Both the position numbers and the translations under genes were made by a program. The notes under the pieces were generated by a model. It was not told the DNA's origin. It was given only the letters and a program-made list of their open reading frames with translations, and made no database searches. A DNA stretch of 64,000 nucleotides from Rheinheimera sp. 4Y26 (GTDB lineage: Bacteria > Pseudomonadota > Gammaproteobacteria > Enterobacterales > Alteromonadaceae). Every line of letters starts with the position of its first letter. The first letter of the stretch is position 1. The stretch spans positions 1 to 64,000 of the forward strand of contig NZ_JAOBWS010000009.1 of NCBI RefSeq assembly GCF_025245835.1, given 5' to 3'. Of the stretch, positions 1 through 64,000 are shown in pieces.

Positions 1-1400
1 GGCTGCTGTCTGGCACACGCAAACACCAGACCCGGCACACTCTGCTGCTGCGGATAAGGCTGTGCTGTCTGGTTCCAGGCCGTCAATAGTGCCATTTCGG
101 CTGCACTGACCAGCTGATAACGGCTCAACAATTGTTGGGGGAACGCCAGCACCTGCTGACATAAAGCCAGCACTCCGGCTATCAGCCTCTGACCTTCTTT
201 TTCAGTAAAATAAGCCAGGTTGATATCAAGCAGAATATCCGCTTGCTGACTTCTCTTTTCAGTCCAGATATTCAGCAGCAGGGGCAACTGTTCGTAGCCA
301 TGCGATAAATACACCAGCTCCGCCGCCTGCCCGTTCAGGCTAAACTGACTGTCGAGCTCGAGAAAGTTGAAGGCGGCATCAAACAACTTTGGCTTATGGC
401 CCGCTGTTGTTAAATGCTGCATCAGATGACTCAAAGGATATTTCTGATAACGAAAATTCTGCTTTAGTCCGGCCTGCAGCTGTAACACAAAACTCAAAAA
501 GTCCTGCTGGCTGTCCAGCGCCACCGCAAACGGGCTCATGCTGGTAAAAACTCCCGGCATCAGTTTTTCGCTAAAACGGCTGCGGCCATGCACCGGGAGC
601 CCCAATACCAATCGCGGCAAATCGTGGCTGAAACCAAGATAGGCAGCAAATACCGCCAGGTAAAAAGTCGCTGCCGACAATCCGTATTGGTCACAGAATT
701 GTTGTACTTGCTGCTGCAGGCATAAAGGGAGTTGCTGCTGCAATCTCAGGCTTGGCTGGCTACCGGTCTGGCCCGGCTTTCTGTTAAATACATTATCCGG
801 AGCTGCAGGAAACTGCTCCAGCCAGAACTGCTCGTCCTTCACAAAACGGCTGCTGTTTAAATACAGCTGCTCCAGCCCGACCACCTGCTGCCAGCTCACC
901 ATCTCCTGTTCAGGCGCCGGCTCGCCGTTATAAAGCCGCCCTAATTCTCTGGCCCAGTTTGCAAAACCCCAGCCGTCCATGATCAGATGATGAGCCATGC
1001 CGACATAATGCACTGAGTCTGCACTGACTTTTACAATATAAGCGCGGAACATTTCCTCATCATGCAGCGGGAATGGTTGCTGTATTTGTTGCTGATACCA
1101 AGACTGTAAAGCAGCGTCCGCATCGGGTAATTCACTAAAATCAATCACCTCCAGAGTCAGAGTCCGCTCTGCACTGATGTACTGCCTTGGGCCTTCTGCC
1201 GTGTTGATAATCCTGATCCCAAAGACATCCCAGCGCTGAATCAGGGCGGCATGTGCCGCACAAAGCTGTGCTATATCCAGCGCCGGCAACCGGATGTAGC
1301 CACCAACGTTGTAAAGAGGCAATGCAGAGTAATACAGCTGGTCAAAATAAATATCCGCCTGAGTACAAGTCAACGGAAAAAGCTGTGGAGAGATAGGCAT
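1..1400 (-). CDS. Nonribosomal peptide synthetase, N-terminal condensation domain and start of adenylation domain (partial)
   Basis: I translated the minus strand by hand from the ATG at 1400 to the window edge; it stays open for about 466 codons, so the gene is cut off at its 3' end. The first ~430 residues form one complete condensation (C) domain: the active-site motif HHLIMDGWG lies near residues 137-145, followed by WLEQF, PGVFTSMSPF and FDAAFNF segments expected of the C-domain C-terminal lobe. The last residues (LLTAWNQTAQ onward) look like the linker that opens an adenylation domain. C domains form the peptide bond or N-acylate the first residue; which applies here cannot be decided from this piece. 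It starts 10 bp after the ABC exporter stop, with AGGGG just upstream, so it is the sixth visible gene of the operon. Carrier and termination domains must lie outside the window. Confidence 0.93.
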   Translation of the reverse strand, partial: MPISPQLFPLTCTQADIYFDQLYYSALPLYNVGGYIRLPALDIAQLCAAHAALIQRWDVFGIRIINTAEGPRQYISAERTLTLEVIDFSELPDADAALQSWYQQQIQQPFPLHDEEMFRAYIVKVSADSVHYVGMAHHLIMDGWGFANWARELGRLYNGEPAPEQEMVSWQQVVGLEQLYLNSSRFVKDEQFWLEQFPAAPDNVFNRKPGQTGSQPSLRLQQQLPLCLQQQVQQFCDQYGLSAATFYLAVFAAYLGFSHDLPRLVLGLPVHGRSRFSEKLMPGVFTSMSPFAVALDSQQDFLSFVLQLQAGLKQNFRYQKYPLSHLMQHLTTAGHKPKLFDAAFNFLELDSQFSLNGQAAELVYLSHGYEQLPLLLNIWTEKRSQQADILLDINLAYFTEKEGQRLIAGVLALCQQVLAFPQQLLSRYQLVSAAEMALLTAWNQTAQPYPQQQSVPGLVFACARQQ

Positions 1401-1410
1401 AACAACCCCT

Positions 1411-3093
1411 TTATACCAGCCGCTGCATTGGCTGACGCGTAATATGTTTCACAGTACCGGCTTCGACATACATCACCCGGTCGGCAATTGGGAAATACTT
1501 TTCGTCATGACTAATCACAACCACGGCTTTATTTTGTTGTCTTAGTTCGGGCAAAAAGTAGGTATAAAAAATGTTTCTGAACTCAGGATCCTGGTCTGCC
1601 GCCCACTCATCAAACAGATAAAGCGCTTTGTCTTCCAGTAAGGCCACCAATAGCGCCAGCCTTTTTCTTTGCCCGTCAGACAGTGCAGTGGTGGAGAAAC
1701 GCCCCGCATCGATCCGGACTTTGTCAGCAAGGCGCAGCTTGATTAATAAAGTCCGCGCCTTTGCTTCTAAGGCAGGATTAAGCTCGATCAGCAGTTGTTC
1801 AAACAGATAAAAATCTGAAAAAATCGCAAAGGTCTGACTTCGAAGTGCAGCAATATTCCTGTTATCTGATGGCACACCGTCCAGCAGAATCCCACCGCTG
1901 GCTGGCAAATAATGCTGGGTAATAAGCTTGCTGATTGTCGACTTGCCGCTGCCATTGCCGCCGACAATAAAGAGGATTTCCGCCTTGTTGATACTAAAAT
2001 TCAGCGGCCCCACCTTAAAACCCGGATCACCGCCACTGGCCGGATAATGGTAGGTCATCTCAGTGAACACCAGATGCTGCCATTCACGTACCGGGCCTGT
2101 AAGCTGCCAGCACGCTTCCGGTGGCAGGCTATCGAGCAAAGACAGCACTTTGCGGTGTGATACCCGGGCCACAGACAGACTCGGCACCGAGTTCAGAATC
2201 ATGCCGACTGGCCCTGAAATATACAATAACGCCATAATGGCACCAGCCATGGTTTGCGCATCTATGGCATGGTAATTCGCGAAAATAAACACCACTGCGC
2301 CAATAACAAAAAAACTCATTAAATCGCCTAATGCAACGGCGGCGCTCGTCATGGTCAGGCCTAACTTCTCAGAGGCTGCGAGCTGGTATTCATATTTCAG
2401 CAGAATGTCCTGCATGAATTTCTGACGCTTGCCAGCATCAAGTTTTAATTCTTTCTGACCATAAATCAGTGCCCGCACGGATTCCTGCACATTGTCATGC
2501 ACAGCTCTGCTTTGCTCAAACACCCGGCGGCCAGCCGAAACCGGCACCTGATAAATGACCACACCTGCACAGATTGCTGCGATCACCAGATAAAAAATAT
2601 TGCTGTTAATGCACAACAAAAACACCAGCATCCCAATGACAGTCACTGAGTTAATAAAAACCGCCGGCATAATTCTGGCACCGTTCACAATACGCGGCAC
2701 ATCAATATTGATTGCAGCAATCAGTTTGGCCGGGCCCAGCCGCTCTGCACTTTCAACCGCCGCAGCGCAAATGTGGCGATAGATCACCTCGCGGATATTG
2801 CGCGCAAAATCCACACCCAAACGGTAAAGCACAATTTCCGAACTGCTGCGCAACAGCAAAATCAACAAACAACAGCTGATGTAAAGGCCGGCCAGTTTCG
2901 GATTTGTCACTTCAAAGGAAAAGAAACGACTGTTTTGTTCTGCCAGTACCGGAAACTGCGGATCTGCAGTTTCAATGCTCAGCATAATCAACGGAATCAT
3001 CAGGGCATAACAAAGACCTGCCAGACAGCCCATCAGGATCGAGAAAAAAACCCGGTTCGGCGCGTAACGACTGAGTAAAGACACAAAACTCAT
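1411..3093 (-). CDS. Cyclic-peptide/siderophore-type ABC exporter (SyrD/PvdE-like), fused permease and ATPase
   Basis: A 560-residue half-transporter: a membrane domain with about six hydrophobic helices (roughly residues 15-310) followed by an ATPase domain. Walker A (GGNGSGKST, about 378-386), a signature variant (LSDGQRKRL, about 470) and Walker B (YLFDEWAADQ, about 488) are all present. LSDGQ in place of LSGGQ is common in the PvdE/SyrD peptide-exporter family, whose members move NRPS products or precursors across the inner membrane. The start codon overlaps the acylase stop as ATGA, and the NRPS begins 10 bp after its stop, so the product of this operon is the likely substrate. Next to a PvdQ-type acylase the family precedent is export of an acylated precursor to the periplasm; the substrate itself is inferred. 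Confidence 0.92.
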   Translation of the reverse strand: MSFVSLLSRYAPNRVFFSILMGCLAGLCYALMIPLIMLSIETADPQFPVLAEQNSRFFSFEVTNPKLAGLYISCCLLILLLRSSSEIVLYRLGVDFARNIREVIYRHICAAAVESAERLGPAKLIAAINIDVPRIVNGARIMPAVFINSVTVIGMLVFLLCINSNIFYLVIAAICAGVVIYQVPVSAGRRVFEQSRAVHDNVQESVRALIYGQKELKLDAGKRQKFMQDILLKYEYQLAASEKLGLTMTSAAVALGDLMSFFVIGAVVFIFANYHAIDAQTMAGAIMALLYISGPVGMILNSVPSLSVARVSHRKVLSLLDSLPPEACWQLTGPVREWQHLVFTEMTYHYPASGGDPGFKVGPLNFSINKAEILFIVGGNGSGKSTISKLITQHYLPASGGILLDGVPSDNRNIAALRSQTFAIFSDFYLFEQLLIELNPALEAKARTLLIKLRLADKVRIDAGRFSTTALSDGQRKRLALLVALLEDKALYLFDEWAADQDPEFRNIFYTYFLPELRQQNKAVVVISHDEKYFPIADRVMYVEAGTVKHITRQPMQRLV

Positions 3094-5564
3094 GGTGCGC
3101 TGCCCACCGCTGACAGGGGTAACAGGACAGTGTCCCTTGTCCTTCCCGACACCCCGAATGAAAGATAAGCATTATCCTGCAGCAATTTGTTTTGATCTGA
3201 ATAATAAAGGCTGGCGATGTGGCCGGACTGCCCTGTTGAATTAATAAAATGATGCTTCACCTCTGTCGGGGACAGCTGAATTATTTGACGGAACCCGGCG
3301 CCGAAGTTTTTGCGGTAACCCTGACTGGCATCAAAGGCGCCTGCAGCAACATTCACGGTATGCACATTGCCGGCAGCAGGGAAACGGATCTCAAATAACT
3401 GATCTAACGGCTTTATCTGACTAAATGGCGTGTGCTGGTATTCAACCTGGTGTAACTTTCCCCAGGTCCAGTCATGCAAATCCGTCCCGGCAAGTTTTTC
3501 CAGTTCCTGCACTGTACTATCCAGCGACCGCAGCAGAGCGTCGGCACAAGTCTCGGCCTTTGCGGTGGTGACATCATCACACCAGACGCTGTTTTCGCGC
3601 AACAAGCCGGCAATCTGTGTATCAGTAAGCAAATCAGGCAATACTTTGAGTTGGGCCGCCTCCGCACTTTTATTCCAGTAACCCGCCAGTTCATCCTGAA
3701 ACATCTGCTGACGGACATTGCGCGCCCAGCCGTAATAAATACTGGCACCCACACTGTCGGTGAAGGCCTGTTGATCCCAGGCCGCCAGCAGCTGAATCAC
3801 CTTTTTCTGCCGTTCTGTGACACCAGGTACAGCGGCAAATACCGGCAATAACCCATCAACAGATAAGTCCATCACATCCGCCTGAATAGCGGCCATCGAA
3901 GCGATGCTCAGTTTAGCGCCGGTCTGCAACAGGGCTTTAATCCGGTTTGCACGGTCCGGCGGCGCAAAATGGTCTGAGATAAAATAAGGATAATCCCCGC
4001 TTACATTGGCGTTGTTTGCATTAAACAACATACCTGAGGCCGGATTAAATTCAGCGGGCATTTGGGCAAAAGGAATATATCCCTGCCAGTTCTGCGGATG
4101 CTGCTCCGCAGGCAGTGGCACCTGTCCTGTGCCGTGGCGCCTGACGGGGATTTGACCTATACCGCGAAAGCCGATGTTACCTTGAACATCGGCATAAAAC
4201 AGATTTAGTGCCGGCGCTTTGTAGTCGGAAAAGGCTGCAGTGAAGGATTGCCAGTTGCGGGCAAAGTTCAGCCGGTAGAACGCCTCTATGCTCCGGTCAG
4301 CACCTTGCAGTGCCACCCACTGCAAGCTCAACACACCGGAGCTGCCCGGCATCAGGTCGCTGATCACGGGTCCACGTTCAGTGCTTCGAAGCATCACCCG
4401 AACCGGCTGCAATTCAGCTTTGACCATATCGGGAAATTCCGCCCTGACCTTAATCACAGTTTCCGCCGTATTAAAGTGTTGCCAGCGACCATGTTGCCAA
4501 TACAGCCTGCCATCCAGCGGATTTACCTTTTCTACATATAAATCCTGAACATCAGCCATCATGCTGGTGCCCCCCCAGGCAATATGATCATTTTTCCCGA
4601 AGATGACAAAAGGCAATCCAACCAAAGACATACCACTGACAGTGAGGTCTGGAAACCGCTGTTCCAGCGCATACCATAAAGAAGGTTGTTGTAAACCCAG
4701 ATGGGGATCGTTCGCCAAAATCGCGCCGCCTGAATCCGTGTGTTTCCCGGCAACCACCCATGCATTACTGCCAACATAACGCCCGCCAATGCCATGGTCC
4801 ATTTTCAGCTGATCCAATGTATCGAGTAACAGGCTGGCCTGCGGCTGTACCTCGCTGAGCAGCTGACAGTGCGTTTTACACTCAGGTTTCGGATAAAACA
4901 AACGCAACTGATCATCAGACAAGTACTGTCTGGCAAGCACAAACTGCGCTTCATCACGGTAATTTCCTGACAAATTCAGCGCAAACATTTTGCTCCAGGC
5001 CACAGAATCAACTGCAGTCCATGGCTCAGGTTGAATATTGAGTAATGAAAATTCAACCGGCAATACCGGTGCTGTTGCCAGCCAGGCGTTGATCCCTGCG
5101 GCATAGGCATCCAATGCTTGCTTCACTGCCAGATCCAGCTGTTGGTAACTCAGGGCCGCAGCTTGCTGGATCCCCAGACTTCGGACATAAATATCACGCT
5201 GCAGCATAGATTTGCCAAACACTTCACTGAGTTTTCCCTGACTCAGCCGCCGTTGCAGCTCCAGTTGCCAGAGCCGGTCCTGGGCATGGGCGTATCCGGT
5301 GGCAAAGTACACATCCGCCATTTGCCCGCCCCGGATATAGACAGTTGCATGTTGATCCCTGCCAATGACGGTGCGGCCTGACAACTGCGGCAGCCTGACT
5401 TCACTATGCATCGGCGGGACGGCGTCAAGCACCAGCACCTTGGCCAGATAGCCGCCAGCAATAATCAGCGGCAATAAAATCAGCAGCACAAAACGGCTCA
5501 GCAGCGGCTTGCGGCGATCGTCTTGTTGCAGACTAAATCCTGAACCGTCTTCCCGGGTTAACAC
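3090..5564 (-). CDS. Penicillin acylase family Ntn-hydrolase (PvdQ-like peptide deacylase)
   Basis: An 824-residue protein with one N-terminal membrane/signal-anchor helix (about 23-45) and the penicillin G acylase fold. The predicted autocatalytic site is Ser266 in YVGSNAWV, which would become the N-terminal nucleophile of the beta chain after cleavage from Gly265; ILANDPHLGL follows, the usual segment after the nucleophile. Family members remove acyl groups from acyl-homoserine lactones, beta-lactams or, for PvdQ, the fatty-acyl chain of pyoverdine precursors in the periplasm. Sitting between an NRPS adenylation gene and a PvdE-like exporter, a role in removing an acyl group from the exported peptide is the best inference; quorum quenching is the alternative. 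The chosen start is GTG at 5564, overlapping the upstream stop by 7 bp; it overlaps the exporter start by 4 bp. Confidence 0.9.
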   Translation of the reverse strand: MLTREDGSGFSLQQDDRRKPLLSRFVLLILLPLIIAGGYLAKVLVLDAVPPMHSEVRLPQLSGRTVIGRDQHATVYIRGGQMADVYFATGYAHAQDRLWQLELQRRLSQGKLSEVFGKSMLQRDIYVRSLGIQQAAALSYQQLDLAVKQALDAYAAGINAWLATAPVLPVEFSLLNIQPEPWTAVDSVAWSKMFALNLSGNYRDEAQFVLARQYLSDDQLRLFYPKPECKTHCQLLSEVQPQASLLLDTLDQLKMDHGIGGRYVGSNAWVVAGKHTDSGGAILANDPHLGLQQPSLWYALEQRFPDLTVSGMSLVGLPFVIFGKNDHIAWGGTSMMADVQDLYVEKVNPLDGRLYWQHGRWQHFNTAETVIKVRAEFPDMVKAELQPVRVMLRSTERGPVISDLMPGSSGVLSLQWVALQGADRSIEAFYRLNFARNWQSFTAAFSDYKAPALNLFYADVQGNIGFRGIGQIPVRRHGTGQVPLPAEQHPQNWQGYIPFAQMPAEFNPASGMLFNANNANVSGDYPYFISDHFAPPDRANRIKALLQTGAKLSIASMAAIQADVMDLSVDGLLPVFAAVPGVTERQKKVIQLLAAWDQQAFTDSVGASIYYGWARNVRQQMFQDELAGYWNKSAEAAQLKVLPDLLTDTQIAGLLRENSVWCDDVTTAKAETCADALLRSLDSTVQELEKLAGTDLHDWTWGKLHQVEYQHTPFSQIKPLDQLFEIRFPAAGNVHTVNVAAGAFDASQGYRKNFGAGFRQIIQLSPTEVKHHFINSTGQSGHIASLYYSDQNKLLQDNAYLSFGVSGRTRDTVLLPLSAVGSAP

Positions 5565-7783
5565 AGCTGCGCCTTATTTATTTTGCCATTCATGTTCACC
5601 GGCATTTTATCCAGCCGGTGAAATCTGGCAGGGATCAAATGGGCAGGTAACATCTGATCAATGTCTGCCCTGATGGCCTGAGCCGACCTGACCTTGTTGT
5701 CATCACTGGTGTAATAACACAACAACCTGTTATCACGACAGACCACGGCAACATCTTTAATCCAGTCCAATAAGGACAGCTGTTGCTCAATTTCTGTCAA
5801 CTCAATGCGGATCCCCATGACTTTCACCTGCTCATCGCGCCGGCCATAATATTCCAGCCCCCCTTCCGGTAGCCAGCGGCCAAAATCACCGGTTCGGTAT
5901 AGCCGGGTTGGCTGTCCTGAGATCGACACTGTGACAAAGGCGCGCGCTGTCGCTTCAGGTGCATTAATGTAACCACGGCCGACACAAGGCCCGGCGACAC
6001 AAATTTCCCCGATACTGCCAAAGGGTAACAATGCCAATGATTCATCCAGGATATAAATGGCTGCGTTTGCGATTGGATAACCTATAGGAATACGCTCGGC
6101 CTGAAATTCACGATTGATTTTAAAATGCGTGATGTCGTCAGAAGCTTCGGTTGGGCCATAAGCATTAACAAGAGGTATCTGCGGATAATATTTAAACCAG
6201 CGGGCGGCCTGACCAACTGTCAGGCGCTCACCTGTAACCACCAGATATCGCAACGCCGAAAAGTAGCGTTGATCACTCAATTCATGGACATCAAACAACA
6301 GCTCAAGATACGAAGGAACAACCTCAAGGATAGTGACAGCATTGTCTGCCGCCATTTGCATCAGGCTCAGTAAATCCCAAATCATTTCTTCGCGGAAGAT
6401 CACAGTTCTGGCCCCGCAATATAATCCGGCCAACACCTGCCAAATCGACACATCAAAGCACTGCGACGCGGTTTGTGCTATCACATCCTTGCTGCTCAGT
6501 TCCAGTTCTGTCATTTTTGCCAGCAAGTGATTCATCATACCAAGATGCTCAACCATAGCCCCTTTAGGGACGCCGGTTGTGCCTGATGTAAACTGAATAT
6601 AAGCCACCTGCAGCGGCGAAAATTGTTGGCACAACTGCTTAGGATCTGCACCGGGTCCAGCAGCCAGTGCTGCGTATGAGACCACTCTAATATCCAGCGT
6701 CTCACAGCCTGGCACTGCGGTCAGATCTGCGGTATCACCAGCGGTCACCACAAGTCTGGCAGCAGAATGCAAAATCATCTGCGCGATGCGGGCTGGCGGG
6801 AAACGCAGATCAAGTGGCACATAAACAGCGCCTGTGATCATGCAGGTGAGTTGAATCACAACCCACTCAAGATCACGCTCGCAGTAGACGGCAACTCTGT
6901 CGCCGGCCATCACTCCTGCGGCCTGCAGTCCGCCGGCCAGCATGAATACCTGTTGGCTGCACTGCGCAAATGTCAGCTGAGTCTGCTCACACTGAAATGC
7001 GATGTCGCTGCCCCGGGTTTCGGCTTGCATTAACAGAATCTCAGGCAGAGACGGCATGGTATCCAGCGAAGCAGTATGGAACTGCCAGCCCAGCTCAAGC
7101 TGTTGCAAAATACGTGGTGGATGGAATTGTTCCGCAGCAATCAGGGCATGTGGATTTGCCGTCACAACAGCAACCAGATGTTGGAAAGTCTCTGCATAAG
7201 ATTGCAGTTGCATCTGCGGTAACTGGCCGCGGAACAAACGGAATTCACAGACATAAGCAGCGCTGTCCGGGCTGGCAACACTGACCACATAGGCCGGTGT
7301 CTGCATCGCAGCACAGAGCTGCGGCACAAGGCCAGGTAAAGGCTTCCAAACAAAAACCGGCAGCGGCTGGCCATTTTGTCCGCTACTTGCTACCGGGTGT
7401 TCAACAGCATCAAGCCATGTGGTGCCGGCCCTTGTGACTTCGCGGATAAAATTCAGCCAGCAGATATCCGCCGGCCAATCCGATTGACTCCAGGCCAGCG
7501 GCTGAGCGGCCCCATCCCCCAGATGACAGAGGCTCTGGCTCACTGGCTGGTTGCAGATACGGGACAACATGGCCAGATGAATGCTAAAAAACAACATATC
7601 TGCCGGCACTTGTTGCTGCTGACAAAATAAACGAACCTGCTGACTCAGCCCGGCATCAAAGTGACATGAATAGATCTGGTCATCAGCTTGCGCCGGATCT
7701 TTCCGGCAGAAACCCGGTAAATTCATTGTTAAATCGGGAAAGCAGATAGGGTTGGCGGATAACACCGGATGAAAAACTACCAT
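5558..7783 (-). CDS. NRPS protein: degenerate condensation half-domain plus adenylation domain, no carrier domain
   Basis: Residues ~240-741 are a full adenylation domain: A3 FTSGTTGVPKG (398-408), A5 NAYGPTEASDD (540-550), A8 GRRDEQVKVMGIRIE and the A10 lysine in NMNGKINK near the end. The protein stops right after A10, so no carrier domain is attached. Residues 1-230 resemble the C-terminal lobe of a condensation domain but have no HHxxxDG. By hand alignment to GrsA, pocket residues are D444, V445, W448, E487, V515, T517, A541, D549 and D550; three acidic side chains beyond D444 fit a basic substrate, and with SbnA/SbnB genes directly upstream, diaminopropionate is the likely one (inference). 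It overlaps SbnB by 7 bp and the acylase by 7 bp, so translation is probably coupled. It must load a carrier protein in trans. Confidence 0.9.
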   Translation of the reverse strand: MVVFHPVLSANPICFPDLTMNLPGFCRKDPAQADDQIYSCHFDAGLSQQVRLFCQQQQVPADMLFFSIHLAMLSRICNQPVSQSLCHLGDGAAQPLAWSQSDWPADICWLNFIREVTRAGTTWLDAVEHPVASSGQNGQPLPVFVWKPLPGLVPQLCAAMQTPAYVVSVASPDSAAYVCEFRLFRGQLPQMQLQSYAETFQHLVAVVTANPHALIAAEQFHPPRILQQLELGWQFHTASLDTMPSLPEILLMQAETRGSDIAFQCEQTQLTFAQCSQQVFMLAGGLQAAGVMAGDRVAVYCERDLEWVVIQLTCMITGAVYVPLDLRFPPARIAQMILHSAARLVVTAGDTADLTAVPGCETLDIRVVSYAALAAGPGADPKQLCQQFSPLQVAYIQFTSGTTGVPKGAMVEHLGMMNHLLAKMTELELSSKDVIAQTASQCFDVSIWQVLAGLYCGARTVIFREEMIWDLLSLMQMAADNAVTILEVVPSYLELLFDVHELSDQRYFSALRYLVVTGERLTVGQAARWFKYYPQIPLVNAYGPTEASDDITHFKINREFQAERIPIGYPIANAAIYILDESLALLPFGSIGEICVAGPCVGRGYINAPEATARAFVTVSISGQPTRLYRTGDFGRWLPEGGLEYYGRRDEQVKVMGIRIELTEIEQQLSLLDWIKDVAVVCRDNRLLCYYTSDDNKVRSAQAIRADIDQMLPAHLIPARFHRLDKMPVNMNGKINKAQLC

Positions 7784-8793
7784 CTTGTCTGAACACCAAA
7801 AAAGTCGTCGATGACAGTGCCGAGGTTTAACCGGCAGGCTTCGTCATACACATAACGGCCAACAGCCACATCGAGCACACCTAAACCAAAAGGCGAAAAA
7901 ATAGTGGGCCTATCCGGCTGAAGCTGAAGATTGCCCGACAGCAGATCACCAAAATGCCCATGAATAAAGTCATGATGACCAAGTTGCTGATAAGCCAGAT
8001 GCAACGAAGTATTGGCTTTCAGACAATGCTGAATATCATCGGTGATGTTATTTGCCTGCGACATTAATTCAGCGGAGAAATCCCGCAGCGAAATGTTCAG
8101 AACTACAGGATTATGCTGCAATAATCCGGCATCGCTGATGTAAGGTTGTGCCGCTGTGGTTGTCGTTACTATGACGTCGGCGTTATCCATAGCTGCAGCC
8201 AGCGAGGTGACCACCTCAGCCTGTCCTTGCGCCCCTGCGTTCAGCACACTTTGTAAGGCAGTTGCATAACTGTGGTCGAGGTCATACAGCTTCAGCCGCC
8301 CCACAGTCCAGCCAAGCGCAAACAAACTGTCGGTCAGATGTTTAGCGATAAATCCACAGCCAATAATTGCAAGACAGTTGATATGCCGTGGTCCGGGTTT
8401 TAAATAACCCAGCGCTGCAACAGCACTGATCGTTGTCCTGACCGCACTAATCAGGCCAGCTTCGAGACAAGCAAAAGGAAAACCCGTGGCGCCATCGTTG
8501 AGGATCAGTGTTGCGGATGCCCGTTGCAGACCCAACCGGATATTGTCCGGGAAACTGGAAATCCATTTTATACCTGACACAGCCGGCGCCTCTGCCAGAT
8601 GAGCAGGTAATGCAATAATTCTGTTTTGCGGCTGCTCGGGGAATCTCAGGAAATAACTGTCCGGATTAATAGTTTTACCCTGGTGATGCTGCCGGTAAAG
8701 GTCGCAAATAAGCTGCTCCAGGGCAGGATAGCTCTTTGTAATGATCTGTTGAATGTCCTGTCGGCCAAGAATGCGGAAACTGTTGCTAACCAT
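7777..8793 (-). CDS. SbnB-like N-(2-amino-2-carboxyethyl)-L-glutamate dehydrogenase, copy 1 (Dap synthesis)
   Basis: A 338-residue member of the ornithine cyclodeaminase / mu-crystallin family. The dinucleotide-binding segment LAIIGCGFIAKHL and the family segment AGLISAVRTT are present, and GIKWISSFPDN near residue 70 is typical of the SbnB branch. SbnB oxidatively cleaves N-(2-amino-2-carboxyethyl)-L-glutamate to L-2,3-diaminopropionate and 2-oxoglutarate with NAD. It follows the SbnA-like gene by 44 bp and overlaps the adenylation gene by 7 bp, which ties the Dap made here to the peptide synthetase. It is clearly diverged from the second copy at 32580-33593, so the two are not a recent duplication. 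Ornithine cyclodeaminase activity is less likely given the paired SbnA. Confidence 0.9.
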   Translation of the reverse strand: MVSNSFRILGRQDIQQIITKSYPALEQLICDLYRQHHQGKTINPDSYFLRFPEQPQNRIIALPAHLAEAPAVSGIKWISSFPDNIRLGLQRASATLILNDGATGFPFACLEAGLISAVRTTISAVAALGYLKPGPRHINCLAIIGCGFIAKHLTDSLFALGWTVGRLKLYDLDHSYATALQSVLNAGAQGQAEVVTSLAAAMDNADVIVTTTTAAQPYISDAGLLQHNPVVLNISLRDFSAELMSQANNITDDIQHCLKANTSLHLAYQQLGHHDFIHGHFGDLLSGNLQLQPDRPTIFSPFGLGVLDVAVGRYVYDEACRLNLGTVIDDFFGVQTRW

Positions 8794-8837
8794 GGATGGG
8801 GTAACCCTTTTGTTTATTCAGAATCTGTGCGGAACTA

Positions 8838-9836
8838 TCACACCACAACGTGCCCGGCCGGGCTTTGCGCTGTTTGTTTTTCCTGCTGAGATTGGAGGCT
8901 TTTGGCCGTCACCATCCCGGCCCAATCATCGTTGTAGATGGTTTCCAGATAGTTTCCGCCATAATCCGCCGCCAGCATCACCACTTTACTGCCCGCAGCG
9001 ATCTTCGCCTGATACTGCTGTATGCCCGCCAGCACAGTGCCGGTTGACCCACCAATTAACCAGCCACGTTGTTTTGCCTGCTGCCGGCACATCGCCAGGG
9101 TATCAGCCTCTGTGACAGTGACCGAATCAAAGGCCATATCGGGGTCAAGCAAGGCTGGCCGTACACTGCCGCCTATGCCAGGGACATATCTGGGCTTCGC
9201 CTGCGGGCCAAACAAAATTGACCCATCCGGATCCACGGCAATAATTTTCACGTCGGGTTTGTGCTGTGCAAAGTATTGTGCACATCCCATAAAGGTTCCG
9301 CTGCTCCCCAGACCCAAAAACAGATAATCGATGTCAGGGATGTTTTTATGAATGGAACTGGCAGTTGTCTGAAAGTGGATCTGCGCATTGTGTTTGTTGG
9401 AGTATTGATCTGTCCAAATCATTGCCGGATTGTGTGCCAGTAAAGCGGAAACAATCTTCAGCCGTTCTTTCACAAAGCCGCCACTACTGAATTGTTCGAC
9501 CACAATAATGTCGGCACCATAGGCTCTCATGTGCGCAATATTTTTTGGTGAAGCGTTTGGATCGGTCACACAGGTAAACTTATAACCCCGTTCTGCACAT
9601 ACCATGGCCAGAGCCACCCCAAGATTGCCTGATGAAGATTCTACAATCTCGCCCCCGGGCATCAACCGGCCTTCAGCTTCCAGCGCGTCAATCATGGCCA
9701 CTGCAGCTTTGAGCTTCACCGAACCAGCCAGATTGAGGTTTTCCAGTTTGACATAACACTGCGACCGCGGCAGAAAGTCGTGCAGCTGCAAAAAGATTTC
9801 ATCACAATTCACTTCAGCCAGAGTATCGAAAATCAT
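8838..9836 (-). CDS. SbnA-like PLP-dependent N-(2-amino-2-carboxyethyl)-L-glutamate synthase, copy 1
   Basis: A 332-residue fold-type II PLP enzyme of the cysteine synthase family. The Schiff-base lysine lies in AGSVKLKAA (about residue 42), the substrate loop is ESSSGNLGVALA, and phosphate-binding glycines appear in GLGSSGTFMG. SbnA joins O-phospho-L-serine and L-glutamate, the first committed step to L-2,3-diaminopropionate. The loop after the lysine reads SVKLKAA where copy 2 (33628-34638) has SVKDRPA, so the two copies belong to different branches; the adjacent SbnB-like gene supports SbnA rather than cysteine synthase. This is the first gene of the NRPS operon: its ATG at 9836 has AGGTAAG upstream and the long intergenic region behind it must hold the operon promoter. 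Confidence 0.9.
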   Translation of the reverse strand: MIFDTLAEVNCDEIFLQLHDFLPRSQCYVKLENLNLAGSVKLKAAVAMIDALEAEGRLMPGGEIVESSSGNLGVALAMVCAERGYKFTCVTDPNASPKNIAHMRAYGADIIVVEQFSSGGFVKERLKIVSALLAHNPAMIWTDQYSNKHNAQIHFQTTASSIHKNIPDIDYLFLGLGSSGTFMGCAQYFAQHKPDVKIIAVDPDGSILFGPQAKPRYVPGIGGSVRPALLDPDMAFDSVTVTEADTLAMCRQQAKQRGWLIGGSTGTVLAGIQQYQAKIAAGSKVVMLAADYGGNYLETIYNDDWAGMVTAKSLQSQQEKQTAQSPAGHVVV

Positions 9837-10771
9837 TCACTTACCTTTAACAAAGTTAGTTTCCAGATGGGGCACAGTGCTGAAGCGGCTTGTCATCCAG
9901 AGCCTGGTCACATCTATCCGGGTTTTTGGGCAGCATAGCTGACCTGTTTTACTGTGGTCGGGTGTTCTGTTTCAAATAGAGGTCTGAAATTACCGGCAAT
10001 CCCCGGTCACAAGAAACCGGATAAAATCGTCTTTTCCGGCCAGCAGACCATGATTATGCGGTGGCAGACAACGATGCCGGGTGCTACTTCCTGCAGCCGT
10101 TAGCCCTAAGCTAAACCCATATTTTTGCATTTTTCGGATTAAACTGCGGCTAAACATTAACAAAAAATATCGTGATGTCACCAGCTTTTTTTACAACCCA
10201 GACTGGTCAGCCCAGTCATCTCAGGGACAGGCAATAGAGCGGCCCGTTAATATCAATACATATTCACTCTCTGGCCGGTTGCTGTTGAGTGGCTTGTCAC
10301 CCTGCATGTTAACCAGACATCTGTGTCTGAGCTGACATATTCCCAAACCAGCTGCAGAAACTTGTTTTAAGCTGATACAGAAAAACCAATTCAACACTGC
10401 AAAGCCGCTTCCGGACCCTGCTTTGTTGCACCACCTGTGATTTGCGGCAATAACATAATCTTCAGGTTATTGGGCGGTCAACAGCAGGCTTCAGCTAAGA
10501 CATTCAGGCAAAAAAAGATGATCTCACGTATGAGATATTTGCAATGACCCTCTGTTTACTGTGGCGGCACTTTGTGAGCTGTAAGTGGTCTGACCGTTTA
10601 TAAAAAGTTAAATTTTATTTTTACATTAGTACTTTTTCAGTTATTTTAAAGTTTCGAAAGAAGACCTTCCGCCCGGAACCTGTTTATCTCTCGGATACAA
10701 GCTGGCTACTGCAGCAAATTCTTAAGTCAGACTTTAAGTTGAAGTCAAATTATTATAGGTTTTCGCACCTG
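9837..10771. promoter_or_regulatory. Divergent intergenic region between the NRPS operon and the MMPL exporter
   Basis: About 935 bp with no convincing gene; short open frames here have no family features. It separates two divergent transcription units and must contain both promoters. A 6-bp inverted repeat with a 4-base spacer, ATCTCACGTATGAGAT at 10521-10536, is the clearest operator-like element. The stretch 10600-10660 is AT-rich and carries the spaced inverted pair AAAAAGT / ACTTTTT. No Fur-like box was seen here, unlike in front of the staphyloferrin-type operon. I see no regulator gene beside it. Confidence 0.5.
10521..10536. promoter_or_regulatory. Operator-like inverted repeat
   Basis: ATCTCA-CGTA-TGAGAT, six perfectly paired bases on each side of a four-base spacer, within the long divergent intergenic region and about 235 bp before the MMPL exporter start. 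It could be a regulator binding site; no regulator is identified and a chance occurrence is possible. Confidence 0.3.
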
Positions 10772-13120
10772 ATGGAAATGACGCGTTTTTATCGGCTTTT
10801 GACCCAGCATCGTTGGCTTGTCCTGATTCTGGCTCTCATCCTCGCAGGCTTAGTCAGTGCCGGTGCGGGTAAGCTGTATTTTCGTGGCGATTACCGGACA
10901 TTTTTTAAGCCTGACAACCCGCAGCTTCTTACCTATGAAGCCATGCAAAAACAGTTTAATAAAAGTGATAATCTGCTGGTCGGCATAGCCCCGCGCGATG
11001 GCCAGGTATTCTCAGCAGACACCCTGGCACTGGTGCAGCAAATGACCGGAGAACTCTGGCAAACACCTTATTCGCTGCGGATAGATTCATTAACTAACTT
11101 TCAGCATTCTGCAGGACAACAGGATGATTTGGTTGTAGGTCCATTACTTGAATCCGGACAGCAGCTTACCCCTGATGTGATCAACAACATTCGCCAGATC
11201 AGCCTGCAGGAACCACTGCTGCTGCAACGACTTATTTCAAAGGATGGCACTGTCACTGCCATCAACATCAGCTTAAAGTTTCCTGACACTATCTCAGACG
11301 CCGATATCCGGCAAAGCTACCAGCACGTCAGCGCATTAATCGACAAGTACCAGCAAAAACATCCGCAAGTGGATTTTTACCTGACCGGTGTAGTGGCCCT
11401 GAATTATTCTTTTTCTATGGAGGCAGAGCAGGATTCCATCCGATTGATCCCACTGATGTTTATAGCCCTGGTGCTGATGCTGCTCTGGCTGCTCAATTCC
11501 GTTTATGCCACACTGGCAACCCTGGTCGTCATTCTGAGCTCTATTACCATGACCTTGGGTGTGGCCGGTTGGACTGGGTACTTTATCAGTGTGACCACGG
11601 TCAATGTTCCCATATTTATTATGACTTTAGCTGTGGCTGACAGCGTGCATCTTGTGTTGTCGATGCAAAGAGCGCAACGCCTGGGTATGGCAAAAGAACA
11701 AGCTGTCCAGTACGCCGTCAGCCATAATTTTGTTCCGGTAATTCTGACCAGTGTCACAACCGCCATCGGCTTCCTGACCTTCAACTTTTCCGAAGTTCCG
11801 ATTTTAAGGGATTTGGGCAACCTGACCGCATTTGGTGTGATACTTGTCTGTGCCCTGAGTCTGACCCTGTTGCCCTCTCTTTTGGCCATTTTGCCGGCAC
11901 CTGTGCAACCCGCCCGTTCAGACAAAAAAGCGATGAATCTGCTCGGCACTTTCTTGCTCAAATGGCACAAGCCCGTGTTCGCTGCCGGATTCATTGTCAC
12001 AGTAATGTCTGGTTTTTCGTTAAGTTTGAATGTGGTGAATGACGAACCCCTGAAGTATTTTTCGCCTGAAACAACCTTTCGCCAGGCCAATGACTTTATG
12101 GAACAACGGCTGTCTCCGGGTATGACCATCGACATCATGTTGGAATCGGGCGAACCGGGTGGCATTAATACCCCTGAATTTCTGCAAAGGGTACAAGAAT
12201 TAAAGGAATGGCTCAGCCTGCAACCGGAAATTGTGCATGTTGTCAGTGTGACTGACATCTACAAACGACTGAACAAAAACATGAACGGTGACCAGGCTGG
12301 CTATGATCAGTTGCCACAACAACGGGAATTAGCGGCGCAATATCTGCTTCTTTACGAAATGTCCCTACCAAAGGGACTTGATATGGGCAATCTGGTTGAC
12401 ATTGATAAAAGTGCCGTCAAATCCAGCGCCACCATCCGCAATCTGGGCAGTAAAGAGCTGATTGAACTGGAAAAACGCATCCAAAACTACCTGGAAACCA
12501 GAACAGATTACAACTACAGCCTGTCTGGTGCTGCCTTGATGTTTGCCCACATCAGTGAAAACAACATGAATTCGATGTTGTTGAGTTTACCCCTTGCAAT
12601 AGCCCTGATTTCACTGTTGCTTGCAATAGTATTCCGCAGCTGGCAAATCGGTTGTCTGAGCCTGCTGGCCAATCTTATTCCCGGCATCATCGGATTTGGC
12701 ATTTGGGGGATTTACCGTGGCGAAATTAATTTAGGTCTTTCTGTTGTTGCCAGTATGGCGCTGGGTTTAATTGTCGATGACACCATCCATTTTATCTGTA
12801 ACTACCGGCGTGCGCGTAGTCAGGGCCACAATACCAGTGAAGCGGTGCAACTGACGCTGACGAATATTGGCTTTGCCATCTGGACAACTTCAGTCGTGCT
12901 GATCATCGGTTTTGGCATTCTGCTGTTCTCATCATTCCGGCTTAATGCAGACATGGGAATGCTGACGGCACTGATTATTCTGGTAGCTTTATTCACCTGC
13001 ATGATTCTGTTTCCGGCATTTTTGCTCAGTTTCGATCGACGTACGGCACAGCAACGCTCCCTGACGCCATCGCTACAAAGCCCGGTCATCAGCAGTGCCG
13101 ATTTGCGTCAGGAACCATAA
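10772..13120 (+). CDS. MMPL/RND-family lipid or hydrophobic-compound exporter
   Basis: A protein of about 782 residues built of two repeated halves, each with one helix, a large periplasmic loop and about five further helices, the 12-helix RND layout. Visible hallmarks are FRGDYRTFFKPDNPQ in the first loop, the cluster PIFIMTLAVADSVHLVLSM in the first half and the matching MALGLIVDDTIHFICNYRRA in the second, where the paired acidic residues are the likely proton-relay site. Such pumps move lipids, hopanoids or other hydrophobic molecules; substrate unknown. An in-frame TTG at 10739 would add 11 residues; I prefer the ATG at 10772, though no strong ribosome site decides it. It is in the same direction as the metabolic genes beginning 326 bp later and is divergent from the NRPS operon. 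Confidence 0.88.
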   Translation: MEMTRFYRLLTQHRWLVLILALILAGLVSAGAGKLYFRGDYRTFFKPDNPQLLTYEAMQKQFNKSDNLLVGIAPRDGQVFSADTLALVQQMTGELWQTPYSLRIDSLTNFQHSAGQQDDLVVGPLLESGQQLTPDVINNIRQISLQEPLLLQRLISKDGTVTAINISLKFPDTISDADIRQSYQHVSALIDKYQQKHPQVDFYLTGVVALNYSFSMEAEQDSIRLIPLMFIALVLMLLWLLNSVYATLATLVVILSSITMTLGVAGWTGYFISVTTVNVPIFIMTLAVADSVHLVLSMQRAQRLGMAKEQAVQYAVSHNFVPVILTSVTTAIGFLTFNFSEVPILRDLGNLTAFGVILVCALSLTLLPSLLAILPAPVQPARSDKKAMNLLGTFLLKWHKPVFAAGFIVTVMSGFSLSLNVVNDEPLKYFSPETTFRQANDFMEQRLSPGMTIDIMLESGEPGGINTPEFLQRVQELKEWLSLQPEIVHVVSVTDIYKRLNKNMNGDQAGYDQLPQQRELAAQYLLLYEMSLPKGLDMGNLVDIDKSAVKSSATIRNLGSKELIELEKRIQNYLETRTDYNYSLSGAALMFAHISENNMNSMLLSLPLAIALISLLLAIVFRSWQIGCLSLLANLIPGIIGFGIWGIYRGEINLGLSVVASMALGLIVDDTIHFICNYRRARSQGHNTSEAVQLTLTNIGFAIWTTSVVLIIGFGILLFSSFRLNADMGMLTALIILVALFTCMILFPAFLLSFDRRTAQQRSLTPSLQSPVISSADLRQEP

Positions 13121-13446
13121 GAAAAGAGTGTCAGAAAGGCCTGCGGGTGGATCAGGCAAGGGCAGTCCGCAACGGATAACGGATGCCTGAGTCAAAGAGG
13201 GTTAGCCATACCTTCACCTGTGCACCAGCGGATGAAGTGGCGTCATCTGGTACACCACAAATGGCAGGCAAGGTCTGCACAATCACAGCATTGAATCAGC
13301 GGCTGACCAGATTGTACAGACACAATGTAAAAGTGGTGTATTGCCACAGAATGAGGCTCGCCAATGGCGTTGCGACATGAACATCCCAGTGTTCATCAAC
13401 AAAGTACTATTTCTTTCATCGGGAAAAGACAGAGATTGGAATATTT
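13121..13446 (+). other. Intergenic gap before the aldehyde dehydrogenase gene
   Basis: 326 bp with no supportable gene. It contains a short hairpin, GAACA-tcccag-TGTTC, at about 13380-13395, and GGA about ten bases before the dehydrogenase ATG serves as the ribosome site. The gap is long enough for a separate promoter, so the exporter and the genes that follow may be two transcription units. Confidence 0.4.
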
Positions 13447-15087
13447 ATGCGATCATACAACTCTTATATTGCAGGTACAGATCAACAATCAGAATCGTGG
13501 GTTTATTCAATCCGCGCTTCGGCAGTGCTTAACGATTTTGTCGCCAGCGTAAAACTGAAGCGTGGTTTAGAAAAAGGCTTGCGCGACGATGGTGCTCAAC
13601 AACCAGATGTTGTCGCCCGCTGTTCCATCAGCACTCAGGAGCAACTGGATGCGGCGCTGGTGCAAGCCAAAGCAGCAACTGCACAGTGGGCTGCATTCCC
13701 ATTAGAGAAAAGACTGGAGCTGGCTCGCCGTTTTCACCTCGAAGTGAAAAAAAGACAGCAGGAATTTATTGATGTCTTGATAGCCGAAGGTCACCCCCGC
13801 AAATTAGCCGAATGGGAAGTCGCCGGCATTCTGCAATGTTCATCATATGAATCGCTGGAACTGTGGGAACGTCAACTGCATGAAGAACGTAAAATTGGTC
13901 CACGCCGATTGCTGCTGGTCCGCAAACCTGATGGTGTTGTAGTCCTGAGTCCACCACAAAATGCCGCCGCCTCTAACTCAGTCGGAGGTCTTGCTGTGTT
14001 GGTTGCAGGTAATTGTCTGGTCGTCAAAGCACCGCGCAGCTGTGCTTATGGTGTGATGTATGTCTGGCGTGACATCGTGGCACCAATACTGGAAGATTTG
14101 GGGGCACCACCCGGAGTACTGAGCATTGTTTGTGGCAACTCAGGCAATATCCTGCAGCAGTGGCTGGATAGTCCGCTGGTCAATGACATTTTTTATTTTG
14201 GTAGCAGCGAGCGTGGTATTCAGCTTGGTATTGATGCAGTGTCACGCGGCAAAAAACCCATCCTGGAGCTTGCAGGCAAAGATGGCTGTGTCGTCTGGAA
14301 GGATGCGGACCTTGGCAAAGCCGCAGAAATGCTGACAGAGTGTTTTTTTGGTTCAGGTCAGATTTGTATGGTGCCTAAATATGCCATCCTGCACCCGGAT
14401 ATTGCCGAACCATTAATAGCGCTGTTGCTGCAGAAAGTGGCTGGCATCAGACCAGGCTACCCGGAAGACAGTAATGCTCTGCTCTCCCCGGTACTACGCA
14501 CCGACGAATATTTCCGCTACCTGCAGGAAGCAACTGAAGCTGGCGCCCGTCTGCTTACAGGTGGTCATCGGGTCGAACTGGATGGTCAGCCATCACAAAC
14601 CGGTCCTTTTATTGCACCGACGATTTTGCGCATCGACAGCCTGACAAAAGCCCGCAGCATGTCCAGCGTCTCGGAAGAAACTTTCTTCCCGCTTTTGCCT
14701 CTGGTGATTCCTGAAGTTGATCATGCTGACTTACTCGATGAAGTCATTCAGTTCATCAACGACAACCAATATGGTTTGCGCAACTCATTCTGGACCAGCA
14801 GTGAATCTGTTATCTCGCAGGTCGTCAGTAAAGTAAATAATGGTGGTTTGCTGAAAATTAACGATTCACATATCGGCTTTACGCCCTGGCTGGCAACACA
14901 CGGCGGAACCGGTCTGACCGGAGGTCCATTTGGTGAGCTGAACTACCCGCTGCTGCGCTCCTCTCATTTACAGGGCATCAGTATTGCGGAGAACGTCCAA
15001 CCCAGTCAGGCCGTTTTTGAATCAACATCATTTTCAGAAGAGAAGCACAGCAAAGTTGCGCTGGATGATTTTGCGAGGGTGATATGA
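13447..15087 (+). CDS. Aldehyde dehydrogenase superfamily protein
   Basis: A 546-residue NAD(P)-dependent aldehyde dehydrogenase fold, somewhat longer than the ~490-residue norm because of an N-terminal extension of about 60 residues. Catalytic Cys307 lies in GSGQICMVPKY and the general-base glutamate in ILELAGKDG. The oxyanion asparagine region reads SPPQNAAASNS, unlike the common PWNFP, so the substrate may be unusual. It could oxidise an aldehyde to an acid or, as in acyl-CoA reductases, run in reverse. It overlaps the next gene by 4 bp (ATGA), placing it in an operon with an acyl-CoA dehydrogenase-like protein and an aminotransferase. The first Met codon at 13447 was kept because the extension is coding-like. 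Substrate not recognised. Confidence 0.87.
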   Translation: MRSYNSYIAGTDQQSESWVYSIRASAVLNDFVASVKLKRGLEKGLRDDGAQQPDVVARCSISTQEQLDAALVQAKAATAQWAAFPLEKRLELARRFHLEVKKRQQEFIDVLIAEGHPRKLAEWEVAGILQCSSYESLELWERQLHEERKIGPRRLLLVRKPDGVVVLSPPQNAAASNSVGGLAVLVAGNCLVVKAPRSCAYGVMYVWRDIVAPILEDLGAPPGVLSIVCGNSGNILQQWLDSPLVNDIFYFGSSERGIQLGIDAVSRGKKPILELAGKDGCVVWKDADLGKAAEMLTECFFGSGQICMVPKYAILHPDIAEPLIALLLQKVAGIRPGYPEDSNALLSPVLRTDEYFRYLQEATEAGARLLTGGHRVELDGQPSQTGPFIAPTILRIDSLTKARSMSSVSEETFFPLLPLVIPEVDHADLLDEVIQFINDNQYGLRNSFWTSSESVISQVVSKVNNGGLLKINDSHIGFTPWLATHGGTGLTGGPFGELNYPLLRSSHLQGISIAENVQPSQAVFESTSFSEEKHSKVALDDFARVI

Positions 15088-16214
15088 GACTGCTGGCAAA
15101 AGAAAGGGAAACCCTGGAACAATTTTTACCCGGCCTGGATGCCAAACTGGCAGCGATACCGTTGCAGACGTTAGAGAGTCCGGGAAATCCGTCACTTTCG
15201 ATGTACAAAAGTGCCGGTGGTGCGGGTCTGCTTATTCCCAAAATTCATGGTGGTAAAGGTGCTACGGCGGTACAGGCCGCCTTATTGACCAGAGCACTGG
15301 CATCACGCTCGCCTTCACTGGCACTGGCGACCACTATGCATCAGTTTTCTGTGGCCAGCCTGATCGCATTGGCTGAATCGAGTGATGGCCCGGAATGGAT
15401 GCTACTGGATGGTATCGCCACCGAACAAAGGTTGATGTCATCTGCATTTGCCGAAGGTCATGCCGGCCAGAGTATTCTGGCCCCGACCATGAAAGCTGTC
15501 TGGGATGGCCGGAACTGGCGTGTCACAGGTAAAAAACAACCCTGCAGCCTGGCGCGTTCGATGGACCTGCTGACAACCAGCCTGCAGCTTGAACATCCTG
15601 AAAAAGGGGTATCGGTGGGTGTTGCGCTGATCCCGGCACAATCACCAGGCATTTCGGTGGAACCCTTCTGGAGCTCCTGGATTCTGGGAGGCGCTGAATC
15701 CGATGCGGTGATTCTGCAGGATGTGGAGGTTCATCCCGATTTGGTGTTTGAACTCGATGCCGAGTTACAGTCGCAGGACAACGATTTGCAGACGCTGGGT
15801 TATGTCTGGTTTGAAATGTTACTGACAGCCTGTTACCTCGGCGTTGCATCAGCGCTGGTGGAAAAAGTGATGGCAAGCGGCCGCGGCACTGTGCAGGACC
15901 GAACATCACTGTGTATTCAACTGGAAAGTTCAAACTTGCTGGTCGATGCGATCGCCCGGAATCTGGATCTCGGGGATTTTGGCAAAGATGCATTATCCCG
16001 GGCGCTGATCACAAGATTTGCCGCCGCAGATAACATTCAGGCAATAGTGGCAAAGTCTGTCGAACTGTTAGGGGGCATGGCGTTTATCCGGTCCTCTGAT
16101 GTGTCCTATCTCGCCTCAGCCACCCACGCTATCGGTTTTCATCCGCCGTCGCGTAATAGTGCGATGCAATCGCTGCTCCACTGGTATGAAGGTCAACAGT
16201 GGGTGATGGTTTAA
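15084..16214 (+). CDS. Acyl-CoA dehydrogenase-fold flavoprotein, catalytic Glu apparently missing
   Basis: A 376-residue protein with the layout of the acyl-CoA dehydrogenase family: helical N-domain, a central beta domain (about 115-220, with WDGRNWRVTGKK) and a helical C-domain (ELLGGMAFIRSSDVSYL). In medium-chain type enzymes the catalytic base sits in a Y-E-G-T-type segment near the C-terminus; here the corresponding stretch reads GFHPPSRNSAMQS with no Glu. The protein may therefore use a different base, act as a flavin oxygenase, or have lost dehydrogenase activity. Substrate is unknown; related folds desaturate carrier-bound acyl or aminoacyl groups in secondary metabolism. It overlaps the aldehyde dehydrogenase by 4 bp and the aminotransferase starts 14 bp after it. 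Confidence 0.82.
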   Translation: MRLLAKERETLEQFLPGLDAKLAAIPLQTLESPGNPSLSMYKSAGGAGLLIPKIHGGKGATAVQAALLTRALASRSPSLALATTMHQFSVASLIALAESSDGPEWMLLDGIATEQRLMSSAFAEGHAGQSILAPTMKAVWDGRNWRVTGKKQPCSLARSMDLLTTSLQLEHPEKGVSVGVALIPAQSPGISVEPFWSSWILGGAESDAVILQDVEVHPDLVFELDAELQSQDNDLQTLGYVWFEMLLTACYLGVASALVEKVMASGRGTVQDRTSLCIQLESSNLLVDAIARNLDLGDFGKDALSRALITRFAAADNIQAIVAKSVELLGGMAFIRSSDVSYLASATHAIGFHPPSRNSAMQSLLHWYEGQQWVMV

Positions 16215-16228
16215 GTCAGGGAAAAATT

Positions 16229-17518
16229 ATGTCAGCGAATCATATGAGAGACATCGAACAACTTAACAGCGCCAGAATAGCTGAATTATATCGGCGTCAT
16301 TTGTCCAAAGGACGCGCAAAAGTCTCAGATGTGTTCGGCACAGAAACTGAAGTTGCCGCACAAGGGGCCTGGGTTGAAACTCTGGATGGCCAACGTTATC
16401 TGAATGCCGGTGGTTATGGCGTGTTATTACTGGGTGCGCGTCACCCTTATGTTGAAGCTGCGGTGATTAAGCAAATTCAGACCAATCCGATTGCTTCAAG
16501 AATATTGCTGGAGCCACAAGCAGCACTGGCGGCACAAGCCTTGTGCCGGGTCGTTCCGAAAGGGCTGGCACATGTCCATTTTGCAGGTTCAGGCACAGAG
16601 GCAACTGAAGCGGCAATTAAACTGGCCCGTACTCTTGGCAAAACACGGTTAATCACAACACAAAACGGCTACCACGGTAAAACCATTGGCGCTTTGTCGG
16701 TGACCGCAAATCCGCTTTATCAGAATCCGTTCCTGCCGCTGCTGGCCAACGTCAGCACTGTCCCTTTTGGTGACAGCAACGCTCTGGAAATGGAACTGAA
16801 AACAGGCCCGCAAGCCTGCGTCATTCTCGAACCGATTCAGGGTGAAGGCGGAGTCCGCATCCCACCGGCAGGATATCTGCAACAGGTCAAGGAACTTTGT
16901 CAGCGTTATGGCGCTTTATTAGTCTTTGATGAGATTCAAAGCGGCATGGGACGAACAGGTCGCTGGTGGGCGGCCGACCGGGAAGGCGTAACACCGGACA
17001 TTATGCTGGTTGGCAAAGGCTTATCAGGTGGCATAGTGCCGGTGTCAGCGATGGTTGCCACGCCGGAGGCATTTGCTGCATTTAACAAAGATCCGTTTAT
17101 TCACACCTCAACCTTCTCAGGAGCGCCCATTGCGATGGCGGCAGCCAGAGCAGCGGTCGAAGCGATAGAGGCAGAAGATCTGGTTTTCCGGTCCGCACAA
17201 ATTGGCGAAGTGCTTTTAAGCCGCATGAAAGAAATAGTGCAAAAACACTGTGATTATCTGGTTGAAGAAGTGCGTGGAGCAGGACTGCTGATTGGTGTTG
17301 AAATGAAAGGTGCCGGTTTTGCCGGTGCGCTGCTGGCCGAAATGATTGAACGTCATGTCCTGGTCAATTATTCGCTGAATGCCGGTAAGGTACTCCGATT
17401 CACCCCTCCGGCAATTATGACTGATGAAGAAGTCAGTTTTTTACTTAATGCCTTTGATGGCGCTTGTGCAGCGCTGGCAAACCAATATACGACCGTCGAG
17501 TCTGTAGGAGCTTGTTAA
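16229..17518 (+). CDS. Class III PLP-dependent aminotransferase
   Basis: About 429 residues. The PLP lysine lies in MLVGKGLSGGIVPVSA, the cofactor-ring aspartate in LLVFDEIQSGMGRTG, and the phosphate-site loop in HFAGSGTEATEAAIKLAR. Closest in feel to putrescine/acetylornithine aminotransferases, which act on terminal amines or on aldehydes made from them. With an aldehyde dehydrogenase-fold enzyme two genes upstream, interconversion of a terminal aldehyde and a primary amine is a reasonable idea, but direction and substrate are unknown. An in-frame GTG at 16199 would overlap the preceding gene; I chose the ATG at 16229 because AGGGA precedes it at good spacing. The next gene begins one base after the stop. 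Confidence 0.9.
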   Translation: MSANHMRDIEQLNSARIAELYRRHLSKGRAKVSDVFGTETEVAAQGAWVETLDGQRYLNAGGYGVLLLGARHPYVEAAVIKQIQTNPIASRILLEPQAALAAQALCRVVPKGLAHVHFAGSGTEATEAAIKLARTLGKTRLITTQNGYHGKTIGALSVTANPLYQNPFLPLLANVSTVPFGDSNALEMELKTGPQACVILEPIQGEGGVRIPPAGYLQQVKELCQRYGALLVFDEIQSGMGRTGRWWAADREGVTPDIMLVGKGLSGGIVPVSAMVATPEAFAAFNKDPFIHTSTFSGAPIAMAAARAAVEAIEAEDLVFRSAQIGEVLLSRMKEIVQKHCDYLVEEVRGAGLLIGVEMKGAGFAGALLAEMIERHVLVNYSLNAGKVLRFTPPAIMTDEEVSFLLNAFDGACAALANQYTTVESVGAC

Positions 17519-17519
17519 A

Positions 17520-18002
17520 ATGCGGCATGTTGAAATTCACTCTTTTATTCCGGGCGCTGATGCAAACCATGTGTTTGATACCTTAGCCGACTTCCGGCAC
17601 TACGCGGATTTAGTGGATGTTGTGGTCTCAGTCGATGTTGAAAAAGATGACGAAGACAATGTGCGCAGCAGCTGGGTCGTCAAATTTCGCAACGGCTTGC
17701 TGCGCTGGACAGAACAGGACTGGTTCCGCCGTCATAAATTACGACTGGATTTTAATCAGATTGAAGGGGACTTTGATGAGTTCTTTGGCGGCTGGGTATT
17801 GGTTGCAGAGCCGGATGGTGTCAAAGCATCTCTGATTGTCGATTTTGATTTTGGCGTACCTTCGCTGGCGAATATTGTTGATCCGGTCGCTGAGCGGGTG
17901 TTAACCGATGTCACCAAAGAGATACTGCGCGGCCTGTTCGGTGAACAGGTTGTGTTTCTGGACCCGGCTGCCAGCAAGCAGCAGGAACTTACGACGGCTT
18001 AA
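17520..18002 (+). CDS. SRPBCC/START-like (polyketide cyclase or CoQ-binding type) small protein
   Basis: A 160-residue protein with the helix-grip pattern of the polyketide cyclase/COQ10 family: opening strand HVEIHSFIPGADANHVFDTLADFRHYADL cut here into its parts (strand, then helix at about 12-30), central antiparallel strands (WVVKFRNGLLRW, VKASLIVDFDF) and a long C-terminal helix (about 118-145). Members bind hydrophobic ligands or act as aromatases/cyclases; no catalytic residue set is diagnostic. It begins one base after the aminotransferase stop with AGGAG at good spacing, so it belongs to the same operon and probably handles the same intermediate. There is no signal peptide, so it is cytoplasmic. 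Function beyond ligand binding is not supported. Confidence 0.8.
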   Translation: MRHVEIHSFIPGADANHVFDTLADFRHYADLVDVVVSVDVEKDDEDNVRSSWVVKFRNGLLRWTEQDWFRRHKLRLDFNQIEGDFDEFFGGWVLVAEPDGVKASLIVDFDFGVPSLANIVDPVAERVLTDVTKEILRGLFGEQVVFLDPAASKQQELTTA

Positions 18003-18078
18003 TGCCTAAGGTGAGTGCTGCCGGCAATATCCTTTTGCCGACGGCCATGTCAATCATTTGAACTTAATGGGGTTTATG

Positions 18079-18978
18079 ATGAGTAATCAGGAAAGTCTGG
18101 CCAGTAATAAAAACAATTTTTCGCAACCTGCAAAGTCCACGGCAGCGCAGTTATATTTGCATCATGCTTCAGATGAGACCGTGCCTCAGGGCCGCCTCGC
18201 AACTGACGTAGGTTTGAAGCAATTGAGCCGCGCGTTTCGCATCATGTTTGCCAAACACAGCCTCCCGCGTAAGCTGCTGCCGATCAAACTGGATTTAACC
18301 GAGTTTAAAGCCGCTGGTTTTCAATACGATAAATCATCGACACAACAAGTTGCCGACAGGCTGAAGCCATTGCCCTTGTCCAGTGACGGCATGAAGTGGA
18401 TTTATCATTATGACGGCGAACTTTGTGTGCAGTTTTACGGCGTTCGCTACGTCAATATCAATTATGACGAGTTGGTGAGCAAAGTAGATATCAGCCGGGT
18501 GGGTGATTGTTTCAGGGATGTTATCGGCATCAATACCGAAGTATTAAAACGCGACGACCAAGGCCGCCCTGTATTGCAAATTGAACGTATTGCCGCACTG
18601 GCACAACCGGACTATTCGGCATTTTTGGGCAAAGATGAACTGGATGTCTACAAGCTGGAGTTTCAGGAATACCACAATGATCATGTGGTCAACTGGATGA
18701 GAACTGTCTGTAGCCCAAATGCATCAACAGTCGCCGACGACAGCTACTTATCTTTGTCCCGCATGCCGGATGGCACGACAAAAATTGAATTTGTCGCCCT
18801 TCAGCAGTTTCCGCTTCCCCGCATCATGGTCCTGCTTGGTTTCAGCCGCTGGAAATGGTTGCGTGAGTTCTTAACAAGACGGGCATACAAGGCTTTTTGG
18901 TATACAACATCAGACAATATTCTCGCCCGCTTCTATGGCAAAGAATTTGAAATTGGCTGTGTAAAAACCAGAAAGTAA
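18079..18978 (+). CDS. Uncharacterised protein, paralogue of the one at 20284-21042
   Basis: About 299 residues; I do not recognise the family. The region from about residue 100 on aligns by eye with the product of 20284-21042: shared landmarks in order are GM(K/R)WI.H, FYG.R..., YDE, a DxQGRP turn, ALxQP(D/N)Y(S/A)AF(L/M)GK, LDVYKLE, SPN, DDxYL, and a C-terminal KWxWL. The N-terminal ~80 residues are extra here and low in structure (rich in S, N, K, Q). No signal peptide or membrane helix. The mixed strand/helix pattern could be another lipid-binding SRPBCC-like fold, but that is speculation. Start: ATG at 18079 lies six bases after GGGG; ATG codons at 18067 and 18076 and TTG at 18058 are alternatives. 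76 bp separate it from the SRPBCC gene. Confidence 0.75.
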   Translation: MSNQESLASNKNNFSQPAKSTAAQLYLHHASDETVPQGRLATDVGLKQLSRAFRIMFAKHSLPRKLLPIKLDLTEFKAAGFQYDKSSTQQVADRLKPLPLSSDGMKWIYHYDGELCVQFYGVRYVNINYDELVSKVDISRVGDCFRDVIGINTEVLKRDDQGRPVLQIERIAALAQPDYSAFLGKDELDVYKLEFQEYHNDHVVNWMRTVCSPNASTVADDSYLSLSRMPDGTTKIEFVALQQFPLPRIMVLLGFSRWKWLREFLTRRAYKAFWYTTSDNILARFYGKEFEIGCVKTRK

Positions 18979-19019
18979 ATCAGATCACTGGAATAAAGAA
19001 GATTAGGACGTTTGGGCAC

Positions 19020-20237
19020 ATGACATTTCCGTACGAGTTTCATATTGCTTTAGATGGTAACGGCCTCAATGGCCTGGAAGGCAGGGCGGGAGTCTGTGTG
19101 TTCCGCTACGACCCTCAGACGAATGAGCACAATTTTGATATCAAATTTTATGATGGCATGGCTGGCGGGCATGCGCTCAGTATCAGTCCGGATCGGAAAA
19201 CTGGTTTTCTGGGGAGTACTGCTCAGCACCTGATGTTTTACGACACCGCCACATTGCAGGAGATCAGCAGGATCTCCACCCTGAGATTTGAGTCTACTGA
19301 TTCGTCAATCAAAGGCAGTACACACGCGGTCTGGTTGAACAACACTGAAGTGATTGTGACCATCGGAGATGGCCTCTGGAAATTTGATCTGAATAATCCG
19401 GATCAGCCAGAACGCTTGTGTGATCACGGCTTGAAAGTGCCTCATGCGCTGAAAATGACGGCGTCTGGCCGTTATCTGGTTTATGGCGGCATGGACCACC
19501 CGGTGCAGGGAGAAGGTTGTGAAGTGGGTATCTACGATATGGAAACCCGAACCGTCAGAAGATTAGTACTGCCAACCACCTGCTGGCATGTGGTCTGCGA
19601 CCCGGTAGAAGACCTGTTTTATGCCTTGTCTTTCCGGGTCCTGCCGCAGGATGGCGGCAACTATCATGAATGGGCAATTGCTCAGTTTAAAGAATATGCA
19701 TATGAGATTGATGCTGTTGCAGGTACTGTGGTCAGGCATTGGGCGACGGGGCAGGATACCCATGCTCATGTCAATTCTGATGTCTGCCTGTCGGATCAGG
19801 AGCTCATTTATTGTAACGGAGCAAGTGGCACTATCATGATGATCGACAGAAAAAATCTGTCATCTTACCGGCTGCTGGACGCTAAACCCTGTCTGATTGC
19901 CCGTCTGGGAGCAACCCGGCAAAGACTGCGGACTATCCTCGACTCAATGTCCAGAGGCTCGCTTATCACCCATGGGCATCACCACCTGAGAGCCATTCTG
20001 GTATCGCGCGGCGCATTTTTAGACTCAGTCTATGGTTGTCAGTTATCAGAAGACCAGACCATGTTGTTTACCGCAAACCGCGGTCTGAATTCGATAACTA
20101 TTTACAACTATCCGGAAAACACCGTGAAACTGACCGTCAAAATGCCTTCACTGCAAAAGTATGATAAGAGCTTGCACTGGTGGAGTGACCCAAGACTTGG
20201 TTTTCACCACAGCGTTTTGCTCAGTCCGAAAAATTAA
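19020..20237 (+). CDS. Beta-propeller-like (YncE/lactonase-type) protein of unknown function
   Basis: A 405-residue protein with repeated four-strand segments of the kind seen in seven-bladed propellers: recurring patterns such as VCVFRYDP, GHALSISPDRKTGFLGS, THAVWLNN, HALKMTASGRYLVYGG, CDPVEDLFYAL, HAHVNSDVCLSDQELIY and GCQLSEDQTMLFTANRG. Conserved His and Asp residues near the propeller axis (for example WHVVCDP and HAHVNSD) could bind a ligand or metal. No signal peptide is evident. Relatives may be lactonases, isomerases or scaffolds; none can be assigned. It lies between two paralogous unknown genes, which suggests the three products work together. The ATG at 19020 is preceded by TTGGGC; 41 bp separate it from the gene before. 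Confidence 0.72.
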   Translation: MTFPYEFHIALDGNGLNGLEGRAGVCVFRYDPQTNEHNFDIKFYDGMAGGHALSISPDRKTGFLGSTAQHLMFYDTATLQEISRISTLRFESTDSSIKGSTHAVWLNNTEVIVTIGDGLWKFDLNNPDQPERLCDHGLKVPHALKMTASGRYLVYGGMDHPVQGEGCEVGIYDMETRTVRRLVLPTTCWHVVCDPVEDLFYALSFRVLPQDGGNYHEWAIAQFKEYAYEIDAVAGTVVRHWATGQDTHAHVNSDVCLSDQELIYCNGASGTIMMIDRKNLSSYRLLDAKPCLIARLGATRQRLRTILDSMSRGSLITHGHHHLRAILVSRGAFLDSVYGCQLSEDQTMLFTANRGLNSITIYNYPENTVKLTVKMPSLQKYDKSLHWWSDPRLGFHHSVLLSPKN

Positions 20238-20283
20238 AAAGTGTGTAAATTCCGGTGTGTTGCTTACAACAAGGTCAATATAA

Positions 20284-21042
20284 ATGCGAGATATCATTCT
20301 GAACGTCGTTAAAGCGCCGCAAATCTTTTTTGCAAAACAAACGATTAAGCGCAAACGGCAACCCATGTCCATTGATATTCGTTCATATCAGAGCGAAGAC
20401 TTCGGCTATATCATTCCGACCTTACGCAACATTGAACAGCAACTATTGGCACTGCCCGCCACCAAATCCGGCATGCGTTGGATACACCATCAGGACACCG
20501 TTTATTTTTACGGTGAACGTGAATTTGATGTTCCTTATGACGAATTTATCAGGAAGGTCAGTGTTTGCCATGCCGGAGAGTTCTACCGGGATTCGGTCAG
20601 TACTGATACCCATGTTGTCCGGACAGACCAACAGGGCCGGCCATTGCACCAGGTTGTGCGTATTGTCGCATTGCCCCAGCCGAATTACGCCGCCTTTATG
20701 GGAAAGGGCAATCTCGACGTCTACAAACTTGAGCAACTGGACTACAGCGAAAATGAACAGCGTGTCTGGATGTATACAGTGCATAGTCCGAACGGATCCG
20801 CTGTCTGCGACGATGGCTACTTAGCGTTCCGGCGTGTCGGTGATGGTTCCAAAACAAGCGTCAGTTTCCTCGCGTGTCAGAACTTTCCAATTCCGCCACT
20901 GATGGCGCTGCTGCGACTGGATAAATGGACCTGGCTGAAAACAAAACTGACCGAGCATGCCTATAAAGTGTTCTGCAATACCATGTTTAATAATATCCAG
21001 GATTGTTATCTGGGCATTAAGTTTCAGGTTGGAAGAGATTAG
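20284..21042 (+). CDS. Uncharacterised protein, paralogue of the one at 18079-18978
   Basis: 252 residues, family not recognised. It shares the whole core of the 18079-18978 product (GMRWIHH, YDEFIRKVSV, TDQQGRP, ALPQPNYAAFMGKGNLDVYKLEQ in shorter blocks, DDGYL, KWTWLKTKL, then AYKVF) but has a shorter N-terminus. The conserved aromatic/aspartate pattern suggests one ancestral domain duplicated, with the propeller gene now between the copies. No signal peptide or transmembrane segment. The ATG at 20284 is preceded by AAGGTC. It ends 55 bp before the PAP2 gene in the same direction. A heterodimer with its paralogue is possible but not shown. Confidence 0.75.
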   Translation: MRDIILNVVKAPQIFFAKQTIKRKRQPMSIDIRSYQSEDFGYIIPTLRNIEQQLLALPATKSGMRWIHHQDTVYFYGEREFDVPYDEFIRKVSVCHAGEFYRDSVSTDTHVVRTDQQGRPLHQVVRIVALPQPNYAAFMGKGNLDVYKLEQLDYSENEQRVWMYTVHSPNGSAVCDDGYLAFRRVGDGSKTSVSFLACQNFPIPPLMALLRLDKWTWLKTKLTEHAYKVFCNTMFNNIQDCYLGIKFQVGRD

Positions 21043-21097
21043 TCTTTTTTCTGAACACGCTTCAGGAACATGACCCCGATCCAGGAGACACAAGCTT

Positions 21098-21631
21098 GTG
21101 AGCTACGTATATCAAGAAAATGTGCTGGCGAAAACTGTGAAGGCCATCCATCGGCTGGACCTTCATTTGCTCGCGAAAATACAGCAGTTCAAAAGCCATA
21201 GCCTCATCACCAGGTATTGCCGGTATATATCTTTCTCAGCCGATGGATATTTTTATGTATTACTTGGCATTTACCTGTTGTATAGCAGTCAATATGAATT
21301 GTTTAATCTGGTTTCTCTGGCATTTATAATAGAGAGAATCATTTACTTTACATCAAAAAATTTATTTAAAAGAAACAGGCCAGCGGACTGTATTGATGGA
21401 TTCTGCAGTAGCATTATTCCACAGGATAAATTTAGTTTCCCTTCCGGCCACACCTCAGCAGCATTTTTGATCGCCGGCACTATTGGTATCTGGTATCCAT
21501 CATTGATGGCTATTTTATATCTTTGGGCAGTCTGGGTCGGGCTTTCAAGAATCATATTAGGTGTGCATTTTCCATCTGATACTGTTGCCGGAGCCGCGCT
21601 GGGCGCTTCAGTAGCAGCTATGGTGTTATGA
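21098..21631 (+). CDS. PAP2-family membrane phosphatase
   Basis: 177 residues with several hydrophobic helices and all three motifs of the type 2 phosphatidic acid phosphatase superfamily: KNLFKRNRP (motif 1), FPSGHTSAAF (motif 2, catalytic His) and SRIILGVHFPSD (motif 3, nucleophilic His). Such enzymes remove phosphate from lipid phosphates or prenyl pyrophosphates at the membrane. It is the last gene of the run that starts with an MMPL exporter, supporting a lipid-like substrate for the pathway. The start is GTG at 21098 with AGGAG about a dozen bases upstream. Sequence after it becomes very AT-rich. Confidence 0.9.
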   Translation: MSYVYQENVLAKTVKAIHRLDLHLLAKIQQFKSHSLITRYCRYISFSADGYFYVLLGIYLLYSSQYELFNLVSLAFIIERIIYFTSKNLFKRNRPADCIDGFCSSIIPQDKFSFPSGHTSAAFLIAGTIGIWYPSLMAILYLWAVWVGLSRIILGVHFPSDTVAGAALGASVAAMVL

Positions 21632-22025
21632 CTTCAAATTTGCACCAAACAAGAACGTAAGATATTGAAAATTAGATGAATACTTAATTTTCACAACAGA
21701 TGCAAAGATGAACAAAAATTAATCACAAACAATATAGTTAACTATATTACATCTACAAAAACCATATAAATAAAAGCGAGAAAGAATCAAGCTCACAACA
21801 TAAGAAACCAGCAAATTAATAATTGTTGATTTTCAGGGGAGTAAAAACAACCGCCACACATGCAAAATACACTCAAAAATATTTTTTATATTCAATTAAA
21901 GTGCAATCGAAGCATTTATTTTCGAATACTATTTCAGATTATTTCACACCCACAATACTATATGTATTTTCATGTCTGAAATATGTTTTATAACAATTAC
22001 CATATTTACAATTCATGTATGCTTA
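21632..22025. other. AT-rich intergenic stretch
   Basis: About 394 bp, strikingly AT-rich compared with the genes on both sides, lying between the convergent PAP2 and phosphopantetheinyl transferase genes. No coding frame is supported. It contains an 18-bp perfect palindrome (listed separately). Such AT-rich gaps are often H-NS-bound or mark past insertions, which is inference only. Confidence 0.5.
21731..21748. repeat. Perfect 18-bp palindrome
   Basis: AATATAGTTAACTATATT reads the same on both strands with no spacer. It sits in an AT-rich gap where such palindromes are more likely by chance, but a dimeric regulator site or terminator relic is possible. Confidence 0.4.
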
Positions 22026-22898
22026 TCACTCAGATACATTGTTAAGGCCTGACATTGTTACCGGTGCAGCAACATCTGATAAACCGCGATTCAGCCACCT
22101 GGCTGTCAGAGCATCACTGCACACCAGCGTGAGCACATCCAGTTGACTACAACTAAACCAGCAGCGAAAAGTCCGTTGTGGTGATCTGGCAGCGACCCAT
22201 TCGCTGGTTAACTGCAGTTCCAACCAGCCATCCTCTGTACTGCAGGAACCGACGGCGGCAAATTGCGAGCAAGCCTTTAGCTCAGCAGCATCAAAACCAA
22301 AATACTCACCAACAAAAGGACAAATGGCTTTAAACAGCGCTTCTTTAGCAGAAAAGAGCAGCGTTGTGGCCTGCGCTGCGGTAAAACCTGCACGCAACAG
22401 CATGTCCTGCTCGGCGGGGCTGTGTATCGATGTTGCAATGTCATGGGCCTGTTGTGGACTAAGCCAAAGCTCTGTATCAACGCCAATAAAATTATCAGCG
22501 GCCAGTGGCCTGGTCAGTAACACAGTACAGGCGTGACTCTGGTGATGTGTGATAGAGCCTGTCACTCCCAAAGGCCAGGCAGGTGCGCGCATCAGACTCA
22601 CCCCAAGCTCTGGGGGTAAGGGTTGAAATAATCCACTTTGCTGCAACAGAAGCCGGCTCAGATAACGACCAGCAAGGTACTCAAGCTGTCTTTTTGGCAC
22701 TGCAGCTGCAATGTCTGAAGGCAACTCTATCATCAGCCCGGCATAATCAGCTTGCCGGAAAGCGGCCGGCAAAAAACGACAGCGGGCCAACAACAGCTGC
22801 TGACTGTTGTCGCAGAACAATTGGATCTCGCTGAGGCAGGATACCTGAGCACCGCTTGCTGACAACTCAGACAAAAATCGAAATGGCGGGCATGGCAT
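22026..22898 (-). CDS. 4'-phosphopantetheinyl transferase (EntD/Sfp type)
   Basis: About 290 residues. The magnesium-binding motif FIGVDTELW (GVD) and the second motif LLFSAKEALFKAI (SxKEaxxK) are both present, and the N-terminal region with RRxLPxRxxE-like character matches EntD-type enzymes. It transfers the phosphopantetheine arm of CoA to carrier-protein serines, so it can activate the NRPS whose genes start 20 kb away; the staphyloferrin-type locus next to it uses NIS synthetases and needs no carrier. An in-frame TTG at 22907 is possible, but the ATG at 22898 is a more usual start. It is monocistronic, with long non-coding stretches on both sides. Confidence 0.92.
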   Translation of the reverse strand: MPCPPFRFLSELSASGAQVSCLSEIQLFCDNSQQLLLARCRFLPAAFRQADYAGLMIELPSDIAAAVPKRQLEYLAGRYLSRLLLQQSGLFQPLPPELGVSLMRAPAWPLGVTGSITHHQSHACTVLLTRPLAADNFIGVDTELWLSPQQAHDIATSIHSPAEQDMLLRAGFTAAQATTLLFSAKEALFKAICPFVGEYFGFDAAELKACSQFAAVGSCSTEDGWLELQLTSEWVAARSPQRTFRCWFSCSQLDVLTLVCSDALTARWLNRGLSDVAAPVTMSGLNNVSE

Positions 22899-23876
22899 GA
22901 CAGACAACTTTAATAAAATTTATCAATGATTTGTATTTACTGCACCAACCTTAATGTAGCTAAAAAGTAAAATCAATTTATAAACTACTGCTTTTTAACA
23001 CCAGGACAGCTCGCGACAACATCAGTTGCCAAATTTTCAGGATATGACAAAACACTGCAAAACCAAGGCATAACCGCTATTCGCCTTAAACGTTATCCGG
23101 ATATGTTTATTTGCAGGCATCGCTGAGCCAACCTTTAGATTGGATCTTGCTGTGTTTATAAAAATTGACTGCCTTTAAGGCACAGGAAAATGCAGCTTTT
23201 GACGTTTGAGAAGGGCGGATTAGCTTTCTACTCTTTACCAACAAAAAACGCAGGTAAGTATCTGAATTGATTACTTACCTGCGTTAATTTTTAAGCTTAT
23301 ACGTTATAGATTATAAAAGCTGGGGGTCAAAAGGGTAGTACAAACTTTTCCGAAGAATATAACGTTAGAAGCCTCGCCAGTACTGGGTTTCGGCCACTTT
23401 TCAGGCCTCACCCATTAAAAAGTATCACCTATCAGGGTTCAACACGGTTTTACGTTATAAATTACCTTAATGCATTGTAGCCGCACAACAAACACAACCT
23501 AAATCGATGATTTTAAACAACAACGGTATATGTTATTTTTTTGTTTAAACCAACTAATCCCTACCGTTTTATTATGTACAATAGCTTACGCTCACCAGAG
23601 CCACTCAACATAAGATTTTGAATTATATACCCTCATCTCCGGTACCATTTTACGCTCCAATCTCTGCTGAAAGGTCTGTCTAAAATAGACAAGAATTTTA
23701 TTATGTTGCACTGGTTTACTGCAAAACTTCAGCTATCAGGATGGAAGGGTATAAATCAGTTCATCCCAACACTGTGGCCACCAAATATCCTAGCAGAGAG
23801 TGTGCGCTTAATAGCCGGAGCATTTCTTTTGCCTGCTTTTAAAACACAAGCTCAATTTTCTGCATGGCAATTATTG
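22899..23876. other. Long non-coding gap between PPTase and the siderophore locus
   Basis: Nearly 1 kb with no supportable gene. It holds a strong hairpin at 23247-23285 and otherwise mixed, AT-leaning sequence. Short frames near 23703-23957 show no family features. The gap may be the scar of an insertion or a hidden regulatory or small-RNA locus; the sequence alone does not decide. PPTase promoter elements are expected near 22900-23000, and the 3' end of the sbn-type operon lies to the right. Confidence 0.45.
23247..23285. terminator. Long perfect hairpin, possible bidirectional terminator or mobile-element relic
   Basis: AACGCAGGTAAGTA (23247-23260) pairs perfectly with TACTTACCTGCGTT (23272-23285) across an 11-base loop. 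A-runs precede it and TTAATTTTT follows, as in intrinsic terminators, but no gene ends close by: the sbn-type operon stops about 590 bp to the right. It could also be a small-RNA terminator or a relic of a non-autonomous element. Confidence 0.5.
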
Positions 23877-24272
23877 TTAGTATCGCAGCAATTTAAGGGA
23901 CACGTTGCAATCCGGCAATGGCGTCTTAAATTGATGGCGGGTGCTTTTGGGTGGTAAACGTACGCCAGCATTCGCGAACTCCACCACCATTTGTGGTGTC
24001 AGCTCCAGATCAGGGTGAGTACTCCAGAACTCCACTTCCTCATAGGGCAGCAGCAAGCATGGGACTTTTTTCAGGCCCAACTGCATTGCCACTGTATAAC
24101 GATGATGGCCATCCATAATCGACATACTGCGGCTGTCTACAGTAATGGGCACACGCCATAGCTGCTCGGCCTGAATTTTTTCAAGTAGCCAGACAGCGCG
24201 CTCGGGGATGATCTCCTCATTAGGCTTTAGTGTGTTTGGGCAGAGAAAGCTTAAAGTTTTATCAAGCGGCAT
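23877..24272 (-). CDS. sbnI: SbnI-like ParB/Srx-fold protein (probable O-phosphoserine-forming serine kinase)
   Basis: About 131 residues with the ParB/sulfiredoxin-fold signature IMDGHHRYTVA, as in SbnI and the archaeal serine kinase SerK. In S. aureus SbnI makes O-phospho-L-serine, the SbnA substrate, and also affects sbn expression. The C-terminal stretch RLPPKSTRH is shared by the small proteins of this group. It is much shorter than S. aureus SbnI (about 254 residues), so the extra C-terminal region of that protein is missing. The start was set at the ATG at 24272, with GAGGTG upstream and an 11-bp overlap with the decarboxylase gene; a longer frame reading up to 24392 has no such signal. 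It is the last gene of the operon, the same position as sbnI. Confidence 0.78.
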   Translation of the reverse strand: MPLDKTLSFLCPNTLKPNEEIIPERAVWLLEKIQAEQLWRVPITVDSRSMSIMDGHHRYTVAMQLGLKKVPCLLLPYEEVEFWSTHPDLELTPQMVVEFANAGVRLPPKSTRHQFKTPLPDCNVSLKLLRY

Positions 24273-25479
24273 AGGACACCTCGGTTGTGATGAATTGCTG
24301 TGCTTTGATGTACATGCGCTGCGGGTGTGGGTGGCTGAGAAAATCATGGTGAGAGATGTGCCAGCCATAGGCCCCCGCTTTGTTAAACACAATTACATCA
24401 CCAGCACGCAACTGCGATACTGTGACCTGTTTGGCAAGCACGTCTTTTGGGGTACAGAGTTCCCCACATAAAGTGACTGTTTTGCCATTAATTTCGGGCC
24501 GAGGATAAGAATGCGGCCAGCTATCACGGGCAAAAATGGTAAAGGGATGATTATGTTGCCATGACGAAGGCAGACGGAAATGGTGGTTTCCCCCTCTTAA
24601 AATGGCGAAATACTCGCCATGGTTACATTTGATATCCGTCACTTCGGTGAGGTACACCCCACACTGTGCGGTTATGTAGCGGCCACATTCGGTCGCAATA
24701 CGAAGTTGCGGATATTCGTGACAGAGCTGAGTCAGTTGCTGGCAATACCGGGCAAAGTCAAATTGTGGCTCAGCTTGATAAGCCACCCCAATACCACCAC
24801 CAACATTCACAACACTGAGCTTTAGTGAAAACTGGCTGGCCCACTGGCTTGCTGCGGCCAGATAATGGCGAACCAACCCGGCATGAGTGCCAGCATCCAG
24901 ATTATTGGACAAACAATGGAAGTGAAAACCGACAATCTCAAGCGCTGGATATTCGGCCAGCCGCGGCAGCAACTGCAGCAATTGCTGCTCGTCAATGCCA
25001 AACTGAGTGGCCTGTCCGGCCATTTGTAACGTTGCTTTTGGCAAGGCAAAATGCGGATTAACCCGCAGCAGGCAGCATACTGTCTTACCCAGCTCCATCG
25101 CTAAGTTGTTCAGACGGTCCAGTTGCAGCGCACTCTCAAGATGATAAAAAGTAACGTTGAGCTCAAGTGCACGGCGCAACTCACTCAGGGTTTTGCCGGG
25201 CCCGCCAAAAGCGACAGGAACGCTGTCGCTGATAGCCCGGACTTTTTCGATTTCGCCTATGGACGCAACCTCAAAACCATAAACATGCGGCAGCAGCGTT
25301 TGGAGGATAGCCGCATCGTTGTTGGCTTTAATGGCATAATAACAATCCACTTGTGCTGGCAACTGTTGCTGCAGCTGGCGAATATGCTGTTCAAGGTAAT
25401 CTAAATCATAAATAAAAGCAGACAATTCATTGTTCTGCCGGTCAATGTAGTCGCGGATCAAAGCATTATTCACTGTCAT
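24262..25479 (-). CDS. sbnH: SbnH-like PLP-dependent decarboxylase
   Basis: 405 residues, fold-type III PLP decarboxylase (Orn/DAP/Arg decarboxylase 2 family). The Schiff-base lysine lies in YYAIKANND (about residue 50), the glycine-rich phosphate loop in NVGGGIGVAY, and the C-terminal active-site cysteine region in CGELCTPKDV. In staphyloferrin B synthesis SbnH decarboxylates the citryl-diaminopropionate intermediate to a citryl-ethylenediamine unit. It overlaps the SbnG-like gene by 14 bp and the SbnI-like gene by 11 bp, matching the S. aureus order G-H-I. A diaminopimelate decarboxylase role is unlikely in this context. Confidence 0.9.
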   Translation of the reverse strand: MTVNNALIRDYIDRQNNELSAFIYDLDYLEQHIRQLQQQLPAQVDCYYAIKANNDAAILQTLLPHVYGFEVASIGEIEKVRAISDSVPVAFGGPGKTLSELRRALELNVTFYHLESALQLDRLNNLAMELGKTVCCLLRVNPHFALPKATLQMAGQATQFGIDEQQLLQLLPRLAEYPALEIVGFHFHCLSNNLDAGTHAGLVRHYLAAASQWASQFSLKLSVVNVGGGIGVAYQAEPQFDFARYCQQLTQLCHEYPQLRIATECGRYITAQCGVYLTEVTDIKCNHGEYFAILRGGNHHFRLPSSWQHNHPFTIFARDSWPHSYPRPEINGKTVTLCGELCTPKDVLAKQVTVSQLRAGDVIVFNKAGAYGWHISHHDFLSHPHPQRMYIKAQQFITTEVSYAA

Positions 25480-26248
25480 ACTGGAGCTCCGTTAAATGTT
25501 GTTGTAAATGCTGCTGATGTGCGCGGCGCATAATGCTGCGGTCGTCGCCGATAACAAAATGCACCACCTCGCGCTTGCGCCAGGCCTTGAGGTCACTGAG
25601 CTGTCTGGGAATGGCAATAAAACCACAACCCTGTTTGTGGCAAGCTGCTTGTAAATGCAGCAGTGCAGCTTTGACTTCTGGGTGTTGGGTTTGCCAGGGG
25701 AAACCAAAATCCTGAGCAAGATCAGCGGCGCCTTCCAATACAGCATCAATCCCTGTCACCGCCGAAATTGCGTCAGCATTGGCCAGTCCTTCAAGGCTTT
25801 CAATCATGGCGATAACGACAGTATGCTGATTAGCCGCCTGATTGCTGCTGGCCAGATCTGTGGTGGCGTAAGCGTTAAAACGGGTGCTGTTCAGGCCTCG
25901 ACGACCGAGGGGGTGGTAATAACTGGCGGCCACAAGAGCCTGTGCCTGAGCAGCGGTTTTGACGTTAGCTGCAACTATGCCATTGGCACCCGCGTCCAAA
26001 AGCGGTGCTATCCAGTCATAACGTTGTGCAGCAATCCTTACCAATACCGCAAGGTTGGCGGCGCGTGCTGCCAACAGCAGATGCTCGAGTTCCCCAGAGC
26101 TTAACAGGGTATGTTCGGTGTCCAGAATGACATAATCATAACCAGCCAACGCCAGTTGCTCGAGGGCCACGGCATTGCCAATTGCACTGAAGAGTGCAAA
26201 TGTCGGCGTCCCGCCGCGTAACTTGTGTTTCAGCGAGCTCTGTTCCAT
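25466..26248 (-). CDS. sbnG: SbnG-like citrate synthase (HpcH/HpaI aldolase family)
   Basis: 260 residues with the HpcH/HpaI aldolase pattern: DYVILDTEHTLLS near residue 40, VRIAAQRYDWIAPLLDAGANGI, and PLGRRGLNSTR. SbnG condenses oxaloacetate and acetyl-CoA to citrate and is a metal-dependent enzyme unrelated to the Krebs-cycle citrate synthase; it supplies citrate for the siderophore when central metabolism is repressed. The product is collinear in the operon between the fused NIS synthetase (shared base at 26248) and SbnH (14-bp overlap). Without this context an aldolase on a hydroxy-acid would be the default call. Confidence 0.88.
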   Translation of the reverse strand: MEQSSLKHKLRGGTPTFALFSAIGNAVALEQLALAGYDYVILDTEHTLLSSGELEHLLLAARAANLAVLVRIAAQRYDWIAPLLDAGANGIVAANVKTAAQAQALVAASYYHPLGRRGLNSTRFNAYATTDLASSNQAANQHTVVIAMIESLEGLANADAISAVTGIDAVLEGAADLAQDFGFPWQTQHPEVKAALLHLQAACHKQGCGFIAIPRQLSDLKAWRKREVVHFVIGDDRSIMRRAHQQHLQQHLTELQYDSE

Positions 26249-29200
26249 CAGCTGACATCCTGCGCGATACGCTGGTGGCTGGGTTTCAACACTATAAGGG
26301 CCTTTTTGGCAATATAGAGTGGGTTATCCACGGCCATAACACGTAAACGCTGCTCGGTTAAGAAGCGTCGGCTGGCCAGCTGCTCTACTGCAATTTGTGG
26401 GGCAAAAAAGTCAAACAAACTAAAGCGGGCAGCAAGCTCCGGATGGGCCTGCTGATAGTGCATCACCCGTTTTGCTACCAGCTGCCAGAATAGTTTACCG
26501 GCCAGACTAAACTGCTGCTCAAAAAACCAGCCAAGTTCGCCTAAATTGACAAAACACAGTGCATCCTGGGTAAAATCGCGCAGCTCATTGGCATCTGTAG
26601 TAACCAAAAACGAGTTTGGATTGACTGCGGCGTGTGTCGCAGGAGCATCGGTTAAATCCGGCAATAAATCCGGCTTTGCCAGCCAGGCCGGGTTGTAACG
26701 TACACCGTCATGAAAATCTTTGAGTGCAACCCCCACAGGTAAATCGTCTTCGAGGATCAGTACCATATTCTGGGCGTGCGACTCCATCGCCAAACCGTGG
26801 TGCCACAACATGTGCATTACAGGCAGATAAGCAACATCAATTAAATGCTCTAACCATTGGTACAGACCATGTTTGGCAACCCAGGGCGCGATGACGGCTT
26901 GACCATCATGGTCAGTTTGCATCAGGGCAGTCACTGGCACGGCGCGTTGTCCTGGCTGAAGATAATGCTCAACACTGTCGCGCCAGATACAGGCTAGAGC
27001 ACCATATTGTGCAGCTAAACCGCTATCGCCTGGCACACTGAGTCCTGCGACTTCACGTAGCAACATTGGCTTTTTAACCAGTCGCCACGCTTTGTCGTCA
27101 GCTACACAGTCGCTCAGCCAACAGCTGATGGCACTGGCGTTGGCCACTGTATGGGGTGCCAGCACGCGGGACGTTGAGGTATTCGTAATACTGAGCGACA
27201 GTTTGACCGACAGTGCGGTGTGTTGCTCATGCTGGCTTAAAGTGCGTATTGATTGTTGCGGCAGATATTCGGGACCTTCAAACTGTAATGGATAAATCCC
27301 GGGCTGCGGAAAATACAAAAGGCCAATATGTTGCCATTGCCATGGATGCACCGGCAGCAGATAACAATGCTCCAAACTCAGACCAAGACTGCTGAGTTCG
27401 ACCTGCAAGGCTGCCTGATGGGCCATTGAAAAACTGGCTGCAAGTAACCTCTCAGCGTTAAAAGGCGCCATAACATAAAAGTGCGCGACACTTTTATGCA
27501 CGGCCAACCACTGTAAACAAAACGGCTTTGCCAGCTCAGGGCCATAACGCTGATTGTCTGCCAAGGTAAAGCCTAAGCGGGATTTAAAGCTTGGGTGGTA
27601 CAAATGACCATTATTAATTCTGGCTTCCAATGCCGTGTACGACAATTCGCGTAATGGCACTTTTGGTTCGTTTTCAAGAACCTGAGCATGTTTCATCATG
27701 GTCTGCCACATTTCATCGCTAAAACGCTGCCAGGCCTCAGGTTTGGCCAGATTCAGCATATTAAGATCAGCAAGCAAAGTGAGCAGTGAAGCTTGTTCAT
27801 AACGGCTATCACTGACCCGCAACAAGGTAGAGGCATCAATGCGCAGACGATTAAAATGGGCACTGTACTGCGCTTTAAACTGATAACTCAACTTAGCGTG
27901 GATAACCACATGAACAACACTGCCGTGCCAGTGCAGCGGCAACACATGCTCGTAACAGAGCGCTTCGAGTAGCTGCAATATGACCCGCTGTTCACTGCGA
28001 TCGCGCGCAGCTGCTGTGTGCTTTTGCTCCGGAATTTTCCGGCCCGCCAAAGGATTTTTGATACTCACCCACACCGGAGACTCACCACATGCCTGTAAGG
28101 TGCTTAACAAATTGCCTTTTGCGGGCAGCGATAGGGCACTTTGCAATTGCTGGCAATAAGGGTGCAACTCAACATCTGAGTTACTTAACGCATCGCGGCA
28201 TACCTGCCAAAGTGCGTCTTCGCTGACCGGAAAATGACGGGCAATTGCACTTAACACATGAGCCAGATGATTCACGACCACATAATACTGGAAGCGAAAC
28301 CAGGCCTCAGCGTCGCTGTAACTGGCATGGCTTTCGGGGGCCAGCATAAAACCCGCATTGAGCTGAGGACGTGGAGCAATACTGGCTCCTTCCATGTCAC
28401 GTACAACTAAAGTTTCAGGCCAGCCGCCGGCAAACAACATCAGGCTGTTTTGCAGATGAGCCTCGAGGCTAACGCCCGTTTTGGTAAACAACGTTAATGC
28501 CGGCAGTAAAGACGCATCAACATAGGTACGCCACCAGTCTTTCACAAAATGACTATTGGCAGTTGTGCCGTGGTTTTGAGCAGCCATGGCGATAAATTCT
28601 GCCAGTGGCAGCTTGCCGCTGAGTGGGCATTCTTCCACCAGACTTGCCACCACCCGGGTATCACGTGCCTGAACCGGAGTTAGTCCTTTGCGATATAACA
28701 CTGCAAATGAGGCTTCGAGCCCATCTATGGTTAATGTCTGCGCACCAAGCTCAGGTAAAATTAATAAACCCCGGATGGCGTCACACAATTGATTTGAGGT
28801 TAAAAAGTCACTGGCGTCCATGGCTCTGGCAATGTGAGCGGGTGGGTTGTTGCGAATAAAATTGGTGATCCTTACATCCAGACTCAATTTTATAAAAAGC
28901 CCGGGATTAGGCATAAACACTGTACGAACCGATGAGGTTGGCCACACGGTTTCACCTAAAGGGCCCAATGACAGGATTTGCTCATGTTGCAGATACGGCT
29001 GAAGCTCAGCTTTGGCGAGCAGCATATTGGCTTGCCACGGGTGGCATGGCAGCAGCCTGTAGTGCTTAAACTCCTCAGGCAGCAATGTGTGTGCTGAGTG
29101 CAGCGCGTCTGAGTCCTGTGGCAGAGCGAAGCCGGGCAACAGCCGTTCCGACATTAACCCCGGCGCCACAGCAAAATAATGCAATTTAAATGCTGCACCA

Positions 29201-29706
29201 AGTTCAGGGCTGTAACGCTTAAGATCAGCCTCGCTAAAACCTTGTATAGCCTTCGAAGTTACGTGGAAGGGATGTCCCAACAGCAAACCCTGCTCGGCGG
29301 CAATAAAGTCATTGGCAATAGTGCGATCTGAAGGCATCGCCTGACGTGCCTGACAATAATAGTCACAGTGGCTGAGGCTATTATGGATATTATCAAGCAA
29401 ATTCAGAGCCGCTTTGTCATCAGAGAGCGACGCCAGTGACTGACAAAGCACAGTCACCAGAGCACTGGCGTCGGCCAGTGGCTGATGTGACTGAGCCACA
29501 ATCAACGTCAGCGGAAAATGATAACGGTGATATCCTGTGGTTGAAAAGTGGCTCAGACGGAACTGACATTGTGTCTCAGTGCCACGAAGCGGTACACAAT
29601 AGAGCTGTTCACCCTGATGATAATCACTCAGGTCAATTTCCAGTTCGCGCAGGTAGGTATTGAGATATTGTTCAGCCAGCTTTTGCTGTAAAGGTGTCAG
29701 GATCAT
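26248..29706 (-). CDS. Fused NIS siderophore synthetase, SbnE-like and SbnF-like halves in one chain
   Basis: 1152 residues, twice the length of one IucA/IucC synthetase. Each half carries its own set of landmarks. N-half: GHPFHVTSKAIQGF (ATP site) and EAHLQNSLMLF followed by VVRDMEG, the SbnE/IucA style. C-half: YHPSFKSRLGF and ESHAQNMVLIL followed by VALKDFHDG, the SbnF style. The lengths fit S. aureus SbnE (about 578) plus SbnF (about 592) joined near residue 560. These enzymes adenylate a citrate carboxylate and couple it to an amine, here diaminopropionate and the decarboxylated intermediate. The start overlaps the MFS stop as ATGA and the stop shares a base with the SbnG start. I see no internal stop or frameshift; the fusion reads as intact. 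Confidence 0.92.
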   Translation of the reverse strand: MILTPLQQKLAEQYLNTYLRELEIDLSDYHQGEQLYCVPLRGTETQCQFRLSHFSTTGYHRYHFPLTLIVAQSHQPLADASALVTVLCQSLASLSDDKAALNLLDNIHNSLSHCDYYCQARQAMPSDRTIANDFIAAEQGLLLGHPFHVTSKAIQGFSEADLKRYSPELGAAFKLHYFAVAPGLMSERLLPGFALPQDSDALHSAHTLLPEEFKHYRLLPCHPWQANMLLAKAELQPYLQHEQILSLGPLGETVWPTSSVRTVFMPNPGLFIKLSLDVRITNFIRNNPPAHIARAMDASDFLTSNQLCDAIRGLLILPELGAQTLTIDGLEASFAVLYRKGLTPVQARDTRVVASLVEECPLSGKLPLAEFIAMAAQNHGTTANSHFVKDWWRTYVDASLLPALTLFTKTGVSLEAHLQNSLMLFAGGWPETLVVRDMEGASIAPRPQLNAGFMLAPESHASYSDAEAWFRFQYYVVVNHLAHVLSAIARHFPVSEDALWQVCRDALSNSDVELHPYCQQLQSALSLPAKGNLLSTLQACGESPVWVSIKNPLAGRKIPEQKHTAAARDRSEQRVILQLLEALCYEHVLPLHWHGSVVHVVIHAKLSYQFKAQYSAHFNRLRIDASTLLRVSDSRYEQASLLTLLADLNMLNLAKPEAWQRFSDEMWQTMMKHAQVLENEPKVPLRELSYTALEARINNGHLYHPSFKSRLGFTLADNQRYGPELAKPFCLQWLAVHKSVAHFYVMAPFNAERLLAASFSMAHQAALQVELSSLGLSLEHCYLLPVHPWQWQHIGLLYFPQPGIYPLQFEGPEYLPQQSIRTLSQHEQHTALSVKLSLSITNTSTSRVLAPHTVANASAISCWLSDCVADDKAWRLVKKPMLLREVAGLSVPGDSGLAAQYGALACIWRDSVEHYLQPGQRAVPVTALMQTDHDGQAVIAPWVAKHGLYQWLEHLIDVAYLPVMHMLWHHGLAMESHAQNMVLILEDDLPVGVALKDFHDGVRYNPAWLAKPDLLPDLTDAPATHAAVNPNSFLVTTDANELRDFTQDALCFVNLGELGWFFEQQFSLAGKLFWQLVAKRVMHYQQAHPELAARFSLFDFFAPQIAVEQLASRRFLTEQRLRVMAVDNPLYIAKKALIVLKPSHQRIAQDVS

Positions 29707-30881
29707 TTTGAAATCGCTTTAAAGTAGGTTGAATTTAAAAGGGTGGGACAAACAACACAAAACGCTGCCACCAGAAACCACAGCACTACAGGCCACAGCA
29801 CGAAGGATGCGCCAAACTCGTCATAACAAAACGCCACAGACAAGGGCCCCAGTAGCTGTCCGGTCACCTGACTGCTGCGCGCCAATCCAAGCGCCGCGCC
29901 GCGCTCTGCGGCCGGACAGAGTTGTCCTACTTGTAAAAAGAGCGTCTGCGGTAAAGCAGAAAAGCAGGCACCTTGTAACAACCGGGCAGCCGCAAACCAC
30001 CAGAGTTGGGTACTAAAAGGCATAACCAGCAGTGCAAAAGCACAGCCCAGGGCAGCAAGCGCATAATTGCGGCTAAGCCGTCCATGTTGGTTGTGTTGAC
30101 CCCAAAAGCCTGCACACACAAAAGTGGCAAACCAGGCAGTGGCGTGTAGTCCGCCAATTAAAGTGGCCTTGTATTCCAGGTGTTGCCAAAGTGGCTGACA
30201 ATAAAGTGCAAAAGCCACCACCAGTGCAAAAGCGCCAGCCTGCGCTGCGCTGCCAGCACAGAGCCAGCACAACAACGGCAATGACCATAAGGAGGAAGCT
30301 GGTGAAGATTCCGCCTGGTGCTGGAGTTGATGTACCTTGCCTGGCACTAACCAGCCAGAACAACACCAGATCAGCACACTGATGCAGGCGGTAAAAAACA
30401 ACAGTTGTTGTATACCAAACTGATCCAGTGCATAACCCCCAAGCAAAGGACCCGACAAACACGCCAGTGCAATAGCGCGTTGTTGACTGGCCAGTTGCAG
30501 CGCTTCACTGCGAAAACCGGCATGACTGAAAAACACTGTCAAAACCAGCGAAATACCGGCAAAACCCAGTAGCAGTCTCGCGGCTAAAAAGCCGGGGACA
30601 GTGTCGGCTAAGGCCATAGCGAATAACGCCAGTACGAAGGTGCCCTGTGTGATCATCAGCATCAGTTTGTGACCCAAAAGGTCACAGCCTTTACCAATCA
30701 GCGGTGCACTGAGCAAGGCACCAACTGCCGGCACTGCAATAGCGGCTGCCGGCCAAAAGCCAGACAGCGCCACGCCCTGATTAAGTTGCTGTAGATAGAG
30801 TGGCATCGCCGGAATAAGCAACATCAACGCAAAAGTGGCGAGAAACTGCACAGTGCACAAAAGGTAAAAGCTACGACGCAT
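29703..30881 (-). CDS. sbnD: SbnD-like MFS siderophore exporter
   Basis: 392 residues with 12 predicted hydrophobic helices and the MFS loop after helix 2 (APLIGKGCDLLGHK, a variant of the G-x-x-x-D-R-x-G-R motif). In S. aureus SbnD exports staphyloferrin B across the cytoplasmic membrane. Gene order (after the SbnC-like gene with an 11-bp overlap, before the fused synthetase with a 4-bp overlap) is the same. An additional outer-membrane route would be needed in a Gram-negative host and is not encoded here. General multidrug export is the alternative. Confidence 0.88.
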   Translation of the reverse strand: MRRSFYLLCTVQFLATFALMLLIPAMPLYLQQLNQGVALSGFWPAAAIAVPAVGALLSAPLIGKGCDLLGHKLMLMITQGTFVLALFAMALADTVPGFLAARLLLGFAGISLVLTVFFSHAGFRSEALQLASQQRAIALACLSGPLLGGYALDQFGIQQLLFFTACISVLIWCCSGWLVPGKVHQLQHQAESSPASSLWSLPLLCWLCAGSAAQAGAFALVVAFALYCQPLWQHLEYKATLIGGLHATAWFATFVCAGFWGQHNQHGRLSRNYALAALGCAFALLVMPFSTQLWWFAAARLLQGACFSALPQTLFLQVGQLCPAAERGAALGLARSSQVTGQLLGPLSVAFCYDEFGASFVLWPVVLWFLVAAFCVVCPTLLNSTYFKAISK

Positions 30882-32565
30882 ACCGCGCCTCAGCCCTGGT
30901 TTGCTTTTGCCATGGATTAGCTATCTCTGTGATAGCACTTGGCATGCCCGTCACCTGTTCATCGGCGTTAAGTAATGGCGTTAAAATTGCTTTAAAAGGC
31001 CAGTGGCTGGCCGCAACTAATGCCTCATTAATCTCCAGGGCCGCAGCGTCAGGTAAAGCGCAACTGATGTCACTGATGACCTGATACAAATGTTGCCAGA
31101 ACAAGGTTTCATTGCCGAATCCTGCCCGGCTGATTGCTAAAGCAATAGGGTAGAGATTGACCTGAATACCTAATGTGGTGAAATAACTTAGCAGCTTGGT
31201 TTGATCCGCCAGCACTAAGGTATTAGGGCTGTGCCAGTTGATTTGATAATCCGGCACCGGTAGCTGCTGGTGCTTTAACTGTGTGGGACAAATTCTTAAA
31301 GTGTCGTGGTCGCGCAGAATAAAACGCCACTGCTGATGTTCATCAAGCCAGATCTGAATATTCTGACCGTGGCATTCCGGCAATACCCCATAATGCCAGA
31401 GCCTCAACATCAGCTGGGTAAAAGCCGTACATAAGTCCAGCCATAATATATGAACCGCAAACCCCTGCGCATTCAACCATTGCCAGGCATCCGGGTGATT
31501 TAAAGCCGCCATGGTAAAGCGTGCTAAACTTGCACGCCCTGTATCGGGAAATACCCGTAGTTGAGCGGCAAGTTCCCCCTGGCAAGCAATGAGTTCTGTT
31601 GCTGCTCCACTGGCCCACCAGTTTCGTTCGTCACAGAGTTGCAGACTATCTCGCAACTTCACATCGTTATTTAATATTTGTTGCAATAACGCATAAGCGG
31701 CATCACCGTTGTGCAAATAACGTGGTGGCATAGTCCGTTTGGCACCAAGGGTAGCTTGGCTGGTGGCAAATTTGAGATGACGTTGCTCTGCATAATAAAA
31801 GCTGCGCAGTGAACTGGTGGCAGCTGGTACTGTTGATTGAAAATCAAGCTGGAGAAGCTGTTTTTGTGCTGCTAACACCGGGCGTTCGCTTTCCAGTGCC
31901 GGTAAAGCCAAATAAGCCTGTGGTTCAGCCCCTGGCACCAGGGCAAGCCGGGCTTCAAGCGCCGCCGTTAACTTTGCCTGTTCAGCTGGGGGCAATAACA
32001 AAGTTGCAGGTGCAGAAGATTGTTTGGTGAACACCAGCTCTGAAGGCACTGCCCACCAGTCCACCTGGCTGCTTTGTTGGGTGAATAACGGAAGAAGTTT
32101 ACCTTTGGCATGAGCAAACGGATGATGCGGTCGATCAATTTGCATCGCCAGCCGTTCCATGCTGCATTCAGGCGTTGTTGCCGTTACTGTGGTTTTATTG
32201 CCAACCGTGAATGTTGCGACGGCCCTTCTGCCTTGAAGTGCATCTTGCCATAAACGCAGCGCCTTGGAGCGCGTGGCAACTGGCCACCAGTCGGCGCTGG
32301 TCAATACTGTCATAACGTCGCTCAGTGCGATCAAACTTGCGTCTTCCCCACCTTCCACGGTTAAGGTGGCAATGTCCGAGGTTATGTTTACCGGCTGCAT
32401 GGCAGCTGCCTGCCAGGTGGCAGACAGGTGTATAGTGCGGGACGCATCCAGAGCAATCCGCAACTGATCGTCGCTAAAATGACAATAGCGTCGAAAATCG
32501 GCGAAGTTTTCCAGGTACAAAGCGGCTATCAGCGAGTGTAACTGATCGGTTTGCCAGCTGTGCAT
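30871..32565 (-). CDS. sbnC: SbnC-like NIS siderophore synthetase
   Basis: About 564 residues, IucA/IucC family. Landmarks: RPHHPFAHAKGKL (ATP-binding), AKRTMPPRYLHNGDAAY in the middle, and PECHGQNIQIWL with FILRDHDTLR in the C-terminal ferric-reductase-like region. In staphyloferrin B assembly SbnC completes the molecule by adding 2-oxoglutarate to the linear precursor. An upstream ATG at 32646 would lie inside the SbnB-like gene; the ATG at 32565 has a near-perfect AAGGAG six bases before it, so I chose that. It begins 14 bp after the SbnB stop and overlaps the MFS gene by 11 bp. Confidence 0.92.
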   Translation of the reverse strand: MHSWQTDQLHSLIAALYLENFADFRRYCHFSDDQLRIALDASRTIHLSATWQAAAMQPVNITSDIATLTVEGGEDASLIALSDVMTVLTSADWWPVATRSKALRLWQDALQGRRAVATFTVGNKTTVTATTPECSMERLAMQIDRPHHPFAHAKGKLLPLFTQQSSQVDWWAVPSELVFTKQSSAPATLLLPPAEQAKLTAALEARLALVPGAEPQAYLALPALESERPVLAAQKQLLQLDFQSTVPAATSSLRSFYYAEQRHLKFATSQATLGAKRTMPPRYLHNGDAAYALLQQILNNDVKLRDSLQLCDERNWWASGAATELIACQGELAAQLRVFPDTGRASLARFTMAALNHPDAWQWLNAQGFAVHILWLDLCTAFTQLMLRLWHYGVLPECHGQNIQIWLDEHQQWRFILRDHDTLRICPTQLKHQQLPVPDYQINWHSPNTLVLADQTKLLSYFTTLGIQVNLYPIALAISRAGFGNETLFWQHLYQVISDISCALPDAAALEINEALVAASHWPFKAILTPLLNADEQVTGMPSAITEIANPWQKQTRAEARYAS

Positions 32566-32579
32566 ATCGTGCTCCTTGC

Positions 32580-33593
32580 TTAAAACAGCGGCAAACGGGT
32601 ACCGACATTGTGCGTCAGTGCTGCCTGATAAAACCAACGCGCGCAAACGATATCGTCTATAGCCATACCCATCGGATTCAGCAGAATAATTTCGTCGTTG
32701 TTGTCACGACCGGTTATTGCGCCACTGACAATATCACCCAGCTCTGCATGCAATTGCTCGCGGCTGAACAGCCCTTCTTCAACTAATTGATTGATGACTT
32801 TTTTCTCACGGTTGCACTGCTCCCAGTCATCGACAATGACTTTGTCAGCTTTTAGGAACACATCTTTGTGAATGTCCATAATGGAAATATTCGAGACAAA
32901 ACAACCGCGTTTTAACCAGGCAAAAGGAATGTATGGCGCATCTGAGACTGTGCAGGTTACAAGTACATCGGCAAGCCGCACCAAAGTTTCGGCATCGGGC
33001 TGAATGGTAAACTGAACCTCAGGATACTGTGGCGTAAACTGACTGATTAGCTTATCGGCAGCGGCGGGAAATAAATCATAGAGGTGCACATGAGATATCT
33101 GTGAATACTGCTCTAACAGCGTTTGCACTTGCATTTGTGCAATAGGACCGCAGCCTATAATGCCTATCTCACGAAAATCTGACCTGGCCAGATAACGGGT
33201 GGCAATACCAGTAATGGCCGCAGTGCGCATTGCGCTGATCAAACTTGCTTCGAGCACAGCCACCGGATAATTGGTTTCGGCGTCATTCAGTACAATAACG
33301 GCACTGGCGCGCGGAAGTTGATGTTTGCCTGGGTTATGCTGGCGTGAACCAATCCATTTGATGCCTGCAATCGGATTCTCACCACCCAAATAACAGGGCA
33401 TAGCGATGATCCGGTCTGCAATATGTGACGCTTCCTGCCACCTCAGATAAGGTTTCAGCGGCTGGACGAATTGACGTTTAGCATGCAGTTGCAGCCCCTC
33501 TTCAATAGCACTCATAAAAGCAGCGCTGTGATCACCACCCAGTTGTTTAATGTCGGATTGACTCAGGTAGCGAAGTTCAGCTGTGATAGTCAT
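32580..33593 (-). CDS. sbnB: SbnB-like N-(2-amino-2-carboxyethyl)-L-glutamate dehydrogenase, copy 2
   Basis: 337 residues of the ornithine cyclodeaminase family. The NAD-binding loop is IGIIGCGPIAQMQ; ASLISAMRTAAITG and GIKWIGSRQHN are the SbnB-type substrate-site segments. It yields L-2,3-diaminopropionate and 2-oxoglutarate; 2-oxoglutarate is also a staphyloferrin B building block, so both products can be used by this operon. It follows the SbnA-like gene by 34 bp. By eye it is clearly different from the NRPS-linked copy (7777-8793) outside the core motifs. Confidence 0.92.
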   Translation of the reverse strand: MTITAELRYLSQSDIKQLGGDHSAAFMSAIEEGLQLHAKRQFVQPLKPYLRWQEASHIADRIIAMPCYLGGENPIAGIKWIGSRQHNPGKHQLPRASAVIVLNDAETNYPVAVLEASLISAMRTAAITGIATRYLARSDFREIGIIGCGPIAQMQVQTLLEQYSQISHVHLYDLFPAAADKLISQFTPQYPEVQFTIQPDAETLVRLADVLVTCTVSDAPYIPFAWLKRGCFVSNISIMDIHKDVFLKADKVIVDDWEQCNREKKVINQLVEEGLFSREQLHAELGDIVSGAITGRDNNDEIILLNPMGMAIDDIVCARWFYQAALTHNVGTRLPLF

Positions 33594-33627
33594 AGTTATT
33601 CCTTGAAATGTTTTTTACTGCGCAGGA

Positions 33628-34638
33628 TCAGGCAATTTTTTCGATAAACTGCGTTTGTTCGGCTTGTACCCGGGCTTCATGGCGGGCTTTGACCATGTCT
33701 AACCAGGTCTGGTCGTAGACCAGGTCGAGATAACGGTCACCGCGGTCGGCAAAAAGAGTGAGCACTGTGCTTTGAGGCGGAATTCTGGGTAGCAGCTTGT
33801 TGATGGCAGCAATAGCGGACCCACTGGAACCGCCGGCAAAAATACTTTCCTGTTTAACCAGTTGATGACACGCCAATGCGGATTCGTAATCATCAACATA
33901 AATAACTTCATCGACTTCGTCGGCATTCAGTAACTCAGGTACCCGGCTTGCACCAATTCCCGGTAGCTCACGCGGCGCAGAATGGCCACCAAACAACACT
34001 GAACCAAGGATATCGACGGCTATAACTTTAAGCGCAGGGTGGGCTTCTTTTAAACGCCGCGAAATGCCCATTAAGGTGCCAGAGGTGCTTGCACCAATCA
34101 CCAGATAGTCAATTTTGCCTGGGACCTGCTGAAGAATTTCTTCAGCTTCGCCATGATAATGGCTGCGCCAATTATCTGGGTTCGCATATTGATTCACCCA
34201 CACCGCATTTGGCACTGACTTGAGCAGCGCATTCACAGTGTTGATACGGGTCAGCAAGTAGCCGTTATTGCAGTCTTTTTCCGTGACCTGAACGATTTCA
34301 GCACCAAAGATTTCCAGCAGTTTCAAGTTGGTTGGTGAAATTTTCGGGTCAACCACAGCAGTAAAAGACAATCCCAGCTGTAAACAGCTCATTGCCAGCG
34401 CAATGGCGAGGTTACCCGACGAACTCTCAATAATGTGGCTATCGGCTTGAATACGGCCACTCGCCATGCCCTGCTCAAGCATAAAACGCGCCGGGCGGTC
34501 TTTAACACTGCCACCTGGATTCAGCATCTCCAGCTTCGTTAACACGGTTTGAGGGTGATCCGCAAAGAGTCGATTAAGTCGCACTATGGGGGTGTTGCCG
34601 ATACACGACAAAATACTCGAATGAATTGCAGCCAACAT
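33628..34638 (-). CDS. sbnA: SbnA-like N-(2-amino-2-carboxyethyl)-L-glutamate synthase, copy 2
   Basis: 336 residues, fold-type II PLP enzyme. The cofactor lysine lies in NPGGSVKDRPARF, the substrate loop is ESSSGNLAIALA, and phosphate-binding residues are in IGASTSGTLMG and FAGGSSGSA. SbnA makes N-(2-amino-2-carboxyethyl)-L-glutamate from O-phosphoserine and glutamate. It is the first gene of the eight-gene operon; a Fur-like site lies 51-69 bp upstream of its ATG, so iron starvation should induce it. The loop SVKDRPA, as in cysteine synthases, differs from SVKLKAA in copy 1. Cysteine synthase is the only real alternative and is unlikely next to SbnB. Confidence 0.93.
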   Translation of the reverse strand: MLAAIHSSILSCIGNTPIVRLNRLFADHPQTVLTKLEMLNPGGSVKDRPARFMLEQGMASGRIQADSHIIESSSGNLAIALAMSCLQLGLSFTAVVDPKISPTNLKLLEIFGAEIVQVTEKDCNNGYLLTRINTVNALLKSVPNAVWVNQYANPDNWRSHYHGEAEEILQQVPGKIDYLVIGASTSGTLMGISRRLKEAHPALKVIAVDILGSVLFGGHSAPRELPGIGASRVPELLNADEVDEVIYVDDYESALACHQLVKQESIFAGGSSGSAIAAINKLLPRIPPQSTVLTLFADRGDRYLDLVYDQTWLDMVKARHEARVQAEQTQFIEKIA

Positions 34639-34688
34639 ACTAAATATCCTTTTCGGTTAAATCCTTGAGTGATCCTACACCAAATGCA

Positions 34689-34707
34689 AATGAGATCAAT
34701 TATTATT
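34689..34707. promoter_or_regulatory. Fur-like box upstream of the sbnA-type operon
   Basis: Read on the minus strand, AATAATAATTGATCTCATT matches 14 of the 18 defined positions of the gammaproteobacterial Fur consensus by my hand count. It lies inside a larger 10-bp inverted repeat (AAATGCAAAT 34682-34691, ATTTGCATTT 34705-34714). Position just before the siderophore operon supports iron repression; binding is not proven. Confidence 0.65.
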
Positions 34708-35025
34708 TGCATTTATTTGTGATAATTTCCCTCTCGTTGTTAACATTCGAAACCCGTTAAGCTCTCAACAAAAGACGATAAATTTGTAATAAATTGAATT
34801 TAAAGAAAAAATAAATTTCGATTACCGTAAAAGCCAATATGCTGTTTTAGCCGATTCTTGCAGTAGAAGGTCGAATGATAGTTGCAGAACTTTTAATCGG
34901 AATAAGATAATTGAGTTTCCGTGAGGTCACGGTCTTACATTAAGGAGAAAGGTCAGGTTTTATCGACAGTACTTCACTCATTTCTTGTTGCGGCTTGCGG
35001 GCGCAATATGAACAGAAGCGGATAT
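34708..35025. other. Intergenic region between sbnA and the frameshifted binding-protein gene
   Basis: AT-rich, with no supportable gene. The short frame at 34921-35121 has no family features. The two flanking genes run in the same (minus) direction, so this stretch should hold the upstream part of the sbn operon promoter. Confidence 0.4.
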
Positions 35026-35800
35026 TTAACCAGCATCAGGCATTGCCCTATACCTCGCATAAATCTGCTCGATTTCACCATCTTTCATCATTTGCTGCAG
35101 CGCCTGGTTAATAACTGGTAAATAATCTGCTTTATCCGGATGCAAACGCATCATCACGTCTTGTTCGTCCACGACATCCCCTATTTCCAAGACTTTGTAT
35201 TCAGAGCGTATTTTTTGCAGATACAACAGGGTGTCGTAGCCTATAAAAATCTGATTTAGCCGCCCGACCAGCAGCTGCTCCAATAGTAAATCACTTGATA
35301 AATTATCCAGCCGGATGATCAGGCCTGCGCTCATAGCAGCGTCATACTTGGGATACACAAACCCCCTGACAACGCCCACCATATCCCCAAACAGGTCTGA
35401 GGGAACCTTCACGGGCTTTTTTTTCCCCTGGCGCAAACACGACCACTTCAGTGGATTTGGCATAACTGATACTGTAAATCCCGGGGACACGCATATGCGC
35501 GCGCCAATCAGGATTTACCCCAGGTTCAATATCAATACGTCCGGCATCAAACTCAGCTAAACCCCTGGCAACAGGGCGGCTGACTAACTCAAACTGCACT
35601 TTGGAGATTTCCTGAATACGGTGGAAAATATCGGTAAAGAGCCCTTTATGCTTGTCAGCCTCGAGTAGGGTATAAGGCGGATTGCCCGGTTGATATAACA
35701 GTACTTTTAGCGGTGGCTCTGCCAGAACAGGCCCACAAGCCGTTATCAATAGCATGACCGTTAACCAGGTCATCATAAGCGAAGAAGTTAGCCTGACCAT
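35026..35800 (-). pseudogene. Periplasmic solute-binding protein (amino-acid binding type 3 family), frameshifted
   Basis: Two overlapping frames together make one protein of about 257 residues. The first (from ATG 35800) has a signal peptide with a possible lipobox (LLITACG, or cleavage after VLA) and the N-lobe of a family 3 solute-binding protein (LKVLLYQPGNPPYTLLEADKHKG in short blocks, GLFTDIFHRIQEI). The second frame carries the C-lobe (VPSDLFGDMVGVV, LVGRLNQIFIGYD, INQALQQMMKDGEIEQIYARY). The switch occurs at a run of eight T on the plus strand (35417-35424, eight A in the message); one A fewer would restore the frame. So this is a pseudogene, a phase-variable or slippage-read gene, or a sequencing error. 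It sits between the siderophore operon and its receptor, but a role there is only inferred. Confidence 0.8.
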
Positions 35801-36017
35801 AAAACAAGTCTTCTGAAGTTATGATTGCCTTAAGTATAAAGACTTTCCTGCTATTCGCTTTAATATAACAAACACAACTAACACATTGATTATAAATAAA
35901 TTATATTTTATGTGAGCTCAAATCTATGCCCACTATTCAACAACATCGCTGAGTGTTTTTACCAACCAGATACCCCTATAAGTTGATGGAAATACCTCAA
36001 ACGTCACACCAATCACA

Positions 36018-36036
36018 AATGATAACAATTGTTATT
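36018..36036. promoter_or_regulatory. Fur box upstream of the TonB receptor
   Basis: AATGATAACAATTGTTATT matches about 15-16 of 18 defined Fur consensus positions by hand and is nearly palindromic. It overlaps the -35 element of the predicted promoter at 36029-36057, the classical arrangement for iron repression. Confidence 0.78.
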
Positions 36037-36057
36037 TGTATGAGCGATAACTATAAT
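36029..36057 (+). promoter_or_regulatory. Predicted sigma-70 promoter of the TonB receptor / PepSY operon
   Basis: -35 TTGTTA (36029-36034), a 17-base spacer, and -10 TATAAT (36052-36057), a perfect -10. It ends 36 bp before the ATG at 36094 and its -35 lies inside the Fur box. Confidence 0.65.
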
Positions 36058-36093
36058 GCCGCTGGTTTTAATGTTGCACCTTTGGAGTAAATA

Positions 36094-38226
36094 ATGCCCG
36101 GCACTCACAACATGATGTATTTAGCAGTTTTGTTGGCGCTTATCCCAGCGTCCGCTCAGGCTGACGATGACAAAGATATGAAGAGCATCGAGCGGATTAC
36201 CGTCACCGGAAGCCGTATTGTCGAAAGTCTGGACGAGGTTCCGGCAAGCATTACTCTTATTGACCAGCAACAACTACAGGAAAATCTTAAGGTCAGTTCC
36301 GAACTGCAAAACCTGCTGGCGCTTGCTGTGCCTGGCATGGCACCAGGTACCGGCAGTACCAGTAATTTTGGTCAAACCTTACGCGGCCGTAATGTGTTGG
36401 TGATGATTGATGGGGTGCCGCAGGACACACCACTACGAAATGGTGGTTTAGGCATTCGTACCTTAGATGCCGCCAGTATTGAACGTATCGAAGTGGTCAA
36501 TGGCGCCACGTCAATTTGGGGCAACGGCGCTGCCGGTGGTGTTATTAACTACATCACCAAAAAACCAACCGAAAATGCTGCCAATGTCATGTTGTCACAG
36601 TCCGTGCGTAGCAGTCTGGTGAAGACCAAAGATAGCCTGGGTTACCGCACTGTCGTTTCGGTGGATGGCACTGAGGGTAAGTTGGGCTATGTCACTAAAC
36701 TATCGCAGGAGAAGTATGGTGTGCAGCGTGACGCCGACGGAGACATTCTGGGCTTGCAATATGGCCTGTCTGACAGTCAGCAACGAGATGCTTTTCTGAA
36801 GTTTGTCTACAGTCTGGACGACAGCCGTTCTATGCAGCTCAGTTACAACTATTATGATTCTGCTCAGGATGCCAATTACCGTGATGTGCCCGGCAATATT
36901 GATTTGGGCGGCAAAACCTACGCTGTACCTCTGACGCAAGGCGAAAGTGCACCGGGCGCACCGCAAGGGCCGGAAGGCAATTACAACCTGATGGCAAAAT
37001 ACCAGGATAATGAACTGTTTAGTCACACTGCTTTGGTTGTGGATGCTTACAGCCAAAAAATCGACAACGTATTTTTCTGGTCGCCCACATTGGCCAATCC
37101 CGAGCAAGGTTTTAATGGCGGTCAGTCGGCAATACTGTCGGAAAAAGACGGCCTGAGAGCGGTGCTGACCAGCAGTGTCGCTTTGGGACAGCTGGATGCC
37201 ACCTTTGTCTATGGGCTGGATATGCTTCAGGATGTGACATCACAACCGCTATTGGACCAGCGTATCTGGGTGCCGGAAATGGACATGGGCTCTCACGCAT
37301 TGTTTGTACAAAGCAAGTGGGAGTTGGGTGACGACTGGACTTTAAAAGCCGGTGCCCGAAACGAGTCGGTCAGTGTCGAAGTGGCAGACTATACCACCTT
37401 AAAATTGTGCACTAATGCCCAAACCTGCTCTACACCATTTGCAGTTTCTGGTGGAGAAATAGATTACGACGCAACAACTTACAATGCTGGTATCCGCTAC
37501 AGATTGTCCAACGCCTTTTCACCTTTTGTCAGCTACTCAGAAGGTTTTGAAGTGCCGGATCTGGGCTTACTGCTGCGAACTGCAACCGTTAAAGATATCA
37601 GTTTGATCCAAAGTGAAGCGTCGGTGGTGAAAAACTATGAAGCCGGATTTAGCAGCGAGCTGGACGCCCTGTATCTGAATATTGCTGTCTATCGCAGTGA
37701 GTCCGAACTCGGCACAGGTAGTCAGTTGGATAAAACCACAGGTATTTACATACCGGTAAGGGCACCCCAAAAAATATGGGGTTATGAAGCATCCGCAGAA
37801 TACCGTTTGTCCGATGCCTGGCAGTTCAGTGCAGCTTATGGCTATACCGAAGGCAAAGACACTAAAAATGATATTTACCTTGGCGCCCGGCAAATCAGTG
37901 CGCCTAAATTAACCAGCTCAGTGCGTTATCTGCCAACTGCCGATCTCAGCTTTAGTATGTATTGGTTGCATGTGTTTAATCGTGACCGTTTTATGCCAAA
38001 CACCCAGGGTTTTTATACAGGCGATCAGGGACCGGTTCATAGTTACGATGTGCTGAACCTGTCAGCCAACTACCAGTTCAATAACTGGCAATTGTTTGGC
38101 GGTATTGAAAACGTGCTGAATGAAGATTATTTCCCGGCGCGTTCCCAATCATTCAGGTACGGTAGCGGCTATAGCGTAAAAGGCATAGGAGCTACTGTTA
38201 ATCTCGGCGTCAGCTACACATTTTGA
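36094..38226 (+). CDS. TonB-dependent receptor, probable staphyloferrin B-type siderophore receptor
   Basis: 710 residues. A signal peptide ends near PASAQA (about residue 23); then a TonB-box/plug start (ERITVTGSR), plug motifs LRGRNVLVMIDGVPQ and IEVVNGATSIWGNGAAGGVINYITKK (in short blocks), and a barrel that ends with the aromatic LGVSYTF. It imports a ferric chelate through the outer membrane with TonB energy. It lies next to, and divergent from, the sbn-type operon, shares Fur-type control, and is coupled to a PepSY protein, so staphyloferrin B (or a close relative) is the likely ligand; that is inference. GGAG sits at good spacing from the ATG. Confidence 0.92.
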   Translation: MPGTHNMMYLAVLLALIPASAQADDDKDMKSIERITVTGSRIVESLDEVPASITLIDQQQLQENLKVSSELQNLLALAVPGMAPGTGSTSNFGQTLRGRNVLVMIDGVPQDTPLRNGGLGIRTLDAASIERIEVVNGATSIWGNGAAGGVINYITKKPTENAANVMLSQSVRSSLVKTKDSLGYRTVVSVDGTEGKLGYVTKLSQEKYGVQRDADGDILGLQYGLSDSQQRDAFLKFVYSLDDSRSMQLSYNYYDSAQDANYRDVPGNIDLGGKTYAVPLTQGESAPGAPQGPEGNYNLMAKYQDNELFSHTALVVDAYSQKIDNVFFWSPTLANPEQGFNGGQSAILSEKDGLRAVLTSSVALGQLDATFVYGLDMLQDVTSQPLLDQRIWVPEMDMGSHALFVQSKWELGDDWTLKAGARNESVSVEVADYTTLKLCTNAQTCSTPFAVSGGEIDYDATTYNAGIRYRLSNAFSPFVSYSEGFEVPDLGLLLRTATVKDISLIQSEASVVKNYEAGFSSELDALYLNIAVYRSESELGTGSQLDKTTGIYIPVRAPQKIWGYEASAEYRLSDAWQFSAAYGYTEGKDTKNDIYLGARQISAPKLTSSVRYLPTADLSFSMYWLHVFNRDRFMPNTQGFYTGDQGPVHSYDVLNLSANYQFNNWQLFGGIENVLNEDYFPARSQSFRYGSGYSVKGIGATVNLGVSYTF

Positions 38227-39365
38227 TGGTGCAGTTAGCTGAAAAATGGTCGGCCATAATCAGGCGTAACAAACCCTGGTACGTCAGTGTGGGGCGTGGC
38301 CGGTTCTGGCACCGGCTGCTAGGGTTCTGGCTTGGCGCAGTGTTACTGCTGGTCTGTTTGACCGGCAGCATTCTGCTGTTTAAAAACCCGTTGCTGCAAT
38401 GGTTATATCCGCAGCTGAATATCAGCCTGGTGGACGACCCTCAGTTACAGGGCCTTGCTCTGGACAGTCTTGATCAGAGGCAATATGCTTTTGTCCGGCT
38501 ACCAAACACCACAAGGCCCTGGCTGGAATTGTCACGGCTGGACGGCACCCTGGAGTACTGGTCTGTGCCGGTTTCCGCAGTCGAAACACCTCGCTTACTG
38601 CTTAGCCGTGCGCCTTATAGTGATCTGCTGGATTGGTGTTATCAGCTGCATTTGTATCTGTTTGTGAAACCCTGGAAACATCAGCTGCTTGGTGTGGTTG
38701 GATTGGCAGCATTGTTATTGCTGGCGACTGGGGTTAAAACACAATGGCCGCGCAACTGGCGTATGCTGAAATTGCCACTGCACGCCCGCACCTTGCCGGC
38801 CATACAGCGTCACCGGCAATGGCATTATGTTATCGCCGTGCTGAGCCTGCCCTTGTTACTGTTGGTGGTCAGTACAGGTACTGCTATAGCGTACAACACA
38901 CAAACCCAACAATTGTTCAGCTGGGTGCTGCAAGACCCCCCTGAGCCCGCAATAAAAGCAGAGCCTGTGTTACCTGCTGTGGCGTTGACGACTTCAGATT
39001 GGCCGCTATGGTTGACCACAGCCCGGCAGTTGGTGCCAGATGCGCAGCTCCGGCTTGCCAGCTTTCGCAAAACTGCAACTGATGTGGTGCAAATGCGTGT
39101 GCAGCTCCCCGAAGAGTGGCACCCAAACGGCCGTTCGGTGATCCGCCTGGCGCCAGATGGCACTGTGCTGTCGCTGCAACGAGCCACAGAATCAGCACCG
39201 GGGCGCCAGCTCAGCCAGTTGATCTACCCACTGCACGTCGCTGCGGTTGGTGGCACCTGGTACTTATGGTTGCTGTTCGGCAGTGGCTGGCTGCCACTTA
39301 CACTCTGGTGGCTCGGAGCTCACTGGCGAAGAGGCCGGCTTCAAAAAGAAAAGCATAGGGGCTAA
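38226..39365 (+). CDS. PepSY-associated membrane protein (PiuB-like, probable ferric-siderophore reductase)
   Basis: About 379 residues with four hydrophobic segments (roughly 27-48, 140-160, 193-215 and 335-360) in the PepSY_TM layout: a helix, a periplasmic PepSY-like domain, then two helices, a second domain and a last helix. Several His residues near membrane ends (HRLLGFW, YQLHLYLFVKPWKH, HYVIAV) could ligate heme, and proteins of this family are implicated in reducing siderophore-bound iron. The start was set at the ATG at 38226, overlapping the receptor stop by one base (TGATG); an in-frame TTG three bases earlier is less likely. It is the second gene of the receptor operon and is followed by a terminator. 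Confidence 0.85.
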   Translation: MVQLAEKWSAIIRRNKPWYVSVGRGRFWHRLLGFWLGAVLLLVCLTGSILLFKNPLLQWLYPQLNISLVDDPQLQGLALDSLDQRQYAFVRLPNTTRPWLELSRLDGTLEYWSVPVSAVETPRLLLSRAPYSDLLDWCYQLHLYLFVKPWKHQLLGVVGLAALLLLATGVKTQWPRNWRMLKLPLHARTLPAIQRHRQWHYVIAVLSLPLLLLVVSTGTAIAYNTQTQQLFSWVLQDPPEPAIKAEPVLPAVALTTSDWPLWLTTARQLVPDAQLRLASFRKTATDVVQMRVQLPEEWHPNGRSVIRLAPDGTVLSLQRATESAPGRQLSQLIYPLHVAAVGGTWYLWLLFGSGWLPLTLWWLGAHWRRGRLQKEKHRG

Positions 39366-39433
39366 TTCTGTCAGGGTGCTGACACAAACTTAACTGGAGA
39401 TAGTCAAAAACCACTTGATCATTCAAGCGTCAA

Positions 39434-39466
39434 AAGCCCCGCTAACGAGGGGCTTCAAGGGTTTTT
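39434..39466. terminator. Bidirectional terminator between PepSY and ssb genes
   Basis: AAGCCCC (39434-39440) pairs with GGGGCTT (39449-39455) across an eight-base loop. T-runs follow on both strands (TTTTT at about 39462 on plus; TTTT on minus). It fits the convergent ends of the PepSY gene and ssb. Confidence 0.8.
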
Positions 39467-39493
39467 AATTAACTTTATTTAAAAACGTACTTG

Positions 39494-40135
39494 CTAGAAC
39501 GGAATATCATCATCAAAGTCGATGCTTGGTTCCATTGGCGCGCGGTTTTGCTGACCAAAGCCACCTTGTTGTGGCTGGTTGTAAGCCTGTTGTGGTGGCG
39601 CCTGGTTATAAGCTGGCTGAGCTGGCGCCTGGTTGTAGGCCGGTTGAGCCGGAGCCTGATTGTATGCGGGCTGCTGTGGCGCCTGGTTGTAGGCTTGTGG
39701 TGCCGGAGCCTGATTATAAGCTGGCTGGGCCGGGGCTTGATTATAAGCCTGTGGTGCCGGCGCCTGATTATAGGCAGGTTGCGCCGCTTGTTGTGGCCGA
39801 CCCTGACTCATGCCTGGTGTAGGTGAAAACACAAAACCCAGTTTGGCATCGAGAATTTCAATCGACAGGTTTAAGCCATTGGCTCCCTGGAACTGACGGA
39901 TACGCTGTTTGTCGCCGCTGACTTCAATAATGGCGCCTTCCACCAGCGCTTGCTGGTAAAACTGAATTTGTGCCGGCGCTTTGGCAAACACCACGGCTTC
40001 GTAGTTACACCACTGTTCCATTTTGGTTTCACGGTCGTAGTACTTCACGCCCAAGCGCAGGCCAAAACCTGTTGATTCACCGGCCTGAAACTGAGTGGCG
40101 GCTTTATTTAACTTGCCTGTAATAGTTGTTGCCAT
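39494..40135 (-). CDS. ssb: Single-stranded DNA-binding protein with repetitive linker
   Basis: 213 residues: an OB-fold region (1-105), a long disordered linker of nine-residue repeats (about 119-188, motif AYNQAPAQP) and the canonical acidic tip DFDDDIPF that docks partner proteins. The OB domain (MATTITGKLN..., FGLRLGVKYYDRET, NYEAVVFAKAP) departs from the usual RGVNKVILVGNLGQDPE start of E. coli-like SSBs, so this may be a divergent or second SSB. It would coat ssDNA in replication and repair. uvrA lies about 6.7 kb away with a YajR-like MFS gene between; no LexA box was found before this gene. Start ATG at 40135. Confidence 0.88.
   Translation of the reverse strand: MATTITGKLNKAATQFQAGESTGFGLRLGVKYYDRETKMEQWCNYEAVVFAKAPAQIQFYQQALVEGAIIEVSGDKQRIRQFQGANGLNLSIEILDAKLGFVFSPTPGMSQGRPQQAAQPAYNQAPAPQAYNQAPAQPAYNQAPAPQAYNQAPQQPAYNQAPAQPAYNQAPAQPAYNQAPPQQAYNQPQQGGFGQQNRAPMEPSIDFDDDIPF
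39572..39775 (-). repeat. 27-bp tandem repeat array coding the SSB linker
   Basis: AYNQ recurs at residues 121, 130, 139, 148, 157, 166, 175 and 184, an exact nine-residue (27-bp) period over about 7.5 units. Codons vary between units, so it is an old, drifting array rather than a fresh expansion. It is inside ssb and is not a CRISPR. Confidence 0.85.
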
Positions 40136-40322
40136 GATTACTTTACCTTCTGATTAATAGTCTGAAGAACTGCTGCCGGGTATTGTTGCCCCTGTGCAGC
40201 ACCGGCTGTACCGGCCAGAGTTTTTCAGTGTGATCCTTGTGCTGACTTCAATCGGGCGCCACTGCTTAACCAAGCGCCCCTGAAATCCAATTTTTGGCGG
40301 TCAAGCCACCTTATCCCGCTTT

Positions 40323-41708
40323 TTATACTGTTGCCGTCCCGGCTTGACCCTGCGCTGAGCCCAACAAAGCCTGTGCCTGTTGCAGATCAAAATCGCCCGG
40401 CGCCACCTTTAAATAACAACGTTGCTCGGCCAGCACCACTGTGGCTTCCTGCACACCGGCAAGCTTGCTTAACTGCGCCACATAAAAATTTGCCGTCCTT
40501 TCATCGGGCACGACCAGCGCAAAGGTCAGTCGTTGTGCCCGGGCAGGCACCACCAGCGAACGGGCAATAAGCAGCCATAGTAAACCAATTCCGGCGGCAA
40601 CCGCAAACACAGCCGACAGGCCAAAATTACCTGAAACAGCACCGCCGATCAGCCCACCAAGGAAAGCCCCAAAAAACTGCGCACTGGCATAAATCCCCAT
40701 GGCGGTGCCTTTTTGGCCAGCAGGCGCAATACGTGATACCAGTGCCGGCATACTGGCTTCCAAATAGTTAAAAGCAACAAAAAACAGCAGCAGCGCACTG
40801 ACACTCAGCCACAACTGCTGACCACTAAACATTAACAATAAACTAACAATCAGCAAGCCGATCGCCAGTAAAAAATAACCTTTTTCCTGTTGTTTGCGCA
40901 TAGCCAGGATCATCATCGGCACCATCAACACAAAAGCGCCGAGCAGCACCGGCAAATACACCTGCCAATGTTGTTCAGAAGCCAGCTGCTGACTTAATAA
41001 CTGTTGTGGCACCACCACAAAAACAGCGGTCAGCATCAGATGCAAAATCAGCACGCCTGTGGTGAGCTGCCATAACTGCGGATGTTTAAATAAATCCAGA
41101 ATAAAACCGGGTTTGGCCAGAGCTTCACTGTCGCTGGCCTGTTGCACTGCTTTAGGCACTAAAAAACTGACAATCAGCACACCACAAAGCGCCAGGCCTG
41201 CGGTAAACCAAAATATGCCACTTAAACCGGCAACTGCGGCGATGAAAGGCCCGGCTATCATCGCTACCGCAAAAGAAAGACCAATAGTGGCGCCAATCAC
41301 CGCCATCACTTTGGGTCTTTGCTCTTCACGGGTTAAATCAGCCGCCAGCGCCAATACAGCGCCGGAAATAGCGCCCATACCTTGCAGCACCCGGCCAAAA
41401 GTCACCATATAAACCGAGTCGGCCAAAGCTGAAACCACTGAACCTACCGCAAATAAACTCAGACCGAGCAACATCACCTGATGCCGGCCCCAACGGTCGG
41501 ATAACCAACCCATCGGAATTTGCAAAACGGCCTGGGTTAAACCATAAGCGCCAATAGCAAGGCCAATCCACAAGGGTGAAAAGCCAATCAAATCTTTGCC
41601 ATAAATGGCAAACACCGGGATCAGCATAAATAAGCCTAACATCCGAAAAGCAAACACCAACGCCAGCGAGATGGCGGTGCGCCGTTCCAGTGCGGTTAAC
41701 TGTTGCAT
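40323..41708 (-). CDS. YajR-like MFS transporter with C-terminal YAM-type domain
   Basis: 461 residues: twelve helices with MFS motif A as GWLSDRWGRHQVMLLG (after helix 2), then a short linker and a ~70-residue soluble domain (LTFALVVPDERTANFYVAQL...) with a ferredoxin-like strand/helix pattern. E. coli YajR is 454 residues with a comparable C-terminal YAM domain, which supports the call. Substrate is unknown. It is 187 bp from ssb and transcribed in the same direction; an MFS gene of this kind is often found between ssb and uvrA in related bacteria (from memory). Confidence 0.85.
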   Translation of the reverse strand: MQQLTALERRTAISLALVFAFRMLGLFMLIPVFAIYGKDLIGFSPLWIGLAIGAYGLTQAVLQIPMGWLSDRWGRHQVMLLGLSLFAVGSVVSALADSVYMVTFGRVLQGMGAISGAVLALAADLTREEQRPKVMAVIGATIGLSFAVAMIAGPFIAAVAGLSGIFWFTAGLALCGVLIVSFLVPKAVQQASDSEALAKPGFILDLFKHPQLWQLTTGVLILHLMLTAVFVVVPQQLLSQQLASEQHWQVYLPVLLGAFVLMVPMMILAMRKQQEKGYFLLAIGLLIVSLLLMFSGQQLWLSVSALLLFFVAFNYLEASMPALVSRIAPAGQKGTAMGIYASAQFFGAFLGGLIGGAVSGNFGLSAVFAVAAGIGLLWLLIARSLVVPARAQRLTFALVVPDERTANFYVAQLSKLAGVQEATVVLAEQRCYLKVAPGDFDLQQAQALLGSAQGQAGTATV

Positions 41709-41811
41709 GAATCTTTAATCTCGTGCTGGACACCGGCGAACGGAAGGCAGCCGGTACAAAAGGGCGGCATTGTAACACAACACTGCTGGCTGCGGGTATG
41801 GCATCAACAAA

Positions 41812-42936
41812 TCAGCGACTGGCAAGTTCCACTCTGCTGCGGCCATTTTGTTTAGCCTGATACATCGCCAGATCGGCGTTTTTCAGCTGACGCGACAAAT
41901 CATAATCCGGGCCAAAGCGCGCAATACCAATGCTCAGCGACAAGGGGGCTCTGCCAGATGGCAACTGCGGCAAGTTGAGTTCAGCCACAGCGGCCAGCAT
42001 CTGCGCCGCGGTGAGCTGCGCCCCGGCCAGGTCGGTATCAGGCAAAAACACTAAAAACTCTTCACCGCCAAAACGGGCCAATAGCTGCGGTGTTTTGAGT
42101 TGTTGTTGCAGGCAGTTGGCCACTGCAATCAAGACTTCATCACCCACATCATGGCCAAACTCATCATTCACTTGCTTAAAATAATCCAGATCCATCAGCA
42201 GCAGCGCTGCAGGCTGCTGTTTTGCCGCCAGCCGCACCAACTGTAAATTCACCGCTTCAAAAAAACCGCGGCGGTTTAACAAAGCCGTCAGCGGGTCGTG
42301 AGTCGCTTCACCTTTCAGCTGCTGCTGATTTTCTTCCAGATAACCAGTCAGCGCAAAAATAGCATAAGCCGCCATAACACCGGGCCAGATGGCCTGAGTA
42401 ACCAGCTGGCTAGACAACAACCAATGTGGCGCCAGCAGCAATAGCACAGAACGTACCAGCACCACCAGCACCCACACCACCAGTGTCAGCGCAAACCAAA
42501 AATCTGAGCGGGTACGTTGTGGTTTATGCCATAACATCAGTCGGATCACCGGCAATAACACCAGCAAAGATGCCACCGTCTGCCCATGCCAGACAAAATG
42601 CTGATATTGCAGCACAGCAAAATAGCTGTACCAAGATGCATGCAACACAAAACCGGCACACAACCAGAATACAGGCAGCGGAACAGCGGCGCGGCGCATG
42701 GCAAAAGCCGCCAGCAACCATAAATTGGCACAGGAAAACAGATTAGAAATCACCACAGCAGCCGGCCATTCAGGCCATAGATAAAACAACCAGCTGATGG
42801 CATCCGCTAAAAAGGCCAGCTGTAAAAAGCCCAGACTGCCCACAGTTTGAGGTTGGCCACGCAGCCGATAACAGGCCAGAAAAAACACCAGCGCCAGCTG
42901 CATCATCCCCAGAATATAAATTTGTTCAGCAGTCAT
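41812..42936 (-). CDS. Membrane-bound GGDEF diguanylate cyclase
   Basis: 374 residues. About seven hydrophobic helices fill residues 1-205; then a GGDEF domain begins at THDPLTALLNRRGF. The catalytic motif is intact (LARFGGEEFLVFLP) with MDLDYFKQVNDEFGHDVGD upstream. The product inhibition RxxD motif five residues before GGEEF is absent (KTPQ), so feedback inhibition by c-di-GMP at that site is unlikely. The protein should make cyclic di-GMP in response to an unknown membrane signal. It is a single gene between the MFS gene and the copper operon. Confidence 0.93.
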   Translation of the reverse strand: MTAEQIYILGMMQLALVFFLACYRLRGQPQTVGSLGFLQLAFLADAISWLFYLWPEWPAAVVISNLFSCANLWLLAAFAMRRAAVPLPVFWLCAGFVLHASWYSYFAVLQYQHFVWHGQTVASLLVLLPVIRLMLWHKPQRTRSDFWFALTLVVWVLVVLVRSVLLLLAPHWLLSSQLVTQAIWPGVMAAYAIFALTGYLEENQQQLKGEATHDPLTALLNRRGFFEAVNLQLVRLAAKQQPAALLLMDLDYFKQVNDEFGHDVGDEVLIAVANCLQQQLKTPQLLARFGGEEFLVFLPDTDLAGAQLTAAQMLAAVAELNLPQLPSGRAPLSLSIGIARFGPDYDLSRQLKNADLAMYQAKQNGRSRVELASR

Positions 42937-43095
42937 AGTGGCGGGAAGTTGAACTCACAGCATTCATGCTTCGAGGTTAGTCGCAGCCGTCTCACAATGC
43001 AATGCAGCGGCTGTCAGCTTGCAGCAAAAAGCCGGACTGCAAAATCACAACCAAAGAAGCAGCTCCGACGCCGCCTGTCAGTCATGACACAACCG

Positions 43096-43515
43096 CTAAA
43101 ACGCTGTGTTGTTGGGCTGCAACAAGGCATCCAAAATGGCACAGTCCGGCGTTTCGTCACCACAACAGGCATCCGACAATTGCTGCAGAATCTGCTGCAT
43201 TTGCTGCAATTGACTGATTTTGACAGCTATTTCAGCCAGATGTTGGCTCGCCAGCTGTTTGACTTCACGGCTGGGCCTGGTTGGGTTTTGCCAGAGCAAC
43301 ATCAGCTCTTTGATCCTGTGACTGGAAAACCCCAAATCCCGTGCCTTACGGATAAAAGCCAGCTGCTGTAACTGCTGCGGGTTATACAGGCGGTAACCTG
43401 CAGCAGTGCGTGTGGTTTTTACCAGCCCCAATTCTTCATAATGGCGGATCATTTTGGCAGACACACCACTTTGGACAGCAGCCTGACCTATGGTGAATAA
43501 GTTTGTGTTGCTCAT
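43096..43515 (-). CDS. cueR: CueR-type MerR-family copper-responsive regulator
   Basis: 139 residues: a MerR winged helix ([25 protein letters not shown]), a dimerisation helix, and the C-terminal metal loop CCGDETPDC; CueR binds Cu(I) with two such cysteines. It activates copA-type promoters by twisting a 19-bp spacer. It overlaps the copA stop by 4 bp, so it is expressed with the pump and a matching promoter is seen before copA, implying autoregulation. Silver and gold are other likely inducers by family knowledge. Confidence 0.92.
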
Positions 43516-46001
43516 AAGGCCTCCTGCACTTGCTGTGGCAGAGTTTTTGGCCGCCAGCGTTGTAATAACAGCGCATTACTCACCACCAGCAAACTGCTGC
43601 TGGCCATGGCCGCACCGGCAATCACCGGACTCAGGTAACCCAAAGCTGCCAGTGGAATGCCAAGGCTGTTAAAGATAAAAGCCCAGAATAAATTTTGCTG
43701 AATTTTGCGGTAACTTTGCCGTGAAATTTCCAGCGCCGCGCTGACCAGGCCAGGGTCGCCCCGCATCAGCGTAATAGCGGCAGCGCTCACTGCCACTTCA
43801 GTGCCTGTGGCCATGGCGATCCCCAAATCGGCCTGGGCCAGCGCCGGCGCGTCGTTAATACCGTCCCCTACCATAGCCACCAGCTCTCCCCGCTGCTGAT
43901 ACTGCTGCACCACTTTGGCTTTATCACCGGGCAACATCTCAGCGCTAAACTCGGTAATACCCAGCTGAGCTGCGGTATAACGGGCGCTGGCCTGGCTGTC
44001 GCCGGTCAACATAGCCACTGTCACGCCCTGATGTTGTAAAGCGGCCACCGCTGCTTTGGCTTCTGCTTTGGCCTGGTCGACAAAACAATACAGCGCCAGC
44101 AACTGGTAATGCTCACCTTGCTGCTGCGCCAGCCAGGACACTGAAGCCCCTTCCACTGCAATTAACTCCAGCGGCAAACTCAGACCCAGCTCAGTCAACC
44201 AGCCACCACTGCCCATCAGCAAACTGCGCCCGGCCACTTCACCGCGAATGCCACGGCCAGCCACCACCTGCACCTGAGTCACCGGCAATAACTGCAGCTG
44301 TTGTTGACGGCTATGTTCCAGCACAGCACGCGCCAGCGGATGTTCACTGTGTTGCTGCAAAGAGGCGGCCCACAGTGCGGCTTCTGCTTCAGTACAGGCA
44401 AAGGCCTGCAGTTGTTGCACCACAGGTTTGCCCGCTGTCAGGGTACCAGTTTTATCAAACACCACCAGGGTGATGGCTTTGGCCTGCTCCAGTGCCACCG
44501 CGTTTTTAATTAAAATACCAAAACGGGCGGCGGTGCCGGTACCGGCCATAATAGCGGCTGGAGTGGCCAGACCCAAAGCACAGGGACAGGCGATCACCAG
44601 CACAGCCACTGCATTTAAAATGCCCTGCACCCAGTCACCGGCCAGCCAGCCAAACCCCAGCAGCGTCACCAGCGCAATCAACACCACGGCAGGCACAAAC
44701 ACAGCACTGACTTTATCCACCAACGCCTGCACCGGCGCTTTGGCTCCTTGCGCCTGCTCTACCATGCTGATAATGCGCGACAAGGTCGATTCCGCCCCCA
44801 CTGCAGTGGCCCTGATTTGCAACACGCCGTCCAGATTGACCGAACCGCCTGTGACCTTGCTACCGGCATTTTTGCCAAGCGGCACACTTTCACCACTGAT
44901 CAGCGCTTCATCAACATGGCTGCTGCCACTTTCAACCACCCCATCCACCGGCACTCTGTCACCGGGTTTGACCAGTACTAAATCGCCTTTTTTCACAGCT
45001 CCAGCGGCCATCACCACCCAGTTGTCTTGTGCATCCGCGCCGGCCTGCCAGACCATGGCTTGTGCCGGCTGCAAATTTGCCAATGCACGCAGCGCATCTG
45101 TGGTGTGTTTTTTCGCGCGGTGTTCTAAATATTTCCCGAGCAGCACCAGAGTTAATACAGCGGCGCTGCTTTCAAAATACAAATGTGGCATCACCATCCC
45201 ATGCGCCTGATGGCCACTTTGGGTCAAGCCCCAGCCAGAGTAAGAGTCCCACCATAAATACAAACTTAAAAAATAAGCGGCGCTGGTGCCAATCGACACC
45301 AATAAATCCATATTGCCGGTTTTAGCTTTTAAGGCGCCCCATGCGGCGCGGTAAAAACGGGCGCCAAAATAAAACTGCACCGGGGTCGCCAGCACAAATT
45401 GCCAGAAGGGCGGGAGCATCCATTGTTCTGCTGCCTTTGCGCCCAGCCAGGGTGTGAATAACAGTGCCAGCATCGGCAGCACCAAAGGCAGGGTGAGCAC
45501 TGCGCTGCCAAGCACTGGCCAACTGTCTTGTTGCCAGAAAGGCTTCCGCTGCCCTTGTGCTGTATCAGCAGCGGCGGCGTCACCGCTTGCTGTGGCCGAC
45601 AGTGGGAACTGCGCCTGATAACCGGCTTTTTGTAGCACAGCAGCAAGTGCAGCGTCGTCCACTGCAGATATCAGCGTCAGCTGCGCCTGCTCTGTTGCCA
45701 GATTCACACTGACACTAAGCACCTCCGGTAAAGCCGCCAGCGCTTTTTCCACCCGGCCAACACAAGAAGCACAGCTCATCCCGACCACCGCCAGTTGCTG
45801 CTCTGTCAGCTCCAGCTGATATCCGGCTTGTTGCACAGCTTGCGCCAGCGCAACAGCACTGAGTTGGTCGCCACTGACACTGGCGGTTTCACTGGCCAGA
45901 TTGACCGACACAGCGTTCACACCAGGCACTGCAGCCAGCGCTTTTTCCACCCGACCCACACAAGACATACAACTCATGCCTTTGATTTGTAACCGCATCA
46001 T
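43512..46001 (-). CDS. copA: Copper-exporting P1B-type ATPase
   Basis: About 829 residues with two N-terminal heavy-metal domains (GMSCMSC and GMSCASC), eight membrane helices, the transmembrane metal motif [12 protein letters not shown], the phosphorylation motif [10 protein letters not shown], actuator motif ISGESVP and hinge [11 protein letters not shown]. It pumps Cu(I) to the periplasm. A frame open to 46040 would add 13 residues, but the ATG at 46001 has AAAGGAG at ideal spacing and gives [11 protein letters not shown] as the natural start. It is the first gene of the copA-cueR operon behind a CueR-type promoter. Confidence 0.95.
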
Positions 46002-46064
46002 TTTGTCTCCTTTGTGCCAGCCGGAACCGGCTTTCGCCACACCAAGTTTTGCAACTGTCAGGTG

Positions 46065-46095
46065 AGGCTAAAGCTTGCCATCATGGTAAGGTCAA
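46065..46095 (-). promoter_or_regulatory. CueR-type promoter of copA
   Basis: On the minus strand: -35 TTGACC (46090-46095), a 19-base spacer TTACCATGATGGCAAGCTT (46071-46089) and -10 TAGCCT (46065-46070). The ACCTTaCC / GGcAAGcT dyad in the over-long spacer is the hallmark of MerR/CueR promoters. About 63 bp upstream of the copA ATG. Confidence 0.85.
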
Positions 46096-46347
46096 GCCCT
46101 TTATTGCAAGTATCCGGCAACACAGCAAACCAACTGTTCCCCCCGCAATAACGCCAGCTTAAGCTATTGACGCTAAAATATAAAAAATGACAACAACGGC
46201 CTTGACCTTGCCCCGGGGGCAAACCGCAGACTGCCAACCGGCCAAAGCTATAAACAAGCAGCACAGAGGCCTGTCGTTTGCAGCAACCAGTCACAGTGAC
46301 CGCTTTGTGATTGTTGCCTGCTGCACTAACCAACAGAGGAACACCTG

Positions 46348-46545
46348 ATGTTTACATTAAAAATTGAAAGCATGACCTGCAACCATTGTGTCAGTCTGAT
46401 CAACAAAGCGCTGAATCAGCTGCAGGCCGATTTAGCTTTTGACATCGACCTGCCAGCCCAGACTTTACAGGTGCACAGCGATATTGATGTGTCAGATGTG
46501 ATTGCCGCGCTGGAAGAAGCAGGTTATCCGGCCGTACTACAATAA
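46348..46545 (+). CDS. CopZ-like copper chaperone (heavy-metal-associated domain)
   Basis: 65 residues forming a single HMA domain with the ligand motif MTCNHC near residue 9 and the usual beta-alpha-beta-beta-alpha-beta layout. Such proteins carry Cu(I) to CopA or to its regulator. It is divergent from copA across a shared ~300-bp intergenic region; AGAGGA precedes the ATG. I did not find a separate CueR dyad facing this gene, so whether copper induces it is open. A general metal-binding protein is the alternative. Confidence 0.9.
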   Translation: MFTLKIESMTCNHCVSLINKALNQLQADLAFDIDLPAQTLQVHSDIDVSDVIAALEEAGYPAVLQ

Positions 46546-46598
46546 AGCCCACAATAACCAGGCTTATCAAGCAATGTGATGCCGGCTTGCCAAAAAAT

Positions 46599-46614
46599 CT
46601 GTATTTATATACAG
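46599..46614. promoter_or_regulatory. LexA (SOS) box upstream of uvrA
   Basis: CTGTATTTATATACAG is a perfect match to the gammaproteobacterial CTGT-N8-ACAG consensus. It lies about 170 bp before the uvrA ATG, consistent with the known SOS control of uvrA. Confidence 0.85.
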
Positions 46615-46786
46615 TGTCTTGCTGTATGGGTTGAACTTCAGTGTGCTGCTACCGGACTGATCCGAACGCTGCGTCCTGACATACTTTATGCTTCAACCTG
46701 TTGGCTTTAGGCTGTAACTACAGATGGCAGGCTGGCTCAGGCCAGCCCTGACGCCCCCAGCAACCCGCCGCTGAACCGGAACTGTG

Positions 46787-49624
46787 ATGGACAAAATTGA
46801 TATCCGGGGTGCCCGCACCCACAACTTAAAAAACATTTCGCTGCAAATTCCCCGCGATAAACTGATAGTGATCACAGGTTTATCCGGCTCCGGCAAATCG
46901 TCTCTGGCTTTTGATACGCTATATGCAGAAGGCCAGCGCCGTTATGTTGAGTCGTTGTCAGCCTATGCCCGGCAGTTTTTAAGTCTGATGGAAAAACCCG
47001 ACGTTGATCATATCGAAGGTTTGTCGCCGGCTATTTCGATAGAACAAAAGTCCACTTCGCATAACCCACGTTCTACTGTGGGCACCATTACCGAAATTTA
47101 CGATTATCTGCGGTTGTTATTTGCCAGGGTGGGCGAGCCACGTTGCCCAACCCACGATTTACCCTTAGCCGCCCAAACCATCAGCGAAATGGTGGACAAA
47201 GTGGTGGCTTTCCCGGAAGGCACCAAGCTGATGGTGCTGGCGCCTGTAGTACAGGAGCGTAAAGGTGAACACGTCAAAACCCTGGAAACTTTAGCTGCCC
47301 AGGGTTATATCCGTGCCCGCATTAATGGCGAAATTTGTGATTTGTCTGACCCGCCAAAACTCGATTTACATAAAAAACACACCATCGAAGTTGTCATCGA
47401 CCGCATTAAAGTGCGCGACGATATTAAACAGCGGCTGGCGGAAAGTTTTGAAACAGCGCTGGAGCTGAGCGGTGGTATTGCCAAAGTTGCGCCTATGGAT
47501 GTGGAGCCCGGCCAAAGCAGCGAAGAGCTGATTTTTTCCGCCAACTTTGCCTGTCCGACTTGTGGTTATTCCATGGCCGAATTAGAGCCGCGGTTATTTT
47601 CATTTAATAACCCGGCCGGTGCCTGTCAGGCCTGTGACGGCCTTGGTGTTAAACAATATTTTGATGCTAATAAAGTGATTGTAAGTTCGGAACTGAGCCT
47701 GGCCGGTGGGGCTATTCGCGGCTGGGATAAACGCAATTTTTATTATTTTCAGATGTTAAAATCCCTGGCTGAGCATTATGGCTTTGACGTGGACGCGCCT
47801 TTTCAAAGCCTGACAAAAGATCAGCAAAACGCCATTTTAAACGGCAGTGGCCGCAAAGACATTGAGTTTAAATACCTGAACGATCGCGGCGACATTGTGC
47901 TGCGCAAACATCCTTTTGAAGGCATTTTGCCGAATATGGAGCGGCGCTACCGCGAAACTGAGTCCAATGCGGTGCGCGAAGAGCTGGCAAAATATCTGGC
48001 CAGCCAGTGCTGCCCTGTTTGTGAAGGTTCCCGCCTGCGCGAAGAGGCGCGCCATGTGTTTATTGGCAACACCACCTTGCCACACATAGTTGAGCTGTCG
48101 ATTGGTGATTGTTACCAGTATTTTCAGGCACTGACGCTGACCGGGCAAAAAGCCCAAATTGCCGAAAAAGTATTAAAAGAAATTCAGGACCGGCTGATGT
48201 TTCTGGTCAACGTTGGCCTGAACTACCTCAACCTTTCCAGAAGCGCCGAAACTTTATCCGGCGGTGAAGCGCAGCGTATCCGTCTGGCGAGCCAGATTGG
48301 CGCCGGTTTAGTGGGCGTGATGTATGTGCTGGACGAACCTTCCATTGGCCTGCACCAGCGTGACAACGACCGTTTACTCGGCACCCTGACTCATCTGCGC
48401 AACCTCGGCAACACAGTGATAGTGGTAGAACACGACGAAGATGCTGTGCGTTTAGCAGACCATATTATTGACATTGGCCCGGGCGCCGGTGTGCATGGCG
48501 GTGAAGTGGTCGCGCAGGGCACTTTGGCTGATATTGAAGCCTCTGAAGCCTCTTTGACCGGCCAGTATTTATCGGGTAAACGCAAAATTGCCGTGCCAGA
48601 TAAACGCCATGTTGGTAAAAAAGGCAAAGAACTAAAAGTGTTAGGCGCCACCGGCAACAACCTGAAAAACGTGGATTTAACCATTCCTTTTGGTGTGATG
48701 ACCTGTATTACCGGCGTTTCAGGCTCGGGCAAATCCACCCTCATTAACGACACGCTGTTTCGGGTGGCGCACAAGGTGCTGAACAAAGGCGAGGGCGACG
48801 ACCCGGCACCCCACCGTGCTATTGAAGGCCTGGAGCATTTTGATAAATGTGTCGATATCGACCAGAGCCCAATAGGCCGCACACCCCGTTCAAATCCGGC
48901 CACTTACACCGGTATTTTTACCGCAGTACGCGATTTATTTGCCGGCACCCAGGAAGCACGTTCACGCGGTTATCAGGTGGGACGCTTTAGCTTTAACGTC
49001 AAAGGCGGGCGCTGTGAAGCTTGTCAGGGCGACGGTGTGATTAAAGTGGAAATGCACTTTTTACCCGACGTGTACGTGCCTTGTGATGTCTGTAAAGGCA
49101 AACGCTACAACCGTGAAACGCTGGAAGTAAAATACAAAGGCAAAAACATCCACGAAGTGCTGGAAATGACAGTGGAAGACGCGCGGGAATTTTTTGATGC
49201 TATTCCTGCTGTGTCGCGCAAATTACAAACCCTGATGGATGTGGGTTTAACTTATATCCGCCTCGGCCAGTCGGCCACCACACTTTCCGGTGGTGAAGCG
49301 CAAAGGGTGAAACTGGCGCGCGAGCTCAGTAAACGCGACACCGGCAAAACCCTGTATATTCTGGATGAACCCACCACAGGCCTGCATTTTTACGATATTC
49401 AGCAGCTTTTGAATGTACTGCATAAACTGCGTGATCACGGCAATACCATAGTGGTGATCGAGCATAATTTAGACGTAGTCAAAACCGCTGACTGGGTGGT
49501 GGATTTAGGCCCTGAAGGCGGCAATGGTGGTGGTGAAATTTTAATTGCCGGCACACCGGAGCAAGTGGCGGCCTGCGAAAAATCTTATACCGGTCAATAT
49601 TTAAAGCCTTTGCTGGCAAAATAA
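46787..49624 (+). CDS. uvrA: Excinuclease ABC subunit A
   Basis: 945 residues from the ATG at 46787 ([16 protein letters not shown], the usual UvrA opening); a GTG three bases earlier is a less likely start. Both ATPase modules are present: Walker [10 protein letters not shown] and GVSGSGKST, signatures [12 protein letters not shown] and [12 protein letters not shown]. Zinc-binding cysteine clusters CPTCGYS...CQACDG and CEACQGDG...CDVCKGKR are intact. UvrA recognises bulky DNA damage and loads UvrB in nucleotide excision repair. A LexA box lies upstream and a strong terminator downstream, so it is a single-gene unit. Confidence 0.98.
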
Positions 49625-49650
49625 ACCGGCGCTGAGTTCATCATCACAAC

Positions 49651-49683
49651 AAAAACGGGCAAACAACAGTTGCCCGTTTTTTT
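49651..49683 (+). terminator. Rho-independent terminator of uvrA
   Basis: AAAACGGGCAA pairs with TTGCCCGTTTT across a seven-base loop (ACAACAG), followed by further T. It lies 27 bp after the uvrA stop. Confidence 0.9.
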
Positions 49684-49930
49684 ATGCTAGTTGTTGGATG
49701 CTGATCAGTTGGATGCTGATCTGCTGGGTTCTGTGGCTAAAGCTTCGATCAGACACTTAAACGTAAGGCTGAGTGCTATTGTTATGCGCTGTGGTGATGT
49801 GGTTATTCACTGCAGCTTGAGCAAAAGCCTTGCGGCGCTCAACTCCTTGCTGCGCTAAATCCCTTGCTGCGCAATGTTTTGGCTTTTATTATCTGCCCAT
49901 CTTTTTGCGCGGCACTGCCGCAACCCGGTG
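49684..49930. other. Intergenic region with a short tandem duplication
   Basis: No gene seen. GTTGGATGCTGATC occurs twice in a row with one base between (49693-49706 and 49708-49721), and CCTTGCTGCGC twice near 49840-49870. These look like small replication-slippage duplications. Confidence 0.5.
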
Positions 49931-50245
49931 ATGTCGATGAAAAAACTCTCAGCCGTACAACTCAAACAACAAAAAGCCGTGTTAACTGCCGTCGAAGCGC
50001 TGGAACAACAAGCAACTGCTGAACTGCCGGGTTTTGTGCAAGGTTGGTTTAGTCTGGAATATGAAGCTTTTCCGGCGTCATTATTGGTGCGGCTGCAGCT
50101 GGTATCGGATGAAGCTGTGGCGCTGGCGCAGCCCCAGTTATTGTTATGGCAAAAACGCCTGAGCGCTTTAATGCTTAAACGGGGCGTAATTTTAAAAGAT
50201 ATGCGTAAACATCTGGTGTTCACCAGCCAAAGCCCGGAAGACTAA
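49931..50245 (+). CDS. Small conserved-looking cytoplasmic protein of unknown function
   Basis: About 104 residues from the ATG at 49931 (an ATG six bases later is also possible; an upstream start at 49874 adds a stretch without coding character). The sequence has a helix rich in Lys/Gln (LSAVQLKQQKAVLTAVEAL), a central strand pattern (WFSLEYEA, SLLVRLQLV) and a C-terminal helix ending near RGVILKDMRKHL. I recognise it only as the kind of small protein sometimes labelled Fis-like in related genomes; I see no clear helix-turn-helix to support that name. It follows uvrA but is beyond its terminator. Confidence 0.6.
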   Translation: MSMKKLSAVQLKQQKAVLTAVEALEQQATAELPGFVQGWFSLEYEAFPASLLVRLQLVSDEAVALAQPQLLLWQKRLSALMLKRGVILKDMRKHLVFTSQSPED

Positions 50246-50537
50246 AACCGGCGCTCACTTTGGGTAGCGCCGGTGCTGCGCCCCCCAACCAACGCACTCA
50301 AAACCTCAGCCCGTCCATTCGAACCAAGTCGGCCAAAACAAAGAGGTACTCACCTCAGCTGCCTTGTCTGCCGACCGGGGTAACCAGCTCAGTATTGATG
50401 TGCTCTGGCGGCATGCTGGTGTTATTTTTCGCGTATAAAAACACGGCGATATCCAGAGCTGATCACAAATAAAAATTGAGTTAATGCGAACTATTTGTGT
50501 TAGTATCAGCGCGTTTCTTATCAGGAGAGTATTTTAG
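50246..50537. other. Intergenic region before the second TonB receptor
   Basis: About 290 bp with no supportable gene. An AT-rich stretch from 50465 has -35-like TTGAGT (50476) and -10-like TAGTAT (50501), with sub-optimal spacing. No convincing Fur box was found; AGGAG precedes the ATG at 50538. Confidence 0.4.
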
Positions 50538-52643
50538 ATGTCTGCCAACACCTTGCGTTATTCCCGACTGGCAAAAGCCGTAGCTCTGTTTTGTGTTGCA
50601 TCACCCCTCTATGCCGCTGATGCCGCTAATGCCACTCTTGATGAAGTGTCAGTGATTGAAAAAAAGGCTGAAAAGAAAAAAGCCACCCCCACTTTAGAAG
50701 TGATCAAAATTACCGCCAGCAGCGCTGATGCGCATTATCTGGAAACGGGCACAGTCAATCTGGTGAGCCTGGAACAAATTGAACAAGTGCAGCCGCTGTC
50801 AACCGAAGACGTGCTGCGCCGTATTCCTGGTGTGAATATCAAAACCGAAGATGAAACTGCGGTAGTGGCTAACTTTGGTATCCGCGGCCTGTCGGCCAGT
50901 GAGTCTAAATCTCTGATGCTGGAAGATGGTGTACCTGTTGCGCCTGGTTTATTTATCGGCAACGAACGTTATTTTAATCCGCGTATTCAACGGGTTGCCA
51001 CTGTTGAAGTGCTCAAGGGTTCAGCCTCTTTACGCTATGGCCCTTCCACTATCGGCGGTGTGGTGAATTACCAGACCAAAACGCCGGATGATGGTGTTGA
51101 ACTCTCAGGTCGCCTTGGTTCTTTTAACACCCGCGAGCTGAGCGTAGAAGCAGGTAACCGCAATGCGTCCGGCGACGCTTATGCCGGCGTGATTGTCAGC
51201 CACGCCAAAAGCGACGGTTTTATGGACAAAGGTTATGACATGACAGACATCCTGGCCAAAGCCGGTGTTGAGTTTGCCAATAACCAGAAACTTGGCATCA
51301 AGGTGTCACGTCATGAAAACGACGCCAATATTTCTTACCGTGGTTTGCTGCTGGGTGAATATCTGGCCGATGTAAAAACCAATCCGGCACCGGACGACTT
51401 TTTATTAATTGACCGTACCGCCTTTGACATTAACCACGAGTGGCAAATTAACAACGATATGACGTTAAACACTGTGGCTTATTACAGCGATATGGCGCGT
51501 GACTACTGGCGTTATGGCGTGAACAGCGCCGCTTCTAACGCTGCGGGCCGCTGGGTGTACACCAATAACCTGAACGGTAACAACCGTGCTTTTGAACGTG
51601 TGGGCATTGAATCACGTCTGAGTGTAGAACATCAGCTGGCCGGCCTTAACAGCAGCTCTGAATTTGGTCTGCGCCTGATGAGCGAAGAGTCGGACGACCA
51701 GCGGATTGCCGCCACCCGCGCTGCTGATCGCAGCGGTACTCTGGCTGCCCACCTGCAGGATTCCGCCGACAGCGTGGCTGCTTATGCACAAAGCCGTATT
51801 CAGCTGACTGAACAACTGGCGATGACACCTGGTGTTCGTATTGAATCCTACGAGCAAAAAAGGCTGAACCTGCTGCAAAACAACAACGAAGCCAAAACCA
51901 CCAATACGGAAGTGTTGCCTGGTGTTGGTTTTACCTACAGCCTGGACAACAACCAGCTGTACGGTGGTTTGTACCGTGCTTTTTCGCCAGCCGCCAATAA
52001 CGTGGCGCTGGATGGCTTGAAAGATCAGCAGCTGGACGGCGAACGTTCGGTCAACTACGAAATGGGTATTCGCGGCACCACAGACAAAACCCGTTATGAC
52101 GTAGCGGCTTTTATGATGGATTTCAGCAATCAGGTGGTGACAGGCAACAGCGATCCAAACCTGTCGCGTTCAAACGCCGGTGAAACCCGCCACTATGGTA
52201 TGGAATTCAGCCTGGGTTACAGCCTGGCCACGAACCTGATGCTGGATTCAAACCTGACCTGGGTACCTGAATCTGAATTCAGAACCGGCAGCACCGCAGG
52301 CAACCGCATTCCTTATGCGCCTAAAGTGATTGCTAACCTGGGTCTGAGCTACGACCTGTCTCAGTGGAATTTTGCGCTGAACCTGCACCACCGTGGTGAG
52401 CAGTTTGGTGACCCAAGCAACAGAATTGATATTCCGGCCAACGCCGCCAGCGGGATCTGGGGCGGTTTATTACCAGCCTACACAGTGCTGGACCTGTTAG
52501 CGCAATACGATGTCAGCAGCCAGTTTAACCTCTTTGCGTCAGTGAAAAACCTGGCCGACAAACGTTATATCACCGGCCTGCGTGAAGGTATTTATGTCGG
52601 TCCTGAGCGTTCATTTGAGCTGGGTGCCCGCTACCGCTTCTAA
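50538..52643 (+). CDS. TonB-dependent siderophore-type receptor (FecA-like)
   Basis: 701 residues: signal peptide (cleavage near LYAADA), a plug domain with LRRIPGVNIKTEDE, FGIRGLSASESKSLMLEDGVP (in blocks) and LKGSASLRYGPSTIGGVVNYQTK, and a barrel ending in ELGARYRF. The plug and the LLLGEY region resemble FecA-type ferric-citrate and carboxylate siderophore receptors, so a citrate-based ligand is plausible, but not certain. No FecR/FecI genes are adjacent. It is a single gene followed by a terminator and convergent with the two-component operon. Confidence 0.9.
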   Translation: MSANTLRYSRLAKAVALFCVASPLYAADAANATLDEVSVIEKKAEKKKATPTLEVIKITASSADAHYLETGTVNLVSLEQIEQVQPLSTEDVLRRIPGVNIKTEDETAVVANFGIRGLSASESKSLMLEDGVPVAPGLFIGNERYFNPRIQRVATVEVLKGSASLRYGPSTIGGVVNYQTKTPDDGVELSGRLGSFNTRELSVEAGNRNASGDAYAGVIVSHAKSDGFMDKGYDMTDILAKAGVEFANNQKLGIKVSRHENDANISYRGLLLGEYLADVKTNPAPDDFLLIDRTAFDINHEWQINNDMTLNTVAYYSDMARDYWRYGVNSAASNAAGRWVYTNNLNGNNRAFERVGIESRLSVEHQLAGLNSSSEFGLRLMSEESDDQRIAATRAADRSGTLAAHLQDSADSVAAYAQSRIQLTEQLAMTPGVRIESYEQKRLNLLQNNNEAKTTNTEVLPGVGFTYSLDNNQLYGGLYRAFSPAANNVALDGLKDQQLDGERSVNYEMGIRGTTDKTRYDVAAFMMDFSNQVVTGNSDPNLSRSNAGETRHYGMEFSLGYSLATNLMLDSNLTWVPESEFRTGSTAGNRIPYAPKVIANLGLSYDLSQWNFALNLHHRGEQFGDPSNRIDIPANAASGIWGGLLPAYTVLDLLAQYDVSSQFNLFASVKNLADKRYITGLREGIYVGPERSFELGARYRF

Positions 52644-52658
52644 TGCCTTGTGGCTGTC

Positions 52659-52687
52659 AAAAAACCACCTCCCTGAGGTGGTTTTTT
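52659..52687 (+). terminator. Terminator after the FecA-like receptor
   Basis: AAAACCACCT and AGGTGGTTTT pair across a five-base loop (CCCTG) with T-run following. It also works for the opposite strand, where the histidine kinase ends at 52740. Confidence 0.88.
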
Positions 52688-52739
52688 ATTTGCGCAGCAA
52701 TCGAAGCAGTAGCGCTTAGCGGTTTTGCGCAAGCTTGCT

Positions 52740-54050
52740 TTAATCTGAAAGATGAAGCTTGTCCGCTGCTGTTGCTGCCGCGTTTGTGGTTTCAGAACCC
52801 AGCGGCAGACGTAATCTGGCAATAGCCCCCCCACCTGGCCTGTCCAGCCGGATAAAGTCGCCGCCATGCTGATGGGCCACCCGCGACACTATCGCCAAAC
52901 CTATACCATGCTGCGGCACAGCGTCGGGTCTGGCTTGTGCTGTGCTACCATTGCTGCTGTTGTGATTGGCCCGGCTTGCAGCAGCGGCGCCAGCGGCTGA
53001 CTGCTGTTGTTGCCAGCCGCTGCCGTCGTCACAAATATCAATCAGGCAGTCACTGCCCTGCACTTTAAGCTCAATCCAGACTTTGCTCTGGCAATAGCGC
53101 AGCGCATTGCTGAGTAAATTCGACAGCGCTCTTTTTAATAGCTTTTCGTCGGCCTGAATGGTTAAAGCCGGGCCTGGCAACAAGGTCAATTCATGCTCAG
53201 AATTGGCAGCAAATTTATCAATCAGCTCCTGCACCAGCAGCGGTAAATTCAGCTGGCTCAGCTCTAAATCAGCACGAAAATCCTGCTGCGCTAAGCGCAG
53301 GTAATCATACACATTGTCTTCAATTTCCTGCAGATTGCGGCAGACCTGAGCATAATGCGCCGGACTGAGTTGTGATTCGATACTCAGCATAATAAAACGC
53401 AGCCGCGCCAGCGGCGTTTTAATGTCGTGGCACACAGTGTCGGCCATTTCCCGCTGCAGTGAATTTAAATCTGTGATGCGCTGATTCATCCGGCTTAACG
53501 ATTGCGCCAGCGGTTGCAGATAAGATTTGGCACTGAGGCGAAACGCCGGCAAATGGCCGCGTTTTATTTCCTGCAAAGCGCTGAGCCTTAAAATTTCCAC
53601 ATCACGGAACACATTGCGGCTGAGCCAGAACATACAAAGCAGCAACAGCAGAATAAACACATGGGCTAAATCAATACTAAAATCGGTGCCGTCCGGCAGA
53701 TTCAGTTTACTTAAACACAACAGCTCACCGGCGCCCACTTCACTGCACAAAGACGCATTGCCACTGTTATCGCGCATCACTTCAATAGCGTAATAAAAAC
53801 CGGGTTGCGGCTGCCACATGCCGGCCGGGTAAGTCACAAACAAAGCGTCGGTGCAATCGTCGGTATCTGACAGCCGGCAACTGAGTTTTTCCCGGATGTT
53901 GTATTCGTTGACATGCAACAACAAACTTTGTGCAGCGTCTGCGATATCGTCGCGTTGATAGGCCCAGCTATACAACTGATTCAGACTGAAAAACAGCAGC
54001 AATACCACCAGCACTATGCCAAGGTAAAAACGCCACAAGGCCGATCTCAT
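52740..54050 (-). CDS. Two-component sensor histidine kinase
   Basis: About 436 residues with two membrane helices (FYLGIVLVVLLLFF and FILLLLLCMFW) flanking a ~110-residue periplasmic sensor with several cysteines (LSCRLSDTDDCTD, ASLCSEVGAGELLC). Then a HAMP-like linker, the phospho-acceptor box CHDIKTPLARLR, N-box NLLSNALRYC, and ATP lid DDGSGW...HGIGLAIVSR. The phosphorylation cascade runs to the adjacent response regulator. The long frame extends to 54116, but the ATG at 54050 overlaps the regulator stop as ATGA, so I set the start there. Four periplasmic cysteines could form disulfides or bind metal. Confidence 0.92.
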   Translation of the reverse strand: MRSALWRFYLGIVLVVLLLFFSLNQLYSWAYQRDDIADAAQSLLLHVNEYNIREKLSCRLSDTDDCTDALFVTYPAGMWQPQPGFYYAIEVMRDNSGNASLCSEVGAGELLCLSKLNLPDGTDFSIDLAHVFILLLLLCMFWLSRNVFRDVEILRLSALQEIKRGHLPAFRLSAKSYLQPLAQSLSRMNQRITDLNSLQREMADTVCHDIKTPLARLRFIMLSIESQLSPAHYAQVCRNLQEIEDNVYDYLRLAQQDFRADLELSQLNLPLLVQELIDKFAANSEHELTLLPGPALTIQADEKLLKRALSNLLSNALRYCQSKVWIELKVQGSDCLIDICDDGSGWQQQQSAAGAAAASRANHNSSNGSTAQARPDAVPQHGIGLAIVSRVAHQHGGDFIRLDRPGGGAIARLRLPLGSETTNAAATAADKLHLSD

Positions 54051-54757
54051 GTGCTGTGCTCCGTGCTGTCTGCCGTTGTGGCTTCTGCATAACTGATGCA
54101 ATAACCCTGGCCCCAAACCACCCGGATATTCCAGTGTGGATCAACGGCTTGTAGTTTACGCCTCAGCCTGGAAGCACGACCGTCCATGGTGCGGTCTTCC
54201 CCGTCATATTCCCGGCCCAGTTGTTCCCGGAATAATCGCTCACGGCTGATGGCCACACCATAATTGTCCAGCAGCGCCAGCAATAACTGCAATTCGGCAT
54301 TGGTCAGACAAATGTCCTGGCCTGCCACACTGGTGTGGCCGCTGACTCTGTCCACCGTTAAATTGTGGTTTTGCAGCACAGTGACAGTGGGCGTTTGCGC
54401 CGCTGCGCTTAAAAACACTTTAATTTTTGCCAGCAAAATGCGCGGATCTAAGGGTTTGAGCAGATAATCCTGTGCACCCAGCTCCAGCCCTTCCAGCTGT
54501 GCGCCCACAGACGTTTGCGCCGTCATAAATAAAATCGGCCCTTTAAATTGCTGACGGATTTGCCGCACTAAATCAAAACCGCTGCTGCCAGGCAGCATCA
54601 CATCACAGACGATTAAGTCAAACTTATGCGCCAACAGCAGTCTTTTTGCTTTTTGCGTATTGCCACAACTGGTGATCTGATATCCCTGCGCCTGCAAAAA
54701 ATCGCTGACTAACCGCGCCAGTTCTACATCGTCTTCAATCAGCAATAAATGATGCAT
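54047..54757 (-). CDS. OmpR/PhoB-family response regulator
   Basis: 236 residues: receiver domain with the phospho-acceptor in LIVCDVMLPGSSG (about Asp52) and the conserved Lys in YLLKPLDPR, then a winged-helix DNA-binding domain with LTNAELQLLLALLDN and TMDGRASRLRRKLQ. It pairs with the kinase directly downstream (ATGA overlap) and follows the DUF3019-like gene with a one-base overlap. Targets are not known; the nearby TonB receptor or cytochrome genes are candidates by position. Confidence 0.95.
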   Translation of the reverse strand: MHHLLLIEDDVELARLVSDFLQAQGYQITSCGNTQKAKRLLLAHKFDLIVCDVMLPGSSGFDLVRQIRQQFKGPILFMTAQTSVGAQLEGLELGAQDYLLKPLDPRILLAKIKVFLSAAAQTPTVTVLQNHNLTVDRVSGHTSVAGQDICLTNAELQLLLALLDNYGVAISRERLFREQLGREYDGEDRTMDGRASRLRRKLQAVDPHWNIRVVWGQGYCISYAEATTADSTEHST

Positions 54758-55170
54758 CAGGGTGTGCCCCAGCTGGCCCGGCTGCGTTTAAGCAGCTGAT
54801 CACCGGCATTTAAATCAACCTGCAGCACCCGAACCAGCCGGCTATCGAGCAAAGCGCCACTTTGTTGGGCGCGCAGTTCAAGCCGGGTATGGCTGGTCAG
54901 CATGAGTTTTAACTGTTGTTCGGCGCCATTGCCGCATAACAAAGGTTCGGTCGCGGATTTTTGATACAAACAAGCCGGCACCTGCTGTTGCCAGCTGACT
55001 TTGACTTGCAGTTCACAGGGTTGTTGTGGATGCTGTTGTGGATACTGTTGTGGATCATGCAGACACAATCTGGGGTGTAACTTAAATTCGGCTGCTGCCA
55101 GCGGCTGGCTGAAACAAACAAGCGCCAATACCAGGCCAGCTGAAAGCGTCATCAACAAGCTGCCAATCAT
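54757..55170 (-). CDS. DUF3019-like secreted protein
   Basis: 137 residues with an N-terminal signal peptide (LSAGLVLALVCFSQPLAAA) and a small periplasmic domain: KLHPRLCLHD, a Gln/Pro-rich insertion (QQYPQQHPQQP, from a 12-bp repeat at 55021-55057), PCELQVKVSW and VLQVDLN. The paired cysteines suggest disulfides. DUF3019 proteins commonly sit beside OmpR-type two-component genes in Alteromonadales and may modulate the sensor; function not established. The stop shares one base with the regulator start. Confidence 0.8.
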   Translation of the reverse strand: MIGSLLMTLSAGLVLALVCFSQPLAAAEFKLHPRLCLHDPQQYPQQHPQQPCELQVKVSWQQQVPACLYQKSATEPLLCGNGAEQQLKLMLTSHTRLELRAQQSGALLDSRLVRVLQVDLNAGDQLLKRSRASWGTP

Positions 55171-55278
55171 GCTGTGCTCCTGTGTTCAGTAGCCCGGCTT
55201 CACACCGGGCTTTGCCTCAAACAGATACTGCCGTGTTCCTTGTCAGAGGTAAAGCACGGCAAAGCATCGCTGTTTTTG

Positions 55279-57894
55279 TCAGAACTGATAACGGACTTCA
55301 GCACCATAAGTACGGGGCGGGTTTAACGACGTAATAGGGGTGCCCAGCACATCTGCCGCCCAACCACCAATACCGCCGGTGGTGGCACTGTCGGTCAGGT
55401 TTTTACCCCACAGCGCCAGCTCCCATTGTTGATCGGCGCTGCTCCAGCTCAGTCTGGCATTCAGGCTTTTACTGTCGGCAAAATAAGCCGGAATGGTTTT
55501 TGCCACTTCCAGCAAATCCGGGTCATCAGCGCGGGTATTTTCTTCAAACACATAATCCAGATGCAGTTTAATATCACCGGCCAGCCATTGTTGGCCAGGG
55601 GTCCAATCAGCGCTCAAGGTATAAGAGTCGGCGGTGGACGATTTTTCCACATCTGTGACCAGTTTGCCTTCGGCATTGTAAAACTGCTGCCACTTCGATT
55701 CAGTGCTGCGATATTCGGTGACCAGCCCCAGTTTTAACGTATCTGTTGCCTGATAATCCAGAATGGCTTCAACCCCATTGATGTCCTGATCGCCGTTGAT
55801 CACCACAGGCACGGCCACACCAGCGCCCGGCTCTTTGCTGTTGACCGAACGCTGACGGTTGGTTAAATCCATCTGAAAGCCCACCAGCTGCAACCGCAGT
55901 TTGCCCCATAAGTCGGCTTTATAACCCAGCTCTAAGTTGCCCACTTCTTCAGGCGCAAAAGGCGTGATGGCGGAACGTGGATCTAAAGAGTCATAACCAC
56001 CTGATTTATAACCAGTTGAATAAGAAAGATAAACCATGCTGTCCGGGTTCAGCTGATAACGGGTGACTGCCCGACCTGTTAATTTACTCCAGCTGTGTGA
56101 AGCATCGAGCCTTGGCATCACAGGGAATAAAAAGTCGGTGAGACCTGGCATCGCAGCGCCAAAAGAGCGTTCTTTAATTTCCCAGCTGAAATCTTTGTCG
56201 TCGCGGCTATAGCGTAAACCTGCGGTAAAACCCCACTGCTCATTGAGCTGGTAATCCACATCGGAATAGATGCCATAAGAGTTAAATTTGCCGCTGTTGA
56301 TAATATCTTCAGACCAGAGTTTACCGGCATTAGAAGGGCCAAAAATTTCGTTAATGCCAAGACCGGCGCTAACGGCCTGATAAGTTAAATCGCCGGTAGC
56401 GGCAATAGCACCCGCCAGCTCAGGGCTAAAAGGCGCTGCACCTAACATTTGTAATAATTGCTCTGCGCCCGGGTCGACCATCGCCATCACACTTAAAATG
56501 CTGGCCCAGTCCTGCGGGTTCCACAGATGATCGGCAGGTAAACCCATTTGCGCAATCATCTCTGCCGGCAAACCGGCACCTTGTAAAGCGCCAATCAGCA
56601 TGCCGTTCAAATTCGCAGTGGTCAGTCTTGCCACAGTGTCGGCCATAATATTCAGGCTGGTTTTTTGATAAACGTTTTCAGTGCTGTAAGTGACACCGCC
56701 AACATAACTCAAAGCGTCTTTCTGATAGTTAATTTGCAGCTCGTTATAAAAAATATCGGAATCTTCAAAGTTGATGGTATCGAGGTAACGGGTTTTGTCG
56801 GCTGTGCCGTCTGAGTCATCACGGCCCGACACTTGCCATTGCCTTTTGCTGCTAATCAGTTTTCCCGACCAGTCATCGTTAAAGTCATGGGTAATTTTTA
56901 ACGACAAAGCGTCCATATCCCGGCGTTCATGGCCGTCAATCACGTCGTTTTCTATGGTTCTGTCCAGCGGGTTCATGCTGTAGGCATAAGGGCTGACGCC
57001 AATAGAGGGCGCATAACCCTGATTCACGTCATCCCAGTCGTAACTCAATTGCACCTTAGTGTTGGCGCCCGGTTGCCATAAAGCCGCCAGCCGCGCCGCC
57101 TGATGATCGGTGTTGCCAAGCTCCTCACCCTGATAAGCTGAATACACATTATCTAAAAATGAATCCCGCTGATTGCTCATCAGATTAAGCCGCAGCGCAA
57201 ACTCGTCATTCAGCGCTGTATTGGCCATGGCCTCATAACGCTGCAGTGCATAGTTGCCCAAAGTGGCTTTTAAAAAGGCTTCGTTGTCCTGCGAAGGGGC
57301 ATTGGGGATCATATTCACCACACCGGCGGCGGCGTTTTTACCAAACAGCGTGCCCTGCGGGCCCTTCAGAATTTCAATGCGCTGCATATCGGAAAACATC
57401 ACACTTTGCGCGGCGCGTGGCAGGTAAAAATCATCAAAAAATATCGCCACCGATGGGTCGCCGCCCGTGCTGATATTGCTGCTGGAAATACCCCGCATGG
57501 TGGCAGAAGCCTGCACTACGGCGTCTTTACTGAATTTAAAACCCGGGGTGTAATCGGCAATGTCCCCCAGCAGCACTGAGTTGGTTTCTTTTAAATCTGT
57601 GGCAGAAATACTGTCGATGGCCACAGGCACATCCATCACATTCTGCTGCCGCTTTTGCGCTGTGACTGTAATAGTTTCAATGGCTTGGGCTTTGTTGTTG
57701 CCCTCTTTGCCGGCCTGATCCGGCGTGGCTGTGCCGCTCTGCTGTGCCAATACCGGGTTGTGAGTACCTGCCAGCAACATAAAAATACAAAGGGCTAACG
57801 GCTGGACTTTAAATGACGGTCTAAATGACTGATTTAATGCTTGTTGCTGAGGGTTGTTTGACGCTGCGCGGCTGGATTTGTTTGTTATAAACAT
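55279..57894 (-). CDS. Large TonB-dependent receptor
   Basis: 871 residues: signal peptide (cleavage near PVLAQQ), TonB box/plug start ETITVTAQKRQQNVMDVPVAI (in blocks), plug motifs MRGISSSNISTGGDP and IEILKGPQGTLFGKNAAAGVVN, barrel ending in YGAEVRYQF. The TVTAQKR...VPVAI type is typical of iron-complex or organic-substrate receptors of proteobacteria. An extra hydrophobic, Met/Leu/Ala-rich stretch (about residues 440-545) interrupts the barrel and may form a lid or substrate loop. GTG at 57897 directly precedes the ATG at 57894. It is divergent from the cytochrome operon with 229 bp between. The ligand is unknown. Confidence 0.92.
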   Translation of the reverse strand: MFITNKSSRAASNNPQQQALNQSFRPSFKVQPLALCIFMLLAGTHNPVLAQQSGTATPDQAGKEGNNKAQAIETITVTAQKRQQNVMDVPVAIDSISATDLKETNSVLLGDIADYTPGFKFSKDAVVQASATMRGISSSNISTGGDPSVAIFFDDFYLPRAAQSVMFSDMQRIEILKGPQGTLFGKNAAAGVVNMIPNAPSQDNEAFLKATLGNYALQRYEAMANTALNDEFALRLNLMSNQRDSFLDNVYSAYQGEELGNTDHQAARLAALWQPGANTKVQLSYDWDDVNQGYAPSIGVSPYAYSMNPLDRTIENDVIDGHERRDMDALSLKITHDFNDDWSGKLISSKRQWQVSGRDDSDGTADKTRYLDTINFEDSDIFYNELQINYQKDALSYVGGVTYSTENVYQKTSLNIMADTVARLTTANLNGMLIGALQGAGLPAEMIAQMGLPADHLWNPQDWASILSVMAMVDPGAEQLLQMLGAAPFSPELAGAIAATGDLTYQAVSAGLGINEIFGPSNAGKLWSEDIINSGKFNSYGIYSDVDYQLNEQWGFTAGLRYSRDDKDFSWEIKERSFGAAMPGLTDFLFPVMPRLDASHSWSKLTGRAVTRYQLNPDSMVYLSYSTGYKSGGYDSLDPRSAITPFAPEEVGNLELGYKADLWGKLRLQLVGFQMDLTNRQRSVNSKEPGAGVAVPVVINGDQDINGVEAILDYQATDTLKLGLVTEYRSTESKWQQFYNAEGKLVTDVEKSSTADSYTLSADWTPGQQWLAGDIKLHLDYVFEENTRADDPDLLEVAKTIPAYFADSKSLNARLSWSSADQQWELALWGKNLTDSATTGGIGGWAADVLGTPITSLNPPRTYGAEVRYQF

Positions 57895-58123
57895 CACTCT
57901 CTCCGATTTTTTTAATTGTTATACCTGCAGGGCCGGATCCTGAAACTGGTTCTGATGTTTTGCTGCTGTTCAGAGAGGGTCCTGGTCGCCTTGATAGTAA
58001 CAATGCAACAGGCTAAAGAAAGCCAACTGGACAATTTTGCACACTTTTCGGTTTGAACCTTGGCGGCTGAAAAAGCAAGCTAGCCCTATGTTCCACAGCA
58101 AGAGCAGCACCCGCTGAAGCCTG

Positions 58124-58747
58124 ATGCTTAAAACAAAAAACGTGCAAATTTCAGCCATTTTATTGTTTTTATTCAATATAAATGCAGCATCTGCCACAAC
58201 GGCCGCCAGCTGTGATGCCTGTCATGCCACTGCTGCTCGCCAGGCAACCAAAGCGCCCCAACTGGCAGGACAATCAGCGTCCTACCTGCAAAAGCAGCTT
58301 GTTCAGTTTCAGCACGGCGAGCGGGGCGCAGCAGCAGGAGATGTGGCTGGTCAACAAATGGCGGCCATGGCAAAAACCCTCACTGCAGCCCAGATAGAGG
58401 AACTCAGCCAATTTTACAGCAGCCAAAAAGCTGACAGCGCCAGCACAAACAACGGCACATCAACCAGGCTGGATGCCAACCAACTTGATCAGGGCCGGCG
58501 TTTATATATCGGCTCTTGTGGTGCCTGTCATGGTGCCAAAGCTGAAGGCAATACGGCTTTAAATGCACCGGCTTTGTTTTTGCTCGATAACAGCTATCTG
58601 CAATTGCAGTTAACCCATTTTCGCGACGGTGTACGAGGCACCACTAAAACAGACAAACCGGGCCGGCAAATGGCGTTAATGAGCCGCCAGCTTAGCGACG
58701 CTGAAATTCAGGCTGTTGCTGCTTATATCAGTGTTGGGGCGCAATAA
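58124..58747 (+). CDS. Di-heme cytochrome c (c4-like)
   Basis: 207 residues: signal peptide (ILLFLFNINAASA) and two CXXCH heme sites, CDACH and CGACH, each followed by the Y.xxQLxxFxxGxRG helix typical of cytochrome c4 halves (SYLQKQLVQFQHGERG and SYLQLQLTHFRDGVRG) and a distal Met (MAAMAK, MALMSR). It should carry electrons in the periplasm. Its stop shares one base with the start of the peroxidase gene, so it is the probable electron donor or acceptor for that enzyme. Confidence 0.93.
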   Translation: MLKTKNVQISAILLFLFNINAASATTAASCDACHATAARQATKAPQLAGQSASYLQKQLVQFQHGERGAAAGDVAGQQMAAMAKTLTAAQIEELSQFYSSQKADSASTNNGTSTRLDANQLDQGRRLYIGSCGACHGAKAEGNTALNAPALFLLDNSYLQLQLTHFRDGVRGTTKTDKPGRQMALMSRQLSDAEIQAVAAYISVGAQ

Positions 58748-59949
58748 TGCTGCCGCTGCTGTTGGCACTGGCGGTGACCGGGCAAAACACCACAGCCATA
58801 GAACTAAAAAACAGCTGCCCACCCAGCTTTGAGCTCAGCAATAACAACACCTGTCTGTTGGTCAGCCGTTATGATTTGTACGATTCGCTGCACGATAAAG
58901 GCGTAGGCGGCACCCAAACTTCTTTGCCCAAAGCCCGGGATGGTTTTAGCCCACAACAAATTGATTTGGGCCGTTATCTGTTTTTTGACCCATTGCTGTC
59001 CGGCAATCACCGCCAGGCTTGTGCCAGCTGTCATCAACCCGATAAAGGTTTTACCGATGGCAAAGCCTTAAGCACTGGCACGCACGGCGATGTCGGTAAC
59101 CGCAGTGCGCCCAGTTTGTGGAATGTGACGTTTTTAAAAAAACTGTTTTGGGATGCCCGCGCCGACTCACTGGAGCAACAAGCCTTAATTCCACTTTTTG
59201 CTGCCCATGAAATGGCCAATAGCGCCGAGCAGTTATTGGCCGATTTATCGACCAATAAAATTTATCCGGCCTTGTTTAAACAGGCGTTTCCACAAGCAGC
59301 GCAACTGGAGTTATCGCAGGTAGCCACTGCACTTGCGGCTTTTCAGAGTTCGCTTATTTCACTGAACAGCAGATATGACCAATATGCCCATGGGTATCAT
59401 GAGGCGCTGGATACTGACGAAATCAAAGGGCTGAACGTGTTCCGCTCTTTTGTCGCGCGCTGCGCCGAATGCCACACACCACCGCTTTTTACCAATCAAC
59501 AGATTGCCGTGATAGGCACACCAGAACCAGACGGTATGCCCTTTGATCAAGGCGCCGGCAACAGCAGCGATAAAAAGAAATTACGCGGAGCCTTTAAAGT
59601 GCCAAGTCTGCGTAATATCGCCAAAACCGCGCCTTATATGCATTCCGGCCGTTTTGCCACGTTAGAAGAAGCGGCTGAGTTTTACACCAAGGGCCGGGGC
59701 CATGCAGTGCAGGAACAAAAACTGCTGCTGCACTGGCATATCTGGGAGCCCAAATTAACGCCGGAAGAAATCAGCCAGATCAGCAAGTTTTTACACACTT
59801 TAACCGACGAGAGCCTGATGCCTGAGCTGCCCACAGCGCTGCCATCCGGCTTACCACTGCCGGCGGAGCTGCAACACAACACAACAACAGCAGCGGCCGA
59901 AGCAACCCCATCCATTGCACCCTCCAGCGAACAAGGGACACAACCATGA
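58747..59949 (+). CDS. Di-heme cytochrome c peroxidase family protein (CcpA/MauG type)
   Basis: 400 residues with a short hydrophobic N-terminus (MLPLLLALAV) that may be a signal peptide and two heme sites, CASCHQPDKGFTDG and CAECHTPPLF, the MauG/bacterial peroxidase spacing. Conserved NRSAPSLWNV, FWDARADSLE, KVPSLRNIAKTAPYMHSGR (in blocks) are present. The C-terminus is Ala/Thr-rich and longer than needed. It reduces peroxide, or in MauG-like members oxidises a partner protein. It overlaps the cytochrome gene by one base and the beta-helix gene by four, so translational coupling is strong. Confidence 0.93.
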   Translation: MLPLLLALAVTGQNTTAIELKNSCPPSFELSNNNTCLLVSRYDLYDSLHDKGVGGTQTSLPKARDGFSPQQIDLGRYLFFDPLLSGNHRQACASCHQPDKGFTDGKALSTGTHGDVGNRSAPSLWNVTFLKKLFWDARADSLEQQALIPLFAAHEMANSAEQLLADLSTNKIYPALFKQAFPQAAQLELSQVATALAAFQSSLISLNSRYDQYAHGYHEALDTDEIKGLNVFRSFVARCAECHTPPLFTNQQIAVIGTPEPDGMPFDQGAGNSSDKKKLRGAFKVPSLRNIAKTAPYMHSGRFATLEEAAEFYTKGRGHAVQEQKLLLHWHIWEPKLTPEEISQISKFLHTLTDESLMPELPTALPSGLPLPAELQHNTTTAAAEATPSIAPSSEQGTQP

Positions 59950-61442
59950 AAAAAACCACCATCACATTGGTGTTATTGCTGCCCGCGGCATTTTTTGCCG
60001 GCCAGTTTTTCAGCAAAAATACCCCGGTAGCGCCAACCTATGCGCCTGAAGTCAGCTACAACGCCGGCAGCGCAGCCAAAAGCAGCAATGCCAAAAAATC
60101 GGTGATTAACCCGGCGCCCACCGGCACTATCCATCAGGTCAAAGACGGCCAGCTGATTATGGACGCGGTCAAAGCTGCCCAGCCCGGTGATGTGATTCAG
60201 GTATGGCCCGGCACTTATACCGAAACTGTCTATATCGACAAAAATAATATCCGCTTAAGCGGTGTGATAGTGGAAGGCAAAAGACCCAAACTTTTTGGTG
60301 ACGGCCATTTAAACGACGCCATTTTGTATTCGGGCAACAACGTGGTGGTGGAAAATTTCCTGATCACCAAATACAAAGGCAATGGCATTATGGGCCAGGC
60401 CGGTAACAACTTTGAGATCCGCAATAACATTATTGAAGACACAGGCGTATACGGCATTTTCCCGCAACTGGGCGAAAACGGCATTGTGGAGCATAACGTG
60501 GTGTCGGGTATTGAAGACGCTGCCATTTATATTGGCATGAGTGATTATATTCACGTCGCCAACAACGAAGTGTTTGACAGTGTGGCCGGTATTGAAATTG
60601 AAAACAGCCGTCACGCCGTGGTGGAAAACAACTTTGTGCACAACAACACCGGCGGCATTCTGGCTTTTGTCACACCGGGTTTACCGATTAAAGACACTGT
60701 CGATGTCATTATCCGCAACAACTGGATAAGCCACAACAACACCAAAAACTTTGGCGCTGTCGGCAGCATGGTGGCTGGCATTCCGGCCGGCACCGGCATT
60801 CTGATTATGGCGGCCGACAAAGTGGTGATTGAAGACAACCTGATTTTGAATAACAAAACCGCCGGCATTATTATCACTGACCATCAGAATGCACCAAACA
60901 CCACTTTGGATCCAGAATCAGACCCCACACCAGATGAAATCATGGTGCTGAATAATCTGATGTATAACAACGGCTTTGATACCATTCCTGAAGCCAAAGT
61001 ACTGATGACCACTGAGCTCAAACAAGGCAATCCGGACATAGTGCGGGTGGGTAACAGCAACAACAGCTGCATTAATAATGCCCAGCAATATGTCACAGTG
61101 GGCGTCAGCAGCTGGCCGGCCTGTAGTTTCAGCAACACAGACTCAGTAGTGAGTTATTTGCTGGACACGCCAGCGGCACCCCGTTCAGTGGCTGCTGCCG
61201 ATAAAGGCAAATATGCTTATTTAGGGATTTGTACCGGTTGCCACGCTTACACCGGCCGGCTGATTGGCCCACCTGTGCAGGTGATTCAATCTTTGTATAT
61301 GGACGACCCGCAGGCGCTGGCTGATTACATCGCCAACCCGGTGAAAAAACGCGAAGATTATCCGCTGATGCCAAAACAGGATTACCTGGATGCCGAAACC
61401 CGGCTGGCGGTGGCTGAATATTTGTTGTCGGTGCAAAAATAA
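59946..61442 (+). CDS. Parallel beta-helix protein fused to a C-terminal cytochrome c domain
   Basis: 498 residues: N-terminal signal or anchor helix, a right-handed parallel beta-helix region (about 60-390; repeated NNxxxxxN strand units such as GIMGQAGNNFEIRNN, GIVEHNVVSGIEDAA and GIEIENSRHAVVENN, and the entry PGDVIQVWPGTYTE), then a class I cytochrome c domain with CTGCH and a likely axial Met in PLMPKQD. Beta-helix folds in NosD-like and pectate-lyase-like proteins bind carbohydrate or metal. The chain couples such a domain to electron transfer. It ends the three-gene operon; a strong hairpin follows. I do not recognise a named family for the fusion. Confidence 0.85.
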   Translation: MKKTTITLVLLLPAAFFAGQFFSKNTPVAPTYAPEVSYNAGSAAKSSNAKKSVINPAPTGTIHQVKDGQLIMDAVKAAQPGDVIQVWPGTYTETVYIDKNNIRLSGVIVEGKRPKLFGDGHLNDAILYSGNNVVVENFLITKYKGNGIMGQAGNNFEIRNNIIEDTGVYGIFPQLGENGIVEHNVVSGIEDAAIYIGMSDYIHVANNEVFDSVAGIEIENSRHAVVENNFVHNNTGGILAFVTPGLPIKDTVDVIIRNNWISHNNTKNFGAVGSMVAGIPAGTGILIMAADKVVIEDNLILNNKTAGIIITDHQNAPNTTLDPESDPTPDEIMVLNNLMYNNGFDTIPEAKVLMTTELKQGNPDIVRVGNSNNSCINNAQQYVTVGVSSWPACSFSNTDSVVSYLLDTPAAPRSVAAADKGKYAYLGICTGCHAYTGRLIGPPVQVIQSLYMDDPQALADYIANPVKKREDYPLMPKQDYLDAETRLAVAEYLLSVQK

Positions 61443-61448
61443 ATAAAA

Positions 61449-61490
61449 AACAGTGGGTTGCCTGCAAAAATGCAACCCACTGTTCGTTTT
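61449..61490 (+). terminator. Terminator of the cytochrome operon
   Basis: AACAGTGGGTTGC (61449-61461) pairs perfectly with GCAACCCACTGTT (61472-61484) across a ten-base loop, followed by CG and TTTT. Thirteen perfect pairs make it the strongest hairpin near this operon. Confidence 0.9.
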
Positions 61491-61916
61491 ACCTGAAAGA
61501 TTACTCCCCGACTTATTTGCCAGATGAGTTCGCCAGCTTTTGCAGATTTTCGTTAATTTTAAAGCTGTATCAACAGCTCAGACCCAATGCAGGACGCGAT
61601 AGCCCCCAGCAAAATGCTAAACCCTTAAACCGCCCCCCTCCGGGTTTTCCTGGGCTGAACAGCGACAAAGCTGAATAAAAACAACTACTTCCACTTTATT
61701 GCAACAATGGCAAGATGAACTTTGGCCAACACGGAACTGCAGCGACACCAGGCATAACCCCGGTTTATTCAGCGAAGGCTGGTCGTTCAGCACAGTGAAT
61801 AACAGCAACAAGGCCTGCACACAAACTTGCCGGGCTGGCAAAAGCGTGAAATATTAAGTCTTTATATCTGCCTTTTGCCGGGCTTCTCCGGGCTCCCTGT
61901 TGATAAGGAAAATTAC
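61491..61916. other. Intergenic region before the EF-hand protein
   Basis: About 426 bp with no supportable gene. A GC-rich patch near 61870-61900 contains two CCGGGCTYCTCCGGGCTC-like runs. AAGGAA sits about six bases before the ATG at 61917. No promoter stood out. Confidence 0.4.
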
Positions 61917-64000
61917 ATGGCACATCAATGGCGTTTTTTCCGCTCCGGCGGTTTTGATCAGGTCAAACTGGATAAAATTGCCGACTGGCAGCAGTTAGAC
62001 CAACTGGATCCAAAACTCTGGGCTGCACTCAGTTGTCCGGTACAGGGGCTGGAGTTTGACCATCGCACCCTGAGTTATCTGGATACAGACCACGACGGCC
62101 GGGTGCGGATTGATGAAGTGAAAGCAGCCGTGAACTGGGCTTTGTCGGTATTGCAGCAGCAGGACGTATTGCTGACAGGGGAAGCACTGCCGCTGAGTGC
62201 CATCAACAGCAGCCATGAAGAAGGGCAAAAGTTATTGGCTTCTGCCAAACGGATGCTGCAAAACCTCGGCAAAGCTGATGCCGGCAGCCTGACAGTGGCC
62301 GACACCGCCGATATGGCACTGATATTTCCGGCCAATCAACTGAACGGCGATGGTGTAATCACCGCAGAACTGGCTCAGGAGCCGGAAGTACAACAACTGA
62401 TCAACACACTGCTGGGTCTGGAAATCTCGACCATGGATCGCAGCGGTGTGCCGGGCATTGATAAAACACAACTGGAACAATTTGTCGCCGATGGCCGTTT
62501 GTATACACAATGGCTGCAACAAGGCCAGAACATCAGCACTATTTTTGCCGAAAATACTGAGCCGCTGTATCAGCTGGTGCAAAAACTCGACGCCAAAATC
62601 ACCGACTATTTTACCCGTTGCCAGCTGGCTGCTTACGACGAAAGCGCTGCAGTGCCGCTCAATGGTGCCGCTGAAGACTATGCCGCACTGTCACGACAAC
62701 TATTGTCAGAAGCCAGCTCAGACACCAATTATCTGCCTTTGGCTCATGTGAGTGCAAAGGGCCTGTTGTCACTGCATCAGGGCGTGCATCCGCACTGGGC
62801 TGCCGACCTTGCCCATCTGGCAACCCTGGCACAGCCGCTGTGGTGCAATACAGATCAAATTAAGCTGGCACAATGGCAACAATTAAAAACTGCACTGGCC
62901 ACTTATAACGAATGGAAAGCACAACAACCCAATAGCAATGCCGCCACACTGGACGCTGACCAGCTGGCCGCTTGCCTGAATGAACAAACGTTAACAGCCG
63001 CTTATGCGCTGATGGACGCGGATTTAGCGCAGCAGGCCGAAGCTGAGTCTGTGCTGGATGTCGACAAACTGGTGCGTTATCAGCGTTATTTACGCGATTT
63101 ATTGCGTAACTTTGTCAATTTCGAGAATTTTTACAGCCTGGAACAACCGGCTATTTTCCAGAATGGCCGTTTGTATATTGATGGTCGCAGCTGTGATTTA
63201 TGCCTGAATGTGAACGATGCCGGCAAACATGGCAAAATTGCCGGTTTAAGCGGCACTTATCTGTTGTATATCGACTGTGTGCGCAGTGCCACCGGCGAAA
63301 AACGCTCAGTGGTCGCCGCCATGACGGCTGGCGATGCCGGTAATTTAATGGTCGGCCGTAACGGTGTGTTTTACGACAGAGCAGGCCGGGACTGGGACGC
63401 CACTGTCACTCAGATTGTCAGCAATCCTATCAGTATCCGCGAAGCCTTTTTTACCCCTTACCAGCGCATTGGCCGGATGATTTCTGATCAGGTACAGAAA
63501 TTTGCCGCCGCCAAAGACAAAGAAATTGAAGCCAAAAGTGCTGCCAGCGTCGGCGACGCCGCCAAAGTAGCCGAAGCACCGGCGCCAGCCAAACCGGCCG
63601 CACCTTTTGATGTGGCCAAATTTGCCGGTATTTTCGCCGCCATAGGTTTAGCCATTGGTGCTATAGGCACAGCGCTGGCCGCTGTGGTGACTGGTTTCCT
63701 TGGTTTATTGTGGTGGCAAATGCCTTTGGCAATTCTTGGTATAGTGTTGTTTATCTCAGGCCCATCGATGCTGCTGGCCTGGTTTAAATTACGCGCCCGT
63801 AATCTAGCACCGCTGCTGGACGCCAATGGCTGGGCGGTGAATACCAATGCCAAACTCAGCATTAAATTTGGTACCCGCTTAACGGCACTGGCAGCTATTC
63901 CGGCCGGCGCCAGCCGCTCGCTGATTGACCCTTACGAGAAAAAAAGCAAAGCCGGTTTATGGCTGATTCTGCTGGTGGTTGTGGTGGCGAGCTGGGTATT
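61917..64000 (+). CDS. Large membrane-anchored protein with EF-hand-like calcium loops (partial, runs off the right edge)
   Basis: I read about 694 codons from the ATG at 61917 with no stop, so the 3' end lies beyond the window. Near residue 60 there is a canonical EF-hand loop, LDTDHDGRVRIDE, then a second acidic loop NQLNGDGVITAE and a weaker third, MDRSGVPGIDKT. A soluble middle region follows (tandem helical part plus ...LYIDGRSCDLCLNV), then an Ala/Pro-rich linker (about 540-560) and at least two transmembrane helices (about 565-620), and another hydrophobic stretch at the edge. No signal peptide. I do not recognise the family. A membrane calcium-sensor or scaffold is possible. It is separated from the cytochrome operon by its terminator. 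Confidence 0.8.
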   Translation, partial: MAHQWRFFRSGGFDQVKLDKIADWQQLDQLDPKLWAALSCPVQGLEFDHRTLSYLDTDHDGRVRIDEVKAAVNWALSVLQQQDVLLTGEALPLSAINSSHEEGQKLLASAKRMLQNLGKADAGSLTVADTADMALIFPANQLNGDGVITAELAQEPEVQQLINTLLGLEISTMDRSGVPGIDKTQLEQFVADGRLYTQWLQQGQNISTIFAENTEPLYQLVQKLDAKITDYFTRCQLAAYDESAAVPLNGAAEDYAALSRQLLSEASSDTNYLPLAHVSAKGLLSLHQGVHPHWAADLAHLATLAQPLWCNTDQIKLAQWQQLKTALATYNEWKAQQPNSNAATLDADQLAACLNEQTLTAAYALMDADLAQQAEAESVLDVDKLVRYQRYLRDLLRNFVNFENFYSLEQPAIFQNGRLYIDGRSCDLCLNVNDAGKHGKIAGLSGTYLLYIDCVRSATGEKRSVVAAMTAGDAGNLMVGRNGVFYDRAGRDWDATVTQIVSNPISIREAFFTPYQRIGRMISDQVQKFAAAKDKEIEAKSAASVGDAAKVAEAPAPAKPAAPFDVAKFAGIFAAIGLAIGAIGTALAAVVTGFLGLLWWQMPLAILGIVLFISGPSMLLAWFKLRARNLAPLLDANGWAVNTNAKLSIKFGTRLTALAAIPAGASRSLIDPYEKKSKAGLWLILLVVVVASWV

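Follow-up and report, generated by a model that had tools for sequence, protein, structure and literature searches.

An azoxy-like enzyme set joined to START-like proteins and a histidine-rich propeller in Rheinheimera: a probable gene cluster for a nitrogen-containing lipid

A block of nine genes in Rheinheimera sp. 4Y26 combines enzymes characteristic of the first half of azoxy pathways with two START-like proteins, a histidine-rich beta-propeller and an exporter. Because an azoxy-like start is here followed by an uncharacterised lipid-binding and propeller end, the block probably makes an undescribed nitrogen-containing lipid. We consider it reasonably probable that these genes serve to make and export a nitrogen-oxidised fatty amine, with a front end like that of azoxy pathways and a finish provided by the START-like proteins and the propeller.

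Genomic context and distribution

The window (the whole 64,000-nucleotide stretch of DNA that was analysed) carries all nine open reading frames on one strand, as the initial annotation had proposed (Table 1). Families above the Pfam cut-off among them are MMPL, Aldedh, Aminotran_3, Polyketide_cyc and PAP2, while the frame resembling acyl-CoA dehydrogenases (ACAD) matches the corresponding Pfam families below cut-off. Intergenic distances from the aldehyde dehydrogenase (ALDH) gene to the PAP2 gene range from -16 to +55 bp, and the 326-bp gap between the MMPL and ALDH genes (13121-13446) contains neither an open reading frame of at least 100 aa nor any of the terminator-like matches listed. 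Terminator-like sites numbered 20 versus 12.8 (sd 4.1) in shuffles, promoter-like sites showed no excess (19 versus 16.2, sd 4.7), and no Rfam family was found in the window at gathering scores.

Table 1. Genes of the block and their proposed roles (positions in the window)
Product	Position	Strand	Basis and remarks
MMPL/RND-family exporter	10772..13120	+	alternative starts 10739 TTG or 10772 ATG; Pfam MMPL 139 bits
ALDH-family enzyme, proposed acyl-to-aldehyde step	13447..15087	+	Pfam Aldedh
ACAD-fold flavoprotein, proposed VlmH-type amine N-hydroxylase	15084..16214	+	VlmH-position homology; profile matches DszC, ACADs, DnmZ
Class III aminotransferase, proposed aldehyde-to-amine step	16199..17518	+	Pfam Aminotran_3 301 bits
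SRPBCC protein, proposed lipid handling	17520..18002	+	Pfam Polyketide_cyc; syntenic in azoxy-type clusters
START-like protein 1, 306 aa	18058..18978	+	41% identity to 252 aa paralogue
Beta-propeller with invariant histidines, proposed metal-dependent late enzyme	19020..20237	+	AlphaFold2, Foldseek, alignment
START-like protein 2, 252 aa	20284..21042	+	AlphaFold2 and Foldseek (StAR, ACOT11 START)
PAP2 phosphatase, accessory	21098..21631	+	Pfam PAP2 77 bits

Seven of these genes (ALDH, ACAD-fold protein, class III aminotransferase, SRPBCC protein, START-like 1, propeller and START-like 2) keep the same order in Rheinheimera, Pseudoalteromonas and Crossiella-family actinomycetes. Eleven genomes carry this seven-gene block, five of them gammaproteobacterial (three Rheinheimera and two Pseudoalteromonas) and six actinomycete. 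The order is thus conserved beyond the strain in which it was noticed, and since it recurs in two phyla it goes beyond chance. An MMPL gene is linked to it in all 11 block genomes, versus 1 of the 76 other loci (BLAST with two MMPL queries), and this linkage, together with the conserved order, backs the earlier proposal of one pathway. The PAP2 gene, by contrast, adjoins the block only in the five gammaproteobacterial copies; since no PAP2 match was found beside the six actinomycete ones, it lies outside the core of the pathway proposed initially.

According to genome searches the occurrence of the block is rare and patchy (a few marine bacteria and soil actinomycetes), and searches of plasmids found no match to the propeller or to the 252 aa protein. 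We rejected the idea that it belongs to the flanking siderophore cluster, as siderophore arm and block are distributed differently among 22 genomes of the genus: full-length matches to the left arm are confined to the window genome and G018, short ones occur in G011, G013, G014 and G020, and G012 possesses the block with none of the left arm and with different genes downstream.

Enzymes of the front end

Of the 76 other ALDH loci retained from a scan of genomes, 67 also have the order ALDH, ACAD, aminotransferase, SRPBCC, and 70 contain at least one VlmA-, VlmO- or VlmB-like azoxy gene. The front-end proteins of the block are 38-56% identical (ALDH 51-52%) to those of two actinobacterial azoxy-type clusters; the likeness to the characterised Ady and Vlm pathways is one of gene content and proposed steps. 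For both ALDH and ACAD, a branch separates the block proteins from the azoxy set (SH-aLRT 100 and 99). The block resembles the azoxy pathways (azodyrecin ady, KA57-A, elaiomycin and valanimycin vlm) in its ALDH, VlmH-like ACAD-fold protein, class III aminotransferase and SRPBCC protein, ordered as in the actinobacterial azoxy-type clusters, but has the START pair, the propeller and the MMPL exporter in place of the VlmA/VlmO/VlmB back end. Because the first four genes are common to azoxy-type clusters, the front half is not novel, and the initial annotation's statement that no described system has this set has to be restricted to the genes beyond it.

For azodyrecin, the dehydrogenase Ady2 has been proposed to yield the aldehyde, the transaminase Ady4 the amine and the VlmH-like Ady3 the hydroxylamine (PMC9379638); the dehydrogenase and transaminase pair put forward there for the alkylamine agrees with the aminated fatty chain that had been predicted from the Rheinheimera genes. 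By homology, a putative front end leading from fatty acyl through aldehyde and alkylamine to N-hydroxyalkylamine is well supported. KSIII and ACP genes occur in many actinobacterial relatives but gave no match in the block loci at E 1e-5, so the starter chain probably comes from primary metabolism, as had been surmised. A cluster of Pseudomonas putida W15Oct28 likewise combines, in the excerpt of its description, an aminotransferase, an SRPBCC-like 'PKS cyclase', a VlmH-like enzyme and an RND efflux system, along with MupV-like, FabG-like and desaturase genes (PMC4219678). That excerpt names no propeller or START pair, and the product is hypothetical there too (PMC4219678).

In the alignments, ALDH residues E274 and C307 are invariant in the 10 block sequences and present in at least 95% of 70 others, and aminotransferase K273 is invariant in 10 block sequences and present in at least 95% of 71 others. 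The ALDH keeps E274, which serves hydrolytic ALDHs as general base, so its ability to reduce an acyl thioester cannot be taken for granted. This retained base, and the lipid-handling parts of the block (PAP2, START folds, MMPL pump), would also suit an aminated or otherwise modified membrane lipid, or fatty-amine catabolism, instead of a secreted specialised metabolite; rare and patchy occurrence and synteny with antibiotic-type clusters favour specialised metabolism, however, and we regard such a role as quite unlikely.

The ACAD-fold protein had been described as having an acyl-CoA dehydrogenase fold. With 46% identity to the protein that takes the place of VlmH (amine N-hydroxylase) in a valanimycin-type cluster, it is, judged by sequence, more plausibly an N-hydroxylase of VlmH type. 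A profile search matched the monooxygenase DszC (2e-12) and DnmZ (2e-9) but also ACADs, the probable acyl-CoA dehydrogenase 3r7k ranking above DnmZ, and in a single-sequence search the best solved relative was the acyl-CoA dehydrogenase 3pfd (1.3e-8). The catalytic glutamate of acyl-CoA dehydrogenases lies in a YEGT motif; in the three proteins aligned, the C-terminal stretch has FHPPSR and no motif of this type was seen there. No flavin reductase was matched in the block loci at 1e-5, which counts against N-hydroxylation.

Were the protein a dehydrogenase, the product could be an enamine or unsaturated fatty amine made, like the tambjamine tail, without N-O chemistry. Its likeness to acyl-CoA dehydrogenases points in this direction, as does similarity to RedW (1.5e-12), PigA (2.2e-9) and PigE; moreover, two loci (L052 and L054) show ALDH, aminotransferase, SRPBCC and KSIII/ACP with no ACAD match, so amine-only variants seem to exist. 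Yet all three scores fall far short of the curated cut-offs (PigE 345 of 850 bits, PigA 36.9 of 500, RedW 47 of 650), and the comparison with tambjamine tail formation drawn in the initial annotation comes down to aminotransferase and ACAD folds and weak similarity to the PigE, PigA and RedW families of tambjamine and prodiginine tail enzymes. With the closest ACAD relatives at the VlmH position of valanimycin-type clusters and the glutamate motif not seen, an amine without N-O chemistry appears unlikely, and we keep to N-hydroxylation.

Candidates for the back end

VlmA has no match at E 1e-3 in the window genome, G018, G012 and G325, nor at 1e-10 in G642, that is, in the five gammaproteobacterial block genomes, and neither VlmO nor VlmB was matched in the block loci at E 1e-5. 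The absence of a VlmA match in the window genome led us to reject an azoxy product for the window. Among the six actinomycete block genomes, strong VlmA homologues are present in G324, G411 and G598, beyond the block loci that were analysed, so azoxy formation in trans is possible in these three; matches are weak in G539 and G612 and lacking in G359. That the block in general feeds an azoxy pathway with its back end elsewhere in the genome is nevertheless very improbable, given the five genomes without VlmA match and Crossiella S99.2, whose VlmA-bearing locus (L076) has its own ALDH, ACAD, aminotransferase and SRPBCC genes.

Glaukothalin was considered because Rheinheimera makes this blue pigment, an N-dodecylated indigoidine for which the block might supply dodecylamine. 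Both block and IndC-like cluster are present in G000 and G012, and by the formula C34H56N4O4 (PMC2775678) each half of the molecule has two nitrogens and one aliphatic chain. However, G018 has the block without an IndC match, G014 and G005 have IndC without the block, and outside Rheinheimera a strong IndC match occurs in none of the eight block hosts (one is weak, in G598). With a strong IndC-type NRPS in only 2 of the 11 block genomes (G000 and G012), glaukothalin was rejected as the general product, and a supply of dodecylamine by the Rheinheimera block is hardly to be expected.

The remaining core proteins are the START pair and the propeller, none of which scores above the cut-off of any Pfam or NCBIfam family; the 306 aa and 252 aa proteins have no Pfam match and the propeller has weak ones only. 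An AlphaFold2 model of the 252 aa protein (pLDDT 82) shows a helix-grip (START) fold, for which Foldseek returned StAR (E 3.5e-7, prob 1.00, query TM-score 0.48) and also the START domain of ACOT11. The relatedness of the two proteins flanking the propeller, noted previously, extends over 244 aa, and through this paralogue the 306 aa protein can be termed START-like.

Confidence in the propeller model is medium (pLDDT 71), and its Foldseek matches are propellers. Ten histidines are invariant in 16 of 16 sequences; in apparently six of seven blades, histidines would lie within a predicted strand or immediately ahead of one; H250 falls in a segment with pLDDT below 50. Histidine-hub propeller enzymes include nitrous oxide reductase, carotenoid oxygenases and SBP56, which the modelled propeller would resemble in carrying strand-associated histidines across its blades, and it is probably metal-dependent. 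No enzyme of this kind was among the PDB sequence matches (one match, a cilia protein, E 0.0057) or the best 50 Foldseek matches, except for the heme protein NirN. Of 17 propeller loci, 15 have a START gene close to the propeller and two show none.

In the scheme that we infer, including each reaction, chain length, metal and product, the ALDH-family enzyme would convert an acyl chain from primary metabolism into a fatty aldehyde, the class III aminotransferase would turn this into a primary alkylamine, and the VlmH-related flavoenzyme would form the N-hydroxyalkylamine. The SRPBCC protein may hold or pass on the greasy intermediate and the two START-fold proteins may hold the lipid, while the propeller would perform the late reaction that sets the pathway apart, possibly oxidising the molecule at the N-O group or the carbon next to it, before export of the product by the MMPL pump. 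Literature searches on fatty amines, N-hydroxylases and SRPBCC proteins and on Rheinheimera clusters gave no title or abstract opening matching the block. More tentatively, the START pair and a histidine-hub propeller might constitute a new system for metal-dependent oxidation of lipid-bound N-hydroxyalkylamines, whose exported products would be nitrogen-oxide lipids of a new class, with the propeller recruited from an actinobacterial system of propeller, DUF362-START and SDR and joined to the azoxy front end.

Conclusions

These results suggest that the fatty-amine and N-hydroxylation genes at the start of azoxy antibiotic pathways form a module that can be reused with different back ends, and that this module has crossed between Actinomycetota and marine Gammaproteobacteria. 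For the START pair and the histidine-rich propeller, two families below Pfam and NCBIfam cut-offs, they provide a concrete and testable substrate class.

Gene content and genomic surroundings

The nine open reading frames claimed by the initial annotation all lie on the forward strand where it had placed them, and Pfam confirmed the MMPL exporter, the aldehyde dehydrogenase (ALDH), the class III aminotransferase (AT), the SRPBCC protein and the PAP2 phosphatase. The acyl-CoA dehydrogenase matches of the ACAD-fold flavoprotein (ACAD) fall below the Pfam cut-off, and the proteins of 306 and 252 aa (START1 and START2) gave no Pfam or NCBIfam match at the limits used. From ALDH to PAP2, neighbouring genes overlap or are at most 55 bp apart, and the 326-bp gap 5' of ALDH contains no listed ORF of at least 100 aa and no terminator-like match.

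The block, i.e. the genes from ALDH to START2, is flanked by siderophore genes on the opposite strand (see table), among them an HpaI-like aldolase that we take to be SbnG-like. The left siderophore arm has a full-length match only in the window genome and G018, another Rheinheimera, among 22 genomes of the genus. In these two genomes the block lies between siderophore genes, and in a third Rheinheimera (G012) at another site; the block is therefore a separate cassette.

Coordinates of the block, its flanks and gene sets observed elsewhere
Feature	Position	Strand	Content
Block	window ~13447-21042	+	ALDH-ACAD-AT-SRPBCC-START1-propeller-START2
Staphyloferrin-B-type siderophore genes, left	window 1411-9836	opposite	SbnA and SbnB (above their cut-offs), adenylation-domain protein, weakly PvdQ-like protein, cyclic-peptide-type ABC exporter
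Staphyloferrin-B-type siderophore genes, right	window 22026-34638	opposite	PPTase-like, decarboxylase, HpaI-like aldolase, SbnF-like and IucA/IucC synthetases, MFS transporter
Indigoidine-type set, window genome	L142 8954-13919 (G000:C11, ~786954-791919)		IndC-like NRPS (1294 aa), IndA-like gene, OYE, UPRTase, HlyD
Nostoc sp. C052 plasmid set	L118 1481-15728		nitric oxide synthase oxygenase, two SDRs, desaturase, aminotransferase, SRPBCC, GNAT, ACAD, glycosyltransferase, formyltransferase, DevC/DevA exporter genes

Conservation and distribution

The search for the gene order in other genomes that the initial annotation had called for showed that it recurs outside the strain. A Rheinheimera MAG has the block at 97-100% protein identity, which assigns the window genome to this genus. 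A named genome collection was scanned with an ALDH alignment and the best 80 of 196 confirmed relatives were kept; three of these 80 possess the complete order, namely Rheinheimera UBA8519 (L008), Crossiella sp. S99.2 (L010) and Pseudoalteromonas sp. OOF1S-7 (L011), and Rheinheimera GS13 (L009) has the beginning of it, interrupted by a contig end. Block proteins from outside Rheinheimera are 56-74% identical. In whole-genome searches the propeller was present in 3 of 60 relatives of the window genome (4.08 Mb), all within the genus (22 genomes), and in 1 of 295 genomes of its order and 1 of 398 of its phylum, each time the window genome itself. It occurs in 2 of 108 genomes of the genus of the Pseudoalteromonas strain, and in 8 of 297 and 4 of 396 genomes of the family and phylum of Crossiella, respectively. 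Altogether 11 genomes bear the block (divided over two contigs in G012). The cluster is real, conserved and rare.

A front end shared with azoxy pathways

The other 76 of the best 80 relatives (L012-L087), all Actinomycetota judged by their titles, served as comparison loci; contig ends truncate some of them and so reduce the counts given here. Among these 76, drawn from the best 80 of 196, the order ALDH, ACAD, AT, SRPBCC is found in 67, with gaps below 400 bp in 63 of them; the remaining nine are without one to three of these genes. At least one of the azoxy back-end proteins VlmA, VlmO and VlmB is matched in 70 (tblastn, 1e-5), and none at this threshold in L052, L054, L059, L067, L081 and L085. 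START1, propeller and START2 were found in none of the 76, and an MMPL match in one. In two annotated Streptomyces plasmid copies, ALDH-ACAD-AT-SRPBCC is followed by genes for a hypothetical protein, a VlmB-like protein, KSIII and ACP.

For azodyrecin, the accessible text of PMC9379638 proposes that the dehydrogenase Ady2 yields the aldehyde and the transaminase Ady4 the amine, that the VlmH/VlmR-like Ady3/Ady10 perform N-hydroxylation, and that the VlmA homologue Ady7 follows, Ady6 and Ady8 being homologous to VlmO and VlmB. We liken the block ALDH, AT and ACAD to Ady2, Ady4 and Ady3 by these published roles, independently of Ady sequences. On sequence grounds, the front end of the block is that of azoxy pathways. 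The assertion that no described system has this gene set is thus not supported for the front half, which is of a known kind; the back half is unassigned. A gene set similar to AT, SRPBCC and ACAD is described for P. putida W15Oct28 in the accessible part of PMC4219678. Aminotransferase, SRPBCC and ACAD genes also occur together on the Nostoc plasmid, whose set possibly makes an N-O or N-N lipid.

The window ACAD is 46% identical to a protein from Streptomyces sp. NBC_00212 whose gene adjoins a VlmA-like (DUF2156) gene within a valanimycin-type cluster; no second ACAD-type gene is annotated in the surrounding 19 kb. A profile built from three members of the family ranked the monooxygenase DszC first (2e-12) and also matched the nitrososynthase DnmZ (2e-9), with acyl-CoA dehydrogenases such as 3r7k (8e-10) and 3pfd (4.6e-7) interspersed; 3pfd ranks first in a single-sequence search. 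Because both kinds of enzyme match, the fold by itself is not decisive, and synteny with the VlmH position bears most weight.

At E 1e-3, VlmA had no match in the three Rheinheimera genomes (window, G018, G012) or in the Pseudoalteromonas G325, nor, at 1e-10, in the second Pseudoalteromonas, G642. Among the actinomycete block genomes, strong matches exist in Crossiella (G324), G411 and G598, all beyond the fetched block loci (in Crossiella in the separate locus L076); matches are weak in G539 and G612, and G359 has none. On one Crossiella contig (NZ_JALMDK010000004.1), the block and L076, a divergent locus containing VlmA/VlmO, are ~120 kb apart.

START proteins, propeller and exporter

The model of the 252 aa protein has a START fold (pLDDT 82; StAR match, E 3.5e-7), and its matches include the ACOT11 START domain with myristate. 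The 306 aa protein is its paralogue (41% identity), in agreement with the earlier description of two related unknowns around a propeller. The propeller model is of medium confidence (pLDDT 71, pTM 0.78). All 16 aligned homologues share H51, H70, H102, H136, H142, H190, H240, H250, H396 and H397; the alignment omits the propeller of G018, whose identity to the window protein is 100%. H51, H102, H142, H190, H250 and H396/H397 lie inside, or at most three residues before, a predicted strand, H250 within a low-confidence stretch; from the model, we read these as probable inner strands of six of the seven blades. Searches of the PDB yielded no convincing sequence relative for either the START or the propeller family. 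Of 17 propeller loci, 15 have a START domain nearby, a count that includes the DUF362-START fusions of four divergent loci; none was seen in L112 and L113. A divergent propeller, a DUF362-START fusion and an SDR form a separate conserved set in the actinomycete loci L111, L168, L169 and L170.

An MMPL gene is linked to the block in 11 of 11 genomes. In Rheinheimera it precedes the block on the same strand, in the two Pseudoalteromonas it is divergent and accompanied by PAP2 and a LolA-like gene, and in the six actinomycete copies it lies between propeller and START2. The window and Crossiella MMPL proteins do not match at E 1e-3; the block is therefore served by different MMPL pumps.

Proposed pathway and alternative products

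Most likely, the block leads from an acyl chain to an exported product. ALDH would form the aldehyde and AT the primary alkylamine, which ACAD may convert to an N-hydroxyalkylamine; SRPBCC and the two START proteins would handle intermediates, the propeller would catalyse a late, probably metal-dependent step, and MMPL would export the product. Against this scheme count the retained E274 of ALDH, the dehydrogenase similarities of ACAD and the finding of no flavin reductase in the block. A plain alkylamine is a possible product instead: L052 and L054 combine ALDH, AT and SRPBCC with KSIII/ACP and have no ACAD match, perhaps representing an alkylamine pathway without N-hydroxylation.

Tests of ALTERNATIVES covered glaukothalin and tambjamine/prodiginine tail enzymes. 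The latter miss their curated cut-offs, so that the suggested likeness to tambjamine tail formation is not upheld. An IndC-like NRPS occurs in the window genome, where an IndA-like gene adjoins it, and in G012, G014 and G005; it has no match in G018, and the eight non-Rheinheimera hosts of the block lack a strong one (one weak match, in G598). We therefore rejected glaukothalin (PMC2775678) as the general product of the block. The indigoidine-type set of the window genome is a candidate source of this blue pigment; among the papers listed, none dealt with glaukothalin genes.

Evolutionary history

Trees were built by a quick method from 29 of 80 ALDH and 35 of 84 ACAD rows, 14 non-block rows in each being random and the others chosen. 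Block copies and the azoxy set fall on opposite sides of one branch (SH-aLRT 100 for ALDH, 99 for ACAD). This separation fits one origin of the block and transfer, in either direction, between Actinomycetota and Gammaproteobacteria.
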